Virus record (IMG/VR): IMGVR_UViG_3300002514_006559
Location: 27,180-62,382 of that record
Reading direction: 5' to 3' (one strand)
Origin: a virus
DNA: 35,203 nt
Shown here: positions 1 through 35,203 of the stretch, piece by piece
Layout of the letters: each line of letters opens with the position of its first letter
Position numbering within the stretch: position 1 is the stretch's first letter
Notes under the pieces: model-generated
Told to the model about the DNA's origin: nothing
Database searches by the model: none
The model's input: only the letters and a program-made list of their open reading frames with translations
Program-made: the position numbers and the translations under genes

Positions 1-2
1 CC

Positions 3-3000
3 TTAAACAATAACAGGAGTAAGCCATTTTATCAACCAAAAACGGAAGTATATCCTCCAGCTGGCAAAACTACAAAAGATGCCGATCATATTCATCAATA
101 TAATGTGGATGAATATGGAAACGGATGGGCGCTAGAACATAAACACCTACAAGATTCGAGAATTAAACATAAACATAAAATAGTGAATTGGGTTGTTGAA
201 GAATCTCAAAGCAATTGCTATCCTCAATGTGAAGCTCAATTCGGAAAAAGAGGCTCACCACCACACATCCATATATTAGATGAGCCAAAGATACAAAAAT
301 TCCCTGAAAGATATTCAGTTACTGTCATATCTGATTATTTGAATACCGGAGGACAACTTTTACAGGATAGAATGAATTCATGCACTGGCTCGGGCATTCA
401 AAGAATTTTAAATTATTATAGCAGGAAACCAAATTCTTCTGTTCTTAATAGTGTTTTAACTGAAGAATATTATGTTTCTGAACGTCCCGGCGCAAAGATG
501 AAGGTATTAATTTCACTTCCATCAAATACAGTAGACGGGTTAGAATATAAAGATGCGCCAACAATAAACCGCACCGGCCTAAAAGAAATAAATATTAATA
601 CTTTTGGAATCGATGAAAAGATAATCAGTGCTAATAGTTTTTTAATAAAATATTTTGGCGAAATAAAGAAATTCCAAGGTAAAATTTTCGGCTTGGATTC
701 TGATCGATTGTCCACAAGTTTATTGGGCGTAATACCTGCTTTAAGTAATTTAATGCTGGAAAATGAGATTGAGTTTTCTTCTGCCAAATCCACGTTAATA
801 ACGCTTTTTACCGATAGCGAATATAAAGTATTATCTGTTAGGTTTAATGACGGCGCTCGCCCAGTTTTAGCTAATAAAGGACTCGACACCTTTTTAGAAA
901 ATCGGAACATTCAAGATAAGCGGGCAATTTATCTATTATCTAAGCTTGATAAAATAGATGATATTCATTCTAATAATACACCCATATCGTGGACTTCGTT
1001 TTTAAAGGATTATATCCTCAATCCTCCAGAATTTCAATTTGGTGAACAATTTCCACAATCTACAAATGTAGCACCCGCAACCAATGAGAAACTTAACAAA
1101 GATAATCAAAGTCCCGTAAAAACTGAAGAAGACGTTGTAAAATTTAAAGAATGGGTTGAAGAGCCATCAAATTTACAGGATTTAGATAAAAATTTAGCAA
1201 CAGTATCAGATTTTGTTGGTGATGAAATTATTGGAAATATTAAAAATCTTTCAGAAATTGCTCATGACGTTGATAGCCTGTTTTCTGAAATTCTTAATGC
1301 AACTGGTTTAGATGAACTTATAAAATCTGCCTTGCACTGTGTTAATGTTGATACTGAATTTGGAATTGGAGAACTCAATGACGATCTTTTGAGATCTACA
1401 ACACAATTATTAACTGATGTTCAAAGCGTATTTTTTCTTCCTACGTTGGAGATTGAAGGTCAAAATCCTGAGATAGTTGACTTTATTCAGGGTATTGCTA
1501 CACAAATGTGGGAGGGAATAAAACAAGCAGCTCTAGTAACCATTGTTACAATGGTTCAGGATTTATTAAAGATGATATTTAATTTTTGTACTGAATGTTC
1601 TGTTAGATCGGAAGATGGAAGTGTAAAAACCTATAACCAGTATAATTTTGGAGCAACCGGATGGGGTGGTTTCCTTGGAAGTGCCTTTTCAAGCGGGCCT
1701 GCCTGGGCTGCTTTAGGTAATCGAGCAACTGCTGGTGTTTTACAAGGATTTAATCAAACCAGATATTTGGGAGATTATGATGCTTTTGCCGAGAATGTTT
1801 TAAAAAATAGCACACAACACATTGATAGATTATTAGATGATGAGGTTGATAGGACATGGGAGGAGATACAAGCAACTATTCTCTCTTATACTGATGGTTC
1901 AAATTTATCGAACGCCCGCCAAAATATAGAAAGGGCTAAAGAAAGTTCTCTTGTTGTTGAATGGAGAACTAGATTAAATTTGAGTTCAGGCCAAACATTA
2001 ACTAAGAAAGGAATTAAGGATTGGTTAAAGAATCAAGAAGGTTCTCCTTGGAAAACTCATGCTTTTAAACAAGCCAGTAAAGAATATACTGAATGGATGA
2101 ACGCCAGCTTAACTGCTTTTACTCCTGGTGAACTTGGAAACGCACTTTTGGGTTGTCAAATTTCTGACGATGCAAAAGAGATTGGCCGCAATTCTATTCA
2201 AAATTATCCAGCTTTATGTCTTGCGATTTGTGGAGATAGTCCTGAACAAACTGATGATAATATTGCCAATTGTTATGCTATGGCTGGCAAATTATTGGGA
2301 CAAGATCCTATATTAACAGCGATTGCCGATCTTGCAGACGACGTTCCAGGCGAGCTTAAATGTTTGGACGATATTAACTATGATGAATTACGAGAAACTT
2401 TATTGAGAACTAAAGATTCATCTATGACACCCGAAGAAATCGCTGAACAAGTGCGAAAAGCTAAAGAAAGAAATAGAAAGCGCGTAAATGAACTTCTTGG
2501 ATTATTGGGCAAAAAAAGTTCATGGGATAATCTCTCACCACAACTTTATTGTACAGCTAGTAGCGACGGAACAATTATACCAGGCATTCTTTCATTAGAT
2601 TCTCCTATCAAACAGGCGGCTACGAAAAAAACATTAGACACAATTTATGACTCTTTAAAAATGACTTTTAACGAAAATGCAACTTCATTTATACCAGCAT
2701 TAGGAACTAGAACTATTGACCGGGTAGTCGTTCCAAGAACAATAGAAGTTGATATTGATAGTGCTTGGGAGTTTTTTACTGAAGGAACTTCAAAAGTCAT
2801 TATCAATCCAGACTTTGAAGAATTGGTTCAAAAAGGATTATATTCTTATGGCTCACTTCCAAATGGAGCAACAATTCCAAATACCAGAAAACAACCAAGC
2901 GGAAGTATTTTTGGAGCCTTGTTCGGCTGGGATTCAATGCCTCGCGGCGATCCAATCAAATATAATTCGATATTGTCTATAGTAAACGATTCATGGAATA

Positions 3001-6000
3001 ACTGTCAAGGTGTGGGAATGTGGGAAGAAGGCGCAACTCGTCCAACTGGTGAACAAGAATTAGAGTGGAAAGAAGCAAACGAGACTTGGGGGGGAAGATC
3101 ATTTGAGTCTACCGATGATTCCGATCAAAATCTTGGCCCTGGACAGACCATGATGGATTACGTACTTAAATATGGAAATTCACCGATCCCAGCTTACAAG
3201 AATATTGAAGGCGACATAAATTTTCTTCCTGGCTTAAAAGAGGTTTATAAAACCATGTGCTCAAATTCTGAATTATTTCAGATTAATTTAGGAACCAACG
3301 ATAATAAGTATAAATTAGGAGTTCCCAACAATCTTATTGAGGAATCTGGTGTCGATCTTAATAATATTTTATTAAGTTTAGATAATATTGGAAATTTTGG
3401 CTCAATAATTAATAGTGTAAAGGGAAGTAATGTTTCTGAATATGATGTACAAGCATTGACATTAAATTTTAGAGAATCAATCAACGCCCTCAAAGCTTCA
3501 AAGTTTAGAATTATATATAATGTTCCCGGTATATCTCCAGCATCTACTCTACTAACTCAACCAACAAAAGATAAATATACAGTTGTGTTTGAGATAGAAT
3601 CATCTGCTCAAAATTCACCAGTAAGTTTTCCAGGCCCAATTTCAATTCAACCTATAAAACCAACCGTTCAAAAAGCAATATTTAACAATAACTTGCAAGT
3701 TAAATTTAGAACCTCAACCAGAAGTGATGAAAAGGTTCAACCACAAGAAGGATATTTTTATGACTTATGTTCAAAAATTTGGGGCCAACATATTCCTTTA
3801 TATCGTAATGGGGTTAAATCTCTTGATATAGCCCCGGCAAGCACACGAATGGAAATATTAACACCAGCTGGCCGCGATCAGTTTGTTGATAATATCCTAT
3901 ATAATCTTTCTTCAACTCCCGAAAAAGGAGCATATGAAGAATTATATAATGATTTATTCTGTAGTCTTACAGTACAAATTAGTGAATCTCCTTATATGAA
4001 TTATAAGCCTGATGATAGTGGTTTTGGGATGGCAAATGTTAATCTAGTTCCTCCACGTTATCAAGGTCAACCAAATTCATGTCATAAAACTTTATTGGAC
4101 ATTGATTTAATTAAACAACAAATCATGATGGAATATGATTTGACTAAATGCATTAATAGATTCTTTAGAGATCCTAATGATATGCCTAGCAATAAAAACA
4201 GTCCATTTGAGATTGCGAATAGAAGTGGTGCAATTTTATTGATAATAAGATCGTTTGCGTTGGAGTTCTTGTTAAAATCTTTAGCAAGTTTTCATTACTT
4301 TGCTCCTAATGCTCCAGAAGATGTTGATTCCGTTGTTATTTATCAATTATATAATAAGATGCATCAAGAGTTACCAAACTTGGCGATTGGAACTGATTTT
4401 TACAAATCGTTTCAAAAAGAAACTATTGAACTTTATAACAGAAATCGGCCAAAAGATCAACAATTAGACTTCACAGTCAATTCAGCTGGAATACAATACA
4501 ATAAGTATGAAAAAGCATTAAAATATATGATTCGTTATCAAGTATTTTCGGTTTCAAAACGATTATCGGATTTTGCAAAAGGCCAAGGCGATTTGTCACC
4601 TCATTCAATTCTAATGGAGAAATGGCTCCCCGCAGTTGAGCCACCAATAAACGATATCGAACCTCGTTTTGCAAACGAAGACGGTGGAAATAAGGTTCTT
4701 AAAAGCTTCGATGAGGTCGCAGGCGTTGTGGAAATTACCCAAGAGATGCAAGCCGCCCGAATGGGAACTTTGAGCACTAATGGCATTAATCAGATTGTTG
4801 GAGTAATGGAAGGAGCTAACCTGCACGCGGGCCATGCTGCTCAACTCGGCACATTAATAAAAAGTTGGTTTAAACCAGACAAAAGATTAGAACAGTTTAA
4901 AAATTTAAACACACAAAATATTTTAAAGTTAACTGATGAGATATGGCCTGCGATTACAAGCCCTTGTTATTATAAAAGAAGATCAATGGGTGGATATCAA
5001 AGAGAAGTTTCCTGCTTAGAATTAATTGCTGATAATCCGGTTTGGAGATATGGAATCTCCAATCCTGAAATTAATGCGGGGAGTAAAATAATAAGATTTT
5101 TAAAGGCTTCACAATTTTGGACAGGAGATTCAACTCCGAAAGCGGGTGCCCAAGGGGATCACACATGGGGTCGATTCTACGATTGGGTTTTCGACGACGT
5201 TAACAACACTACAGGTAATATTCTGGCAAAAAGAGTTTCTTCTGGCAGAGGAAATAGCTATCCGCCTGCTTGGGAACCCCCTGTATTTAGTCCAGCTAGT
5301 TCAGGAACAGATCCAGACTGGGCGTCAGCACCTGTTGTTAAAAAAGCAGCACAACCATTTTGGGCAAGAACTTATGCAACACATGACTTCAGCTCGCATG
5401 GAACCGGAAGACTAGGAACGACCGATGAGGCTGCCACGCAGGACGCCTCACATTATGATAAAGAAGGAATGCTTTACAACCGGCTACTTGATGATTGTGA
5501 TGCCGAGCCGGATCCTGAACGTACAATGCAAAAACTTCGCTCTCAGCAAAGAGCCTTTTTTGATTATCAAGGAAATTCAGTGAACAAATATCATGGCCGC
5601 TTGGCAATTTATCCAGATTTCAAATATCATGGTCCTGGTAGTATTCTGAAGGCATTAACACAATGGCAAACTGGATTTTTAGGCCGTGTCCAAGCCGGTC
5701 CAGGTTATGGTATTGCATTTAAAAGCTATAAAAAAGATACTACCGGCAATTATGCTGGTTATATTATTGGGCCGTATTACCCTGACTCAATACAAAGTAG
5801 TCAAAGTGAAGATAAGAGAATTGCTTTAAAAAAACGAGATTACGAGGGTTATTATGTTGATGAAAGCGGCCAACGGGCAGCAAGTAGCGGCGAAACCTTA
5901 AGTTTCTTAGAAGCGTTAGCAAAAGGTTTGTCTAATCTTGGAGTAGGCGTTAAGTCTACCGCTTTTCCAATTCATCCAGTATCGAGCCCCCTCAGTAGTG

Positions 6001-8237
6001 ATTGGTATCACCGTGCCGGTGACGCCCAGAATTTCGGGGGATTTGAAGGTTCCGGCGATGATCGGCATGTTAAAGTTGGTCAACCACGAGGCTCAAAAGA
6101 AGCCCTAGCAGATCGATTAATAAAACCATTTAGCGGAACCGAGCGAGCTAGATATAGGTCACATTTAATAAGTCTGTTTACTCGTCATCAATGGGGTGAA
6201 ATTCAATATTTAAGTTTATTGGATTTTCCTTTGAAAGTTATTCCCGAAGTTTTAAAATATGAAAGATATATTTGTACTATTTTAAGAGATTTATCTGCAA
6301 ATCAAAGTGATGCTGATTTGGCTGTTCTTGGCCTTTCCCGCGCCGAACTTTTGGGCAGCGTAGGAGGGCATGAAGGTCGTCTTGCTGTGTCCGGTGCTGA
6401 TGACACCGCTTTTTATGAATCACTTGTACTTAAATATTCTGATTGGATTACAGAATTTGAAGAAATTGTTGCTGAACTGACTGAAACTCGTTCTCAAAGG
6501 GAATGCTTAAAGACTTCTCTTGATGGTATTATACAATCTGGCAGAGAACCGCGAAATGAAATGATTATACCAAAAATGTATGATATTGGTAATGGAAATA
6601 TTTTCTTGGAACCATATATCAGAATTGAAGATTATAGTGGAAATGAATCCTTCATTGACGAGATTAGAAACAATGTGGACTATGTGAAAGATTCAACTTC
6701 TTCTGGGAGAAGCGATTATACAAGAGGAGTGGTTAATATTGATAAATGGGGCGACTGGATGATGAGTGCCTTTGACGGAAACGAACCAAAAGATAAATTG
6801 CCAGGTTCACGGTATTCAGGCGGCGGAGATTGTAACGATCACGTTCTATGCGCTGATTGTGGCGAGGATTTACCATCTTGCAGACCAACAATTATAAGTA
6901 TAGATGGTATCCTACCCGAGCCACAATTAATAGATTATTTTAAAAAGATATCTTATGGTGTGAGAATATGTTATTTACCATCTCCTGATGATTTTGTAGA
7001 TCCTGCAAATCTTCCCACAGATACCCTTTTTGATGTAAACAAAACTGCTGATGCAGATTCCGTCGCAGCACTCGAAAAAACATTTTATGTAAAGGAGAGA
7101 GCCACTTTTTCAACAGGAGGAACCAAGGAGCGCGTTTTGCATCCATTTCCACTATGTTCCGTCGAAACTCCTATTGATATGATGGTAACGATTGCAGATG
7201 CAATAACGTTCACGGACGAACAGCAAATTGAAACACAGGCTGAAATGAATGAAAGATGCGCAGGTGATCCTGTCGCCCCACCACCGTCGATAAGAGTTAA
7301 CTATTTCAGATCTTTGTTTGGTTCAGTTGTCACACCTGGAATTGAAGCACCACGAGATTATCTGAGAAGACAAATGATAGCAACGGAAGAATATAATTTC
7401 TTATTTAAATATTGTTTTCCAGTAGATAGAATGATTTCTTTGTCGCAAATTTATAATTCGGTATATCTCTCTACGTTACCTAATTTAGAAAATGTTTTTA
7501 CACCAACAAAACATGAATTAATAAGAATTTTCTTACGATCTTTGAAAAGTGGCGATTGGAAAAATGCATGTGAAATTGGAAATGCGGATATAATGAATGC
7601 TGCAATTAACGGTATTCCTATTCCTTGGGCAGCTGTATTATCCTTAATTGTAAAATGGCCATTAAATGTTTATAAAGCATTTGTGGAACAATCAGACATG
7701 AATGTGGCGATGTCCAAAAATATTCAGAATGTTATTAAGGCTGTAAATAAAACTATGGTGACTATGCAAATGCAGGCAAAAGCACTTCAACAAGCCGCAG
7801 GCACCGCATGGAATCAAATTGAAGCGGCAACGCAATATGATATAACTAAAGAAGATTGTGGTTTTGGAATTGACACACCCGAAGCACTTAAGGCACCATA
7901 TCCAGATGGGCAAATAAAAGACAATTTAATTCCAGTCCCAGAAACTTGGATGATTGGTTTGTTGTTGTTTCCTCCACAAATTTGGGGTCCGTGGACTGCA
8001 CCGTTTGGGGTGCCCATTGGTCCTCACACAATTCCTTATTGGATCTTGGATGATCAACTTGTTCCTATTGATTGGTTTAATGCATTCCCAGATTGGTTGA
8101 ATAATTTAGCAAGAGAGCCAGAGCGCCCTGCACTAGATCCTGGTGATGATGATTGTCCATTAGATTTTGGGGTTCCTGAGTTTAATGATCGGTATGGGGG
8201 AAATAATAATGGAGGAAATAATAATTCTGGCGGTTGA
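3..8237 (+). CDS. Giant virion structural protein, 5'-truncated by window edge
   Basis: At least 2,744 residues are visible. The frame is open from base 3, with no stop before the GTG at 105, so that GTG is probably not the true start and the N-terminus lies upstream. The first 90 visible residues hold four His-x-His motifs (87-95, 138-146, 168-176, 264-272) and a C-x3-C, suggesting bound metal. The middle is mixed helix and loop, with a hydrophobic stretch near 1500-1590 and a Lys/Arg/Glu-rich helical stretch near 2420-2510. Bases 5130-6130 encode a Gly/Ser/Pro-rich section of higher GC. The last 210 residues contain hydrophobic segments near 7620-7690 and 7945-8040, then an acidic Asp/Pro stretch and a Gly/Asn tail. 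It lies directly upstream of the gp25/gp6-like baseplate genes, so a baseplate or tail-tip component is likely. I recognise no enzyme domain, and the exact role is unknown. Confidence 0.85.
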   Translation, partial: LNNNRSKPFYQPKTEVYPPAGKTTKDADHIHQYNVDEYGNGWALEHKHLQDSRIKHKHKIVNWVVEESQSNCYPQCEAQFGKRGSPPHIHILDEPKIQKFPERYSVTVISDYLNTGGQLLQDRMNSCTGSGIQRILNYYSRKPNSSVLNSVLTEEYYVSERPGAKMKVLISLPSNTVDGLEYKDAPTINRTGLKEININTFGIDEKIISANSFLIKYFGEIKKFQGKIFGLDSDRLSTSLLGVIPALSNLMLENEIEFSSAKSTLITLFTDSEYKVLSVRFNDGARPVLANKGLDTFLENRNIQDKRAIYLLSKLDKIDDIHSNNTPISWTSFLKDYILNPPEFQFGEQFPQSTNVAPATNEKLNKDNQSPVKTEEDVVKFKEWVEEPSNLQDLDKNLATVSDFVGDEIIGNIKNLSEIAHDVDSLFSEILNATGLDELIKSALHCVNVDTEFGIGELNDDLLRSTTQLLTDVQSVFFLPTLEIEGQNPEIVDFIQGIATQMWEGIKQAALVTIVTMVQDLLKMIFNFCTECSVRSEDGSVKTYNQYNFGATGWGGFLGSAFSSGPAWAALGNRATAGVLQGFNQTRYLGDYDAFAENVLKNSTQHIDRLLDDEVDRTWEEIQATILSYTDGSNLSNARQNIERAKESSLVVEWRTRLNLSSGQTLTKKGIKDWLKNQEGSPWKTHAFKQASKEYTEWMNASLTAFTPGELGNALLGCQISDDAKEIGRNSIQNYPALCLAICGDSPEQTDDNIANCYAMAGKLLGQDPILTAIADLADDVPGELKCLDDINYDELRETLLRTKDSSMTPEEIAEQVRKAKERNRKRVNELLGLLGKKSSWDNLSPQLYCTASSDGTIIPGILSLDSPIKQAATKKTLDTIYDSLKMTFNENATSFIPALGTRTIDRVVVPRTIEVDIDSAWEFFTEGTSKVIINPDFEELVQKGLYSYGSLPNGATIPNTRKQPSGSIFGALFGWDSMPRGDPIKYNSILSIVNDSWNNCQGVGMWEEGATRPTGEQELEWKEANETWGGRSFESTDDSDQNLGPGQTMMDYVLKYGNSPIPAYKNIEGDINFLPGLKEVYKTMCSNSELFQINLGTNDNKYKLGVPNNLIEESGVDLNNILLSLDNIGNFGSIINSVKGSNVSEYDVQALTLNFRESINALKASKFRIIYNVPGISPASTLLTQPTKDKYTVVFEIESSAQNSPVSFPGPISIQPIKPTVQKAIFNNNLQVKFRTSTRSDEKVQPQEGYFYDLCSKIWGQHIPLYRNGVKSLDIAPASTRMEILTPAGRDQFVDNILYNLSSTPEKGAYEELYNDLFCSLTVQISESPYMNYKPDDSGFGMANVNLVPPRYQGQPNSCHKTLLDIDLIKQQIMMEYDLTKCINRFFRDPNDMPSNKNSPFEIANRSGAILLIIRSFALEFLLKSLASFHYFAPNAPEDVDSVVIYQLYNKMHQELPNLAIGTDFYKSFQKETIELYNRNRPKDQQLDFTVNSAGIQYNKYEKALKYMIRYQVFSVSKRLSDFAKGQGDLSPHSILMEKWLPAVEPPINDIEPRFANEDGGNKVLKSFDEVAGVVEITQEMQAARMGTLSTNGINQIVGVMEGANLHAGHAAQLGTLIKSWFKPDKRLEQFKNLNTQNILKLTDEIWPAITSPCYYKRRSMGGYQREVSCLELIADNPVWRYGISNPEINAGSKIIRFLKASQFWTGDSTPKAGAQGDHTWGRFYDWVFDDVNNTTGNILAKRVSSGRGNSYPPAWEPPVFSPASSGTDPDWASAPVVKKAAQPFWARTYATHDFSSHGTGRLGTTDEAATQDASHYDKEGMLYNRLLDDCDAEPDPERTMQKLRSQQRAFFDYQGNSVNKYHGRLAIYPDFKYHGPGSILKALTQWQTGFLGRVQAGPGYGIAFKSYKKDTTGNYAGYIIGPYYPDSIQSSQSEDKRIALKKRDYEGYYVDESGQRAASSGETLSFLEALAKGLSNLGVGVKSTAFPIHPVSSPLSSDWYHRAGDAQNFGGFEGSGDDRHVKVGQPRGSKEALADRLIKPFSGTERARYRSHLISLFTRHQWGEIQYLSLLDFPLKVIPEVLKYERYICTILRDLSANQSDADLAVLGLSRAELLGSVGGHEGRLAVSGADDTAFYESLVLKYSDWITEFEEIVAELTETRSQRECLKTSLDGIIQSGREPRNEMIIPKMYDIGNGNIFLEPYIRIEDYSGNESFIDEIRNNVDYVKDSTSSGRSDYTRGVVNIDKWGDWMMSAFDGNEPKDKLPGSRYSGGGDCNDHVLCADCGEDLPSCRPTIISIDGILPEPQLIDYFKKISYGVRICYLPSPDDFVDPANLPTDTLFDVNKTADADSVAALEKTFYVKERATFSTGGTKERVLHPFPLCSVETPIDMMVTIADAITFTDEQQIETQAEMNERCAGDPVAPPPSIRVNYFRSLFGSVVTPGIEAPRDYLRRQMIATEEYNFLFKYCFPVDRMISLSQIYNSVYLSTLPNLENVFTPTKHELIRIFLRSLKSGDWKNACEIGNADIMNAAINGIPIPWAAVLSLIVKWPLNVYKAFVEQSDMNVAMSKNIQNVIKAVNKTMVTMQMQAKALQQAAGTAWNQIEAATQYDITKEDCGFGIDTPEALKAPYPDGQIKDNLIPVPETWMIGLLLFPPQIWGPWTAPFGVPIGPHTIPYWILDDQLVPIDWFNAFPDWLNNLAREPERPALDPGDDDCPLDFGVPEFNDRYGGNNNGGNNNSGG
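8199..8225 (+). repeat. 12-bp direct repeat in Gly/Asn tail
   Basis: GGAAATAATAAT occurs at 8199-8210 and again at 8214-8225, encoding the repeated Gly-Asn-Asn-Asn of the C-terminal tail of the giant protein. Such a short tandem unit is prone to slippage, so tail length may vary between relatives. Confidence 0.8.
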
Positions 8238-8262
8238 TCAATGGGCGGTGGAAGTAATTATT

Positions 8263-8270
8263 AAAGGAGG
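8263..8270 (+). promoter_or_regulatory. Strong ribosome binding site for the gp25-like gene
   Basis: AAAGGAGG ends 8 bases before the ATG at 8279. It is the closest match to the anti-Shine-Dalgarno consensus in the window and fixes that start. It begins inside the TAA at 8262-8264, which is the second in-frame stop after the giant upstream protein. Confidence 0.85.
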
Positions 8271-8278
8271 AACTTTAT

Positions 8279-8668
8279 ATGGGATGGCTAGCACCAAGTT
8301 TACCACTAAGAAAAAGCACTGAAACGGGATATGTTCTTGTTAAGGATTATACAAAATTAGTAAAACAAAATTTTAAAAATTTACTTTTAACTGTTCCCGG
8401 CGAACGCATGATGGACCCTAATTTTGGTATTGGAATCAAAAGATTCCTTTTTGAAATTGATTCCCCATTATTATATGATAGAATATCATCTAAAGTTCGA
8501 CAACAAGTTAATAGATATTTACCTTATTTAGATATCGAAAACATAATATTTAATTCAGCAACTGAAGATCCTACAATGGATTTAAATTCTTTAGGAGTCA
8601 TAATAGAATATCGAATTGTTCCACTAGAGTTGAGTGATCAATTAGAAATAACTACTATTGTTGACTAA
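8279..8668 (+). CDS. gp25-like baseplate wedge protein (GPW/gp25 family)
   Basis: At 129 residues it matches the usual size of the gp25/GPW family, which includes T4 gp25 and the type VI secretion protein TssE. Residues 40-59 carry the family signature: PGER, then DPNFGIGIKRFLFE, with the conserved Gly-Glu-Arg loop and the Pro-x-Phe-Gly turn. The protein belongs to the inner baseplate wedge at the sheath-baseplate junction, where gp25 helps prime sheath assembly and clamps the wedge with gp6. The start is well supported by the AAAGGAGG at 8263. The next gene encodes its usual partner, a gp6-like protein, 24 bases downstream. Family assignment is firm; the T4 role is transferred by homology. 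Confidence 0.93.
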   Translation: MGWLAPSLPLRKSTETGYVLVKDYTKLVKQNFKNLLLTVPGERMMDPNFGIGIKRFLFEIDSPLLYDRISSKVRQQVNRYLPYLDIENIIFNSATEDPTMDLNSLGVIIEYRIVPLELSDQLEITTIVD

Positions 8669-8678
8669 TTATTTGCTG

Positions 8679-8695
8679 AAGGGGAAACAAAATTG
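8679..8695 (+). promoter_or_regulatory. RBS supporting a TTG start for the gp6-like gene
   Basis: AAGGGG at 8679-8684 lies 8 bases before TTG (8693-8695). No ATG precedes the conserved N-terminus, which reads MANTKNYPAVQYTSRDF from this TTG, so the rare start codon is probably real. It may lower translation relative to neighbours. Confidence 0.7.
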
Positions 8696-10495
8696 GCAAA
8701 CACAAAAAATTATCCTGCGGTACAATATACATCTCGCGATTTTAATTCTATAAAAAGAGATTTAGTGAATTATGCGAAAAGATATTATGCCAATACTTAC
8801 CAAGATTTCAGTGAAGCCGGTTTTGGCTCTTTGATGCTGGATACTGTTGCCTATGTTGGAGATATTTTATCTTTTTATGTTGATTATAATGTTAATGAAT
8901 GTTTCCTTGATACTGCAATTGAATACGATAATGTTATAAAATTAGGTCGTCAAATGGGTTTCCGCTTTAAAGGAAGCTCAACATCATCTGGTCAAGCTTC
9001 TTTTTATATAATAATTCCTGCTAATAGCACAGGAGATGATCTTGATTATGCTTATGTTCCGACATTAAAAAAAGGAAGCCGATTTTCTTCAGGTGATGGA
9101 ATTACTTTCACTCTTAATGAAAATATAAATTTTGCAAATCCTTCAAATGAGCACACCACCGCTGTAGTTACCGAAACAGGAAATATAACTTCTTACGCAG
9201 TTAAAGCTCAAGGACAAGTAATATCAGGTGAACTTTTTGAAGAAAGAGTTGTAGTTGGAGATTATCAAAAGTTTTTCCGGACTCAACTGAATGGCTCTAA
9301 TATTAACGAAATTATTTCTGTGGTTGATTCTGAGGGGAAAGAATATTATGAAGTTGATTATTTAGCACAAGACGTAGTTTATCGTTCACTTCTTAATACA
9401 GATAGCGATTATAAAACTGAAACAACGGCGGTCTTAAGACCATTTGCGGTTCCGCGAAGATTTATGGTGGAACAAGTTCAAGGAGATATGGTCTTACAAT
9501 TTGGTTTTGGCTCAGAAGATAATACAGCCGCAGACACATTAATTGATCCAAGCAAAGTTATATTAGATGTTCATGGAAAAGATTATACAAGTGATGTCTC
9601 TCTAGATCCTACAAATTTATTAGGAAGCGATAAGTTTGGAATTGCTCCTTCAAATACTATTTTAACAGTTACTTATCGCGCAAATACAATTGACAATGTT
9701 AATGTTTCGGCTAATGGATTGGTGAATGTTGACGGACCTCTTTTTGATTTTAATGATTTATCTGTTCTTAGTGGAGATCAAGTGGAGAATGTTATAAACT
9801 CTTTAGAAGTAAATAACGAAGAACCAATTCTTGGAGATGTTTCATTACCATCAACAAATGAGTTAAAGCAAATGATTTATAATACTTTTGCTTCTCAAAA
9901 CCGCGCTGTGACTGCTTTAGATTATAAAGCTATGTGTTATGCGATGCCACCCCAATTTGGGAAAATTAAGCGTGTAAATATAGTTAAGGATCGCGGCTCT
10001 TTAAAAAGAAATTTAAACGCATATCTTTTATCAGAGGATGTAAACGGTCATTTTATTCAAACTAATTCTACGATCAAATCAAATTTAAAACAGTGGTTAA
10101 ACCAAAGCCGCATGATAAATGATACTGTTGATATTTTAGATGCTAAAATTATTAATATTGGGATTGATTTTGATATAGTAACATCTTTGAATGCGAATCG
10201 TTTTGATATTTTGGACCAAGCTGTTGCATCAATTGGAGCATTTTTAAACGAGAAATTAGAAATTGGAGAGCCGTTTTATTTTTCAACCATTTATAATCGT
10301 CTTAATTCCATTCCCGGAATTGCAGATACCACACGAGTTAAAGTTTATCAAAAAACAGGAAACAATTATTCTTCTAATTTTCGGTTTATTATTGATAATC
10401 ATATTTCTAATGATGGTCGTTATATTGTTGTTCCAGATAATGCAGTTCTTGAGTTGAAATATCCAGATGTCGATATTAAAGGAAACATACGATAA
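8693..10495 (+). CDS. gp6-like baseplate wedge protein (baseplate J family)
   Basis: 600 residues, close to T4 gp6 in length. The N-terminus has the gp6 pattern: YTSRDFNSIKRDL at 12-24, then residues 38-75 with DF...GSLMLDTVAYVGD and a following Tyr-x-Asp...Asn-Glu. Residues about 389-435 resemble the second conserved block of the baseplate J family (NELKQMIYNTFASQNRAVTA, then a YKAM...FGKIKRVNIVKD stretch). In T4, gp6 forms dimers that tie neighbouring wedges into the inner baseplate ring together with gp25 and gp7. Here it directly follows the gp25-like gene and abuts the next gene with no gap, implying coupled expression. The start is a TTG with a good ribosome binding site. Homologues also occur in tailocins and type VI systems, but the surrounding genes point to a phage. 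Confidence 0.93.
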   Translation: MANTKNYPAVQYTSRDFNSIKRDLVNYAKRYYANTYQDFSEAGFGSLMLDTVAYVGDILSFYVDYNVNECFLDTAIEYDNVIKLGRQMGFRFKGSSTSSGQASFYIIIPANSTGDDLDYAYVPTLKKGSRFSSGDGITFTLNENINFANPSNEHTTAVVTETGNITSYAVKAQGQVISGELFEERVVVGDYQKFFRTQLNGSNINEIISVVDSEGKEYYEVDYLAQDVVYRSLLNTDSDYKTETTAVLRPFAVPRRFMVEQVQGDMVLQFGFGSEDNTAADTLIDPSKVILDVHGKDYTSDVSLDPTNLLGSDKFGIAPSNTILTVTYRANTIDNVNVSANGLVNVDGPLFDFNDLSVLSGDQVENVINSLEVNNEEPILGDVSLPSTNELKQMIYNTFASQNRAVTALDYKAMCYAMPPQFGKIKRVNIVKDRGSLKRNLNAYLLSEDVNGHFIQTNSTIKSNLKQWLNQSRMINDTVDILDAKIINIGIDFDIVTSLNANRFDILDQAVASIGAFLNEKLEIGEPFYFSTIYNRLNSIPGIADTTRVKVYQKTGNNYSSNFRFIIDNHISNDGRYIVVPDNAVLELKYPDVDIKGNIR

Positions 10496-12061
10496 ATGGC
10501 TATCAAGAGATATACAGCAATTAAAGATAATACTATCACTAATGCTTATGAATCAAATTTAACTACTCGCGGAACAGGCAGCAATATGGGTTTGGCCGAT
10601 TCTTTGGAGGTATTTTCAATTTATGCACAAGCAAACTCTTCTTCAAATGAACAGTGTAAATTTATTGTTCAGTTTCCCGTTACAGCCGATGATACTGGAA
10701 CCACTATTATATCAGATAGAAATAATAATAATATCCCTGCAAGCGGAAGTGTAAATTTTTATTTAAGAGTTTTTAATGTTGCAACCAATCAAACTCTGCC
10801 GCGTGATTTTACTTTAGTGGTTTCTCCCATATCTCAATCCTGGGAAGAAGGCTATGGTTTGGATATGGAAAATTACTCAGACTTAACTTATGGTGGGACT
10901 GGTTCAAATTGGATGAGCGCATCAGCAACTAGTGTTTGGACAAATATAGTTCCCGAAAATCTCGAAGGAGGAAGTTTTTTAAGCGCATCTTGGATGGGCG
11001 CAGCATCAGATAACTACAATGAATTTAATTATAAACAAACATTTGGAACTGGTGTTGGCGATTTAGAGGTCGATATTACAGGACTTGTTGAACAATGGAT
11101 TTTAGGAACTGCTGGTACTGGCCCAGCAGGTGCTGGCTATTCGAACTATGGTGTGGGAGTAATGTTAACTTCCAGTCAAGCCAGCGGTAATCGTTCATTT
11201 TACACTAAAAAGTTTTCTGCACGAGGAAGTGAATATTTCTTTAAACGCCCAATTATTGAAGCTCGATGGGATAATTCTCGGAAAGATAATCGAGGCAATT
11301 TTTATGTTTCAAGTTCAAATATGAATTCTGCGGATAATTTAAACACTCTTTATCTTTATAATTATGTTAGAGGTCAACCCACGGATCTTCCAAATCTTGG
11401 CGATAATCGTTTAGTTGGAGTAAGAATTTATACATCATCTTCTATGGGAGAAGTAATCCCAGCTGTTGGGAGTGGTTCATTTGAATATTTGAATGCTGTT
11501 ACTGGTGGATGGGTGGCAACTGGAATTTATAGTGCTTCGTTTGCTCTTAATACGACTGCGAGCTTTGTACATGATAGATGGTTTACTGGATCCGAGGGTG
11601 CATCAATTGATGCTACTGATTCTAGAGTTTTTCATACTGGATCATTCACACCTATTCCTTTTAATTCTTCTAATGTATATTCAATACCGCGTTATGTTAC
11701 TACGATTACTAATTTACAGTCAGAATACTATAGGAATGACAATGCTAGGTTACGCCTTTTTACTCGTTTAAAAGATTGGAGTCCAACTATTTACACAGTA
11801 GCATCTAAAGAGATAGAAAATAAATATGTTGAAAATGCATATTATAAGATTTATCGAGAAGGAGATGAATTAAATGTTATTGCATATGGAACAGGAAGTG
11901 ATAAGTATACTCGGCTTTCTTACGATGGTTCGGGCAGTTATTTTGATTTAAATGTAAGTTTGTTAGAATCAGATTATTCTTATGCAATTAAATTTCTCTA
12001 TTATATTAATGGTGCTTACGAAGAACAACCAGAAATTTTTAGATTCAGAGTAAAAGAGTAA
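10496..12061 (+). CDS. Baseplate-associated beta-sandwich protein (DNRLRE/CBM96-like N-terminal part)
   Basis: 521 residues, starting immediately after the gp6-like stop; AAAGGA at 10478-10483 lies inside that gene. Residues about 5-265 follow the plan of the DNRLRE/CBM96-type jelly roll: a KDNTITNAY opening, an NMGLADSLEV strand, then KFIVQFP, SISQSWEEGYG, VDITGLVEQWILG, NYGVGVMLTSS and a terminal RPIIEARWD. These domains are known for carbohydrate binding or as passive beta structure in surface proteins. The C-terminal half is Ser/Thr/Tyr-rich, beta-like and unassigned. Its position between the gp6-like and giant wedge-like genes suggests it decorates or bridges the wedge, possibly where T4 has gp8 or gp10, but I see no direct sequence match to those. 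Fold assignment is moderate; function is inferred from context. Confidence 0.7.
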   Translation: MAIKRYTAIKDNTITNAYESNLTTRGTGSNMGLADSLEVFSIYAQANSSSNEQCKFIVQFPVTADDTGTTIISDRNNNNIPASGSVNFYLRVFNVATNQTLPRDFTLVVSPISQSWEEGYGLDMENYSDLTYGGTGSNWMSASATSVWTNIVPENLEGGSFLSASWMGAASDNYNEFNYKQTFGTGVGDLEVDITGLVEQWILGTAGTGPAGAGYSNYGVGVMLTSSQASGNRSFYTKKFSARGSEYFFKRPIIEARWDNSRKDNRGNFYVSSSNMNSADNLNTLYLYNYVRGQPTDLPNLGDNRLVGVRIYTSSSMGEVIPAVGSGSFEYLNAVTGGWVATGIYSASFALNTTASFVHDRWFTGSEGASIDATDSRVFHTGSFTPIPFNSSNVYSIPRYVTTITNLQSEYYRNDNARLRLFTRLKDWSPTIYTVASKEIENKYVENAYYKIYREGDELNVIAYGTGSDKYTRLSYDGSGSYFDLNVSLLESDYSYAIKFLYYINGAYEEQPEIFRFRVKE

Positions 12062-12065
12062 TGAC

Positions 12066-15000
12066 ATGGCTAACATTAAAGATCTTTTTGAAAAAAATAA
12101 AGATAATAAAATCTTAGCCGACGCTTCTTTAAACAAGGTTGGCTCTGGTATTGAATCTTCGAATTACGTAAAAAGTAACATAAAGAATAAAGAACGTTTT
12201 ATCCCCCGTATTAATTTTAGTTCTGCTTCTAATTTTGCAAGATATGGCCTAGCAGAAAAATATTATTCGGATTCTATCAATTACATCACGAGTGAATATC
12301 CTTATGATGGTTCCCAAAAAGAAAAAATAGAATGGAACCTGTCTTCCTCATATCTTGACCGTCACATTTTTGAAAATGAATATCCAAGAACCACTGGTTA
12401 TATTAATCTTGGTTTAGATTATGGAACAGTTACATTCGGCAGTTCTACAAACTTAGATGCGAGCACTAAATCAGAATATATTGGATTTTTAGGCAACACC
12501 ACAACCCTTCCTCAAAATATTGATCCTAATCAACCGCTTTCTTTAAGATTTGATAATTTAAATCTTTATAATACAGCTAGTGCAGGATTTTCAAATTTAG
12601 AAATCAATGGTAGCACCGGCTTCGGTGCAGAATTTTGGCTCAAAAAAGATGGTTGGGGGATCACTACAGAATCTCGCGAACAAATTATTTTAGATATTTG
12701 GAATAGTTCTTCAGTTTCACCCATCGGGCTTTTCCGTGTTTCAGCTTTAAGCGCATCAGCAGCTTTTAATGTTTCTATTTTATCGGGCGCTGTAACAAAT
12801 ACATTTACACTTGGTTCCAAACTTCCTATAAGTGGAAACACATGGAATCATTATGCCTTAATGTTTAAGAATAATGATTCTAATTTAGTTGGCAAACTTT
12901 ATCATAATGGAAATTTAGTTGATATAGATCGTTCTCTTACTTCTATTAATAAAATCACTGGCTCAATGATGGGGAATATTGGCGCAACTACTGGTTATGG
13001 TGATGGTGGAGACAGCGGCGAAGTCGATGGAGCGGGATTCGGAAAACTATCAGCTTCTTTGGATGAATTTCGATTTTGGAAAACAGAACGATCTGCTGAA
13101 AAAATTGGTCGTCATTGGTTTACTCAAGTCGGGGGTGGCACAAATAGCGATATAACACGCGCAGTCACAGCTTCTACAAAATATAGTTATGAAAATCCTG
13201 TAGATCTTGGATTTTATTATAAATTTAATGAAGGTATCTTTAACTCAACTGCCACAGTAACAAAAGATTCTGTTATATTAGATTATGCTGGGCGTGTAAC
13301 AAATGGTAATTGGACGGGCTATTCCGTGGGTGGCCGGTCATCAGGTTCTGCGATTGTTGAAAGTAGTGCATCTTTGGCTGAATTTAAAGATCCAATTATT
13401 TATTCCACTCACCCCGATGTTGTGTCACTTCTTAAAACTAAAAAAGAAGAAGGATATCAACACGATCAAAAAAATTTAGCAAACATTTATTCTTCATATC
13501 CAAATTGGATCTTAGAAGAAGATGAGGGCGAACAAACCGAAGTCCTTAAAGATTTAACACAAATTATCGCTAGCTATTTTGATACTTTACAATTACAAAT
13601 TGATTCACTTCCATCACTTAAGGATGTAAATTATTTTAGTGGTTCTGATAAACCATATCCTTTTGCAGAAACATTTATAAATTCTCTTGGAATGGTTTCT
13701 TCTGATATTTTTTCAAACGCTACCGATTTAGAATATTTGGCATCAAGAAATGATTATAAAAATTTCTCGTCTAAATTAGAAGATACAAAAAATAAAATAT
13801 ATCAAAACATTTATAACAATTTAGTTCACATTTATAAATCAAAAGGAACGGAAAAATCATTTAGAAATCTAATACGTTGTTTTGGTGTTGACGATGAGCT
13901 TGTCAATATTAATCTTTATGGTGACAACATCGAATATGAGTTTAGAAATAATGTAGACTATAGAATTGTTAAGAAGCGATATGCTAATTTTTATGAAGAT
14001 AATAAGTTTTCAGCTACAGTATTTCAACAAACTTCTAGCACAAATTCTGAAAGTCGTGGTTATCTTAGTTCTAACCCAGAAGTATTTTATCGAGGAAACA
14101 CTTACGAAGCGGAGGCTATTTTCGGTAGCAATTTAGATGGGGTCCATAAAAATTATATTTACACTCCTTTTACAAGTTCAGCTGTTTTTGGCTGTCACAG
14201 TGCTGTCACCGCTTCATGGATGGGAACTACATGGGGATCACCAGATTATGGAAACTTCCAGGTTTTAGCAGTCCGTCCATCAATTTCTTCTAAAGATGCC
14301 CGTTTTCACCTAACTGGAACAGCAGGAGGATTTTTCCCATTATTAACCAGTAGTTTATTTAGGAATGTTTATGATGATTCTAGATGGAATTTTGCAGTTA
14401 AGGTAAAACCCACCAAGTATCCTTTAGCTGACGGAGTTACTGGCAGCGCAACAGGAAGTTATGATGTTGAATTTTCTGGTTATAATTATGTTTTAGATTC
14501 TCTTGCTAATAGCTTTTCAGCTTCTTCTGTTATTGATGGAGCAGATGCAAGACAATTTTTGATTTCTAATAAGAGATTCTTTGCTGGTGCTCATAGAACC
14601 AATTTTACTGGGAGTGTTGTTCAAAACAGTAGTGCTAAGATTTCTTCTGTACGAGCTTGGATAGATTATTTAGATGACAAAAGCATTCAAGCCCACGCAC
14701 AGGATGTTGAAAATTTTGGAACAAAATACCCTTATAAAAATGCTTATATTTCTCAATTAAGTAAATCACTTGGAAATAATATTGTCAGTATTCCTCAAAT
14801 GGAAACGCTCGCCCTTTCTTGGAATTTTGATACTGTAACAAGTTCAAATGCAAGTGGACAGTTTGTTGTTCCTGATGTTTCCACAAGACCTATAAATTAT
14901 ATTGGTGGACCCGGAACTTTAAATAGTTCAGATTGTATAACTTGGGAAAATCTGGTCAATATGGTTGCTATTGGTTGTGGAGGTATCGTCAAGACCAGCG

Positions 15001-18000
15001 GCGGTAGCGGCTGGAATTCGTGGGCCAATGCAGCTCCGATTGGTGCAAATGGTGCTGTTACTTTTGACCCATTGTTCACTTACACCTCTATGTGGGAAGT
15101 ATATGGCGGTCTTCATACATCTGCGGGTAGTGCAGGGGATCAAGGTCTTATTGCTTATGCTTTCTTTTTTGATTCCTTAACAGCAAATGCAGTCGTTATC
15201 CGAGAAGCAGGCTCAGATCCTACTGGTGGTTTATCATGGGCTTTTACTAATCCAACAGATCGTTTTAGGATTATTCGTGGCAATTTTGGTGAAGTTTTTT
15301 ATCAGCGAAGCATTGATGATGGAGCAACATATTCTACAATTTATGCAAGCACCGTTAACGCAACGGGCGATTTATATCCTGTTGTAACATCTAATGATGC
15401 TTCTTGGATCGCTGGACTTTATGGCTCTGTGGAACAAGGCGTGACATCTTCTTTGGACTGGGGATGGCTTAGTTCAATTGCACAGCCTCAACACACTGGA
15501 ATGGGTTATGGTTTTCCTGTAAATGACACTGGTTCAATAGACAGAAGGTATATCCATTCAGCCAAACAACAATTGCCTGAAGTTGTTAATAGTGGAGATA
15601 TGGTTTCCATTATTGATGATACAGACAATCAAATGATGACGCGAGATTCAAGGCCAATAGATTATTATTTTGCATTTGAAAAAAGCATGTATGGAATAAT
15701 TTCGGAACAGATAATAAATTATTTTGGAACAATCGTTGGTTTTAATAATTTAATTGGAGAACCAGTAAATCGATATCGTCAAGAATATAAAGATTTAGGA
15801 AAATTACGTTCTCTTTATTTTGAGAGGGTTAAGAATACTCCCGATTTTGAAAAATTTGTTGAATATTTTAAATGGATTGATACTGCCCTAGGTTTAATGC
15901 TAGTTCAATTAGCGCCAGCAACTGCTGGTTTTTCTGAAAAACTTCGCACAATGGTTGAAAGTCATGTGCTTGAAAGAAATAAATATTGGACAAAATTCCC
16001 AAGTTTGGAAGTAGAACAAAGTGTTCCTGAAGCTGGAGTGCGAGGCATTAATGAAATGCTTTATTCGTGGAAAAGAGGACATGCTCCATTTACACAAGAA
16101 GACACTCAAACTGCTTGTATCGAATGGAAAAATCCGGTTAATCTTAGAGTGTTTGACTATCCTGGTGCTTGGTCTGCTGGTTGTGGAGGAGTGTATAAAG
16201 GTTCTGGCGAAAACGCATGGAACTCCTGGGCAAATGCAAAAGGAATTAATACTTATAGTTCAGTCACTTTCTTATCCTCTTATAGCGATGCTACAACGAA
16301 TAGTGCTAAAGTGGGGCTTCATACTTCGGAAGGCTCCGCAGGCGATGAGCCAGCATTTGCTTTTTGGTTCGATGCAAATTCCGCGAATGCCGTGCTCATC
16401 CATGAGAATGGTTCAGATCCTACTGGTGGCTCTACTTGGGCTTTAAATACGACTGATTATTGGCGCATTAAAAGAAGTGATGGTGGCACAATTGAATATC
16501 AACGTAGTACGGATGGGGGAGTTACTTTTTCTACTGTTTATACTAGTGCAACCAAGGACACATCCACCTTATACCCAGTTATAGCAGTTGAAAGAGTCCC
16601 TTCTTTAGCTGCTGGAATTACTTCCGCGACGGTCGAAAACCGAGATAATGTTAATTGTCTTTGGTGGAAAGAACGAGCCGAAGCTGATAATTCGTTACGT
16701 GGTAATTCAACAGTAGACACACAAAGGAACACATTTAGATTAGCAAATGATTTTAGAAGCGGAAGTGGCCCAACTCTTGCAGTTTCTAGAAATTCAACCG
16801 ATACTAAAACAACTTATGCGGGAAGCACATATGCAATAAGAAACTTTACAAAACCCTATAGGTTAATGGTTGAAGAATTACCAGAAATTCATGGTGGATC
16901 AAATTTCTCAAGAGGAAAAAAACTTGATTATGCTCATACACAAATAAAAACAGATCCTTTCGGCGCTACACAAATTAAATTAAAACTTACGGCGTCAACA
17001 ATTGAAGAAAAAGCTTGCACGGATGTTATTGATCCTAGTGCCAAAAAGAGACTTGAAGGTGCATTTGTAAGCAACCAAAGTACAACTGCTTTAGCCGATG
17101 TGTCTAAAAACTATGAAGGTGGAAGATCTTCAATGTTTGCACCGTTTAGTTTGTTTAGTTCTTCAATTACTCCTTCATATTTATCCAATTTTAGAAGCAA
17201 CACTCAGATAGCCAATTATCATAATGATTCATATGGAGAAGATAATGAAACTCCAATACAAGGTCCATTCACCAATGCTCATGTTGGCGGCTGGCAATAT
17301 CGACATCAAAATATAAACAGCGGAGCAGCAGATACAACTGCTACCAGGGCTGAAGCTTGGGAATTATCTGCGGATTCCAATTATATTCAAATTGCGTCAC
17401 GCAATTATGATGCGAATCTTCCTCGCGCAACAATGCTTCGTACTGATTATGCAAAACGTCCAGTAAACATTCGCAACATTAAATGGGGAACTGGCTCTCA
17501 AGTTGCAGGCAATTTTAGAAAAAATTATGAAGTATTGCAAACATCAAAGCGTGCATTAAACAATCGCTTCTTTGTTAAAAATGAAGGATTTAATCCAGTT
17601 CTTAATATATCTCCAACTTTTGATGAGGTGGTGTCTTTTCAACTCCCACGTTACGATTTGACCGGAACAACGAAATCAATTTTTGTTGAAAGATTTAACG
17701 CTCCTGGTGGACCAGAAGTTAGCTCAAGAGGTGCTTTAGATCTTTATGCTGAAGAATATGCAATTTATAATAATTTAAATTTCCGAAATCAGATTGTTCG
17801 TAACGCATTAGATGGTTGGCAAAGAGCTTATTGTGGACAGTTTGGGACTTGGGCCGTTTCAGGAGCAGTTGAGGGATATCGCCAACCACGCACAGAAGAT
17901 TATAACACTTTAGCAAATTATCATAAAGTTAATAGAAATGGACGTTCAACTGTTCTTATAAACGATTTTAGCAGAGAAGTTGAGTGGGTTAATCTTGGTG

Positions 18001-21000
18001 GCACAACTCCACTGGGCCGAACCGGGTGTGAATTGTCTAATTTTAATAGAACTTTAGGGGTTGTTGCCGCTGGACTTCCCCTAGTCCGATGGGGATCTTC
18101 CGCCGAGAGCAATCAAAGTATTGAAACAACTGGATATTTCGAAATCGAAGTTAGTGTTATTGATCCTATGCCCAATTGGGTTATCGGTCTATCTTCTAAT
18201 GACAAGGAAATATCAAACAAGGTCGATGATTTTTGGGATTTTTCATTAAGAGGTTCCACTCAAGTGCGTGTCTTTGAGGGTGATATTGATAGAATGTCGG
18301 CACGGTCAATTGCCGTTGGAGATAAATTGCGAATTTCCAGAATTAGATCCCAGATTATCTATCAACATAAACCAGTAGGAACTGCTAATTGGATTACTTT
18401 TTATATAAGCACTATTACTCCAAAAGGTAATTATTATCCTCGGGCTGCTTTTGATTATCTGGCTGGAATCGATACTTCTATAACAAACGCTCGCATCTCC
18501 AACCCTCGTTACGATAATTGGTATGTCCAACACCCAATTCCACAAAGTGAATTGCAATATGCATGGATAAATGATTCTTATGATAAATCAAAAGATCAGC
18601 CATTTGGTTATGCCTCAAACTTTACCGTTCCTTCTGGAAGCACTGCCACAACTGCATCGGCAGTTCAGTTTGTGACAAAATCTTGTTGGAATTATGATTG
18701 GGCGACGTTGGGGGGTTGTTCTTATTATGTTAATTTTGCACAATATTATTTTCAATTCAATTGGCCAAAGGAATATTATAAATATACTATTACTCCCTCG
18801 ACAAACACTTTAGAACCGGGATACATTTTTTCGTCGCATTTGTACGGAAGAACAATTAACGGTCATTTCAATAACATTAACGGTCCTTACGGTTATCCAT
18901 CTTGGAAACAAATTAGAACTGGTGAAACACCCGTTGCACGGTATCAAAAAAATAATAATATTTTATCTATCATGCAACCTCCACGACTTACTGAATTACC
19001 CAATGGTAATGGCTTTGAAAAAGCAGCAGTATTTTATAACAGCCGAACAGATACTCAAAAACAATTTATTGTACCTCCAGTTGTGTTCAAATATCGTGCT
19101 CTTGATACAGAACATGCGGTTTCTGAACGTCGCGGACGAACAGGTCTTACTGATCTGGTTAGAACAAAATTAAGAAGCACATACGCAAATAATAATTGTT
19201 TGTTCTCGCACGGACCAGTTCAAACTATAGGTTCTAATAATGAATCAATTGCAGACTGGTTAAACGTTCCATCTGCAAAAACAGATATGCAGATTTATGA
19301 TGTAATGAAGGCTGATCCTTCTGTATGGACAAACATTTACAAGCTCAATTATAAAGAGATTGTTTATCCGCGAGGGGCAAACGCAGGACTTACAACTGCT
19401 CGCGGAAGACCTGAATATGCGGAAGTTGCGATTGGGTCTTTATTTGGAAATACATTTTCTGCTTCTTTATCAGTAGGATCAAATGGAATTGATCGAGGAC
19501 CACTTGAGCGAAGAACATTTTGGAGAGATTCGAATATCTTAAGAACTAGACGCGCAGGGGTTGTGCAATTTTCGAATGCAACTGTCGGAGTCGCCCTTGA
19601 TCCAAGCTGGTATATTACTGGAACTATTCCAAACTCTCAAGGAATAATAAACGGTCACTCAACTGGTATTTATCCTTTTGGCACAATTCCTCTCTCATAT
19701 TCATTGGGTGCCCAACAGACAGGATTACAACTCTGTACCCAAGTCGCGGGTGTCGCGTTCGGCACCCCAGATCAATATCCTAACACCGGAGAACTAAACT
19801 CAGCTAATTATCAAATTTTTGCTGGTTATGCAGGAACTAGTCGGGACAGCGCCAACCCGTCAGGGGTTTCCAGTTCTATCTCAGCACATTGTGTATGGTA
19901 TCCCACAGCATCTGCTTTTTATTATCATTTTCCACGTATTGCGGGTGCCCAAGGCAGCAACGGACCTTATATGATCGGAATGAAATGGCGCACAGCAGAA
20001 TTATCAGGCAAAAAGCCCTGGTTCGATTCTTATGAAGATTATGCCGCTGATATTCGCGGATTAGGAAAAAGTTTTACAGTTGTTCCAGAATTTAGAATTT
20101 CAGACCACATAAAATATTATATTGTCACAAAGGCGAAAGATTTTAAAGCGAAGAATGACAAGTTTCTAAGTTTAAACGGAGCCAGTATTACTTCAAGCGC
20201 AAATGATCGAGATTCATCCCCTAATGATGATATAAGAGGTTTTAGTGATAAATTTTTTAATGATTATTCAAATTCAGATTTTCAACAATATTTTGGAAAA
20301 TTTGATACTGATTCTGATGATAATCTTACCAACCTTACTTTGAGATGCAAAGGGATCAAAAAACTTCTTCCTTATAATGGGTTTTACCCATCACAACGAT
20401 CTTTACAATTGGCTTCTTTATTTTCTCAATCCATAGCTCCCTATGTAGACGGAATTCAGTGGAAACGAGGTCAAACTATAGACCCCGATCACCCACCTTC
20501 GGGGGCTTTAGCGGTCCAATCTCTGTTGCAACCTTTTTATGCACCAGGTATTATGTATAACACTATTAAATCAGGTATTGGTGTGACTTGGGGAGCTTAT
20601 ACAGGCTCTATTCCAGTTGGCACTGGAATATATGGAGCAGCGACGGTAGGCACATTGAGACTAAAATCTAATTATAAAATACCTTTTGAATCTATTTTAG
20701 ATCCTTTAGGAAAAACAGGAATACCCAATCAATCTGGAAGTGAAACTGCGACTCAAAAATTGTACCTGGCTATTCCGACTTATCAGACAGGTTCCCGAAA
20801 CGACTACGCCATCAGTGGCGCAGCCTTTCCGTGGGCACCGGTGTGCTGTCCAGAATCTCCAACAGCAAGACAGGCCCGCGCCCCATATGTAGAATTAACG
20901 GGCTCATCGAGAACATTAGCTCAAAGTAATAATTCTGATTATGGGGTATATCAATTGGCAATTAGTAATTTCTTAGCTGAAATCCCTAATTTCTTTTTAA

Positions 21001-22619
21001 ATAATTCAGAAGATCCTGGTAAATTTAAAAAAATTGAATCATCTTTTAATGTGTCTCAAATACGGAACAGATTGCAAGCCGGTACGCGGTATTACATGGA
21101 TATTTATTTGGACAAATCTGATGATTTGGTGATGATGGAAGAGAAATCTGTGTTCAAGGCACCTGGTTTGCCTGCTACTAGAGATGTGAACGGTAGATTG
21201 TTTGGACCTCCGTTGGCGACGAAGGAAAACTTCCTCAATTTCGCGGAAACATTGTGTTATACTCAATATACTCCTCCTTACTTTTTTGGACGCTCTAAAG
21301 TAACTATAGAATATTTATCAACAGCTGATGATGCTACCAATTTTACTTTTGGTAAATTTTTTAATGAAGTGACCTCGACATATTCCAATCGTACACTCAC
21401 TGATCGATTTCAAGCGTATGCTGGCCACGGAGGGCTGCAATCCGCCGCCCATTCGGGAACTATGACCATAGATGCTTCAATTAATTTTGAGGGAGTCAGC
21501 AGGGGAATAGGAGGACCAAACGATACGACTACTGATGCTGGTTTGGATAAGTGGGTTATTAGCCCACGGATGGAAACTCCAGTTTTAGATTTTTCCGGTA
21601 ATCTTGGCACTACAGCTGAAGACCGTCCTGATGGCCCTATAGGGATGTGGTCGGGTTATGGTGAATTACCTGTTAACAAATCAATTAATTTTGGAATAGA
21701 CGAAACATATACTAATTTAAGTCTCGTTAATGCATTTGGTGGTCAGATTAACAGCCCAACAACCGGCTCTTTAATTGACGTAATGTTTGATAGTCAAACT
21801 CAACAAAAACAAGTGGGAGAAATGGCATTTTCCAAAGAAATATCGGAAGCAATTGTGGCAATTCCATATGTTGAAGCCCCTGACAACAATCCAAATCAGG
21901 CAACACGCACCAAAGATCCGATTTTAGGAAAATATTTCTTTTCATTAGGGGATAATCATATTGATAGTGCTAAAAGATTCCGAGCATTTTGGGGAAACAA
22001 GCGACAATTTGGTGAAGCAATTCCAGATGACCAAGCTTCTGTATGGGGTTCTGGTGGTCCTGTTGTTGATACTTCTATATCAGAGTTGGGGCTAATGATG
22101 GATAAATATATTTTCCCACCAGAACTTGATTTTAGAACTAATCGATTTACCTTTCGATCTTTCGTAGCCAATACGGTGACAGATCCAATCCCACTTGTAA
22201 CAGGCGATTTTATTGAACCATTCGTTATGTATGTTATGGAATTTAATCATACATTAAAACGCCAGGATTTGATTGACATATGGCAAGGTTTAATGCCTGA
22301 AATTTCAACTCAAGCCGAGCAAGCAATAAGTGAAGCTTCGTGGCCAACTGGACCTTTGGAATTTTTTGGTGGTAAACAGATCCCAGCTAATATACGATGG
22401 ATGGTATTCAAGGTGAAGAAAAGGGCTAATATTGATTATTATAAAGCCACACCTTCGGAAACGGATGATTCCCAAACTTCAACTATTATACACGAAGCTG
22501 AACTACTTGGCGCTAGTTATAATTGGCCCTATGATTACTTCTCGCTTGTTGAATTAGCAGAGCTTGAAGTTGAAGATGAATTTTTAATATATCCAGAAAC
22601 GGAGACTGAAGGAACTTAA
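12066..22619 (+). CDS. Giant multidomain baseplate wedge/tail protein with inserted lectin-like domains
   Basis: 3,517 residues, over three times T4 gp7 (about 1,030 residues). Start ATG follows AAGAG at 12054. Residues 150-356 look like a LamG_3/concanavalin domain (WNHYALMFKN, SLDEFRFWKTERSAEKI). Residues about 440-640 resemble phage tail protein I/wedge proteins, with IYNNLVHIYKSKGTEKSFRN at 580-600. Residues about 676-884 look like a second concanavalin-type domain (SSVRAWIDYLDDKSIQAHAQ). A third lectin-like domain type occurs three times, at about 957-1122, 1351-1526 and 1973-2148. Between the first two copies lies a helical core at about 1200-1320 (FEKSMYG, NNLIGEPVNRYRQEYK, ESHVLERNKYWTKFP). 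Later blocks include SWKQIRTGETPVARYQKNNN, LLQPFYAPGIMYNTIKSGI and, at the C-terminus, NWPYDYFSLVELAELEVE. I infer a structural wedge core loaded with host-surface-binding modules. The gp7 equivalence is suggested by gene order, not proven. Confidence 0.75.
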   Translation: MANIKDLFEKNKDNKILADASLNKVGSGIESSNYVKSNIKNKERFIPRINFSSASNFARYGLAEKYYSDSINYITSEYPYDGSQKEKIEWNLSSSYLDRHIFENEYPRTTGYINLGLDYGTVTFGSSTNLDASTKSEYIGFLGNTTTLPQNIDPNQPLSLRFDNLNLYNTASAGFSNLEINGSTGFGAEFWLKKDGWGITTESREQIILDIWNSSSVSPIGLFRVSALSASAAFNVSILSGAVTNTFTLGSKLPISGNTWNHYALMFKNNDSNLVGKLYHNGNLVDIDRSLTSINKITGSMMGNIGATTGYGDGGDSGEVDGAGFGKLSASLDEFRFWKTERSAEKIGRHWFTQVGGGTNSDITRAVTASTKYSYENPVDLGFYYKFNEGIFNSTATVTKDSVILDYAGRVTNGNWTGYSVGGRSSGSAIVESSASLAEFKDPIIYSTHPDVVSLLKTKKEEGYQHDQKNLANIYSSYPNWILEEDEGEQTEVLKDLTQIIASYFDTLQLQIDSLPSLKDVNYFSGSDKPYPFAETFINSLGMVSSDIFSNATDLEYLASRNDYKNFSSKLEDTKNKIYQNIYNNLVHIYKSKGTEKSFRNLIRCFGVDDELVNINLYGDNIEYEFRNNVDYRIVKKRYANFYEDNKFSATVFQQTSSTNSESRGYLSSNPEVFYRGNTYEAEAIFGSNLDGVHKNYIYTPFTSSAVFGCHSAVTASWMGTTWGSPDYGNFQVLAVRPSISSKDARFHLTGTAGGFFPLLTSSLFRNVYDDSRWNFAVKVKPTKYPLADGVTGSATGSYDVEFSGYNYVLDSLANSFSASSVIDGADARQFLISNKRFFAGAHRTNFTGSVVQNSSAKISSVRAWIDYLDDKSIQAHAQDVENFGTKYPYKNAYISQLSKSLGNNIVSIPQMETLALSWNFDTVTSSNASGQFVVPDVSTRPINYIGGPGTLNSSDCITWENLVNMVAIGCGGIVKTSGGSGWNSWANAAPIGANGAVTFDPLFTYTSMWEVYGGLHTSAGSAGDQGLIAYAFFFDSLTANAVVIREAGSDPTGGLSWAFTNPTDRFRIIRGNFGEVFYQRSIDDGATYSTIYASTVNATGDLYPVVTSNDASWIAGLYGSVEQGVTSSLDWGWLSSIAQPQHTGMGYGFPVNDTGSIDRRYIHSAKQQLPEVVNSGDMVSIIDDTDNQMMTRDSRPIDYYFAFEKSMYGIISEQIINYFGTIVGFNNLIGEPVNRYRQEYKDLGKLRSLYFERVKNTPDFEKFVEYFKWIDTALGLMLVQLAPATAGFSEKLRTMVESHVLERNKYWTKFPSLEVEQSVPEAGVRGINEMLYSWKRGHAPFTQEDTQTACIEWKNPVNLRVFDYPGAWSAGCGGVYKGSGENAWNSWANAKGINTYSSVTFLSSYSDATTNSAKVGLHTSEGSAGDEPAFAFWFDANSANAVLIHENGSDPTGGSTWALNTTDYWRIKRSDGGTIEYQRSTDGGVTFSTVYTSATKDTSTLYPVIAVERVPSLAAGITSATVENRDNVNCLWWKERAEADNSLRGNSTVDTQRNTFRLANDFRSGSGPTLAVSRNSTDTKTTYAGSTYAIRNFTKPYRLMVEELPEIHGGSNFSRGKKLDYAHTQIKTDPFGATQIKLKLTASTIEEKACTDVIDPSAKKRLEGAFVSNQSTTALADVSKNYEGGRSSMFAPFSLFSSSITPSYLSNFRSNTQIANYHNDSYGEDNETPIQGPFTNAHVGGWQYRHQNINSGAADTTATRAEAWELSADSNYIQIASRNYDANLPRATMLRTDYAKRPVNIRNIKWGTGSQVAGNFRKNYEVLQTSKRALNNRFFVKNEGFNPVLNISPTFDEVVSFQLPRYDLTGTTKSIFVERFNAPGGPEVSSRGALDLYAEEYAIYNNLNFRNQIVRNALDGWQRAYCGQFGTWAVSGAVEGYRQPRTEDYNTLANYHKVNRNGRSTVLINDFSREVEWVNLGGTTPLGRTGCELSNFNRTLGVVAAGLPLVRWGSSAESNQSIETTGYFEIEVSVIDPMPNWVIGLSSNDKEISNKVDDFWDFSLRGSTQVRVFEGDIDRMSARSIAVGDKLRISRIRSQIIYQHKPVGTANWITFYISTITPKGNYYPRAAFDYLAGIDTSITNARISNPRYDNWYVQHPIPQSELQYAWINDSYDKSKDQPFGYASNFTVPSGSTATTASAVQFVTKSCWNYDWATLGGCSYYVNFAQYYFQFNWPKEYYKYTITPSTNTLEPGYIFSSHLYGRTINGHFNNINGPYGYPSWKQIRTGETPVARYQKNNNILSIMQPPRLTELPNGNGFEKAAVFYNSRTDTQKQFIVPPVVFKYRALDTEHAVSERRGRTGLTDLVRTKLRSTYANNNCLFSHGPVQTIGSNNESIADWLNVPSAKTDMQIYDVMKADPSVWTNIYKLNYKEIVYPRGANAGLTTARGRPEYAEVAIGSLFGNTFSASLSVGSNGIDRGPLERRTFWRDSNILRTRRAGVVQFSNATVGVALDPSWYITGTIPNSQGIINGHSTGIYPFGTIPLSYSLGAQQTGLQLCTQVAGVAFGTPDQYPNTGELNSANYQIFAGYAGTSRDSANPSGVSSSISAHCVWYPTASAFYYHFPRIAGAQGSNGPYMIGMKWRTAELSGKKPWFDSYEDYAADIRGLGKSFTVVPEFRISDHIKYYIVTKAKDFKAKNDKFLSLNGASITSSANDRDSSPNDDIRGFSDKFFNDYSNSDFQQYFGKFDTDSDDNLTNLTLRCKGIKKLLPYNGFYPSQRSLQLASLFSQSIAPYVDGIQWKRGQTIDPDHPPSGALAVQSLLQPFYAPGIMYNTIKSGIGVTWGAYTGSIPVGTGIYGAATVGTLRLKSNYKIPFESILDPLGKTGIPNQSGSETATQKLYLAIPTYQTGSRNDYAISGAAFPWAPVCCPESPTARQARAPYVELTGSSRTLAQSNNSDYGVYQLAISNFLAEIPNFFLNNSEDPGKFKKIESSFNVSQIRNRLQAGTRYYMDIYLDKSDDLVMMEEKSVFKAPGLPATRDVNGRLFGPPLATKENFLNFAETLCYTQYTPPYFFGRSKVTIEYLSTADDATNFTFGKFFNEVTSTYSNRTLTDRFQAYAGHGGLQSAAHSGTMTIDASINFEGVSRGIGGPNDTTTDAGLDKWVISPRMETPVLDFSGNLGTTAEDRPDGPIGMWSGYGELPVNKSINFGIDETYTNLSLVNAFGGQINSPTTGSLIDVMFDSQTQQKQVGEMAFSKEISEAIVAIPYVEAPDNNPNQATRTKDPILGKYFFSLGDNHIDSAKRFRAFWGNKRQFGEAIPDDQASVWGSGGPVVDTSISELGLMMDKYIFPPELDFRTNRFTFRSFVANTVTDPIPLVTGDFIEPFVMYVMEFNHTLKRQDLIDIWQGLMPEISTQAEQAISEASWPTGPLEFFGGKQIPANIRWMVFKVKKRANIDYYKATPSETDDSQTSTIIHEAELLGASYNWPYDYFSLVELAELEVEDEFLIYPETETEGT
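14934..15432 (+). repeat. Lectin-like domain copy R1 within the giant wedge-like protein
   Basis: Encodes residues about 957-1122. It begins CITWEN and contains WNSWANA, GLHTSAGSAGD, ANAVVIREAGSDPTGG, RFRIIR and YQRSIDDGATYSTIY. It aligns with R2 over its whole length. A 17-base identity, TCAGATCCTACTGGTGG, is at 15213-15229. Part of it is much GC-richer than the gene: 34 of 60 bases in 15001-15060 are G or C, against 13 of 60 in 13801-13860. Confidence 0.85.
16116..16644 (+). repeat. Lectin-like domain copy R2 within the giant wedge-like protein
   Basis: Encodes residues about 1351-1526. It begins CIEWKN and repeats WNSWANA, GLHTSEGSAGD, ANAVLIHENGSDPTGG, YWRIKR and YQRSTDGGVTFSTVY. The shared 17-base block is at 16413-16429, exactly 1,200 bases after its R1 counterpart. 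It sits between YSWKRGHAPFTQ and NCLWWKERAE, which read as parts of one conserved core segment. Confidence 0.85.
17982..18510 (+). repeat. Divergent lectin-like domain copy R3 within the giant wedge-like protein
   Basis: Encodes residues about 1973-2148. The order of elements matches R1/R2: EWVN, a Gly-rich turn, VIGLSSNDKE for the GLHTS strand, GDKLRISRIRSQIIYQ for the RI.R...YQ strand pair, and GNYYPRAAF for the LYPV strand. Identity to R1/R2 is low, so this is an older or independently acquired copy. It lies between NYHKVNRNG and DNWYVQHPIPQSELQYAW. Confidence 0.6.
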
Positions 22620-22621
22620 TT

Positions 22622-23707
22622 ATGAAATTTTTAAATAAAAAAGAACAAGTAATTGACCTTCAGTTAACTCAATATGGTAAGCGTCTTCTTTCGAAAGGAA
22701 AATTTAAACCATCTTTTTATGCATTTTTTGATGATGGAGTTTTGTACGATTCTCAATGGGGAGATGTGAGCGAAGTACAGAACGACTCTCAAAATAGAAT
22801 TATAAAAGATACCCCTCGTTTGGAAGCTCAATATAATTTCAGCGGTGTAGAAACAAACATAAAAAGAGAAAATGATTATATTCGTTCTCAACCCGAAGAA
22901 GATGATTATGCTATTCAGGATGGTGTTTTCACAAAAATTGATCAAGGAAGATTTTTTCAATCTTTCCAAGACAAAAATTATTTGCTGACTTCAATGCTGG
23001 GCACTTCCGAATTAAGTAGCGATAAATTGCCTGCATGGAAAGTTTCTTTAATAAGCGGCGAGATTAGTGGCTCAACAGCAGTGTCTAATTATTTAACTTG
23101 TTCGAATCCAATGATTAATGTTCCTCAGTTGGAAATAAGCCCAGTTACATATGAAAGCAAAGTTGAGGTTGTTCCTGATTGGCAATTGAGTGATTATAAT
23201 CCTGAAGATTTATATGGAAATCAGATCATAAAAATTCTTCCAAGAAATTCTGAACTTCTTATTGAAATAAACGAAAAAAATACTACTTTTGAAAATGAGA
23301 ATTTTGATATTGAAATTTATGAAGTTTCAACAGAAATTGATTCGAATGTTTCTTTGTGTAACGACCAACAAGTAATTGAAAGATTGGTTCCACTTTATTT
23401 TATTAAACCGTTTGAGGACGTGCAAAATGGTATCTTAATGGACCAACAAGAGGATGTATTTCAAAACCCAAATTTAGATCTTGATCCTAGTTATGTTGAG
23501 TATTATATGGATGTTTTGGTTGACAATGAAATACCTGAACAAATTATTTGTAAATATACTTTGAATGAGGGTGAGGGTATTTTCTCACAAAGGGTTTTGG
23601 ATTGTGAACAATATAAGCTGCTCAACCAAACTGGCAGCGCAGAATCCTTGTTCGATACTGATATTGATTTTTCTAATTCTGGAATACCTGGTGGTGGTGG
23701 ATATTAA
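22622..23707 (+). CDS. Virion protein with N-terminal domain shared with the 328-aa protein
   Basis: 361 residues; GAAGGA at 22608-22613 sits 8 bases before the ATG. Residues 1-45 (QVIDLQLTQYGKRLLSKGKF, followed by a Phe-Tyr-Ala-Phe-Phe-Asp-Asp strand) match in pattern the start of the 328-aa protein at 31039: a hydrophobic-Asp-x-x-Leu-Thr unit, Gly-Lys/Arg, Leu-x-Lys-Gly, then a beta strand ending Asp-Asp. The remainder is acidic, with many Glu/Asp residues, and ends GIPGGGGY, one of several Gly-rich C-termini here. It starts 2 bases after the giant wedge-like gene and ends 3 bases before the next gene, so it is almost certainly co-translated with them. A small adaptor or assembly partner of the giant protein is plausible. 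I cannot assign a function. Confidence 0.7.
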   Translation: MKFLNKKEQVIDLQLTQYGKRLLSKGKFKPSFYAFFDDGVLYDSQWGDVSEVQNDSQNRIIKDTPRLEAQYNFSGVETNIKRENDYIRSQPEEDDYAIQDGVFTKIDQGRFFQSFQDKNYLLTSMLGTSELSSDKLPAWKVSLISGEISGSTAVSNYLTCSNPMINVPQLEISPVTYESKVEVVPDWQLSDYNPEDLYGNQIIKILPRNSELLIEINEKNTTFENENFDIEIYEVSTEIDSNVSLCNDQQVIERLVPLYFIKPFEDVQNGILMDQQEDVFQNPNLDLDPSYVEYYMDVLVDNEIPEQIICKYTLNEGEGIFSQRVLDCEQYKLLNQTGSAESLFDTDIDFSNSGIPGGGGY

Positions 23708-23710
23708 TAA

Positions 23711-26700
23711 ATGGAATTTTTAAGTGAAAAAGAATTATTAGGTAAATTTACGCCACAAGTTTATACTAGCAAAATAACTTTGGAACCTGCCAATCCACAA
23801 ACACCACTTCGTAGAGATCCACATGTTAAACCACTTATTGTCGGAGCGACACTAACCTCGGGGATGAGTGAAGCCAGCCGTTATGCTTTGGATATAGACG
23901 ATTCATCAGGCGCTCCGCTTCCAACACCAACTCAATTAAATGTTACCATTAACATGACAGTAAAAGATGTTCTTTATGATTTACAAGCTTCGTGGTTTAA
24001 TAATATTAATTTCACTAGAAAAACTGGCACTCAACCCTTCGATTTAAAAAATTATATAAAGATATATTGTGGCCAATTGATGTCCGCTGGTGATTTTGGT
24101 ACAGCCATGACAGCTATTAGAAACAATCCAGCAGGTTTAAAAAATCTTTTTGGTGTTGACGATATTAAAATGAAAACTTTGGGTGAAGTAGTTGGAAGTG
24201 TTAATGATGTTTTGACACAAGCCGTGGCAAACGAAAGTGCAGAAATAATTGAAAATCGGAGACGTGTTTCATCAATTGTTCAACAATCCACACAACTTAA
24301 TTTAAAAAATATACCATATAATGTAACGTTTGGGCCTATAGAAAATCCTAATCCAAATTTTTTGGCCTATGTGACTTGGACAGAATTTGATCTACAGCAA
24401 ATTGCAGTGGATTATGATTTCGACATCATCAATTTCGCATCATTTCAAAATATTTTTAATGTTAAATATTATTCCAGAAAAATGGTTGATAAAGTAATAG
24501 AAGGCGGAAAAGTTATAAATACTGCCTATATTTTTAGAGACAAAAGCGGCGTCGTTTGGAATGGACCAAATCCAGTACAAATAAATTCAAACCGATATTG
24601 GACTGGTCGATGGTATCAAATATCTGACGGAGCTATTTTGAATGCTGCTGAAGCTGCAACTGTTAGAAAAGCTACAAACGGTCAATTTGTATATGATCAA
24701 GGCTACGAAGTTCCTGTTAAGCAGGAAATTGTTTTTAAAAAGGGAGTTAAAAATACGAAGATTCAAGATTTTCGTACTGTTGAGAGAGTTGAAAAACTTA
24801 ATTTAGATCTTTCTACTCTTGAGAATAAATTAAAGCCGATGTTATCTGGTTTTAAATTTTCTAGAATGTTGGATGAATATAAAAATAAATCAAACCAAAA
24901 TTTTTCTACTATGCATTTGACCAGAGATTTAAATAATAATTGTCGGTTCATTTTTTCTATGAGATTTGATAAGATTTTAGAACAAAATTCTCTCTTTGGG
25001 AATCTTTATAAAAACCCTAGAACAAAAAATGCGGTAGTTGCTGGTTCTGAAATTATTTCTTTAAGACTTCATCGCATAAGATTAAAGGGAAGTCCTGAAA
25101 TGGGCTCTAAACCACTTTACATATCCACAGCCGGTGAAGCCAATGATCGACCACGAAAATTTTATGACAATGAACCGTCGCCACCATCTTTTATGTATAT
25201 GTCTGATACAGAACAAACTGTGGGTTCATTACCAGTCGGCCCTGCCAGCACTCAGACAACAGATGGCGATGAATTGTTGTTAGAATATAAGCCAACTAGT
25301 CTTAGTAGTGGAGATGTTGTGGCATTTGACGGTGTGTCTACTATTAGAAGCGTTTTTGGAACTCAGGTTTATACAGGGGATAATAATGTGTCTCAACTTC
25401 CAATAAAATATTTTACTGGAGTTGATCGATCAGTTGTAAATAAAACAGATGGCTTTTATCAATATAAAGTTGTTTTAGAAATAAAAGATGGTGCGCCTGC
25501 TTTTTTAGCAAATCTCATAGAACAATTAAGGAGTGCCCAAACAGCTCTGGGAGGATATTATGCAGAAGCCTCCAGACTTGGATCACCAGGCGCAAGCAAT
25601 CCTTATGAAAATCCGCATGTACAACAATCCGGTGATTCGAGAGGATTAATCCAACCCAATGATCCAAGACCCGCAAACTTTAATGTTTTAGCAAATAGAT
25701 TTACACAACATTTTATTAATACACAACCGGATCAACAAGATTCATCATCACCTTGGATGATTGCCGCAAGAATATATTCTCAAATAATATCGACTTTAGC
25801 CAATTTGCCTTCGGGTGAACAGCAAGAAATAAAAAATTCACTTATAGATTACATGAGTCCGCATACTGGCAATATTGAGGGCATCTTGCTCACATTTAAG
25901 TTGTTAGAAGAATTACAACAAATTCTTTTGGAAGCAATTAAGGGGTTGAGGCCCGTAAAAAGCAGTAATGGCAATTGGGCACTTCATCCGGGCGAAGGCA
26001 ATTTTATGAAGGTTCAAGGTAATCAAATAGTTGCCAGTAACATCCAGGATTATGGCCCTCCTAAAATGAGTACGATCAAGACCGAATATCGTTTTCAATC
26101 CATATTTGATGCTAACATGCCAAAGAATGTTGGACTTAATATTTTGGGAATAGATATTGCTGATTATAATAATAATGGAGGTCTTTTAACTATACCCGGA
26201 ACAGACTTCACCAATATGGTTGCCAATGAAACTAAAAAAATCTTTAGTAATGATCGTGTGTCTGATTGGGACGCAACAGGACTTATTTGGATAAGAAATA
26301 TTCCTGAAGTTGGAAAAGCCACAACGTATAATGTTGGAGATGGGGACATGTCTTATTTTACTCCAACGATTATCAATACTTTGAGTGGAACTGTAAAAGT
26401 CGGTGGTGTAAATTCAAATCCGCAAATGTTGGCAGCTGATGCCTCTCGATGGGTTAATGATTTTAGTTCAGAGCAGAGAACAAAATTAGCACAAGATATA
26501 GAATTTTCTATCTCAAGTTTTGTAGGAACTAATTTTAATTTAACAGTTGTGCCAGAAAATGAAGTCCAAGTTCCTATTGTTCCGCCTGGGCCACAACCAC
26601 CATCGAATCAAGTATTGGTTGATGATCGTAATACGTATTATGATACTTTGCGTGATGAACAGAAAGAACTCAACAGAGATGCTTATTCTAACTTTACTGA

Positions 26701-27772
26701 AATATTAGGCAATTTAAATGTTAATGGTGCTACTAATGTATCTTCTATATCATTGAGGGCATTAAAAAATAATGACTTAGAACTTTATAAACCGTCAAAT
26801 CCGGCTGGACATTTGGCCAAATGGGGCTTGATGGATCCTACATTACCCGGCGCTCAACAACCAACTTTACAAATGCCGGATGCCAATGGAGTTTTGCAGA
26901 CTATCGATATTAGAAGTTTTATGTCAACACTTCCCAATCAAGTTAAGGCTTTGTTTTCAATTGCTAGCAAGCCTGTTATTTCTGGCGGCGGCTTCGGATT
27001 AGATATTAGAATGGACTTAGTAAATGCTCTCTGGGGCCGATCTCGTGGAAATAGTGTTGGTGGTATTACTGATTGGAATCAGCCGAGAGAAGAACGCAGC
27101 GGCGGCAGAGCACTTACAAGATATGTGTTTGAAACTATTTATACATTGGAAGTTTTTACCGGATATGAAATGATTACTGAAGATGTCGGCGCGGGCGCAA
27201 ACGCCGATGTACCTTCTTTAATAGAAAAAAAATGGGTGCCACTAACACGAACAATATATGGTGATGCTCACACTAATAATCAATATTTATTATGTAGATT
27301 TAGACCATATGAAAATAGTATTGCAGGCATCAGCCTAGAAAATGAATTGCCACTTTATGAACAATATTTTATGATACAACCAGGAAATGTTCCCCCAAGA
27401 GTTCAAGAAGATACCCAAGAAGACGATTTTGCGAGAGAAGCAGCAGAAGCAGAACAAGAAAGAAGTTTTACAGAATTTTTAGAAGCAGGCGCAGAATTTG
27501 ATCCTCGATTAGAAGAGTTGGCTGCTGGATTTGGAGCCGGGGGTGCGGAGGCTTTCGCAGCCCTTGGAGATTTCAGTGGCTTGGGTGCCCTTTTCGGCAG
27601 CGATACGGACACGGGCGACGAACAAGAACAAGGAGTAGGGGGTTTCGGACAGGGAGCGGCTTTGGCCAGTGAGCTTGGTGGTGGTCTTGCCGATGGAATT
27701 CAAGCTGTGGAAGGTTTCGCAGCAGGTATTCTAGGTGGTATAATTGGCGGCAATAGCGGATATGGAGAATAA
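23711..27772 (+). CDS. Large virion structural protein with Gly/Ala-rich acidic tail
   Basis: 1,353 residues, starting 3 bases after the preceding stop; the G-rich GGTGGTGGTGGA at 23690-23701 probably serves as ribosome binding site. Residues 1-590 look globular and conserved in style: a strand-rich start (TLTSGMSEASRYALD, LNVTINMTVKDVLYDL), several aromatic-rich blocks, a helical hairpin near 355-410, and IKYFTGVDRSVVNKTDGFYQ followed by YKVVLEIKD. A second half near 650-1200 has mixed helices and a Pro-rich linker (PPGPQPPSN). The last 115 residues change sharply: acidic Glu/Ala helix (DDFAREAAEAEQERSF), then Gly/Ala-rich low-complexity sequence ending in AGILGGIIGGNSGYGE. DNA for this tail is GC-rich (37 of 60 bases in 27541-27600). 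No known family recognised; a structural tail or baseplate role is inferred from its neighbours. Confidence 0.65.
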   Translation: MEFLSEKELLGKFTPQVYTSKITLEPANPQTPLRRDPHVKPLIVGATLTSGMSEASRYALDIDDSSGAPLPTPTQLNVTINMTVKDVLYDLQASWFNNINFTRKTGTQPFDLKNYIKIYCGQLMSAGDFGTAMTAIRNNPAGLKNLFGVDDIKMKTLGEVVGSVNDVLTQAVANESAEIIENRRRVSSIVQQSTQLNLKNIPYNVTFGPIENPNPNFLAYVTWTEFDLQQIAVDYDFDIINFASFQNIFNVKYYSRKMVDKVIEGGKVINTAYIFRDKSGVVWNGPNPVQINSNRYWTGRWYQISDGAILNAAEAATVRKATNGQFVYDQGYEVPVKQEIVFKKGVKNTKIQDFRTVERVEKLNLDLSTLENKLKPMLSGFKFSRMLDEYKNKSNQNFSTMHLTRDLNNNCRFIFSMRFDKILEQNSLFGNLYKNPRTKNAVVAGSEIISLRLHRIRLKGSPEMGSKPLYISTAGEANDRPRKFYDNEPSPPSFMYMSDTEQTVGSLPVGPASTQTTDGDELLLEYKPTSLSSGDVVAFDGVSTIRSVFGTQVYTGDNNVSQLPIKYFTGVDRSVVNKTDGFYQYKVVLEIKDGAPAFLANLIEQLRSAQTALGGYYAEASRLGSPGASNPYENPHVQQSGDSRGLIQPNDPRPANFNVLANRFTQHFINTQPDQQDSSSPWMIAARIYSQIISTLANLPSGEQQEIKNSLIDYMSPHTGNIEGILLTFKLLEELQQILLEAIKGLRPVKSSNGNWALHPGEGNFMKVQGNQIVASNIQDYGPPKMSTIKTEYRFQSIFDANMPKNVGLNILGIDIADYNNNGGLLTIPGTDFTNMVANETKKIFSNDRVSDWDATGLIWIRNIPEVGKATTYNVGDGDMSYFTPTIINTLSGTVKVGGVNSNPQMLAADASRWVNDFSSEQRTKLAQDIEFSISSFVGTNFNLTVVPENEVQVPIVPPGPQPPSNQVLVDDRNTYYDTLRDEQKELNRDAYSNFTEILGNLNVNGATNVSSISLRALKNNDLELYKPSNPAGHLAKWGLMDPTLPGAQQPTLQMPDANGVLQTIDIRSFMSTLPNQVKALFSIASKPVISGGGFGLDIRMDLVNALWGRSRGNSVGGITDWNQPREERSGGRALTRYVFETIYTLEVFTGYEMITEDVGAGANADVPSLIEKKWVPLTRTIYGDAHTNNQYLLCRFRPYENSIAGISLENELPLYEQYFMIQPGNVPPRVQEDTQEDDFAREAAEAEQERSFTEFLEAGAEFDPRLEELAAGFGAGGAEAFAALGDFSGLGALFGSDTDTGDEQEQGVGGFGQGAALASELGGGLADGIQAVEGFAAGILGGIIGGNSGYGE

Positions 27773-27774
27773 AA

Positions 27775-30700
27775 ATGGTAGATTTTACTAGAACTTTACA
27801 AAATGTGCAACAACCTATACCCAAAAAGCTTTTGGTTGTTGAGTCGTATAATCAATATTCTTTGAATCAATTTATAGCCCAGCGTGACGCTGGAGGAATA
27901 TCCCGCGAAATAGATTTTGCTCCACCCGATTTAGATCTTTTAAGATTTATGACTCATCGACAGTGGGATGATGATGGGTTGTTTAGCTATGCTGGGCAAT
28001 TTGATTATATAAGTGTTGATAGTTGTATTATAGATGCTACTGGAAATCCATCAAGGGAGGAAGAAACGAAAGAAATTTTAACGCTTTCTCAAGGTTATGG
28101 CGGGAGTGGAATAGTTAATTTGGAAGCCTGGGCTTATAAAATTGATTCAACCCAACCACTTCAACCTAACCTGCCGGAATTTCATGACCCACGAGTGGCT
28201 TCTATGTTTGGTTCTAGAAATGGAGTAAGGGGCAAAACATTTTTCGATCATACTTTTGAAATGGAAATGCCTTTTCCTAAAAAAGAAGTTGATAAAAGAT
28301 TGTTTGGAATTTCGACACCACCAACAGCAGAAGTAAAATCAATTTACAATTTTTACGTTGATTCATATGAAGGAGTCATAGCAGAAGATTTTGTTGATGA
28401 GCGCACAATTCCAAATATGTATGCGTTTTTATTAGTCCTTCAAGAAACAGATCCCGAAGATGTTATAGTCCGAGGAGATGATTCGACTATTGATGATATA
28501 TTTGAGAGACATATAACGCTTCAACAAACGGTAAAGGATACTTTATATGCGTCTGATGCAAATGGCTCGGCTTTAACTAGGGAAGTTATTAATCGTACTC
28601 CAGAACAACAACTTAAAAAATCTAGCAGAAATCAATATTATGATAAGTATGCAAAAAACTATACTGCTTTTAGAACATTGATTGATAACAATAATGCAGA
28701 AGCCCAACAAGTTGAGAGTAAATTTACTAATATTATAGCACCCCTTACTGATATTCAATTGTATAGAGATTTCAATGACAAAAAAAGAAATTTTCCAATG
28801 GGAATAGATATTAGTTTTTCAACTGATACCAACACGGATTTTACTCAAGCATTGAAAGAGTCTAAATTAAGTTCAACAATGATCAAGGATATTATCAGCC
28901 CAACATCTGATTTTAAAGAATTGTCAGATTTAACTCAACATCAACCGATGACTTGGGGCAATATAACTTCACGACCAGAATGGGAAGTCCCTCAAGGTGC
29001 TGGTCTTATTGTGTGGATTGGGAAGAAATCTGATGATTTCTTTCAGAAAGAAAATGGATTTGTAGCTTATATTCCACAATCTAGTGTGGTAAATCCTTTA
29101 ACGCGAACGACCGATAGAACTCTTTATTTGGCCGATAGGATTGATATAATTAATTGGGACAATTTGTATGTTAATCGCAACCCTGCGAGCTGGCCACGCA
29201 CAGCTGAAGCAACAGCGCCTACCGATAATCTTGATTATGGCGTTGATGTTTATTTGGGCAACTCATCAGGGGCTCAAGTTTTTTCTAAAGGTAATCCAAC
29301 CACAGAAAACTTTGTTAAAAGTCAAAGTGGATGGGGGATAAATATTATAGGATATTGGAAAACGTTTCAAGAATCGTCCACAACTGATTCTGTTAATCAT
29401 TTTTCCCACTGGGAGGGATTCGGATACAACTTTTTGGAGACGTTTCATGGGAATGGCAATCTTGGCAAGGCTGGAAGGTTTGCCAGAGCCCAACAGTATG
29501 CAAGGAAACAAAGAGAATTGTCAGATATTGCATCTAGTGATTTTACATTAATTAATCTTCCAAGTCATACACGAGTAAACGAGCCACTAAAACAGTGGGA
29601 CATAACTGGATGGGTAACAAGCTTGGCTTCTGATCCTGATAGGGCTTTCACACCTGGTGATGATGATATGGTCTTTCTTGGAGAATATAACGAAGAAGTT
29701 GAAGTTATATCTAACTCAAGCACTTCCACATTTTATAAAACATTAATGACCATTATTATGGCTGGTAAACTTTCTAAATTAATGTTAGAAAAAACAAGAA
29801 CATTTAATCAAATTTTAAATGGTGAAAAAGCATACACAGAAACTGTTTTTTACCAAATAGAGAAGTGGGCTGTCGATTCTGCTGGTAATTATACAAGGTT
29901 GATTCAGTCTATTTATTTGCCAAATTCAAATGAAATTGATGTTCATCAATATATTGATACTCAAGTTAAATACGGAAAACGTTATAGATATAAAATCCAT
30001 GCTTATCAAGCGGTCTTTGGTACAAAATATAGATATATTTTAGATGAATTGGAGGGGGTAGCAGGTTCTCAACTCCAAAGCACCAACAATGACTGGTTGG
30101 CGAAAATATGTGTATTTTCATCTCCCTCGGTTCGTTTAATTAAAACACCCTATTATGAAGCAGTTAAAATGGTAATGGATGCTCCCCCCGTTTGGCCTGA
30201 TCTTGATATCCTTTCATATCGTAATCAAAACGACAAAGTTCTTTTTTGGTTTAGAGGAAATGTTGGAAACTATAAATTAAAACCAATTGCTATTGATGAA
30301 GATGATGCAGCCGATATACAAAAGCTTAGAGAGGCGCAAGACATTTTAGATCCTCATGAACCAATAACTTTTAAGAGTGACGACCAGGCAAAGATTTTTG
30401 AAATCTTTAGAATGGAAACAAGACCAGTATCTTATCAGCAATTTGCTGGTAAAAAGATATTTGAAGCTCACGCAGATGCATTTGAAGATCCAAAAAAATC
30501 AGCAACTGCCGCATCATTTATTGATTATATTACACCGAACAAAAAATATTATTATATGTTTAGGACAAAAGATGTTCATAATCATACTTCTAATCCAACA
30601 GCAATTTATGAGGTAGAGATGGTGGACCATGATATGGCCAACACATTAGTAACAAAAATGTTTCCCATAAAAAAGGAAAAAGATCCTCCACAGGTTCCAT

Positions 30701-30984
30701 CCAAAAGTGGTAAAAAATATATTTATATTAAGCCATCAACAAATCAATTGGGGATTAACAAAGAAGAATCTAAATTGGTGGATAGTAACGGTGTTAATAA
30801 AAATAGTGTCCCTCCCGAAGTTGATAATGAAGGGGTTATGCTGGGATCTTCTAGCGAACCAGTTTGGGGAAAAAAATATAAAATTAGAATTGTTTCTAAA
30901 CAAAGCGGCAAAAAAATTGATTTTAATGTAGAATTCAAAACCAAGCCTTGGCGCACGACAGATCAAGGATTGCCGAATGGATAA
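27775..30984 (+). CDS. Large virion protein with fibronectin-III-like segments
   Basis: 1,069 residues; GGAGA at 27764-27768 precedes the ATG, and the gap to the previous gene is 2 bases. The N-terminal 220 residues form an unassigned domain (PKKLLVVESYNQYSLNQFIA, FMTHRQWDDDGLFSYAGQFD). Residues about 690-755 have the strand pattern of a fibronectin type III-like fold, ending YGKRYRYKIHAYQA. A similar beta pattern runs through about 800-945, with FEIFRMETRPVSYQQF and then a YYYMFRTKDVHNHTSNPT segment. Such domains are common connectors in phage tail proteins. The C-terminus is Lys-rich and basic (residues 980-1065). No enzymatic motif is visible. Context and domain style suggest a tail or baseplate spoke or fibre-attachment protein; the exact role is unknown. 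Confidence 0.65.
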   Translation: MVDFTRTLQNVQQPIPKKLLVVESYNQYSLNQFIAQRDAGGISREIDFAPPDLDLLRFMTHRQWDDDGLFSYAGQFDYISVDSCIIDATGNPSREEETKEILTLSQGYGGSGIVNLEAWAYKIDSTQPLQPNLPEFHDPRVASMFGSRNGVRGKTFFDHTFEMEMPFPKKEVDKRLFGISTPPTAEVKSIYNFYVDSYEGVIAEDFVDERTIPNMYAFLLVLQETDPEDVIVRGDDSTIDDIFERHITLQQTVKDTLYASDANGSALTREVINRTPEQQLKKSSRNQYYDKYAKNYTAFRTLIDNNNAEAQQVESKFTNIIAPLTDIQLYRDFNDKKRNFPMGIDISFSTDTNTDFTQALKESKLSSTMIKDIISPTSDFKELSDLTQHQPMTWGNITSRPEWEVPQGAGLIVWIGKKSDDFFQKENGFVAYIPQSSVVNPLTRTTDRTLYLADRIDIINWDNLYVNRNPASWPRTAEATAPTDNLDYGVDVYLGNSSGAQVFSKGNPTTENFVKSQSGWGINIIGYWKTFQESSTTDSVNHFSHWEGFGYNFLETFHGNGNLGKAGRFARAQQYARKQRELSDIASSDFTLINLPSHTRVNEPLKQWDITGWVTSLASDPDRAFTPGDDDMVFLGEYNEEVEVISNSSTSTFYKTLMTIIMAGKLSKLMLEKTRTFNQILNGEKAYTETVFYQIEKWAVDSAGNYTRLIQSIYLPNSNEIDVHQYIDTQVKYGKRYRYKIHAYQAVFGTKYRYILDELEGVAGSQLQSTNNDWLAKICVFSSPSVRLIKTPYYEAVKMVMDAPPVWPDLDILSYRNQNDKVLFWFRGNVGNYKLKPIAIDEDDAADIQKLREAQDILDPHEPITFKSDDQAKIFEIFRMETRPVSYQQFAGKKIFEAHADAFEDPKKSATAASFIDYITPNKKYYYMFRTKDVHNHTSNPTAIYEVEMVDHDMANTLVTKMFPIKKEKDPPQVPSKSGKKYIYIKPSTNQLGINKEESKLVDSNGVNKNSVPPEVDNEGVMLGSSSEPVWGKKYKIRIVSKQSGKKIDFNVEFKTKPWRTTDQGLPNG

Positions 30985-31038
30985 AAATTGTGTTAGAAGT
31001 AAAAAAACAAACTATTTATTTGAAGATAGGAGAAATTT

Positions 31039-32025
31039 ATGGCGTTTTTAGACAATAGTGGTGACATTATTCTGGATGCAGTATTAACAGATACTGGTCG
31101 ATATAGACTAGCAAAAGGAGATGGTTCGTTTAAAATTGTAAAGTTTGCGCTTGGAGATGATGAGATCAATTATGGTTCATATAATAAAAATAATTCAAGC
31201 GGAAGTGCATATTACGATTTAGAAATTCTTCAAACACCAATTTTAGAAGCATTTACAAATAATACTTCTACTATGAAATCTCGCTTAATTTCAATCGCAC
31301 GAACAAATTTATTGTATTTGCCAGTTTTAAAGTTGGGTGGCGGAGATCTTTCACGAACTTCTGGCGGTGCGTTTACTGGATCATTTTGGTGCGCGGTTGA
31401 TCAAAATACGGCAGGTCAGGAAAATATAATTACCGGCTTAATAGAAAAAGACAACGGCACTGTTACGGAAGATATTAAAGGACGACTCGACGGTTATGAT
31501 CCATTCGGTGCCACTGCCGGTGATAGTAATTTTATTCGAGTAGACCAAGGTCTTGATACAACGGAAATTTCTTCTGATTATACAATTGATGCAGACCTTA
31601 CTGAAACCCAGTATATTATCGAAATTGATAATCGATTTGGTACAATTGTATCGGGTCCAAATTTTGTACAGGGCAATACGGGGGTAGCTGCCAATATTTC
31701 GTTTATTGACGACGACAATATTGCAAGCTATTATTTATCAATAAATACTGACACTAATTTTATTGCGAATCTTCCAAATAATGCTTCTAGCACCACAATC
31801 CAAGGACCACGAGGTACATATTTAGAATTTAGAATTCAAGCCTCCACCGATTTGCAAACAAGCACCTACTTATTTACGCAATTAGGAAGCACACTACAGC
31901 AACAAGATTTGGGCGGCGGATCAGCAAACACATATTATTATATTGACACTATAATTAAAGTAACTGGCGCAACAACCGGCTATAGACTTGATATTCCAGT
32001 TAGATTTTTGAAGAAACAGGTGTAA
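31039..32025 (+). CDS. Virion protein, N-terminal domain paralogous to the 361-aa protein
   Basis: 328 residues; TAGGAG at 31027-31032 gives a clear start, after the longest gap of the window (54 bases). Residues 7-45 read DIILDAVLTDTGRYRLAKGD, then a FKIVKFALGDDEINYGSY segment, a compact domain also seen in weaker form in the 361-aa protein. Residues 60-95 follow with ILQTPILEAF and a hydrophobic strand. The second half (about 165-325) is beta-rich, with Thr/Ser/Asn-rich strands and Gly turns (GPNFVQGNTG, GGGSANTYYYIDT), consistent with a sandwich or fibre-like fold. Only 10 bases separate it from the next gene. It is probably a tail or fibre-network component; specific function not recognised. 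Confidence 0.7.
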   Translation: MAFLDNSGDIILDAVLTDTGRYRLAKGDGSFKIVKFALGDDEINYGSYNKNNSSGSAYYDLEILQTPILEAFTNNTSTMKSRLISIARTNLLYLPVLKLGGGDLSRTSGGAFTGSFWCAVDQNTAGQENIITGLIEKDNGTVTEDIKGRLDGYDPFGATAGDSNFIRVDQGLDTTEISSDYTIDADLTETQYIIEIDNRFGTIVSGPNFVQGNTGVAANISFIDDDNIASYYLSINTDTNFIANLPNNASSTTIQGPRGTYLEFRIQASTDLQTSTYLFTQLGSTLQQQDLGGGSANTYYYIDTIIKVTGATTGYRLDIPVRFLKKQV

Positions 32026-32035
32026 AGGATAAATA

Positions 32036-33136
32036 ATGGCAACGACATATAAAACATTTCTCAATAACGATATTACATCAACAAAGACATTGTTACACGA
32101 AAGTATCCCATTAACGGGCGCTCTTGTGTCTGGAACCTACGGAACATATCCAAGTGGCTCAAATATTAAAAATTATGCTCACGGCATGTTTCAAAGTGTT
32201 TATGACTATCCTTATCTAAGTTCTTCAGCTAATCATATTTTTGATATTACTTGCGGATATGCTCCGGGGTCGCCTTTATCTTCTTCAACTAGTGTACAAA
32301 ATGCCAAGAAAATTAATATCTATAATCAAATGGCACAAGTCCTTATGGGCTATGATGCGACTGGTTCTATTTTAAGATTCGACGAAGATGGAAACATTAC
32401 TGATGGCGGAACAAAAATAGATAACGGATATTTTCTTAATTTTTCTCGCCTTTTGTCAAAGGATGAAATTAAGAAAGGTTCCTTTACAATGAAGCTCGGA
32501 ACTGGTTCGTGGGCATCACCGATGGAAACAGCAGTCGGCAGAGGCGATGCCAGAGTAACTATTGCAGACACAAATGCTCAAAATGATTATCGTGTAAATT
32601 CACCAGCTGGCGAATATGGTATTTTGTCTATGTCTGTTGGATATGACCCAGACGGACCCGTCACACCAAAAGTTGGACTTATTTTTTATCAAGCAGGGAT
32701 TATATTTTTGTCTAGTTCTGTGTTTTTCCGAACTTCTCAAGGTGGCGTAATACAATCAAATGCCGACACAAACATGACAATGGCTGGCAATAATAACATT
32801 ACTGCCTCTTTTACTGGGAGTCTTATACGGGATGCAGCCAATAATCTACGCCACCGGCTTGATACTATAAGTTTTAATAATACGACAGAATTAAATTCAA
32901 CGATTCATTTCTGCCGAATTAATCATAACGATTTTAATTATAGTTCAAATCCAACATATTTGAGCCAAAGCAAGATTGTTGTGAAGAACAACACGCAAGA
33001 TGCGCCGGTTTCTTATATCACAACTGTTGGGCTTTATTCTGCCGATAATGAGCTTTTGGCAGTAGCAAAACTTTCAGAAGCACTGAAAAAAGATCCAACA
33101 AACGAAATGACAGTCCGTGTGCGTCTTGATTATTAA
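32036..33136 (+). CDS. Virion structural protein, paralogue A
   Basis: 366 residues; AAAGGA at 32024-32029 precedes the ATG. The N-terminal part contains ESIPLTGALVSGTYG and an aromatic-rich HGMFQSVYDYPYLSSSANH block. Residues about 136-160 hold FSRLLSKDEIKKGSFTMKLG, whose IKKGSFTMK strand reappears as IKKGSVSLK in the following gene. A further match is GIIFLSSSVF against GFVILTGSWP. The C-terminus carries SSNPTYLSQ at about 303, then VGLYSADNELLAVAKL and a final basic strand RVRLDY. Together these show that this and the next gene arose by duplication. The protein is beta-rich with no enzyme motif. It is likely a repeated virion element such as a tail-fibre or collar-type component. Function is inferred from context only. 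Confidence 0.7.
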   Translation: MATTYKTFLNNDITSTKTLLHESIPLTGALVSGTYGTYPSGSNIKNYAHGMFQSVYDYPYLSSSANHIFDITCGYAPGSPLSSSTSVQNAKKINIYNQMAQVLMGYDATGSILRFDEDGNITDGGTKIDNGYFLNFSRLLSKDEIKKGSFTMKLGTGSWASPMETAVGRGDARVTIADTNAQNDYRVNSPAGEYGILSMSVGYDPDGPVTPKVGLIFYQAGIIFLSSSVFFRTSQGGVIQSNADTNMTMAGNNNITASFTGSLIRDAANNLRHRLDTISFNNTTELNSTIHFCRINHNDFNYSSNPTYLSQSKIVVKNNTQDAPVSYITTVGLYSADNELLAVAKLSEALKKDPTNEMTVRVRLDY

Positions 33137-33143
33137 TTCAGAA

Positions 33144-33157
33144 CTATTTAAAAATAG
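33144..33157 (+). repeat. Short inverted repeat between paralogues A and B
   Basis: CTATTT-AA-AAATAG is a perfect 6-bp inverted repeat with a 2-base centre, in the 23-base gap before the gene at 33160. It is all A/T except the ends, and no T-run follows, so it is not a convincing terminator. It could be a protein site or chance in AT-rich DNA. Confidence 0.35.
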
Positions 33158-33159
33158 GT

Positions 33160-34362
33160 ATGTCTACTTATAAGTTCTCTCCTAATGATATCTTTTATAA
33201 TAGAATAAAGACTTTCCCAGAAGTAAGTTTTTATATCTATGACAGAAGGGTCATTTATAATAACAAAGGAGTTTCTGCCGGTCAGTTTGTGTCAAATGTT
33301 ACACAAATGACTGGGCCTGTTACTGGTGGGTTTATTAGTCTATATGAATTAAATGTTGACAGACCTTCAGATTCATTGATTTATCCTTTCGTAACTAAGG
33401 ATGGTTCTTTAACAGCATTCAAAACAGTATCGACAACAGCCTTTAATAGTGATTTTGCTTATGGTGAACAAATTAATGGTTCCTATCCTTTAACAGCTTC
33501 TATTTCTTTGGATAGGTATCAAGCAGATCAATCGCGACCAAAAATTCAAGCCCTAAAAACCGCTTTAAATTCATATCAAAACTTAAGCTATGCTTATGCT
33601 TATGATTCTGATTTCGGGAACAAAGCTACTCAAGAGATGCGCCTGATAAGTATACCTTCTATTTTTTATGGCTCCTCCATTAAAAAAGGAAGCGTTTCAT
33701 TAAAATTTTATATAACAGGTACTTTGATCGGAGAACTAAAAGATGACAAAATGAACGGAGAGCTAAGACAATTCGCAACTAGCAGTGATGGAGTTACAAT
33801 TACTCAAAGTGGTTCGATAGCAGGGGTCGTTCTTTACAATGAGGGTTTTGTTATCTTAACGGGAAGTTGGCCTTTAAGTTCACACACCGAAAAATATTTA
33901 TGTCCAAGATCTGCTACCCCAGGGAAACCTCGTTGGATTGATTTTGGTTATACAGGCTCAAATGGATCTGGAGATTGTCTCAACGTAAATCTCCCATCAT
34001 CAAGCTTCTCTATGATATTCAGCGGAACAAATTATGTTCCAACACTCACTATGTTGGCTCACGCTTCCAAGGGAGAGTTAAATCATTCAAATAATCCAAC
34101 ATATAAACAGTATGGCTCTGTCATTTCTCAAACATCTTCCATAGGAACTACGCAATTTGTGGAATCAATACGGGCTCCGATTGTGAATGTGGCAAGTTCT
34201 TCTTTCGTCAGCTCAAGTGCTGATTTTCAAAAAATCACATTTATAGATCAGATTGGCATTTATGATGATGACAAAAATCTTATTGCTATTGCAAAATTAG
34301 CTAATCCAATAAGAAAAAGGGAGATGGATGATTATACATTTAAATTAAAACTAGATTTTTGA
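33160..34362 (+). CDS. Virion structural protein, paralogue B
   Basis: 400 residues. The ATG follows AGG at 33156-33158 very closely, so initiation may be weaker than for its neighbours. The N-terminus (NDIFYNRIKTFPEVSFYIYD) differs from paralogue A. From about residue 165 it matches A in order: SSIKKGSVSLKFYITG, then GFVILTGSWPL, then HSNNPTYKQ near 309, and IGIYDDDKNLIAIAKL followed by KLKLDF at the C-terminus. A Ser-rich stretch near 340-360 (NVASSSFVSSSADF) is specific to B. It ends in TGA, and the frame stays open for six codons into the ATG of the next gene. Probably a structural partner or alternative form of A; no specific function recognised. Confidence 0.7.
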   Translation: MSTYKFSPNDIFYNRIKTFPEVSFYIYDRRVIYNNKGVSAGQFVSNVTQMTGPVTGGFISLYELNVDRPSDSLIYPFVTKDGSLTAFKTVSTTAFNSDFAYGEQINGSYPLTASISLDRYQADQSRPKIQALKTALNSYQNLSYAYAYDSDFGNKATQEMRLISIPSIFYGSSIKKGSVSLKFYITGTLIGELKDDKMNGELRQFATSSDGVTITQSGSIAGVVLYNEGFVILTGSWPLSSHTEKYLCPRSATPGKPRWIDFGYTGSNGSGDCLNVNLPSSSFSMIFSGTNYVPTLTMLAHASKGELNHSNNPTYKQYGSVISQTSSIGTTQFVESIRAPIVNVASSSFVSSSADFQKITFIDQIGIYDDDKNLIAIAKLANPIRKREMDDYTFKLKLDF

Positions 34363-34368
34363 TATAAT
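34360..34368 (+). promoter_or_regulatory. Possible extended -10 promoter element
   Basis: TGATATAAT fits the extended -10 pattern TGnTATAAT exactly and overlaps the stop codon of the 400-aa gene. A -35 match at about 17 bp upstream is poor (TTAAAT at 34340-34345). Transcription would begin near 34375, only a few bases before the ATG at 34381, giving an almost leaderless message. No Shine-Dalgarno sequence is visible for that start, which fits. In AT-rich DNA a chance match is quite possible. Confidence 0.35.
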
Positions 34369-34380
34369 GGTAATCTATTT

Positions 34381-34737
34381 ATGATAATGGAAAAAGAATT
34401 TGAAAATTGGCGTAAGTATCTTACAGAAAAAGAAAAACCTGTTCAAGATGAATATGAAGCTCATTTTTATTTAGCCCTTACACAATCTAAGGAGATTGAT
34501 CGCACCGAGCTTATGGGGTTTATGAGAGCGATTCAAAATGTTACAACTGTTTATCGCGAAAAAGAAGTTTCAACTTCTACTCAAACTTTTGTGGGAGAAT
34601 ATAAAATCAGATTTGTGTTAACTCACGGAGCCGACGTAAAATATTATTATGATACAACTCTTAAACCTGGCTTGCGTAAGATTAAAGGATTATCAATCCA
34701 ACGTGATTTAGGTTATGAAAAAACTGGTGAAGAATGA
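34381..34737 (+). CDS. Small protein with candidate capsid-targeting leader
   Basis: 118 residues from the ATG at 34381; an ATG at 34387 is an equally good start and neither has a clear ribosome binding site. The N-terminus reads EFENWRKYLTE and then KEK: a short amphipathic aromatic-rich helix ending in Leu-Thr-Glu. T4 internal head proteins carry a short N-terminal targeting peptide cut by the prohead protease gp21 after (Leu/Ile)-x-Glu, so this is a candidate equivalent. The remainder has a helix near 36-55 and a basic beta-like C-terminal part (KIRFVLTHGADVKYYYD, LKPGLRKIKGLSIQRD) that could bind nucleic acid. Its stop overlaps the start of the resolvase gene (ATGA), implying coupling. 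Function is otherwise unknown. Confidence 0.65.
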   Translation: MIMEKEFENWRKYLTEKEKPVQDEYEAHFYLALTQSKEIDRTELMGFMRAIQNVTTVYREKEVSTSTQTFVGEYKIRFVLTHGADVKYYYDTTLKPGLRKIKGLSIQRDLGYEKTGEE

Positions 34738-35203
34738 TTCTTGGCCTAGATATTTCTACATCAATAACTGGCTATGCAATAATTGATTATGACGGAACCA
34801 TAGTCAAAATTGGAAGTTGGGATTTGCGCAATAAAAACCATTACCCAGACTTTTATTCAAAGGTTATACATTGTAAAGAAAGATTAAAAGATATTTCTTA
34901 TTGTTATGAAATTCAAGATATATTTATTGAACCTGCTTTAAATATGTTTATGATGGGTAAGTCATCATCGCACACTATTTCAACATTAATTAAGTTTAAT
35001 GGAATTTTATCATGGCTTTGTTATGAAGAATTTAAAATACAGCCAGAATATATCCCAGCAGTATCAGCTAGAAAGAAATGCGGGATTACCATTAAGCGTG
35101 GTCAAAAAGCTAAAGAAATTGTTATGAAGTTTTTCCTTGACAATGAACCCGATTTTGTAGTAGAATATACTAAGCATGGAAATCCAAAACCTCAATATTA
35201 TGA
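34734..35203 (+). CDS. RuvC-like Holliday junction resolvase, 3'-truncated by window edge
   Basis: 156 full codons are visible and the frame runs off the window. The ATG at 34734 overlaps the preceding TGA. Residues 1-17 (MILGLDISTSITGYAII) are the first strand and turn of a RuvC/RNase H fold, with Asp6 in the position of the first catalytic acid. IFIEPAL contains Glu66, the same position as catalytic Glu66 of E. coli RuvC. A Ser-rich helix with HTISTLIKFNGIL follows, then VSARKKCGITIKRGQKAKEI, which resembles the Lys-rich segment of RuvC-like phage enzymes. The last acidic residues (expected in a DxxD-type C-terminal helix) lie just beyond the edge, after QYY. The likely job is cutting branched DNA during replication or before packaging, as T4 endonuclease VII does with an unrelated fold. 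Confidence 0.85.
   Translation, partial: MILGLDISTSITGYAIIDYDGTIVKIGSWDLRNKNHYPDFYSKVIHCKERLKDISYCYEIQDIFIEPALNMFMMGKSSSHTISTLIKFNGILSWLCYEEFKIQPEYIPAVSARKKCGITIKRGQKAKEIVMKFFLDNEPDFVVEYTKHGNPKPQYY

Follow-up and report, generated by a model that had tools for sequence, protein, structure and literature searches.

A giant protein of the baseplate module, encoded in the window (the whole stretch of 35,203 nucleotides analysed here, itself part of a 62-kb linear viral record), has a conserved core that is interrupted at three sites by domains of one family, designated R1, R2 and R3, and that possesses a fourth insertion site besides these. Empty versions of all three sites filled in the window are found among relatives, and of about 70 distinct relatives (from the best 80 of at least 578) none but the window's own virus has the combination of R1, R2 and R3. 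We consider it probable that this protein is of the baseplate-wedge type and belongs to a marine phage with a contractile tail, and that its core would offer at least four loops (sites 1 to 4) that take extra domains while the core stays undisturbed. The R family, a predicted SPRY/concanavalin A-like domain, occupies all four sites across one clade; in other phages Laminin_G-type (LamG) domains are present at these four sites and further insert types at sites 2 and 3. The domains would be gained, lost and exchanged as cassettes with only occasional moves between sites, and replacement tracts point to homologous recombination within the conserved core to the left and right of each site as the most likely route. 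Most probably the inserts would be exposed on the outside of the baseplate, binding host-surface sugars or proteins, and their exchange could retune adsorption or host range.

Table 1. Features of the window, in window coordinates, and occupancy of the insertion sites among relatives
Feature	Position	Strand	Evidence or remark
gp25-like baseplate wedge gene	8279-8668	+	PF04965, E 6e-12; phrog_261, E 1e-18
gp6-like baseplate wedge gene	8693-10495	+	phrog_6, E 1e-22; phrog_219, E 4e-17
Giant baseplate-module protein, host of the inserts	12066-22619	+	open frame, 3,517 aa
N-terminal Laminin_G-like region, fixed part of the core	12231-13475 (approximate)	+	profile iterated from Laminin_G_3-type inserts
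Predicted pentraxin/Laminin_G-like fold of the core, interrupted by R1	13968-15557 (approximate)	+	limits taken over from the model of L009
R1 insert, site 1	14886-15458 (domain proper 14910-15452)	+	AF2 model, pLDDT 86; empty sites in relatives
Tract differing between window and L004	16024-16735	+	R2 and flanking DNA, about 55 bases on the left and 85 on the right
R2 insert, site 2	16089-16649 (domain proper 16092-16640)	+	missing in L004; 54/68 distinct relatives empty
R3 insert, site 3	17940-18509 (domain proper 17952-18503)	+	profile E 2.6e-55; site unfilled in several relatives, L008 and L009 among them
Site 4, empty in the window	18702-18827	+	R-type domain there in L004, L005, L007 and L028
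Occupancy of site 1			R 2, LamG 1, empty 69 (linker of 4-17 aa); n = 72 distinct relatives, best 80 of at least 578
Occupancy of site 2			R 3, LamG 4, other 7, empty 54 (6-13 aa); n = 68 distinct relatives, best 80 of at least 578
Occupancy of site 3			R 8, LamG 8, other 5, empty 30; distinct relatives, best 80 of at least 578
Occupancy of site 4			R 4, LamG 5, empty 47; distinct relatives, best 80 of at least 578

The giant gene lies just downstream of the gp25- and gp6-like genes (Table 1). Its product gave no Pfam or PHROG match in a protein-level search, the Dit families of both collections included; the Tail_P2_I profile (PF09684) had zero matches in the window's record, giant core included, no PDB sequence relative of the core was found, and structure comparison returned no known wedge-protein fold among the matches listed. 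The position after gp25 and gp6 is that of the gp7 or gpI baseplate wedge protein, and on this gene order the core is a candidate gp7/gpI equivalent. The largest related record, that of L014 (205 kb), includes a tail-sheath gene, which supports a contractile tail for the phage group; no sheath gene was found in the window's own record, which is partial. The same module includes three further very long genes, at 3-8237, 23711-27772 and 27775-30984 of the window (2744, 1353 and 1069 aa), none of which matched Pfam; the first two also gave no PHROG match, the 1069-aa gene lying outside that scan. A RuvC-like Holliday junction resolvase gene (34734-35201; phrog_827, E 1.6e-7) is found at the window end.

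Using the core between R1 and R2 as query we recovered 23 loci, and a profile scan of IMG/VR then counted at least 578 encoded relatives of the giant-gene core, the best 80 of which were kept. Occupancy was measured between anchoring core blocks in the roughly 70 distinct relatives among these 80, with cut-offs for an empty site that are looser at sites 3 and 4, where the linkers vary more. One locus, L003, is identical to the window base for base over 20.5 kb and is not an independent relative; it stands for the window's virus in all counts and is counted once. The giant frame ends early in L032, L053, L058, L073, L079 and others, and in L032, L058 and L079 the later core blocks lie on another long frame after the early stop, which suggests a split gene.

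The initial annotation had read the residues flanking the inserts as an interrupted core, and relatives free of each insert do run straight through: L005 at site 1 (GQFVVPDVSSGSVSLANRWGWLG), L004 at site 2 (LYSGKRGLAPIPITATGSNCEWWF) and L008/L009 at site 3 (YHKVNRNP...YDNW[FY][VI]QH). The alignment of homologues that it had called for thus yielded empty sites for R1, R2 and R3 alike, and the opposite case, in which all homologues would carry all three domains, was looked for and is excluded by the roughly 70 relatives. The variable presence of the domains among these relatives likewise bears out its view that they are inserted at several separate, tolerant points of a conserved core.

On sequence comparison R1, R2 and R3 are one domain family, as had been proposed. 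R1 and R2 are 48% identical across 159 columns (E 1.8e-44), with an alignment score of 361 against a mean of 38 and a maximum of 65 for shuffled sequences, and have in common a conserved Cys and the motifs WNxWA and GSDPTGG. The third domain is, as annotated, more diverged: pairwise it resembles R1 and R2 weakly (E about 1e-4, Z 5-6), and a profile is needed to place it securely. When a profile of site-3 and site-4 domains, built without R1 and R2, was searched against all ORFs of the loci, it recovered R1 at 2.7e-11 and R2 at 1.6e-11, and hhalign between the two R subfamilies gave a probability of 98.7% (E 1.9e-16).

The 17-base DNA identity between R1 and R2 that had been pointed out is exact. 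At the residues shared by the two domains the codons agree in 35 of 73 cases, where codon usage alone predicts 31, and the identity thus reflects the conserved peptide GSDPTGG; with codon agreement at chance level, we rejected it as a sign of recent duplication. R1 and R2, being synonymously saturated, separated long ago. A foreign base composition of R1 and R2 (GC 0.435-0.439, against a mean of 0.376 elsewhere in the gene) was considered and set aside; their GC is within the top 4-6% of stretches of the same length and their GC3 is unremarkable. R-type domains were found neither in other genes of 22 related records, nor in 50,697 named phage records queried with R1 or the L011 domain, nor in bacterial and archaeal genomes at the sensitivity of a pattern scan, and the PDB yielded no sequence relative.

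The AF2 model of R1 is an all-beta sandwich (pLDDT 86), nearest to the SPRY domain 2yyo (Z 14.0) and to the carbohydrate-recognition domain of ERGIC-53 (Z 13.5), with legume lectins as the best Foldseek matches (E 6e-6). The R family is accordingly predicted to have a SPRY/legume-lectin (concanavalin A-like) beta-sandwich fold, the model displaying the two sheets that define this superfamily. None of 14 R-family members had a curated Pfam match, the best being Neuralized (E 0.012) and SPRY (E 0.046), and the placement therefore holds at fold level only. The invariant residues of the family are few and identify no sugar or metal site. SPRY domains commonly bind proteins, so that "lectin" is here a statement on the fold only.

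The core contains lectin-like parts of its own. An N-terminal Laminin_G-like region is matched in nearly all relatives by an iterated profile, and in the model of the insert-free L009 protein residues 196-546 match pentraxins and LamG domains (Z 14-16), with site 1 (497-518) in a loop inside this region; R1 would thus be a lectin-like domain within a lectin-like domain. The nesting might even go one level deeper, as a homologue in phage immuto appears without the core lectin-like domain. The model of the core is of modest quality overall (pLDDT 63) and of poor quality near site 2, and the status of the sites as loops is supported well by their length variation and less by structure.

Clustering of the inserts separated the R family from a Laminin_G_3-type family, each present at sites 1 to 4. 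PF13385 (Laminin_G_3) was matched by the inserts at site 1 of L085 (E 1.2e-19) and at site 2 of L015 (E 4e-20) and L047 (E 3.5e-21), and the inserts of this type at sites 3 and 4 were recognised by profile and clustering only. Further insert types, neither R nor LamG, are found at sites 2 and 3. The four sites, holding R, LamG and other inserts, are thus general acceptors of domains. Domains of the Laminin_G_3 type were also noted at site 2 of L016 and L020, as well as between core blocks C and D in L011, L042, L063 and L075, and the inserts of this type may derive from the fixed N-terminal copy. Two additional insert families lack a clear Pfam match and each occur at more than one site, one at sites 2 and 3 of L035 and site 2 of L066 and L039, the other at site 2 of L022 and site 3 of L014; a 393-aa insert at site 2 of L088 (residues 1112-1504) matched no family.

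Pairs of filled and empty sites with closely similar surroundings indicate how the domains move. L004 is 98.7% identical in DNA to window positions 8001-16080 and has R1 (at 96%), and it lacks R2; a nucleotide alignment shows the two sequences differing over a tract that takes in R2 and part of both flanks (Table 1), with near-identity returning at 16736. Within this tract the window's flanks (GHAP, NCLWWKERAE) resemble those of many other family members, unlike L004 and its close relatives, which have NCEWW at this flank. This fits a segment of R2 and its flanks having been recombined in from a more distant phage, and no target-site duplication or element ends are evident in the tract. At site 3, the filled L011 and the empty L009 have DNA flanks about 92% and 89% identical, and L005 and L007 are 99% identical in core blocks B and C while their site-3 domains are 27% identical. 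Near-identical flanks around replacement tracts suggest recombination between phages, with cassettes swapped at fixed sites; some inserts could be ancestral domains lost elsewhere rather than gains. A faster change of the R1 protein than of the core between the window and L004 was set aside (p 0.05, uncorrected).

A tree of the R domains clusters by insertion site and not by genome, with three changes of site label, the minimum possible, against a mean of 8.2 after shuffling. On a tree of the core, the R family is restricted to a single clade, in which 10 of the 12 members carry it; within this clade the R label requires at least three changes at each of sites 2, 3 and 4, and the only R domains at site 1 are those of the window/L003 and L004, which form one subclade surrounded by relatives with that site empty. 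Turnover looks like mostly exchange at a fixed site between phages. As R1 and R2 belong to one subfamily, at least one ancestral transfer between sites is needed, probably an old one linking sites 1 and 2.

Could an ancestor have carried R-type domains at all sites, its descendants having since lost them? Most members of the R clade do keep a domain at site 3, and a domain tree sorted by site is what vertical inheritance at each site would give. Outside this clade, on the other hand, the sites either lack an insert or carry domains unrelated to R, site 1 is filled in just the one nested subclade, filled and empty versions stand between flanks about 90-99% identical, and the contrast between L005 and L007 at site 3 is not expected from vertical descent; ancient architecture with lineage-specific loss is disfavoured and seems to us quite unlikely. 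Copying within the gene, by which one domain would duplicate into new loops of the same protein, is how the initial annotation had pictured the spread. Part of that picture stands, since the membership of R1 and R2 in one subfamily, with its common Cys, WNxWA and GSDPTGG, demands the ancestral transfer just described, and an ancient copy from site 2 to site 1 is possible. Recent events of this kind are largely refuted by the saturation of R1 and R2 (35 of 73 codons, 31 expected), by a divergence between them about equal to that between R2 and the site-2 domain of L013, likewise saturated, and by the sorting of the domain tree by site, and as a general account within-gene copying is rather improbable.

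Lectin-fold tail proteins are classic targets of diversity-generating retroelements. Such a retroelement, or another mobile element, is nevertheless a very improbable source of the variability seen here, for whole domains vary, the R2 tract has neither an evident target-site duplication nor element ends, and no reverse transcriptase was found in the window's record and nine relatives, all of them partial records. A different objection concerns function, as the domains might serve stability, fibre docking or contacts between wedges and not receptor binding. The protein binding frequent among SPRY folds would accord with this, and gp7-like wedge parts of a related injection system dock tail fibres (PMC8894135). 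Against it, the domains can be present or absent and their turnover far outpaces that of the core, unlike essential assembly contacts, and carbohydrate-binding modules placed analogously bind host sugars or cells (PMC10688798, PMC11406892); a purely structural role is in our opinion unlikely. Optional, swapped ligand-binding folds on a baseplate protein would most likely contact the host surface, and by analogy receptor binding by the R domains is plausible.

A broader reading, which we put forward tentatively and as possible, is that a widespread marine phage lineage maintains a giant baseplate protein with at least four fixed sockets, and that unrelated ligand-binding domains (SPRY-like, Laminin_G and others) are swapped into these as cassettes through recombination in the conserved flanks, giving combinatorial and possibly multivalent recognition of the host surface through a wedge protein and not through tail fibres. 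Host range is difficult to infer from the genomes of uncultured marine phages; in the present case the positions of the variable parts are known exactly. The four sites of this giant gene provide matched filled/empty and swapped pairs with nearly identical flanks, so that it becomes testable what one domain alone does to adsorption, and the insert sets could serve as a marker for linking domains with hosts.

Several known systems invite comparison. The evolved Dits of siphophages are forms of a conserved tail-tip protein with carbohydrate-binding modules inserted into loops of its peripheral galectin-fold domains (PMC7291167, PMC10688798), and adding an insert changed adsorption (PMC10688798). 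In the giant protein, too, loops of a conserved core carry inserts that differ among close relatives, and homologues free of inserts correspond to the classical Dits; insertion into a lectin-fold loop is also the situation predicted at site 1. Its core, encoded after gp25 and gp6, is not a Dit protein; it belongs to a contractile-tail baseplate module, is 3-4 kaa long, has at least four sites per chain, and carries R domains predicted to be SPRY-like where the evolved-Dit module is of the BppA type. The evolved-Dit principle, known from the tail tips of siphophages, would thereby extend to a baseplate protein of contractile tails that occurs in several hundred viral contigs or more.

The myophage Vp4 has a baseplate wedge protein, Gp119, with a carbohydrate-binding module for which cell binding was demonstrated, and resembles the giant protein in combining a myophage wedge with carbohydrate-binding folds; at 831 aa (341 aa in its Deep-Blue homologue) it is much smaller, the host is Gram-positive, and multi-site exchange is not described in the part of the paper available (PMC11406892). 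No sequence link between Gp119 and the giant protein was found. Swapped lectin domains are likewise not described for the gp7-like part of Alg12 of AlgoCIS in the accessible sections of its report (PMC8894135), and the giant core is no more than a candidate homologue of gp7. A general survey of domain-level mosaicism in phage tail proteins describes how domains continue to be shuffled in receptor-binding proteins and in those of the baseplate (PMC10684548), whereas in the giant protein exchange is mapped to fixed sites with filled/empty pairs. The best cultured homologue found, albeit distant, is gp109 of the Flavobacterium myophage immuto (YP_010114574.1), a protein of 1,265 aa without detectable core lectin-like domain or R-type inserts, which matches the helical part of the giant core (E 6e-19) and also, though less strongly, its helical stretch from site 1 to site 2, and which is encoded, in the same order as the giant gene, after homologues of gp25 and gp6.
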